Origin: a virus
IMG/VR virus record: IMGVR_UViG_3300010151_000147
Coordinates: 1 to 25,221 of that record
DNA length: 25,221 bases
Reading direction: 5' to 3' (one strand)
Positions within the stretch are counted from its first letter, which is position 1, and each line of letters starts with the position of its first letter. Both the position numbers and the translations under genes were made by a program. Below the pieces are notes generated by a model. It saw only the letters and a list, made by a program, of their open reading frames with translations. It did no database searches and was not told where the DNA came from. Of the stretch, positions 1 through 25,221 are shown piece after piece.

Positions 1-3000
1 ATATTCTTCTGAATTGAAAGATTCAAATGTAGTTGAAGTGGCTGTTGACGGAGATGGAATAGCACTTATATCTATAAATCTACCAACATTAATTGATGTG
101 GCACTTTGCTTGGTCCAACTATTTGCTGAATCAAAGTTTCTATGATAAGGAGCTAAACTTGCTGATAACACTACTCCTAACTCGGTATTTGCGATACCTG
201 ATGCTTCTGCAATAATATCTAGACTAGCGGTTTCATTTTTAAATGGAATTTGCCCTTCACCAAATCTAAACCCGTTTAAATCATTGGCATTGTCTAATGT
301 AATATCATATGATGTTTGATATCCTTCACCTGGTGGAGCAATTTCTAATTGGTCAGAAGCTTCAGAAACATGTAATATATAATCGGTACTACCATCAGAT
401 TCGCGATAAGTCTGTGCCACAACGTTGATAATACTGGCTTCAACTGATGCTGTAAATGGTGCACCTGCATCTATAAAACTTACTCCAGATAAACTAATGG
501 TTGGTTCTGTACCTGTTCCTGACCACGAATATCTTAAATCTGGGTCTGGTGAAATTGCTGGTTCATGTACTCCATCATCATAATACCAGTCAAATGCTGT
601 CCATTTCTGAGATGTATCATCATCAAATGAATGACTAAAATCAAGTTTATTGTAACCTTCATTTAACTTGGCATCCAATTCAATACGAGCTGACCAACCT
701 TGATATCCGTTAGGATAATGTACTCCGGCTGCTGATATATTTTGGGATACACCATTAAATGGTTCAACTCGAGTTAAAATTAATCTTCCTTTTCCGGCAT
801 GTGTTCCAGTAAATGATGTAGTACCTGCTGAAAATCCTCCGATATTGTAACCTGATATTGTTTGACTTGTATCTTTAACTTGATGGTCAAAATTACTTTG
901 CAGGTTAGCATTTACAACTTCAACACCATTAATTCGCACAATTAATGATCCAGAATCTCCATGATCAAATAATCGATCATTGTCTCCATAATTTCCGGTT
1001 GCATTTTGTGATATTGGTGTAAATGACATTGTGTAATTTGTTGGTCCCGTAGGAGTATCTTTGGCCATTACAATATTAGTAACAACAGATCCGGGAGCAT
1101 CTCCTGGTCCATATGCATTTGTACCTAATCCATCGGCTAATGAACCTTCGTATAATCGTCTTGTATTAGAGTTGACTTGAGGTAAACTTATACCGGAATC
1201 GCCATATGGTTCTCCGGTTGAATCATGTGAACTAAACAAATTAGCTTTAGCTGAGCTCCAATATGCTCCATCCATGCTTTGTGGTCTGGCAGGAATAACT
1301 GAGAATGTTAAAGAAGAATTGCCAGATGAACCACTACCAGGTAATATATCCGATCCTGACACGTTTATAGTGAATTCTTTTACTTCGGTAAAATCGTCCA
1401 TACTAGCATTTGATATTGTTAATGAACCGGTATCTTCATTACCTGAATCGCCAGTAACTGGAGAAAATGATAATTCACTCTCTAATTCGGTATATAATAT
1501 GTTCAAATATTGAGGGAATGTTAATATACTTTCTGATGTTATTGGTGGTGCGGATGCTGATATACCAGATATAATATCTACTACTATATCATTTGCAGAA
1601 TCATATGTCACATATTTGTCAATATCTACCGATGATGAAAAGAATGATGATCCAGTCTGTGGTGTTACGAATACAGATGCGGTACGTGGTCCTATTACTG
1701 TTATAATACTATCAGTTGGTGTTGTCTGCGAAAAAGTTGATATATCTGTATTTTTATGTTTAAATTCATGATCAATGTTACTAACCGTCAAAGTTTTTAC
1801 ACCTTGCGCCATTTCAATAGGTACAAATGATGATGTGTATGATGTGGATTGATTCCCATCAACTGCATACCATGAAGATGTTACGGAACTTGATACATCT
1901 GTAGATCCTGTATTAAATCTTATAGTATGTGAATTGCCATTATATCCGTTAATTGTAAATACACTTGCGGTATGATGTGGTCCAAATGGTTCAGCGATAT
2001 CTGCTAACAGCCTTACGCTTGTTAATTGTTGTCTCGCAGTTTCAGTTGGATATCCGGCATTTATCGATTTAGTTGCTTCCGTTACAGTGTTACCATGCAG
2101 TATTGTGGTGGTACGAGCAGCTGTTCCTATACCAGAACCGGATACTGTTTCAGCTTCAATACGAAGATTTGTAATTGCGGTTGCTGGTGAAGGAGCAATT
2201 GTTAAGTTTTGTTGCGATTCAATTGATTTATTTAAACCATCTCCGGTGAAATCTGTATCTGCGTAAGTTCCTATTACAGCGCTACTAGTGTTGACAATTA
2301 ATCCAATGCCATAGTCCCCGGCTGCAAAAGTAAAAGTATCATTAAATGACGATGTGTAATGTGTTACAAATTGCCCATTATTATTAAGCAATCGATCTGA
2401 TCTACTTGAAGTATCTAAACTAGCGGTATGCAATGCAAATCCATGCTGTTTGGTTTCTTCGCCAATTACTGACATGGTAAATTCAGTTGGGAAATGAGCA
2501 AAACCAATTGGCTCAGTTATACTTGTTAATACTCGTACTCGTACTGCAGCACTACCAGACCAGATATCACCTATTGTATCTGCATCAGAAGCAGATATGG
2601 TACGATTGAATCCGTATAATAATGTTCTGGTTACACCGGTGGTACCGTTATATTCTCCTTCGGAAGAACTATAAAATGTTTCAATTTCTACTTTTGCATT
2701 TGAAACTTCTAACGGTTTTGAAGCTGATACTGTAAACCATGATGATGCCGATGTTAAATATATATTTGGATTCGACCACGCAGCTGGGTGCATTAAATTG
2801 GTAATTCCAGTAGGATCAATTGTCGTTGCTGCATTTTCTCCAGAAGGATGTAATCCATGAGCATAACCATCATCTGGAATTGCGTCTATTGTACTATCCG
2901 GATTAAATGCATTATGATGATAACCATGCCATATATTTGCGTAATATGTGGAAATATCGGTATCCACGTCATGCGAATTATTAGGTAATGCTAATCCTAT

Positions 3001-6000
3001 CCATGATGATGTATATGATACTTTTAATTGGCTTGTATCAGGATCATATGCAGATTGAGAATAATATATATCTGCAGATGATGTACTAAATACTGGACTT
3101 GCTATCTTAAGAGATGTCCCCGTTGATCCATCAAATGCTGTATGATTTGATTTATTTATTTGAGTTAATATAGATGCCGTATGATGTAATGGTCCTACTG
3201 GTTCTTCTATATCTGCTAAAATACGGAATTGTAACATTGATGACGTAGAATATATACCAGGATGTCCATCTAATCCAGTTGTATTAGCTCTAGTCAATGT
3301 TTCACCATATAATATAGATCTTGAAACGTCAGAAGCATTATTATCTAAATTTGCAATATTTTGTCTACCAATATTAGAACCACCAAATGATTCATATTCA
3401 ATTCTAACATTTTTTATAATTGGTGCTGCGGTATCATTTACTACCAATTGAGTTGACTCACCAGACGTTGTTACAAATCCACTCAAATCATTTGGTATAT
3501 GAGTAATACTTCCGGAAGTATATTTCCATGTCAATGATGAATTATCACTTGATGATAACTGCCGACCAATCCATGATGATGTATAATGAGATACTAATCT
3601 ATCTTGGCTATCATATGCAATTTCAGATGACGCAGTATCAGTTGATGCCGTTGAAAATATTCGTGAATTTGTAAATATTTCATCACCACCTGGCTCTGAC
3701 CATTCTTCTGTAAATAAAGAACTTGTATGTAATGGACCTAACGGTTCAGTTATAGTAGTTAATATACGGAATCGTGATACTGAATGAGATGCATATACAG
3801 ATGCAGAATCATGATTTTCAAATGAAGCCGAATCTGCTGTAGTATGTCTAGGTACGCCATATAATACCGTACGCATTGCATCAGTACTTCCTGTTTCTGA
3901 ATACCCAAATGTCTCTGTTTCATATACAATATTAGTAATTGCAGTTGGTGTCGTATCATTTACTATCATTGTCGTGGGAGTGAATGAACTTGAATTTGCA
4001 GAATTTTCTCCGTACGGATCATGTTTTACAGTAGTTGATATGCTCCATGTATCAGGTGCTAACGCCTTTCCTTCAAATGATGTGGTATATTCAGTTACAA
4101 ATTCTCCAACTTCTGTGAAGAATGATCGAGATGTTTCAAACCCGGCTGATGCAGTACCAAATGATATTGTTTCAGTTTTGGTAGCATCGTCGTTAAACAT
4201 TTTTTCAATAACTGATGCAGTATGATGTAAAGGTCCTACCGGTTCTGTTATAGTTGCGGTTATACGGAATCTTGCAACAGAATGTGATGCATATGAACCA
4301 GAATTCACGTGCGATTCGTATGATGCAGAATTGATATCTGTGGTAGTATTTCCATATAACACTGTACGAGTACTATTTTGTGCAGGTATATTTGAATGGC
4401 CAAACGTTTCAGTCTCTGTTTTAAAGTTTGAGAATAAGGTTGGTTGGGTATCTTTTATGTTGATCGATGCTGATTTTATTATAGCAGTATTTAATACCAC
4501 TACGCTTTCATCAACTGGTTCATGTGTTATTTGGCCTATTGTATATATCCAATTTGTTCCGGTATCAAAATTTGAAGATGATAATTGTTGTCCTATCCAG
4601 GATGATGTATATTCAGAAACTAAATTTCCATCTGAATTATATATAGAACTCGATGATTCAAAATTGTTTGGTTTTGACGTATCAAGAACAATATTATCAG
4701 TTACTGATGTTTCTGATAATTCTAATTCGTAAAATTCAATTTCAGATATACCGTATAAATCTGTATCCTCTATTTCTATTTTATAATAAGATATTGGAGT
4801 TGATACATTTAACGTATCACTTATAACATCATGATCAGAAACAGAACTATTTCCAATTAACGAATAATTCAAATTGTCAGTACTTCCGTAAATTTTCATT
4901 GGAACTGATATACCTAAGGTCCAATTAGATTTAATTATTATTTGCTGTATACGACGTGGAGTTTCAAATTTCCATACAATTGTAGTGTTACTATCACTTA
5001 AATTGACATTTGCATCAGTAGCGCCATCAAATAATTCTGTCATATCTTCGTCTTGAGTCGGAGTTACACTCAATACTTCTCCTAAACTATTCATGTCAGA
5101 TACACGAGCCAATGTTCCGGTGTCTGTAGCATAATAAAGTTTTTGTATTGTTGATCCGGTAATATGATATCCAATCGGTTCGATAATACGAGCTTTAAAT
5201 TGGAATTGAGTTACTGACTGCGATGCATATAATGAAGCGGAGTCATGATTTTCCCAAGACAAACTACTAGTATCTGCAATTGTATGATGCGGTACTCCGT
5301 ATAATACCTTTCTTTGACTATCGCGAGTAGCTATTCCAGAATATCCAAAAGTTTCTGTTTCTAATAATATGTTATCTATAATAGTTGCAGGCGTATCATG
5401 TACTGTCATTATAGTAGCAACACCGGATGCGGATACAAATCCTGTTTCTCCGTAAGGATTATGAGTAAATGAACCTGATGTAAATGTATATTGTACTGAT
5501 GTATTTGCAGATGCACTTAATTGATGTCCTATATAAGATGATGTATAACTAGTTACTAATCGATTAGAGCTATCATAAGCACTCGACGAATCAAATACAT
5601 CTGTCGATCCGGTATGAAAATTCAATATACTTGAAGTACTATATATAGGAGAATTAATTATTTGTTCAATATTAGAAATATGATGTAAAGGACCTACTGG
5701 TTCTGTTATTCGCATTCTCATTTTAAATCGCGTTACTGAATGTGAAGCATATAATGAAGCAGAATCATGAGTTTCCCAAGATAAGCTTTGACTAGTTTTA
5801 TTTGTAACACGGCGATCGCCGTATAATACTGTACGTAATGTATTTCTACTATCTACTTCCGAATATCCACACGTTTCTGTTTCATAAATAATTTGGTCAA
5901 TTTGAGTTTTGGTAGTATCATTAACTACCAATTGTGTTGAATCTCCAGATGCGGTTGTAAATTTATTTTCCCCGGTCGGTTCATGTAATATGCTTCCAGA

Positions 6001-9000
6001 AGTATATGTCCAAGTTTTAGCAGAACCAATACTAGAAGATAATTGTTGACCAATCCATGATGATGTGTAATGTGCAACTAATCTATCTAGATCATCATAT
6101 GCAATCTCGGAAGATGCGGTATCTGTAGATGCAGAACTAAAATGTATTGAAGAACTAAATGCTTGATTATCACTACTGTTTGTCCATACTTTTTCAAATA
6201 GCGATGCTGTATGTAAAGGACCAACTGGTTCAATAATACGAGCACGTATTCTAAATCTTGTTACAGATTGCTGGGCATATTCATCTACTTTATCATGATA
6301 TTCAAATGAAGATGAATCTGGTAATGTATGATGAGGTACTCCATATAACACCGTACGCATTGCATCAGTACTACCTTCTTCTGAATAACCTACTATTTCT
6401 GTTTCATAAACAACATGATCAATTTGTGTAGGCAGAGTATCTGTCACTGTTAAAGTCGTAGCAGTAAATGAACTTGAATTTGCAGAATTTTCTCCGTACG
6501 GATCATGTACTACCGAACCAGTTGATATGCTCCAGGTATCAGGTGCTAATGTTTTTCCGATCCAAGATGAAGTATATTCAGTTACAAATTCTCCTACTTC
6601 TGTGAAGAATGATCGAGATGCTTCAAACCCGGAGGAGGCAGTACCAAAGCTAATAGTTTCAGTTTTTTCGGCTTCATTATTAAACATTTTCTCGATAACA
6701 GATGCAGTATGCTGCAAAGGACCTACTGGCTCTGTAATAGTTATTAACATTCGTGTTCTTGCAACAGAATGCGATGCATATGAACCAGAATTTGCATGAG
6801 ATTCATATGATGCAGAATTGATATCTGTGGTAGTATTTCCATATAATACAGTTCTTCCAGATATCTGTATTGGTATATTAGAATGACCAAACGTTTCAGT
6901 TTCTGTTTTAAAGTTTGAAAATACGGTTGGTTGAGTATCAAACACTGTTACGGTTGTCGAATCACCAGATGCTGTTGTAAATCCTGTTTCTCCGGTAGGT
7001 TTATGTAAAATTGATCCAGAAGTATATTTCCATTGTTTACCAGAATTAAAGTCTGATGATGATAATTGTACTCCTATCCAAGATGATGTATATAATGATA
7101 CAAATTCATTTGAAGAATTATATGTAAATGTAGCAGATGCTGTATCTGTAGATGCGGTACTAAAATGAATTGTATCATTTAATGATGTCTCTCCAGGTGC
7201 AGTCCAAACTTTTTCAAAACGTGATGCTGTATGTAAAGGTCCTATCGGTTCAATAATACGAGCTCTTATTCTAAATCGCGATACTGATTGCGATGCATAT
7301 AATGAAGCAGAATCGTAATTTTTCCAAGACAAACTACTAGTATCTGCAGTTGTATGATGTGGTACTCCATACAATACCTTTCTAGTAGTATTTACACTTT
7401 CTACTTCCGAATATCCAAATGTTTCTGTTTCGTATACAATATCAGATATAGCTGTTTGGCTTGTATTATTAACTATCATTGTTGTACTAGTAAATGAACT
7501 TGAATTTGCAGAATTTTCTCCAGCAGGGTCATGCGTTACTGAACCAGTTGATATGCTCCAGGTATCAGGTGCTAACGCTTTTCCAATCCAAGATGAAGTA
7601 TATTCAGTTACAAATTCTCCAACTTCTGTGAAGAATGATCGAGATGCTTCAAACCCGGCTGATGCAGTACCAAATGATATTGTTTCAGTTTTAGTAGCAT
7701 CATTATTAAACATTTTCTCGATAACAGATGCAGTATGCTGCAAAGGACCTACTGGTTCAGTTATGGTTGCCAATACTCGAAATCTTGCAACAGATTGAGA
7801 AGCATAGCTTCCGGAATTTGCATGAGATTCGTATGATGCTGAATCAATATCTGTTGTAGTATTTCCATATAATACCGTACGATTTATTTCTTGAATAGGA
7901 ATTTCCGAATAACCGAATGTTTCAGTTTCTGTTTTAAAGTTTGAAAATATGGTTGGCTGAGTATCAAACACCGTCACAGTAGTGGATTCACCACTAGCGG
8001 TTGTGAATCCTAATTCATTCGTAGGTTCATGTAAAATTGAACCGGAAGTATATTTCCAAGTCTCACCAGTATTAAAGTTGTTTGATGCTAATTCTTCACC
8101 TAACCATGATGATGTATAATGAACAACTAATTGATTTGATGTATTATATGCAATGTCAGATGATGCCGTATCTGTAGATGCGGTACTAAAATGTATTACC
8201 TTAGTTATTGGTGATTCATTACCTGCTGTCCATGCTTTTTCAAATCGCGATGCTGTATGTAAAGGACCTATTGGTTCTGTAATTGTTGCTAATACACGGA
8301 ATCGTGTTACTGATTGCGATGCATATAATGAAGCAGAATCATGATTTTCATAACTTGAAGAATCTTCATTAGTTTTATGAGCAACACCATATAATACCTT
8401 TCTAGTAGTATTTGTAGATGGTTCTTTAGAATAACCAAACGTTTCTGTTTGATATCTTATATTTGTTATTTGTGTTGCCGGAGTATCATGAACTGTTACA
8501 GTACCTTCTTGTTGAGCCGCTTTATTTATTCCATTTTCAGACTGAGACTCTAACGAAGATGTTACATTCGCATCTTTTATTTGATATATGAAATCTTCAG
8601 ATCCGCCATGATTTGATTCTCCTAGTTCGTTATTTTTACCAGACTGCCATGATGATGTATAATCTGTTACTAATCTTTTTTGAGAATCGTATATTGAGTT
8701 TATAAAAAGAAAGTCTGATGATCCTGTAGTAGCAGTTTTAATAGGATAAGTTGGAACGATTCCTCGTTGTATTGGAATTTGTATGGTTCCTACTGCTGGC
8801 CCTACCGGTTCTGTTACTTTAAATTTAACACGATATCTTAATACTGACTGCGATGCATATTGATCTGCTTTGATATGATTTTCAAATGATGATGAAATTC
8901 CTGATATTTGATGATTTTCACCGTATAATACAGTACGAGATGTTTCAGTTTCTCCAGTACTTCCATCTTCATTTGATGCACTATATCCATGTTCTTCAAA

Positions 9001-11673
9001 CTCTATAATTCTATTTGTTAATTGAATTTGGTCAGTATCATGTACAACTAATTGAGTTGATAGTCCAGAGGCAGTTGTAAATCCGCTCAAATCATCCGGT
9101 GTATGTGTTATACTTCCGGAAGTATATTTCCATGTCAATGATGAATTATCACTTGATGATAACTGCCGACCAATCCATGATGATGTGTAACGCGCAAATA
9201 AACGATTTGAAGAATCATAGTCAATTGCAGATGAAGCTGTATCTGTAGATGCAGTACTAAAATGAATTATATCATTTAATGATGTCTCTCCAGGTGCAGT
9301 CCAAACTTTTTCAAATCGCGATGCTGTATGATGTGGTCCGAATGGTTCTGTAATATCTGTTAAAACGCGGAATCTGGAAATAGAATGAGATGCATATACA
9401 GATGCAGAATCATGATTTTCAAATGAAGATGAATTTGCCAATGTATGCCTAGGCACTCCATATAACACTGTACGTATTGTATCAGTACTTCCTGTTTCTG
9501 AATATCCATATGTTTCTGTTTCGTATACAATGTTAGTAATCTGTGTTGCAGGTGTATTACTCACAGATACTTCTGAATATGTTCCTGGAGTTATTGTCCG
9601 GCCGGCGTTTGTAGCAGAATCAAATGAAGCGCTAAATGTATACTCACCAGGTTTCAAATTGAAATTAATCCATGATGATGTGTAATGACCAACTAATCTA
9701 TTTTGATTATCATATGCAATTTCAGATGACGCAGTATGAGTAGCGCCAGATCCAGTATGAAATTCAAATACATGAGAATGTGGATGACTACTAGCAGATG
9801 TTTCTAATGTTGATATCATTTTGGTATGATGAGGTCCAAACGGTTCTATTACAGTTGCTAATAATCGTAATCTTACAACCGATTCACTTATATATTCTGC
9901 AGATTTTTCATACCCTTCTAAACTTGATGTTTCTGTAACTTGTAATGATGATGTGAATCCATATAATACACTGGCAGTTCTTTCAAATGCTCCTTCACCG
10001 GTTAAAAATGATCCAGATTCTACTTCTACACGTATATTTGATATTTCAATATCTGGTACTGGATCAATTATAAGTGATGCAACTGAACCAGTTTGTGCAG
10101 AAAAATGTTGATAATCGCCATGTGCTATATAATTTGTATTGGCTAAATCAGATGCACGGCCAGAAAATCCGTAATTAAATGTTTGAGGTGATAATGCAAA
10201 TGCAGTAAATCCTAAACTATGAGTTGGCGAATATCCTCCTACGTTAGAAAGTAATAGATCTGCGCCAGGTGCTAAAAATGTAGATGCAGTTGCACGAAAT
10301 AGACCAGTTGCAGTACTTCCACTAAATCGGAACAATTGGAAATGTCTTCGAGGTATGCCAGAATCGCTTTGAAGACGTAAATGGACATCGCTTCCAGAAA
10401 ATATTTTTACTGTTGTGAAATGTAGCGGATCTGGATCATAATCTGCAGGTTCTGTTATATCTGCCATAACTGCTACTCGTACTAATGATGAAGTATAACG
10501 GTTAGGTAACGTATCAATATTGTCACGTGTTATCACATCATCATATAACACAGTTGTTCTATACGATTGAGTGGCATACCCGGTATAAGACCCAGATTCG
10601 AATTCCAATCTAATATTATTGATACTGGCAGTATTTGGTGGTACAATTGACATGCTATATTCTATAGATGATGATTGGAATATATACCAGTTATCAAACA
10701 TTGTCATTTCAAAATTTTCTTCACATGGTTGCATAGTAGTTATGTTTACTATACGATCATTGGTTCCAGAAGTTACATCATAATTTGTAATACTAGCAGA
10801 AAAGAATAATTGAGAATTTGGTATAGCTGATGCATTCGCGCCGGCTCCGGGTTGATCTGCATAATCTCCTGATTCATCAAATGTACCAGTAGCAATCAAA
10901 ATTGATGAATCCGGAATATTTGAATCTGGATGAGTCATTGTCAATGCATAATTAGGTACAGTTGTTTCTACTGCTGTTGGATCGGTTGTTAAACGACTTG
11001 CAGAAAATATTCTAATAAAATCACCTTGATCTAAATTTGGTTCTTCTGATGCTGTAAAGTTCATAACATAATTTAAACTATTTGCATCATGTGCAATTTG
11101 TCGTACAGCATCGGATTGTACTGGTGCAATTATTTGTGGAGGCACATTAACGTACCCTTTTATAAATGCAGATGTATATACGGCTTGAGTGGATCCAGCA
11201 CTACCAGTATCTGTTGCATATACTATATAACGATGTACTCCAGGTGCTAAGTCGTTTGTAAATGGAGCATTTCCTTGCGAATCTGGAGGATCTGTTCTAT
11301 CAACACCTACATAAAAATCTTCAGAACCAGATTGTAATGTTTCAAATTGATTAGTAAGTTTAACAAAAACAAAATGATTTGGATTAAAATCTGCAGATGA
11401 TGTTGTTTCTATACGATAATATCCTGCGGATGCCGTTGCACCAGCACCTGCATCTAATTCGGTGACATGATCAACAGATGATGCAGGAGAACCAGAAATA
11501 CCAGAACCTGATCCGGCAAAAAATACTGCAGTTCCTATACCGGTTAAATTCGAACCATCTCCAATAAATGAATCAGCTTGAACTGTACCAGTAACGTTTA
11601 TTCCATTTTTAAATTCAGCAGTGCTCCCTGATTGCACCCATTGACTGCTCGAAAATATATGCTTTCCCGCCAT
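1..11673 (-). CDS. Giant repetitive adhesin/fibre-type structural protein, partial (at least 3891 aa)
   Basis: The frame is open from an ATG at 11673 to the window edge with no stop, so the C-terminus lies outside; an in-frame TAG directly upstream makes this the most upstream ATG. It is Ser/Thr/Gly-rich with very few cysteines. Residues 1-160 form an N-terminal domain with FIGDGSNLTGI, a motif style common in phage tail fibres, and match the 155-aa protein encoded just upstream. About residues 410-3240 form a tandem array of modules of about 170 aa, with signatures ETETFGYSE, RTVLYG, ITEPxGPLHTAS, YTSSWIG and WKYTSGS. A discoidin-like domain interrupts the array at about 2200-2319. Residues 3240-3891 are non-repeated, beta-rich sequence. 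Seen: size, repeats, frame. Inferred: a fibrous virion protein binding the host surface or spanning the tail. A GGAA sequence about 10 bases before the ATG may serve as a weak ribosome site. The exact function is unknown. Confidence 0.9.
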   Translation of the reverse strand, partial: MAGKHIFSSSQWVQSGSTAEFKNGINVTGTVQADSFIGDGSNLTGIGTAVFFAGSGSGISGSPASSVDHVTELDAGAGATASAGYYRIETTSSADFNPNHFVFVKLTNQFETLQSGSEDFYVGVDRTDPPDSQGNAPFTNDLAPGVHRYIVYATDTGSAGSTQAVYTSAFIKGYVNVPPQIIAPVQSDAVRQIAHDANSLNYVMNFTASEEPNLDQGDFIRIFSASRLTTDPTAVETTVPNYALTMTHPDSNIPDSSILIATGTFDESGDYADQPGAGANASAIPNSQLFFSASITNYDVTSGTNDRIVNITTMQPCEENFEMTMFDNWYIFQSSSIEYSMSIVPPNTASINNIRLEFESGSYTGYATQSYRTTVLYDDVITRDNIDTLPNRYTSSLVRVAVMADITEPADYDPDPLHFTTVKIFSGSDVHLRLQSDSGIPRRHFQLFRFSGSTATGLFRATASTFLAPGADLLLSNVGGYSPTHSLGFTAFALSPQTFNYGFSGRASDLANTNYIAHGDYQHFSAQTGSVASLIIDPVPDIEISNIRVEVESGSFLTGEGAFERTASVLYGFTSSLQVTETSSLEGYEKSAEYISESVVRLRLLATVIEPFGPHHTKMISTLETSASSHPHSHVFEFHTGSGATHTASSEIAYDNQNRLVGHYTSSWINFNLKPGEYTFSASFDSATNAGRTITPGTYSEVSVSNTPATQITNIVYETETYGYSETGSTDTIRTVLYGVPRHTLANSSSFENHDSASVYASHSISRFRVLTDITEPFGPHHTASRFEKVWTAPGETSLNDIIHFSTASTDTASSAIDYDSSNRLFARYTSSWIGRQLSSSDNSSLTWKYTSGSITHTPDDLSGFTTASGLSTQLVVHDTDQIQLTNRIIEFEEHGYSASNEDGSTGETETSRTVLYGENHQISGISSSFENHIKADQYASQSVLRYRVKFKVTEPVGPAVGTIQIPIQRGIVPTYPIKTATTGSSDFLFINSIYDSQKRLVTDYTSSWQSGKNNELGESNHGGSEDFIYQIKDANVTSSLESQSENGINKAAQQEGTVTVHDTPATQITNIRYQTETFGYSKEPSTNTTRKVLYGVAHKTNEDSSSYENHDSASLYASQSVTRFRVLATITEPIGPLHTASRFEKAWTAGNESPITKVIHFSTASTDTASSDIAYNTSNQLVVHYTSSWLGEELASNNFNTGETWKYTSGSILHEPTNELGFTTASGESTTVTVFDTQPTIFSNFKTETETFGYSEIPIQEINRTVLYGNTTTDIDSASYESHANSGSYASQSVARFRVLATITEPVGPLQHTASVIEKMFNNDATKTETISFGTASAGFEASRSFFTEVGEFVTEYTSSWIGKALAPDTWSISTGSVTHDPAGENSANSSSFTSTTMIVNNTSQTAISDIVYETETFGYSEVESVNTTRKVLYGVPHHTTADTSSLSWKNYDSASLYASQSVSRFRIRARIIEPIGPLHTASRFEKVWTAPGETSLNDTIHFSTASTDTASATFTYNSSNEFVSLYTSSWIGVQLSSSDFNSGKQWKYTSGSILHKPTGETGFTTASGDSTTVTVFDTQPTVFSNFKTETETFGHSNIPIQISGRTVLYGNTTTDINSASYESHANSGSYASHSVARTRMLITITEPVGPLQHTASVIEKMFNNEAEKTETISFGTASSGFEASRSFFTEVGEFVTEYTSSWIGKTLAPDTWSISTGSVVHDPYGENSANSSSFTATTLTVTDTLPTQIDHVVYETEIVGYSEEGSTDAMRTVLYGVPHHTLPDSSSFEYHDKVDEYAQQSVTRFRIRARIIEPVGPLHTASLFEKVWTNSSDNQAFSSSIHFSSASTDTASSEIAYDDLDRLVAHYTSSWIGQQLSSSIGSAKTWTYTSGSILHEPTGENKFTTASGDSTQLVVNDTTKTQIDQIIYETETCGYSEVDSRNTLRTVLYGDRRVTNKTSQSLSWETHDSASLYASHSVTRFKMRMRITEPVGPLHHISNIEQIINSPIYSTSSILNFHTGSTDVFDSSSAYDSSNRLVTSYTSSYIGHQLSASANTSVQYTFTSGSFTHNPYGETGFVSASGVATIMTVHDTPATIIDNILLETETFGYSGIATRDSQRKVLYGVPHHTIADTSSLSWENHDSASLYASQSVTQFQFKARIIEPIGYHITGSTIQKLYYATDTGTLARVSDMNSLGEVLSVTPTQDEDMTELFDGATDANVNLSDSNTTIVWKFETPRRIQQIIIKSNWTLGISVPMKIYGSTDNLNYSLIGNSSVSDHDVISDTLNVSTPISYYKIEIEDTDLYGISEIEFYELELSETSVTDNIVLDTSKPNNFESSSSIYNSDGNLVSEYTSSWIGQQLSSSNFDTGTNWIYTIGQITHEPVDESVVVLNTAIIKSASINIKDTQPTLFSNFKTETETFGHSNIPAQNSTRTVLYGNTTTDINSASYESHVNSGSYASHSVARFRITATITEPVGPLHHTASVIEKMFNDDATKTETISFGTASAGFETSRSFFTEVGEFVTEYTTSFEGKALAPDTWSISTTVKHDPYGENSANSSSFTPTTMIVNDTTPTAITNIVYETETFGYSETGSTDAMRTVLYGVPRHTTADSASFENHDSASVYASHSVSRFRILTTITEPLGPLHTSSLFTEEWSEPGGDEIFTNSRIFSTASTDTASSEIAYDSQDRLVSHYTSSWIGRQLSSSDNSSLTWKYTSGSITHIPNDLSGFVTTSGESTQLVVNDTAAPIIKNVRIEYESFGGSNIGRQNIANLDNNASDVSRSILYGETLTRANTTGLDGHPGIYSTSSMLQFRILADIEEPVGPLHHTASILTQINKSNHTAFDGSTGTSLKIASPVFSTSSADIYYSQSAYDPDTSQLKVSYTSSWIGLALPNNSHDVDTDISTYYANIWHGYHHNAFNPDSTIDAIPDDGYAHGLHPSGENAATTIDPTGITNLMHPAAWSNPNIYLTSASSWFTVSASKPLEVSNAKVEIETFYSSSEGEYNGTTGVTRTLLYGFNRTISASDADTIGDIWSGSAAVRVRVLTSITEPIGFAHFPTEFTMSVIGEETKQHGFALHTASLDTSSRSDRLLNNNGQFVTHYTSSFNDTFTFAAGDYGIGLIVNTSSAVIGTYADTDFTGDGLNKSIESQQNLTIAPSPATAITNLRIEAETVSGSGIGTAARTTTILHGNTVTEATKSINAGYPTETARQQLTSVRLLADIAEPFGPHHTASVFTINGYNGNSHTIRFNTGSTDVSSSVTSSWYAVDGNQSTSYTSSFVPIEMAQGVKTLTVSNIDHEFKHKNTDISTFSQTTPTDSIITVIGPRTASVFVTPQTGSSFFSSSVDIDKYVTYDSANDIVVDIISGISASAPPITSESILTFPQYLNILYTELESELSFSPVTGDSGNEDTGSLTISNASMDDFTEVKEFTINVSGSDILPGSGSSGNSSLTFSVIPARPQSMDGAYWSSAKANLFSSHDSTGEPYGDSGISLPQVNSNTRRLYEGSLADGLGTNAYGPGDAPGSVVTNIVMAKDTPTGPTNYTMSFTPISQNATGNYGDNDRLFDHGDSGSLIVRINGVEVVNANLQSNFDHQVKDTSQTISGYNIGGFSAGTTSFTGTHAGKGRLILTRVEPFNGVSQNISAAGVHYPNGYQGWSARIELDAKLNEGYNKLDFSHSFDDDTSQKWTAFDWYYDDGVHEPAISPDPDLRYSWSGTGTEPTISLSGVSFIDAGAPFTASVEASIINVVAQTYRESDGSTDYILHVSEASDQLEIAPPGEGYQTSYDITLDNANDLNGFRFGEGQIPFKNETASLDIIAEASGIANTELGVVLSASLAPYHRNFDSANSWTKQSATSINVGRFIDISAIPSPSTATSTTFESFNSEEY
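4720..5070 (-). other. Discoidin / F5/8 type C-like domain inserted in the repeat array
   Basis: About residues 2200-2319 of the giant protein do not follow the module pattern. They carry the marks of the F5/8 type C (discoidin, galactose-binding-like) fold in order: an N-terminal LFDG, then VWKFETPRRIQQIIIKS, then PMKIYGSTDNLNYSLI, then YYKIEIED, and a final ISEIEFYELE. These correspond to the family's LFDG start, the core 'V..I.I' strand, the 'IYGS.D...W..L' strand, the 'YY+' strand and the closing 'I.E.E.Y' strand. Members often bind carbohydrates or lipids. Seen: motif order. Inferred: sugar binding. The domain adds about 420 bases to an otherwise regular module spacing. Confidence 0.72.
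6466..7761 (-). repeat. Near-identical type-B modules 1026 bp apart, with a third copy at ~3979-4248
   Basis: About 270 bases starting at 6466 and again at 7492 are nearly the same at DNA level; the offset is exactly 1026 bases, or 342 codons, equal to one A+B super-unit. A third close copy starts near 3979 and lacks one codon relative to the other two. All three share long exact runs, for example in the segment encoding EFVTEYT. Such similarity at synonymous sites suggests recent duplication or gene conversion rather than selection on protein alone. Confidence 0.85.
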
Positions 11674-11678
11674 CTACA

Positions 11679-12146
11679 TTATTCCGGATTAATTATAACT
11701 GTAGTACCTACCGTTGACGTTTGTTTTGATGCGGTACTCATTGCTAATAATAAATATTGATGAACGCCAGTACCTAATGTTTCTGTAACAGTATTTGTAG
11801 AGACTAAACCATTTTGAGTTCCTGTATAATCTGATACTTCGTTCCATCCATTAGTTGTTAATTTTAAAAATGTAAAATGATTTACGCTACCATTTGACGC
11901 AGATGCAGACAATAGAATTTGATGAGTGCCACCAGATCCAGTTATCCATTCATTAAATGTAGGAGGATTTCCTGAAGCTGAACCAAAAAATAAAGTTATA
12001 TCTGATGTTTGAAAATTTAAATTACTTAACAGTGATCCATTACCTACTAATGTACCGTTAACAGAACTTCCGGATAATCCAGATTCAAATACAGCAGTTG
12101 ATCCAGATTGTATAAACGATCCACTAAATTGCTGTACACCAGCCAT
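11679..12146 (-). CDS. 155-aa structural protein paralogous to the N-terminus of the giant protein
   Basis: This small Ser/Thr/Gly-rich protein has no cysteine or obvious membrane segment. It begins MAG...FSGSFIQSGSTAVFESG, which parallels the giant protein's MAG...FSSSQWVQSGSTAEFKNG. Further on, GNGSLLSNL matches GDGSNLTGI, NHFTFLKLT matches NHFVFVKLT, and GTGVHQYLLLAMSTAS matches APGVHRYIVYATDTGS. The whole protein is thus equivalent to about the first 165 residues of its neighbour without any repeat modules. It overlaps the upstream gene by one base (TAATG) and has AAGGA about 8 bases before the start; the giant gene begins 5 bases after its stop. Likely a virion component sharing the same docking or folding domain. 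Function otherwise unknown. Confidence 0.85.
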   Translation of the reverse strand: MAGVQQFSGSFIQSGSTAVFESGLSGSSVNGTLVGNGSLLSNLNFQTSDITLFFGSASGNPPTFNEWITGSGGTHQILLSASASNGSVNHFTFLKLTTNGWNEVSDYTGTQNGLVSTNTVTETLGTGVHQYLLLAMSTASKQTSTVGTTVIINPE

Positions 12147-13183
12147 TACATTTTCCTTATCATTGCCTTAATAACTCCGCCATTAATATTTGTTTCTAAT
12201 GATTGTGCTATTATTTTACCAAATAAACGTTGTTCAAATATTTGATCAGGTGGTACCGCTTTTCCATAACCTAATCGATTGCTAGTTATAATATAATCAC
12301 CTTCATATACAGGTCCATCAACTAAAACAGGCTCCGCTCCCATTATTACCGGATAATCAGATCCGGATGTTACTATTCCCATTACTAATGCATCTGCTTG
12401 AGCGTCACATGGTACCATTTGACCGGCTTTTGAGACCAGTACAGTACCTGTTTGTAGTTGACCTATACCAGTAGTTTCTAAATTAATCTCATGTATACCA
12501 CCAAAGAAAGTATCTACCGCATATAATGCATCCCATTTAGCAGTCGGTGATCCTAAATCTCTAGTACCATCACCATCCGGAGTTACATCTGATGCAATAT
12601 TTGTGAATGATGATATACCTTCTCCGCCAGCAACACTTCCTGTTGTATAAATTCTTCCATCTGCTGAATTTTGTACTAAAATTTTATAATTGGTAGCACT
12701 AGTTTCAGATGCACTAATATATAACAAACCACTTGCACTTATATCACCCGAGGCTGTTATATTAGAAAATTTGACATCACTACTCGTTATAGCAAATGAT
12801 GCAGTATCCGAAGGAACTAAAAATGATGCAGTATCGGAATTAGTAACAAATGAAGCAGTATCAGAATTTCGTATATACGTATCTGGTATTTGAGTTATAA
12901 TCTGTTTCCAATTGGATAATGTAGTCCATTCTGACCCACTTAATAATACATCACCTGATCCAGTTTGAGAATATAAATAATATTCATAACTACCGGTGGT
13001 ACTAACTATAGTTCCTAAACGTCGTTTACCAGGAGCTGCTAATAATCCAGTACCAATTTTTGCTAAACTTTCAGAGTTAAAACTATCTATTTGTAATGTA
13101 GTACCTCTCAGGTTATTTGCATCCATAGATGCTTCCGAACCGGAGTTATTTACATGTAATATGGAACCGAACTTAACTGGCAT
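12146..13183 (-). CDS. 345-aa fibre-type structural protein with TASF repeats
   Basis: The N-terminal part (about 1-110) is beta-type with no family I recognise. At about residues 103-130 there are three nine-residue TASF repeats (NSDTASFVT, NSDTASFLV, PSDTASFAI), followed by the segment FSNITASGDISASG. The C-terminal part (about 190-345) contains TRDLGSPTAKWDALYA, then a compact beta domain (GTVLVSKAGQMVPCDA, ALVMGIVTSG, VYEGDYIITS). This style occurs at the end of phage fibre proteins and resembles, without proof, self-processing or chaperone-like C-terminal domains such as Peptidase_G2. It starts with a TAATG overlap on the preceding gene. Probably a virion surface or tail-fibre subunit; the exact role is not determined. 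Confidence 0.82.
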   Translation of the reverse strand: MPVKFGSILHVNNSGSEASMDANNLRGTTLQIDSFNSESLAKIGTGLLAAPGKRRLGTIVSTTGSYEYYLYSQTGSGDVLLSGSEWTTLSNWKQIITQIPDTYIRNSDTASFVTNSDTASFLVPSDTASFAITSSDVKFSNITASGDISASGLLYISASETSATNYKILVQNSADGRIYTTGSVAGGEGISSFTNIASDVTPDGDGTRDLGSPTAKWDALYAVDTFFGGIHEINLETTGIGQLQTGTVLVSKAGQMVPCDAQADALVMGIVTSGSDYPVIMGAEPVLVDGPVYEGDYIITSNRLGYGKAVPPDQIFEQRLFGKIIAQSLETNINGGVIKAMIRKM

Positions 13184-15132
13184 TATGCATCATCCAATGT
13201 TAATGTATCACCTGCTGAATATGCATTTTTACCAGCTGTTTGATAAACGTTATAATTTACTTCATTACTATGTCTAGAGTGACTAGCCTCACCTAACAAA
13301 GAAAAAGTTCCAGTTTCAATTTGTACACCGTTTAATATTACTGATGATAATGTACCATATGTTGCTGGATATACTATATATGTGAAATTGTTGCTATTTG
13401 CTACACTTGATGGTAAAGTAAGTATTAATGTGTTAGGAAAATTAGTTGTACTAGTCGTGTTAAGCAATGTTTGGCTATCAGTTGTAAAATCGGAATCTGT
13501 TAATCCAGTACCAGTACCGGAACCAGATATATCTGATAATATATCTGCTAATACTGGATCATTTAAACCAGTACCGTCATTTGATGATCCTCCAAAAAAT
13601 ATCGGATGTTTCCATGTTATGCTATCAGTTCGATCGTTTGTCGTCGTAGTCGACGTGCCTTCTTCATCAGTACCATTCAAGAAAAATGTGGTAGCAGCTG
13701 CAGTTGTTTTTCTTAAAGTAAAACTATCAAATGATATTGATGTTCCAGAAAATGCTAAATTATTGAATGTAATGCCGGCAGATGTTAATGCTAATGAAGC
13801 AAATGGTGCGCCGTTACTGTCACTACTAGTAGCAAATGTTCCACCGGTGGCTGTATCTGTTTCACCAACTTCCAATGTACTTGCTAATCCGCTTATTGTA
13901 AACGAATTCAAAGTAGGTACTTGATATTGTACTAACATTTGTCTAAGAATACTTTCTATAGAAGATCCAGCATTAAATGTCGTTCCATTAGTAATACCAC
14001 CAAAATTTGAACCTAATGTCACAGTCAGTCCTGATTGCAAATTTGATTCTATAGAGCTAGTCTCGGAAGTTGTAACAAAAGAACCTGTCTGTCCATTAAA
14101 TGAACCGGATATTCCCGCCGATGTAAACGGCGATGTTGTTAATACATCAGATCCATTTATTTGTAAACTACTACCAGAAATAAATACAGATCCACTAAAT
14201 TGATGAGCGTCAGTGACAGTATCACCAAATATAGTCGAACCACTACTAAATGACTGAGTCATATAAGTTACTGATGATGATACTATGTAATTTTCTGCAA
14301 TTATATCACCCAATGCAGTTATATTATCAAATGTAGCATTTTGATTTAATATTGCAAATGATGATGTACTAGAGTTAGATACCACATTCGATGTTAATGC
14401 AAATGATGCAGTATCGGCTGGTATTAAAAATGATGCTGTATCCGAAGGAACTAAAAATGATGCAGTATCCGAAGGAACTAAAAATGATGCTGTATCCGAT
14501 GGCACTAAAAATGATGCTGTATCCGAAGGTACTAAAAATGATGCTGTTTGAGAATTAGTAACAAATGAAGCAGTTTGAGAATTAGTAACAAATGAAGCAG
14601 TTTGAGAATTTTGTATATAAGTGCTTAAATCTTGATCACCGGTGTTAATACCTGATAAATTAGATCCGCTAATTTCTCCGGATGCTGATATACTAGTAAC
14701 ACCTATTATTTTATTAGAATTTAAATTTAAAGTTTGAGTTGCTGTATGATTTCCTAGGTCATCGCCACCTGCCAGTGCTGCGGCAACAGAAGCAGATACA
14801 TCTGACAGACCAGGTATTGATAAAACACCATTAATGGTGGCATTTGCAGCTATTTCTAAATGATTAAATGACCCTGTCCCGCTTGCACTTATATTTGCAG
14901 AAGCTGTTATGTTAGAAAATAATACGTCGCTATTTGTTATAACAAAAGAACCAGTATCAGAATTTGTAACAAAAGAACCAGTATCAAAATTTGTAACAAA
15001 AGATCCGGTTTGATTGGACGTGATAATATTTATTGCCGAGCCAGTACCATCTGCAAAAGCACCGTTCTCCGTTTGGACTACACGTTGGTATGTGTCTTGT
15101 ATATTCTGGCCTGTTAAATTGTCAAGAGCCAT
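13183..15132 (-). CDS. 649-aa structural protein with TGSF/TASF nine-residue repeats
   Basis: Residues about 40-75 hold three TGSF repeats followed by FSNITASANISASG. A segment with HTATQTLNLNSNKIIGV follows, then eight tandem TASF repeats (about 173-245), then FDNITALGDIIAEN. About residues 370-410 read GGITNGTTFNAGSSIESIL and ILRQMLVQYQVPTLNSFTIS, which from memory is a recurring element of marine T4-like structural proteins. The C-terminal 120 residues contain a compact domain (FTYIVYPATYGTLSSVILNG). The protein is Ser/Thr-rich, lacks cysteine and has no signal peptide. An AAGG sequence lies about 8 bases before the ATG. Likely a fibre or baseplate-associated subunit; inference from composition and neighbours only. 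Confidence 0.82.
   Translation of the reverse strand: MALDNLTGQNIQDTYQRVVQTENGAFADGTGSAINIITSNQTGSFVTNFDTGSFVTNSDTGSFVITNSDVLFSNITASANISASGTGSFNHLEIAANATINGVLSIPGLSDVSASVAAALAGGDDLGNHTATQTLNLNSNKIIGVTSISASGEISGSNLSGINTGDQDLSTYIQNSQTASFVTNSQTASFVTNSQTASFLVPSDTASFLVPSDTASFLVPSDTASFLVPSDTASFLIPADTASFALTSNVVSNSSTSSFAILNQNATFDNITALGDIIAENYIVSSSVTYMTQSFSSGSTIFGDTVTDAHQFSGSVFISGSSLQINGSDVLTTSPFTSAGISGSFNGQTGSFVTTSETSSIESNLQSGLTVTLGSNFGGITNGTTFNAGSSIESILRQMLVQYQVPTLNSFTISGLASTLEVGETDTATGGTFATSSDSNGAPFASLALTSAGITFNNLAFSGTSISFDSFTLRKTTAAATTFFLNGTDEEGTSTTTTNDRTDSITWKHPIFFGGSSNDGTGLNDPVLADILSDISGSGTGTGLTDSDFTTDSQTLLNTTSTTNFPNTLILTLPSSVANSNNFTYIVYPATYGTLSSVILNGVQIETGTFSLLGEASHSRHSNEVNYNVYQTAGKNAYSAGDTLTLDDA
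14398..14613 (-). repeat. Eight tandem 27-bp repeats encoding the TASF nonapeptide
   Basis: The 27-base unit encodes nine residues, either LVPSDTASF or VTNSQTASF. Eight consecutive copies are visible. The inner SDTASF copies are almost identical at DNA level, differing at a few third positions, while the copies nearest the N-terminus have Q in place of D. Smaller groups of the same unit occur at about 14935-15010 (three TGSF copies) in the same gene and at about 12786-12876 (three TASF copies) in the next gene. Copy number is likely to vary by slippage or recombination. Confidence 0.9.
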
Positions 15133-15142
15133 CTACGTAACC

Positions 15143-15703
15143 TTATTTTTTATATAAACCTTTGAGAACTCCTTTAATAACGTCTCGTTGTTTAGTCTCT
15201 GTTAATGGTTTATATTTTGTATATGTTGCAACTATTTTATTTAATCTATCTTTTTTAACATTTAAATTATTAATATTAATATTTTCACGTACTAACAATT
15301 TAAGTATATTTTTAACATGATCAATTTCTTGTTCTGTAATCTGTTGTTTAATGTTACTTACTTGAACTTTATTTTCTTGTATAACTGGTTGATTTTGTGA
15401 TCGAACTTCAACAGTTACCTGTTTACTAGCCTGTACATCAAATTCTGATTTCCATGGTGTGAAATATGTATCTTCAGCAATAACTTCTAATCGTATATTA
15501 CCTTTAGAACTTTCATCAATCAATCCTTTTAATTTTCTGATAGGTATTTCACATTTACCAGATTTATTAATAGTACCATTAAACATCAAACTATACTCTG
15601 ATGTTTCTACTACGATTCTAGCAATAGAATTTGTTAGGCTCGCGCCTTCTATTTTGATATCACATTCAAATAATTCTGCTTTATCTGTAAATAATTTATA
15701 CAT
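15143..15703 (-). CDS. Unrecognised 186-aa protein, beta-rich N-terminus and basic C-terminus
   Basis: I do not recognise a family. Residues 1-100 look like a beta domain (ELFECDIKIEG, ARIVVETSEYSLMFNG, IRLEVIAEDTYFTPW). Residues 100-130 are polar and Gln-rich, perhaps a linker. Residues 125-186 are helical and lysine-rich and end in GLYKK. There are no cysteines beyond two in the N-terminal domain, and no membrane segment. The start has a GGAG site about 9 bases upstream and overlaps the end of the 104-aa gene by 8 bases, so translation is probably coupled. Position between PhoH and the fibre genes suggests a virion part, but this is inference. Confidence 0.75.
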   Translation of the reverse strand: MYKLFTDKAELFECDIKIEGASLTNSIARIVVETSEYSLMFNGTINKSGKCEIPIRKLKGLIDESSKGNIRLEVIAEDTYFTPWKSEFDVQASKQVTVEVRSQNQPVIQENKVQVSNIKQQITEQEIDHVKNILKLLVRENININNLNVKKDRLNKIVATYTKYKPLTETKQRDVIKGVLKGLYKK

Positions 15704-16010
15704 GTATATTCTCCACGGTTAAATCTATTCCTAACACTTCTTTAATTACTAGTTCTATATCTTCAGCTTTCACTTCAATATCATCTCTAATAGTTTTTTG
15801 GCCGGAATATGTTTCTATACCTTTTACTTTACATACTAATTTTATAAATCGCTTCTTTTTATCAGGTGTTAACGCATCTAAACTTCTTTCAATATCACTG
15901 CCGGTGGTAACCGCCTTTAATACTTCTTCTACTAATAATACCTCTTCCCATGTATGAGGATTATTGTTCCATTTAAAGTTTGCTAAGTTCCATGTTATTT
16001 TAGTAGCCAT
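15696..16010 (-). CDS. Unrecognised 104-aa protein
   Basis: This small soluble protein has a Trp/Asn-rich N-terminus (ITWNLANFKWNNNPHTWEE), a helical middle (VEEVLKAV, DKKKRFIKLVCKVKG) and an acidic end (VKAEDIELVIKEVLGIDL). I know no function for it. There is no Shine-Dalgarno sequence before its ATG; the upstream stretch is only A/T and includes ATATTTATA five bases from the start. It lies 18 bases after the PhoH stop and overlaps the next gene by 8 bases, so it probably depends on read-through translation or on PhoH transcription. A small virion or assembly factor is possible. Confidence 0.72.
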   Translation of the reverse strand: MATKITWNLANFKWNNNPHTWEEVLLVEEVLKAVTTGSDIERSLDALTPDKKKRFIKLVCKVKGIETYSGQKTIRDDIEVKAEDIELVIKEVLGIDLTVENIHV

Positions 16011-16014
16011 TTTA

Positions 16015-16023
16015 TATAAATAT
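16015..16023 (-). promoter_or_regulatory. ATATTTATA motif before the 104-aa gene
   Basis: On the minus strand the sequence reads GCATATTTATATAAAATG, ending in the start codon of the 104-aa gene. The same core lies upstream of PhoH (16723-16731) and, with one change, upstream of the 280-aa gene (23287-23295). Here it is too close to the ATG for a normal leader. It may be a promoter, a spacing element or simply AT-rich sequence. Confidence 0.22.
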
Positions 16024-16028
16024 GCTTG

Positions 16029-16694
16029 TTAATGATATCCATTCAATAATTCTAGTAAATCATCTATCGCGCCATGTCTATGAGAATCTTCTAATACAGT
16101 TTTAAATACATATTTTGAATTTACTAATTTTGACATGTCATGATATGCAGAATAATTTTTATCTTTAAGATCTATTTGGTACGAATCACCACAGAATATC
16201 ATTTTCGAATCTTTACCTAATCTACCAATTGCCATTGCCAATTGTGATCTAGTTAAATTTTGAAATTCATCTACAATTACAACAGCATTATCAAATGTAC
16301 GGCCTCTAAAATGTGCCAATGAACATAATTCAATTGATTCATTTTTTTCCATAGATTCTAATTTATCCGGTTTATTATATACTTTACGCATATTTGATCG
16401 AATAGGTACGAGCCATGGCTCCATTTTTTCTTTTTCAGAACCTGGTAGGAAACCATTGTCTTCAGTAGCAATTGTTGGTCTAGTAATTACTATTTTATTA
16501 TACTGACGTTTAAAAAATTGATCTAAAGCTACTTGTACCGCTAATAATGTTTTTCCGGAACCAGCTTTACCTACTATAAAATTAAACGGATGTTCTAAAA
16601 TTTGAGTTTTTGCAGTTTTTTGTTCTGCAGATAATGATAATGAAAACCGAACTGCGCCTTTTGGTGGAGTTTTTTCTGTATTTGCTTTTGCCAT
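16029..16694 (-). CDS. phoH: PhoH-like ATPase
   Basis: This 221-residue P-loop protein matches the PhoH family along its length. The Walker A motif is GKAGSGKT at about residues 42-49. The family motif ITRPT follows at about 70-74, then FLPGSEKEKMEPWL, and FRGRTFDNAVVIVDEFQN with the Walker B Asp-Glu at about 142-143. GDSYQIDL at 169-176 is the sensor-like segment. PhoH proteins bind and hydrolyse ATP and are very common in marine phages, but their phage role is unsettled; phosphate-stress and RNA-linked roles have been proposed. The gene has a strong AAGGAG site 9 bases before the ATG and follows the capsid terminator, so it probably begins a new transcript. Confidence 0.95.
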   Translation of the reverse strand: MAKANTEKTPPKGAVRFSLSLSAEQKTAKTQILEHPFNFIVGKAGSGKTLLAVQVALDQFFKRQYNKIVITRPTIATEDNGFLPGSEKEKMEPWLVPIRSNMRKVYNKPDKLESMEKNESIELCSLAHFRGRTFDNAVVIVDEFQNLTRSQLAMAIGRLGKDSKMIFCGDSYQIDLKDKNYSAYHDMSKLVNSKYVFKTVLEDSHRHGAIDDLLELLNGYH

Positions 16695-16722
16695 CTCGTG
16701 ACTCCTTTTGTTAACTATTTAA

Positions 16723-16731
16723 TATAAATAT
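16723..16731 (-). promoter_or_regulatory. Candidate promoter-like AT box upstream of phoH
   Basis: The minus strand reads GATATTTATATTAAATAG about 30 bases before the phoH start and directly after the capsid terminator. A new transcript must begin here unless the terminator leaks. The same ATATTTATA core occurs near other gene starts in this window. The box is the reverse complement of the T4 late element TATAAATA, so it is not a normal T4 late box in this direction. TATATT within it could act as a -10-like element. Confidence 0.35.
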
Positions 16732-16751
16732 CTAACAGCTCGCATATAACC

Positions 16752-16777
16752 AAAAAAAACCCTCCATAGTAGGAGGG
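16752..16777 (-). terminator. Intrinsic terminator after the major capsid gene
   Basis: On the minus strand a GC-rich stem CCCTCC / GGAGGG with a six-base loop is followed by eight T residues. It lies about 28 bases after the capsid stop codon and faces the same way. This is a textbook Rho-independent terminator, and it separates capsid from phoH. Confidence 0.93.
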
Positions 16778-16804
16778 CCTTTAATATTAATTAAATTTTA
16801 AATA

Positions 16805-18517
16805 CTATACAGTATCTAAACCTTCAACATAAATTTTACCATAGAATTCAGGACGAACCATTTTCTTAGCATAACGAGTCATTACACCTTTTCTAGGAGT
16901 AAAGTTTTCAGGATCGTATACTAATGGTGTCATGATTAATGGAATATATGGAGAATATACAGCACCTGTTTCAAGGAACTGAGATCCACGATAACCCATT
17001 AATATGGCATTTTCAGTCATGTATGGATTTTTATAAACTTGGAATCTATTATTAATAGCTCCAACTTTTTGTACACCCATTGCAAACTGCATTTTATCGC
17101 CATCTGTATCAGCAGCATATCCTGGAATAGATTCTAGAATAGTTGCAACAGAAGGAGAACATACTAGGAAGTTAGCTCCACCTCTTAAAGTTAATTGGTG
17201 AATTTTATTCGAAACTTTTTGTACTTTAGTACCTAAAGTTTGGAACCATGTTCCTTGGTTATATGCTTGGGCATCTGCATTTGAATTAACAAATGAGTTT
17301 GAAGCTGCATCAAATGATTGACCAACTCTAGCAGACCATCTTTCAACTGTTTGAGCATTTTGAATTAACATGTCTAAAATTTCTAAATCAATTTCTTGCG
17401 AAACATATTCAGATAACATGCTAGTTAATTCAGCTTCAGCATCAATTGAATGATATGCATTTAAGTCTTGAGCAAATTCAGGACTCCAAACAGCCTTCAA
17501 TTTACGTGTTTTGGCAACGATGGCCTCTGAACGCATTTGAAGATCAATTTCTGGAATATCTAATGCAGTTGAACTAGGAGATGCTTGGTTAGGAACTTTA
17601 TTTCCTGCAATATCTTCAAAGTCACCTCTAGAAGTTACACCTGGTTGTTTATGATATATAACTTTTAATGATTGAAGATCGTCATCTCCATCAACTAAGA
17701 AATATACATAATCACCTGATGCACGAGTAAATTCTGGATAAACAGCATCGACACCTGTTCCATCAATATTAAATGCTCTTACGCCATTTACATCATATCC
17801 AGGAATCACATCTTTACCAACAGCTACAATATGAGGATTAGATCCATCAGCAACTACAGATGCAGAAAACTCAGAATTAAAGTTAGTAAATATATTAAAT
17901 CCTACTTGCGTCAAATCTGTATTATCAGTAAACGTATTTGCAGTAGACCAAGAACCAGTTGCAATTTTACCGGTTGCTTTAGATGCTAAAGTTTCTATTG
18001 ATGATGATACATCATTAATAGTGTATCCAAAACGTCCAGCTCCATAAAGACCTTCAGTAGCAGTATTTACATTACCTTTAGTGGCATCAGTTACACCAAA
18101 TACAGAATCATCTTGAGATGTTCTAGCTTTACCAGTTAAGAAATCATTTCCACCTTCATTTCCATCAGTACCTTGCTTAGTAGCATATTTAAAGTCTAGA
18201 TAAAATATCAGACCTGATGGTAAGTTCATTGGTTGTACAGAAACAAAGTCTTTTGCAGCAATTTCAGCAAAAATACGACGAACTAATGGTAGAGCTACCC
18301 CTGACCATTCTTCACCACTTCCAGCAGTATTTGTTACATTGGCTTCTGATACCAATTGCTTGGCTTGGTTCTCTAAAAGAACGGCCATGCCTTTTCTTTC
18401 AACCTCATTAGACATTCCTTCCAATAGGCCGGTCTTTTCCCACTTGCGTTCAAGTGCGATTGCTGCGGCATTTTGGTTGGCTTGAGCATTTTGAGGTAAT
18501 AATGAATTTATATTCAT
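16805..18517 (-). CDS. 23: Major capsid protein, T4 gp23-like
   Basis: This 570-aa protein forms the icosahedral shell. It matches gp23 at several points: ALPLVRRIFAEIAAKDFVSV with VQPMNLPSGLIFYLDFKY near residues 75-110, then IPEIDLQMRSEAIVAKTRKL, LKAVWSPEFAQDLNAYHSID, AEAELTSMLSEYVSQEIDL, and a C-terminal FYGKIYVEGL. It is somewhat longer than T4 gp23 (521 aa), mostly through a polar insert at about 110-290. The helical first 58 residues look like the propeptide removed by the prohead protease; LVSE-AN at 55-60 fits a gp21-type site, though this is inference. The ATG has an unusually strong purine site (AGGAAAGGAAA). It follows the scaffold gene by 13 bases and precedes a strong terminator, as expected for the most highly expressed gene. 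Confidence 0.97.
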   Translation of the reverse strand: MNINSLLPQNAQANQNAAAIALERKWEKTGLLEGMSNEVERKGMAVLLENQAKQLVSEANVTNTAGSGEEWSGVALPLVRRIFAEIAAKDFVSVQPMNLPSGLIFYLDFKYATKQGTDGNEGGNDFLTGKARTSQDDSVFGVTDATKGNVNTATEGLYGAGRFGYTINDVSSSIETLASKATGKIATGSWSTANTFTDNTDLTQVGFNIFTNFNSEFSASVVADGSNPHIVAVGKDVIPGYDVNGVRAFNIDGTGVDAVYPEFTRASGDYVYFLVDGDDDLQSLKVIYHKQPGVTSRGDFEDIAGNKVPNQASPSSTALDIPEIDLQMRSEAIVAKTRKLKAVWSPEFAQDLNAYHSIDAEAELTSMLSEYVSQEIDLEILDMLIQNAQTVERWSARVGQSFDAASNSFVNSNADAQAYNQGTWFQTLGTKVQKVSNKIHQLTLRGGANFLVCSPSVATILESIPGYAADTDGDKMQFAMGVQKVGAINNRFQVYKNPYMTENAILMGYRGSQFLETGAVYSPYIPLIMTPLVYDPENFTPRKGVMTRYAKKMVRPEFYGKIYVEGLDTV

Positions 18518-18530
18518 TTTCCTTTCCTTT

Positions 18531-19532
18531 TTACAGATTAGCTAACTTCTTCCATCTAGACGTCAAATCATTACCTTCAGAAATTACTTTCCTAGGTGCT
18601 GTTGAACGACTAGCTTTTGAAGCATAGCTTTCTTTAATTGATCTTTTTGTTTTACCAGTCAATACAAATGATTCAGATAATGTAGCAAAAACTAATTTTA
18701 CTTCACGAATTGATGAAGCTCTGTCAAAGTTTTCAATTACTTTCATTTTCTGAGATTCGTTCATTGAATGATTTTTAAACAATTTGTTTGAGAATAATAA
18801 TTTTGCATTAAGAAGATTAACTTCATTAATTTTGCTTTTTAAGAATCGAATAACGTTATACGCTTCTTTAAGATCTTTAGCAGCATCACCATCATCAACA
18901 CCGGCAGTGTCTTGAGCTTCGTCTACGTCTTCTTTTTCAGCTTCGTCTTCTTCTCTTAAAGCATTAATGATTTCATCAATAGAAATATCTTCATCTACGT
19001 CAGCTGCAGCTTCTTCATCATCGCCTTCACCTTCTTTCAACTTTCCTTTACCAGGATCGTCTTGATCAGATGATGATGCTTTTTTAGGACTTTGGCCATC
19101 ACCATTTCCTAATCCAGTTGATGATGATGCTTCTTCTAGATCGACATCTTCTTCCTCTCCTTCAGCTTCATTCATTTCTGATTCTAATTCTTTGATAATT
19201 GCTTCTAATTCTAGATCTTCATCTTGCTGATCATAATCGTCTTCTTCAGCTACTGGTTCCTCAGCGGGGATTTCATCTTCTACAGGAGCTTCATCTTCAA
19301 ATTGAAGTGCTTCTGCAGCAAATTCGTCTTCCACTGGTGGTTCCTCAACTGCAACTGGTTCAGCATCTAATTCTGGTTCATCTAAACCTTCTTCTTCAGC
19401 TAATTTGGCAGATAACATTGATTGTAATCTAGGAGTAAAAGCTTCTTCTAATGCAATTTTAGCATTAGCAAGTGCAGTTTCTCGTACGGCTTTCGCGTCT
19501 GCAATTGCTTCTTTTAATAAATCATTTGCCAT
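18531..19532 (-). CDS. 22: Prohead core scaffold protein, T4 gp22-like
   Basis: The protein has 333 residues and three parts. The first 45 residues form an Ala/Glu helix. Residues about 45-215 are an extremely acidic, Pro/Ala-rich low-complexity stretch. The C-terminal 120 residues form a conserved helical domain (INEVNLLNAKLLFSNKLFK, MNESQKMKVIENFDRA, REVKLVFATLSESF) that I recognise from gp22-type core proteins of marine T4-like phages. It ends in a basic tail (SRWKKLANL). Scaffold builds the core inside the prohead and is then digested by the protease. Its place directly before the capsid gene is the T4 order. AGAGGA lies 8 bases before the ATG, and a structured 188-base leader precedes it. 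Confidence 0.9.
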   Translation of the reverse strand: MANDLLKEAIADAKAVRETALANAKIALEEAFTPRLQSMLSAKLAEEEGLDEPELDAEPVAVEEPPVEDEFAAEALQFEDEAPVEDEIPAEEPVAEEDDYDQQDEDLELEAIIKELESEMNEAEGEEEDVDLEEASSSTGLGNGDGQSPKKASSSDQDDPGKGKLKEGEGDDEEAAADVDEDISIDEIINALREEDEAEKEDVDEAQDTAGVDDGDAAKDLKEAYNVIRFLKSKINEVNLLNAKLLFSNKLFKNHSMNESQKMKVIENFDRASSIREVKLVFATLSESFVLTGKTKRSIKESYASKASRSTAPRKVISEGNDLTSRWKKLANL

Positions 19533-19560
19533 GATTTGTTCCTCTTATTTAATTTGGAAA

Positions 19561-19601
19561 TAAAGCTATTCAGAGCTTTAATAGAAAGTACATTTGTACT
19601 T
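19561..19601 (-). promoter_or_regulatory. Two hairpins in the scaffold/capsid leader
   Basis: In minus-strand order the leader first holds AAGTAC-ATTT-GTACTT (19601-19586) and then TAAAGCT-CTGAAT-AGCTTTA (19580-19561), a perfect seven-base stem followed by TTTCC. Both lie between the candidate promoter and the scaffold Shine-Dalgarno site. They could stabilise the abundant capsid message, act as a processing site, or weakly attenuate. The short T run makes full termination unlikely. Confidence 0.5.
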
Positions 19602-19649
19602 ATTTAGATATAATTCGAGTGACCGATTATTGAAATACGGTATCGTTAA

Positions 19650-19657
19650 CATTTATA
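19650..19657 (-). promoter_or_regulatory. Candidate T4-type late promoter for scaffold/capsid
   Basis: The minus strand reads GCATATATATAAATG, containing TATAAATG, one base from the T4 late consensus TATAAATA. It lies about 118 bases before the scaffold ATG and about 40 bases after the upstream terminator, the right interval for a new transcription unit. Phage sigma and clamp genes are not in the window, so use of T4-type late promoters is inferred. Confidence 0.5.
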
Positions 19658-19695
19658 TATATGCAGTAATTTACAAAAACATTCGTTTATAACGT

Positions 19696-19722
19696 AAAAA
19701 AGTGCCAAATGGCACAATTTTT
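19696..19722 (-). terminator. Intrinsic terminator immediately after the bS21 gene
   Basis: On the minus strand the bS21 stop TAA is followed by AAATT, the stem GTGCC-ATTT-GGCAC and six T residues. The A-rich 5' side and T-rich 3' side make it look bidirectional. It ends the portal-to-bS21 unit just before the scaffold leader. Confidence 0.9.
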
Positions 19723-19972
19723 ACTGATTTTGGTCATCTAACCATTGATAATATTTAGCTCGATCAACTTCTTCTTTTCGTTTTTGACCTTTAGATTTAA
19801 ATTCTTTACGATTTTTCAAATCTTCCATCTTTCCAGATTCTTTTAATTCTCTTTTAAACGCCTTTAAAGCTGAATTAATATCTCCTTTTGGATATTGTTT
19901 GGTCGATAATACTTTAACAGCTATACCCGCACCAGGTATAATACTCATGAAATGTTTGTTTTGTTTACTCAT
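19721..19972 (-). CDS. rpsU: Phage-encoded ribosomal protein bS21 homologue
   Basis: The 83-residue protein carries the bS21 core at about residues 18-73: AVKV, then a family-typical helix INSALKAFKRELKESGK, then LKNRKEFKSKGQKRKEE and VDRAKYYQW. This aligns without gaps in the main helices to bacterial S21 (compare VALRRFKRSCEKAG and RRREFYEKP). bS21 sits near the anti-Shine-Dalgarno end of 16S rRNA in the small subunit and affects initiation; phage copies are known from marine phages and are thought to enter host ribosomes. Odd points: an extra N-terminus of about 16 residues, a short acidic C-terminus (WLDDQNQ) in place of the usual basic tail, and no Shine-Dalgarno sequence, whereas most neighbours have one. 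A second ATG at residue 9 is possible. The gene ends in its own terminator. Confidence 0.88.
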   Translation of the reverse strand: MSKQNKHFMSIIPGAGIAVKVLSTKQYPKGDINSALKAFKRELKESGKMEDLKNRKEFKSKGQKRKEEVDRAKYYQWLDDQNQ

Positions 19973-19990
19973 GTAACTTATTTTATTTTA

Positions 19991-20007
19991 ATATTAATTG
20001 TTAATAT
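19991..20007 (-). promoter_or_regulatory. Inverted repeat upstream of the bS21 gene
   Basis: ATATTAA-TTG-TTAATAT (plus-strand reading) is a perfect seven-base inverted repeat about 19 bases before the bS21 ATG. It could be an operator, a weak terminator for the 137-aa gene (TAAAATAAAAT follows on the minus strand), or a leader hairpin controlling bS21 translation. All-A/T arms make a stable RNA hairpin doubtful. Confidence 0.35.
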
Positions 20008-20028
20008 AACAAATATATTTCAAATAAC

Positions 20029-20442
20029 CTAATCTTCTCTAAGAGATTCGCCTATCTTATAATAACGATTTAATACAGTACCCATATCTTCATATGCCGA
20101 TTCTAGTCGTTGTTGCATTGAACTCATTTCAGTTGCAGTCTTTTCAAAAACTTTATATGCTTCATTCATTTGTTTCATATGACGTGATGTTGTAACATTA
20201 TCAAACCAGTGTTCCGTTTCTGATAAAGTCACCTTTTCTGCCCGTTCTACTACGCTTTTTAACGTCTCTGCAACTTCTTTTAATCTACCCGAACCATATA
20301 CCATCTCACCTAACTTATGAAAGTTACCAACTGCTTCTAAAAATGCATCACGATCTTCTTTAGTCATTTTTGGTTCGTCAGTTTCTCCTAAATATTTTTC
20401 ATTTAAGATATGTTTCATTAATTTGTTTTCATATTTGTTCAT
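20029..20442 (-). CDS. 137-aa helical protein, likely prohead core component
   Basis: No family is recognised. The sequence is almost wholly helical and charged, with heptad-like stretches (GRLKEVAETLKSVVERAEKV, MSSMQQRLESAYEDMGTVL) and no cysteine or membrane segment. It begins MNKYENKLMKHILNEKYLGE, an N-terminus similar in style to short phage core proteins. A strong AGGAG site precedes the ATG by 8 bases, and only 14 bases separate it from the 123-aa gene. Being between protease and scaffold, it is probably an internal head or core protein; this is inferred from position and composition. Confidence 0.72.
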   Translation of the reverse strand: MNKYENKLMKHILNEKYLGETDEPKMTKEDRDAFLEAVGNFHKLGEMVYGSGRLKEVAETLKSVVERAEKVTLSETEHWFDNVTTSRHMKQMNEAYKVFEKTATEMSSMQQRLESAYEDMGTVLNRYYKIGESLRED

Positions 20443-20456
20443 TATATTTCTCCTAG

Positions 20457-20828
20457 TTATACAGTAAAGGTATCTCGGTTAGTAAGGTCTTGTTTTCTAT
20501 TTAACATTTTTCCCATAGCCGCTACTTGTTTTTCTGCTCCTTGCATATATCTAGCAACTTGATTTTGTAATTGTTGATATTGAGGGTCACCTGTCTCTTC
20601 ATCTTTGGCTTCTAACGCAGTACTTAATTCTTGTTGAAAATCTTCCATAGCTGTTAACAAGCCATTTGTCTGCTCAATAAAGTATGCATAATCAATTGGC
20701 TCTGATTGTTCGTTTATTCCCTTTGCACTTTGGTATGCAGATTTCACACTATCTAATGTAGGTAATTTATCGCCAAACTTTCTATTTTCAAATCCAGGCG
20801 TACTTTCTAATAATTTTTTTAATTTCAT
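20457..20828 (-). CDS. 123-aa helical protein, likely prohead core component
   Basis: I recognise no named family. It starts MKLKKLLESTPGFENRKFGD, then helical Gln/Glu-rich sequence (YFIEQTNGLLTAMEDFQQEL, YQQLQNQVARYMQGAEKQV), and has no cysteine. Its size, composition and place next to the protease fit the small core proteins of T4-like proheads (gp67/gp68 role), though in T4 those lie before the protease. The LLES segment near the N-terminus might be a protease-processed leader (weak inference). CGGAG lies 9 bases before the ATG; only two bases separate it from the protease stop. Confidence 0.72.
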   Translation of the reverse strand: MKLKKLLESTPGFENRKFGDKLPTLDSVKSAYQSAKGINEQSEPIDYAYFIEQTNGLLTAMEDFQQELSTALEAKDEETGDPQYQQLQNQVARYMQGAEKQVAAMGKMLNRKQDLTNRDTFTV

Positions 20829-20830
20829 AT

Positions 20831-21436
20831 CTAAAACTCCGTTATGATATCAGTTATTATTCGTTCTACTTTCGCAAATTTGTTAGTAGTAGCAGACCCT
20901 TTAGATTCGTTTACTGGGGATAAAAATGCTCCATGAGTGGATGGATTAGAAACAAAGTCAAATGCAATTAATTCAAAGTCTGGTTGTACCTCTAATGTAT
21001 CTCCACCTTCTCTCATTACTTCTTTAACAGATCCCATTCCTCTAGAGGATATACCTAACCGGATTCCAGATTTGAAAAGTTCCTTTAATATATTTCCTGC
21101 AGGCGTTCCTAATACTTCTACTTTACCTACTAAGTCATCGCCTTGCCATCCCATTTCTAAGACGTTATGAGATACGTTATTTAAATTAACAACTGATGAA
21201 TCTGGGTGGTCTAATTCTCCTAATGCACGTCTTTCTTTAATAAATGTCCCTGCATAATTAGCAGCTTCTCGCATTAACGTTTCTTTAGGATAAATTCTTC
21301 CGTTTTGGTTTTTTGCTTCCGCTCTCTGAAGAACTCCCTTTACAATTAACTTACCATTATTTTGAGTTAATGATTCATTTATTGCTTGAGGTGATACTTC
21401 AAATACTGTATAATCTACTAATAATTGCTTATCCAT
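20831..21436 (-). CDS. 21: Prohead core serine protease, T4 gp21-like
   Basis: This 201-residue enzyme cleaves scaffold, core proteins and the capsid propeptide inside the prohead. The fold signatures are present: VLQRAEAKNQNGRIYPKETL near 35-54, RRALGELDHPDSSVVNL with the likely catalytic His77, IRLGISSRGMGSV with the nucleophile Ser130 or Ser131, and ELIAFDFVSNPS with Asp160 as a candidate third member. These match phage prohead proteases of the T4 gp21 type (Peptidase_S77-like). Length is close to T4 gp21 (212 aa). The C-terminal tail after NES (about 175) is likely self-cleaved. The ATG overlaps the stop of the 51-aa gene by one base (TAATG), with AAGGAAA about 5 bases upstream, so translation is coupled. 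Confidence 0.93.
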   Translation of the reverse strand: MDKQLLVDYTVFEVSPQAINESLTQNNGKLIVKGVLQRAEAKNQNGRIYPKETLMREAANYAGTFIKERRALGELDHPDSSVVNLNNVSHNVLEMGWQGDDLVGKVEVLGTPAGNILKELFKSGIRLGISSRGMGSVKEVMREGGDTLEVQPDFELIAFDFVSNPSTHGAFLSPVNESKGSATTNKFAKVERIITDIITEF

Positions 21437-21591
21437 TATTTTCCTTTATTATATAGTCCTGAATTTATAAAAGCAACATGTTGGTCATATCGCTTTCTTT
21501 CATCCGCATATTTACGTTTTTGTTCTTGTAAAGTTAAATTTTTATTTTCTTTAGCCTTTACGAATTGCTGCCAAGTTCGATTTAAAATCAT
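21436..21591 (-). CDS. Small 51-aa basic helical protein upstream of the protease
   Basis: The ATG at 21591 overlaps the 185-aa gene stop (ATGA) and the TAA at 21436 overlaps the protease ATG (TAATG), so it tightly links two real genes. The product starts MILNRTWQQFVKAKENKNLT, continues with a basic helix (LQEQKRKYADERKRYDQH) and ends GLYNKGK. It is 51 residues, with no cysteine and no membrane segment. In T4 the small core genes 67 and 68 lie between portal and protease; this one occupies the same position but I see no decisive similarity. Both junctions support a real gene. Confidence 0.75.
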   Translation of the reverse strand: MILNRTWQQFVKAKENKNLTLQEQKRKYADERKRYDQHVAFINSGLYNKGK

Positions 21592-22145
21592 GATGATAAC
21601 TCCTTTAATCTATGTGCAACACGTAACATACGTTCATTAATTTTTGCAAATCGTTTTCCTGTCGCTTTCCAAAAATGACCAGATTGTACACCCATTTCAG
21701 TTTTTAAACGTAAATTATTAGTAACAATTTTTTCCATCTCTGCTAACATTTTGTTAACTTCCATAATACCTCTGTTAACTTTTTGCTGAGGGGTAGATGT
21801 AGGATCTTTCTTATAATCGCGGTAAGATACTTCTTGAAGTTCTTCCATGGTTGCCATCATTTTCTTATAAGTACTTTCAAAATGTTTATCAGCTGTTTTT
21901 GTTTTTTTATAATCGAATACTTCGGCATTATCCTTCTCATCTTCTTTACGTCCAAAAGCATGAGGTGTTTTTACAGGACCTTCACCGCCATCCATATTTC
22001 CGGTTACGTTAGCTTCATCCAATTCTTCATCTTTAGCAGCCTTTTTCATCGGTTCTTTTTTATCACCATCGCCGTCTATATCTAAATAATCTGGTTTAGA
22101 TTTTTCTTCTTTAAAAAATTGTTTCATTTCATCTAGCAATTTCAT
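21588..22145 (-). CDS. 185-aa charged protein with DxDxDG loop, likely head core protein
   Basis: The N-terminus has MKLLDEMKQFFKEEKSKPDY, then LDIDGDGDKKEPMKKAAKDE, which from memory recurs in marine T4-like virion proteins. DxDxDG at about residues 22-27 resembles a dockerin or EF-hand calcium loop. Residues 45-85 are polar and Gly/Asp-rich; the C-terminal half is helical and basic (VNRGIMEVNKMLAEMEKIV, GKRFAKINERMLRVAHRLKE). AGGAT lies about 8 bases before the ATG, 8 bases after the 86-aa gene stop. Likely an internal head component, processed or packaged with the core; no enzymatic motif seen. Confidence 0.75.
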   Translation of the reverse strand: MKLLDEMKQFFKEEKSKPDYLDIDGDGDKKEPMKKAAKDEELDEANVTGNMDGGEGPVKTPHAFGRKEDEKDNAEVFDYKKTKTADKHFESTYKKMMATMEELQEVSYRDYKKDPTSTPQQKVNRGIMEVNKMLAEMEKIVTNNLRLKTEMGVQSGHFWKATGKRFAKINERMLRVAHRLKELSS

Positions 22146-22153
22146 ATAATATC

Positions 22154-22414
22154 CTATTGTTGTCTTTTAAGTACATATATTACTGAACTAGTTCCGCCGG
22201 TAATTTTTGATACAGATAATTCATGTAATCCTATAGCCAGTTCATCTACACGAATTTTGCCACCCCCAGATAAACTAGCAGTAGCTCCGCCATGTGACTT
22301 TACCATAATAGCGCCGTAACCATACATTGATCCAGTGAAGTCAACTTGACCGCTGTTATATTCATATACTTCATAATATCGACCTGGATGTCCTAATGTT
22401 CTAAATTGACTCAT
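22154..22414 (-). CDS. 86-aa Gly/Ser-rich beta protein
   Basis: I recognise no named family. The sequence is short, glycine-rich and beta-like (YYEVYEYNSGQVDFTGSMYG, GAIMVKSHGGATASLSGGG, KIRVDELAIGLHELSVSK, SVIYVLKRQQ), with no cysteine or signal peptide. Such compact jelly-roll-like proteins serve as decoration or connector parts in phages, but the role here is not shown. It starts with a TAATG overlap on the 280-aa gene stop, so its translation probably depends on that gene. Confidence 0.72.
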   Translation of the reverse strand: MSQFRTLGHPGRYYEVYEYNSGQVDFTGSMYGYGAIMVKSHGGATASLSGGGKIRVDELAIGLHELSVSKITGGTSSVIYVLKRQQ

Positions 22415-23256
22415 TATTTAGTTCCTATATTTTTAAGTTCGTTAACTAATTCATAATATCGTAGCATTGTTAACACATCTTTATCTTGTATAGTATGTTG
22501 TTTAGACAGTTTATTTAATAAGTTAGAAACTTCTGTCAATTTGATACGAATTACTTTGCTAGGAATAGACGGTTTTAATTTTGAAATTATATTTTTTAAA
22601 TTCAATGTTTCAGTTAACACATATTTTTTTAATTTAACTGAATTTGTAACATTATTGATATACTCACGCAACATATGTTTCTGAGATTCATTTAATTTAG
22701 AATATTTTTCATTAAATTTATCAACAACTAATTTTGACGCTAGCATACGCACATCTTTATGTTCAGAAGCTAATGTCGGTTTTGACTCAACAATTTTGGT
22801 CTTAGTTTGTATATGCTCTATTAATGCAAATTTACTAGCTACATATTCAGCCGGATCATCTGCTTCAGCAAATTCAAATAATTTATATGTAGTTGCATGT
22901 GCTTTATAATTTATAATGCGTGATTTAAAAAACTCATCTAAATTATATACAGCTTTTAATTCTTTAATTAAATTATATTTATCTCGACGTAATTGAGTTT
23001 CGTTAAGTTGTCTACGAGTTCTTATCACTGCATCTAAGAATTTTGATGCTTTAGATTCTGATAAAAACTTTTCTTGAGCTATGGTACGATATAATTTTAA
23101 TTCTCTAGCCAATTCCGAATTAGAATTAAAATGCTTTTTTATTACGCGGAGCGCTTTTGAATTTTTATTATTCATTGTATCCGAAGCCACTTGTCGTACG
23201 AGTAATTCAAATATAATACCGGTATTTTTAACCTTGGAATGTTTTATTCGTTTCAT
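22414..23256 (-). CDS. Unrecognised 280-aa basic helical protein next to portal
   Basis: The protein is rich in Lys, Leu and Asn and predicted to be all helical, beginning MKRIKHSKVKNTGIIFELLV, with VRTRRQL-like basic segments and a C-terminal helix pair (IISKLKPSIPSKVIRIKLTE, EVSNLLNKLSKQHTI). There are no cysteines and no nucleotide-binding or catalytic motif. AGGG lies about 9 bases before the ATG. Placed between portal and the small core genes, it could be a head-assembly, neck or core protein. In T4 this position holds gp67/gp68, which are much smaller, so equivalence is uncertain. Confidence 0.75.
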   Translation of the reverse strand: MKRIKHSKVKNTGIIFELLVRQVASDTMNNKNSKALRVIKKHFNSNSELARELKLYRTIAQEKFLSESKASKFLDAVIRTRRQLNETQLRRDKYNLIKELKAVYNLDEFFKSRIINYKAHATTYKLFEFAEADDPAEYVASKFALIEHIQTKTKIVESKPTLASEHKDVRMLASKLVVDKFNEKYSKLNESQKHMLREYINNVTNSVKLKKYVLTETLNLKNIISKLKPSIPSKVIRIKLTEVSNLLNKLSKQHTIQDKDVLTMLRYYELVNELKNIGTK

Positions 23257-23285
23257 GAAAGTTCGCCCTGTATAATCATACTTTT

Positions 23286-23297
23286 TAATAAATATGC
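23286..23297 (-). promoter_or_regulatory. AT-rich GCATATTTATTA element before the 280-aa gene
   Basis: In the 66-base gap after portal the minus strand reads ATAGCATATTTATTAAAAAG. The ten bases GCATATTTAT also occur before the 104-aa gene (16016-16025). The element sits about 31 bases from the 280-aa start, like the phoH box. Possible phage promoter; chance is not excluded at this base composition. Confidence 0.28.
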
Positions 23298-23322
23298 TAT
23301 AGTTTTAGAAATCAATATATAA

Positions 23323-25203
23323 TTAATCCTCAATTAATTGTGATTCATCTAACATTGTACCTGAATCCGGTTCTTCGGTTTCTTTTAACAACGTCTGTTT
23401 TATAATTTTTGATGATTTCATTGAATTAATTAACGAATTAATTTGTATGTTTTCTGTACTTAATGGCGATCCTCCTCTATACTGATGCTGTAATGGAGAC
23501 TTATCTGTGGATAATGATTTACCTAATGCTTTAATAGCTAATGGATCTCGGCCATGGGGTGATTCATGTGATCCCCAAGACTGATGTTCTGGAGGGCGAC
23601 CTGTCCCAGCAACATGTTCTTGTTCTTGGCCTGGCAATAACCCGTCTTTATTAGCCACATGCATTGAAGCTATATCATGAGGAGTACCAAATGATTGATT
23701 AGTCTTTTTAGGATCATTACCTTCTGACTTAATTTGTTCTTTTCGGAAGTCTTGTTTTAAATCTTCAATTACCTGTTCTTGCTCTACTCGCCATTCATTT
23801 TGACTCAATCCAAATACATTTTCATATATCCATCGCTGTGAGAATAAAGTAGATTCTTTCATATTTGTAGCTAATCCAATCTTGCTTTCTAAAATTTCAA
23901 CTTTCTGTTTTTCATATACAATTGATGGATTAGTTAAAGATAATTCAAAATCAACTAAATCTGCATCTTTATAGCCTTGCGTATATAAATGTACAATTGC
24001 AATTTTAGTTAACTCTGATACAAATATTTTTTGTATACGTTCAATTGTTCTTGCAAATCTTACATCCTCGGCTGCTAAAGTTGCTTTACCTTCAACACCC
24101 TCATCATAACCTAAAAATGCTTTTGGTATTTTTAAAGCTGCAAATAATTTATTTTTTAAATAATCAATATCTTCAATTTGACCTTCTGATGATAATCCTG
24201 GCAATGCTTCAATTGATGTACCAGACTCTCCTCCACGTACTGGCATGAAATAATCTTCAATCATATTTTGCATATTAAATTTAAGATTATAATCTCCAGT
24301 TTTTTCATCTATATAAGGAACTTTTTTCATTTTATTAACAATTCCCTGAATATGATTATCTACTTCAGCTGGTGGTATATTTCCTACGTCGATTTTAAAT
24401 ATTCTACGTTCCGGTGCTCTCATTATACGATGTATTAACATCGCATCTTCCATAAGAGTTAATTGTTTAAATATTTTACGCGCAGGTTCTATCATTGATT
24501 TACCATACGGTAAAAAGTTTGTATCAGATAATAATCGAAAATGTGCTATCTCAAAAGGTTCAAATTCTTGCATCACGCCTTGGTTACCACGTCCATAATT
24601 ATGAGAGCCGCCACCATGAGTATTTTGTAATGAAAATTTATATGCATATGGATTTTCTTCATCAAACCCTTCTTCTCTTATAATTTCATATGCTGACATT
24701 GGCATTACATTAACAATACCGATTTCTTCTTCTATATCCAAATGTAAATAAAAATCGCCATATTTACATGCGTTACGAATCCATGGCCATAAATTATAAT
24801 CTATATTTAATATATCATAAAATAAATTTCTTAAAATTTTACGTACTTCATCATTTTGAGATGTGATAGTCAAAGTATCTCCGTCGGCATCTTTAACAGT
24901 AGATTCGTCAGCGTATATATCTAAAGCAGAAGATAAAATAGGGTCCATGTCCATACCTTCATAATCTGTAAATAATTCGATTTTTGATGTATGAAATGAT
25001 TGGTTTTGGTTATATGTACCAAATCCTGGTGATCCGCGGTGAACGCCGGAAAATCTATCCACATAACGTTTATTACTTAAATTTCCTGTTGATTGTAATC
25101 TATTTGCATCAACTGCTTTTAGTCTGTTTTTTGAGATTCTACGTACAACTACATTGGTTGCAAATAATCTACTTAATCGTGCTCTTAACGAAGTATCTGT
25201 CAT
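23323..25203 (-). CDS. 20: Portal vertex protein, T4 gp20-like
   Basis: The 626-residue protein forms the dodecameric portal for DNA packaging and tail joining. Recognisable segments of the gp20 family are DYEGMDMDPILSSALDIYAD near 80-100, WPWIRNACKYGDFYLHLDIE near 140-160, EPFEIAHFRLLSDTNFLPYG, PARKIFKQLTLMEDAMLIHR, IMRAPERRIFKIDVGNIPP, VRGGESGTSIEALPGLSSEG and LKNKLFAALKIPKAFLGYDE. It is longer than T4 gp20 (524 aa), mostly by a polar C-terminal extension of about 110 residues rich in Gly, His, Ser and Asp. The ATG lies within 20 bases of the window end and has only a weak AGG upstream. It heads the head-gene unit seen here. Confidence 0.95.
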   Translation of the reverse strand: MTDTSLRARLSRLFATNVVVRRISKNRLKAVDANRLQSTGNLSNKRYVDRFSGVHRGSPGFGTYNQNQSFHTSKIELFTDYEGMDMDPILSSALDIYADESTVKDADGDTLTITSQNDEVRKILRNLFYDILNIDYNLWPWIRNACKYGDFYLHLDIEEEIGIVNVMPMSAYEIIREEGFDEENPYAYKFSLQNTHGGGSHNYGRGNQGVMQEFEPFEIAHFRLLSDTNFLPYGKSMIEPARKIFKQLTLMEDAMLIHRIMRAPERRIFKIDVGNIPPAEVDNHIQGIVNKMKKVPYIDEKTGDYNLKFNMQNMIEDYFMPVRGGESGTSIEALPGLSSEGQIEDIDYLKNKLFAALKIPKAFLGYDEGVEGKATLAAEDVRFARTIERIQKIFVSELTKIAIVHLYTQGYKDADLVDFELSLTNPSIVYEKQKVEILESKIGLATNMKESTLFSQRWIYENVFGLSQNEWRVEQEQVIEDLKQDFRKEQIKSEGNDPKKTNQSFGTPHDIASMHVANKDGLLPGQEQEHVAGTGRPPEHQSWGSHESPHGRDPLAIKALGKSLSTDKSPLQHQYRGGSPLSTENIQINSLINSMKSSKIIKQTLLKETEEPDSGTMLDESQLIED

Positions 25204-25221
25204 AATTTACCTATATAAATA

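Follow-up and report, generated by a model that had tools for sequence, protein, structure and literature searches.

A giant tandem-repeat gene of variable length, encoding a candidate fibre protein, in the structural gene cluster of a T4-like phage

Results

Organization of the locus

The window, by which we mean the whole stretch of DNA analyzed here (25,221 bases), corresponds to an entire IMG/VR record and carries on its minus strand a set of head genes, several fibre-like genes and one giant open reading frame (ORF). The head genes comprise a gp20-like portal gene (23323..25203), a gp21-like prohead protease gene (20831..21436) and a major capsid protein gene of the gp23 family (16805..18517), the last of these identified by the Pfam Gp23 model with an E-value of 2.4e-80; the portal and the protease, both T4-like markers, give the PHROG matches phrog_213 and phrog_207. 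Directly after the capsid gene lies a PhoH-like gene (16029..16694, family search), and such a gene is also located near the capsid gene in Flavobacterium phage immuto and Microcystis phage Mel-JY01. Two fibre-like ORFs stand upstream of the giant gene, namely a 649-aa ORF (13183..15132) with 27-bp tandem repeats, corresponding to 9-aa units, and a fibre-like ITASANISASG motif, and a 345-aa ORF (12146..13183) with fibre-like motifs; repeats of 27 bp occur in both of these ORFs, at 12793-12868, 14400-14610 and 14940-15003. Immediately upstream of the giant gene, a 155-aa gene (11679..12146) starts with an N-terminal module resembling that of the giant protein and ends 5 nt from it on the same strand.

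Based on its gene content, the window phage can be assigned to the T4-like myoviruses, in agreement with an earlier note made from the letters alone, which had described the phage as T4-like: the portal, the protease and the capsid protein are of the gp20, gp21 and gp23 types, and a tail sheath gene (phrog_23, E=9e-74) is located downstream, outside the window, in the syntenic contig of a divergent relative, G004 (IMGVR_UViG_3300025151_000036). Among cultured phages, the closest matches of the capsid and portal proteins are those of Mel-JY01 and immuto, with 49-59% identity.

The giant gene is followed downstream by ORFs of 1,152, 670, 321 and at least 432 aa; fibre motifs and starts of the Mtd_N type occur in some of them. 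Further along the cluster, G004 has a 3,701-aa gene that matches PHROG tail-fibre families and, after it, the tail sheath. The 3,701-aa gene is a second giant gene in the phage that holds the 4,106-aa relative described below, and it occupies positions 33070-44172 of the reverse complement of G004 (L123 6447-17549, minus strand). In Mel-JY01, only a few small genes separate the head genes from the sheath, so that the fibre cluster was either gained in the group of the window phage or lost in Mel-JY01.

A single open frame of 4,139 codons

The giant ORF (1..11673, minus strand) begins with ATG and extends over 3,891 codons to the window edge with 0 stops, exactly as the earlier note had read it, while the remaining five frames over the same interval contain 157-387 stops apiece. 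Given the base composition, the chance of an open run of this length is ~10^-126, and the longest open run in 100 shuffles was 153 codons. GC3 is uniform along the gene (0.12-0.18) and resembles the values for the capsid and portal genes. Because the window is the whole of its IMG/VR record, the frame is cut by the end of the contig. A sister contig of 34,045 bases from a nearly identical virus, G001 (IMGVR_UViG_3300037634_005747), aligns to the window with 99.95% identity and zero gaps across 25,163 bases, and contains the complete ORF at 13834-26253, including its stop. The earlier note had proposed a virion protein of more than 400 kDa, the product of one gene, and an extension to the left of base 1 in search of the stop; in the sister contig this stop is located 248 codons past the window edge, the window lacking these final 248 codons only, and the complete product measures 4,139 aa and 448.4 kDa, with a pI of 4.7. 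Serine and threonine together account for 26% of this protein, and cysteine is nearly absent. The giant gene is confirmed as a real gene with one uninterrupted frame.

Anatomy of the giant protein

The protein starts with an N-terminal module (aa 1-48, MAGKHIFSSSQWVQSGS..FIGDGSNLTG; 11530..11673), whose start is conserved in all relatives, and which forms part of a conserved N-terminal region (aa 1-345, 10639..11673) with 36-68% identity among G001, G003-G006 and G008. A degenerate first unit (aa 349-422, 10408..10629) precedes the tandem array proper, which consists of ~15 units of ~165 aa each (aa 540-3314, 1732..10056), with the near-invariant landmarks R..LYG,.EP.G and YTSS. One of the units is split by an inserted beta domain of ~120 aa (aa ~2199-2324, 4702..5079). 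The array is followed by a C-terminal region (aa 3315-3891, 1..1731, continuing to aa 4,139 in G001), which is common to all full-length relatives and evolves faster than the N-terminus, the last 520 aa showing 25-43% identity among relatives; searches of Pfam, PHROG and PDB sequences returned no relatives of this region outside the family.

Relatives and selection

The collection was scanned for relatives with a closer unit alignment (A2), since a first alignment (A1) was too divergent. Five distinct full-length members were obtained: the 4,139-aa protein of G001, and four complete and divergent proteins of 4,106 aa (G004), 2,911 aa (G008, IMGVR_UViG_3300020385_000006), 2,224 aa (G005, IMGVR_UViG_3300009703_000045) and 2,011 aa (G006, IMGVR_UViG_3300031143_000003, a 147-kb record). 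A further contig, G007, encodes a protein identical to the 2,011-aa protein of G006, and in G002 and G003 the giant gene is truncated inside the array by the contig ends. The N-terminus is common to all relatives, and so is the gene order, which consists of the short gene, the giant gene and a gene of 1,150-1,420 aa; a short gene of this kind stands at the corresponding position in each relative examined, and its pairing with the giant gene is also seen in G004, G006 and G008.

Selection was examined by comparing G001 with G004 (NG86) in ten blocks of 400 codons, which gave dS values of ~0.8-1.0, dN values of 0.27-0.70 and dN/dS ratios of 0.32-0.81; strict orthology is not preserved across the aligned middle, and the reliable values are those of the first blocks and of block 3201-3600, with a ratio of ~0.3-0.4. 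The final block of 130 codons yielded a dN/dS of 1.05 (0.80 over 0.76).

Evaluation of a possible assembly artefact

The earlier note had also pointed out that its reading would fail if repeats had been wrongly assembled into one frame. Such a misjoining might be suspected from the fact that the window, G002 and G003 all end within the giant gene, and from a 92-bp stretch of one unit in which the window and G001 disagree. The aligned part of these two contigs contains 13 mismatches, six of them at 3492-3583, within unit u14, and seven at 91-158. At the u14 cluster, G001 matches unit u3 exactly over 105 bases and the window does not, which indicates either an exchange from copy to copy or an assembly that borrowed reads from the other unit. 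Bases 1-62 of the window diverge from G001 in frame, with the protein still homologous, and scattered differences reach as far as position 158; those at the window edge (1-158) are mostly amino-acid-changing, and they probably represent strain variation or contig-end noise. Against a misjoined frame stand the shortness of the exact repeats within the gene (at most 77 bp in the window, 105 bp in G001, 47 bp in G004 and 24 bp in G005), the DNA identity of mostly 65-85% between the units compared, the gap-free alignment of the sister contig, the evidence of purifying selection, and the same architecture in complete, divergent relatives. Given these short exact repeats and this shared architecture, expansion of the giant gene during assembly is unlikely, and an artefactual origin of the frame as a whole is largely refuted and extremely improbable.

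Variation in the length of the array

In the unit trees, end units cluster across phages according to their position, with supports of ~0.90-0.99: unit 02 of the window phage joins the second units of other phages, and units 15, 16 and 17, its last three, join their last units. The middle units often cluster within a lineage: u6, u8 and u13 of the window phage share 83-85% DNA identity and are duplications within this lineage, and units 2-5 of G006 form a clade of their own. This pattern of orthologous ends and lineage-clustered middles indicates that the ends are old and that the middle has been expanded or contracted separately in each lineage. As judged from these trees, the length of the gene is varied by gain or loss of middle units with retention of the end units, so that the shaft ranges from ~5 to ~15 units between fixed ends, inside one gene.

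Structure models and family searches

A homologous insert is present in the same loop of a unit of G004. The insert of the window phage is the best part of the AlphaFold model for its stretch, with pLDDT values mostly of 70-79. Among the confident PDB matches returned by Foldseek, CBM32/F5-8C domains rank best (probability 1.00, TM to target of 0.56-0.65). By sequence, the insert has no match in Pfam, and thus no CBM32/F5-8C family membership on that basis. The modelled fold resembles a sugar-binding CBM32/F5-8C module, and the insert may accordingly bind sugars. Another unit of G004 carries a different insert of ~230 aa (L107 12225-13004), with a weak likeness to MAM (E=0.07).

For the repeat, the model is of low confidence (mean pLDDT 60), and Foldseek returns weak matches to tandem-Ig structures; the matches of the repeat unit also include phage Ig/FN3 proteins. 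No Pfam Ig family scored above the cut-off on the repeat, Big_8 reaching only E=0.35 in a relative. An Ig-like fold of the ~165-aa units is suggested by these models. For the C-terminal region, the AlphaFold model was built on an alignment of 3 sequences and is unusable (mean pLDDT 32).

The giant protein escapes the family libraries and cultured-phage records that were searched. Neither the whole protein nor its N-terminus or C-terminus matched a family in Pfam or PHROG; NCBIfam gave only weak rows far below the cut-off for the giant protein, and a PDB sequence search gave nothing usable. With tblastn, the giant protein, its shortest relative and the downstream gene had no match among 50,697 phage records, and genome contigs of bacteria and archaea, scanned with a profile, yielded no relative of the giant protein. 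We did not find the family described in the giant-fibre literature, the search covering the open literature, with most subscription papers outside it. The gene is, moreover, easily lost in annotation, since its frame is cut by the ends of contigs.

Discussion

We interpret the giant protein, with a probability of about 0.7, as a single-chain, virion-attached fibre, that is, an adhesin with a conserved anchor, an Ig-like shaft of variable length, sugar-binding-like modules and a variable tip. A location on the virion is suggested by the position of the gene in a tail-fibre cluster, by the beta-rich, Ser/Thr-rich composition of the protein, by the N-terminal module that it shares with its neighbour and by the sugar-binding-like insert. 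In the proposed arrangement, the conserved N-terminal module would dock the fibre to the virion, ~15 Ig-like units of ~165 aa would form a beaded shaft, sugar-binding-like domains would sit in a loop of some shaft units, and the more variable C-terminal region would be the tip touching the host surface; we infer this polarity, and with it the attachment to the host and the contact with a receptor. Duplication and loss of middle units would then reset the length of the shaft, so that the same fibre may measure 2,011 aa in one phage and 4,139 aa in another. A role as tape measure was also considered and rejected, the protein consisting of Ser/Thr-rich beta repeats instead of being helical.

The neighbours of the gene are of fibre type, including the 3,701-aa gene of G004 with its PHROG tail-fibre matches, and support the fibre interpretation. 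Counting against it, no family library searched names the giant protein a fibre, the mean pLDDT of the repeat and C-terminal models is low, and the insert is not matched by Pfam at the sequence level. The location of the gene, with the head genes on one side and the tail sheath on the other, would also suit a virion appendage other than a receptor fibre, such as a neck or whisker structure or a head-surface filament that attaches the phage to polysaccharide, to a mucus-like gel or to particles, or that only spaces other fibres, and the Ig-like matches together with the sugar-binding-like inserts would fit weak adhesion to glycans. We regard this alternative as rather unlikely, however, because the neighbours resemble tail-fibre genes, giving matches to Mtd_N and to PHROG tail fibres, and because the faster-evolving C-terminus fits a receptor tip. 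The protein might, finally, act outside the virion, either within the cell or after release, for example by coating the infected cell or by binding superinfecting phage. This appears quite improbable for a gene that lies in a structural cluster, on the same strand as and 5 nt from a gene with a similar start, and whose nearly cysteine-free product has a fibre-like composition and an N-terminus unlike a signal peptide.

Phage fibres are mostly discussed in terms of tip exchange. If the fibre interpretation is correct, the genes described here may, as a tentative proposal that we hold at somewhat less than even odds, constitute an undescribed family of giant, length-variable fibres in which the duplication of middle units and the sugar-binding inserts in shaft loops, beyond tip exchange alone, tune reach and glycan binding. 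With their fixed ends and variable shaft, these proteins offer a natural series for studying how infection is affected by the length of a fibre and by binding domains mounted on its shaft.

Among known systems, the long tail fibres of T4-like phages and modular tail fibres (of the PHROG 9942/18345 type, such as the 3,701-aa gene of G004) occur in the same cluster, are likewise long and multi-domain, and have neighbours with fibre motifs; the giant protein, however, matches none of their families, and its shaft is built from a single repeat family. Klebsiella phage RaK2 gp098 was considered as a giant-fibre precedent and rejected, ORF098 having only ~595 aa. The likeness to CBM32/F5-8 type C (discoidin) domains is one of predicted fold, obtained by structure comparison without a match to the sequence family, and concerns one insert only; the likeness to the Ig-like domains of phage structural proteins is a tandem-Ig resemblance drawn from a low-confidence model, with no Pfam Ig family above the cut-off. 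In crAss-like phages, tail-associated proteins carry tandem arrays of BACON domains that have grown by sequential duplication, and a role in host binding has been proposed for them (PMC6949934). Both these arrays and the giant protein are tandem domain arrays enlarged by duplication and located near tail genes. Unlike the BACON proteins, the giant protein has no BACON match in Pfam, is composed of units of ~165 aa, reaches up to 4,139 aa, belongs to a phage of T4-like type and bears whole domains inserted in loops of its units. Of the described systems, the BACON tandem array is the nearest parallel, and the giant protein represents a new family of tandem-repeat phage proteins, probably of the adhesin or fibre type.
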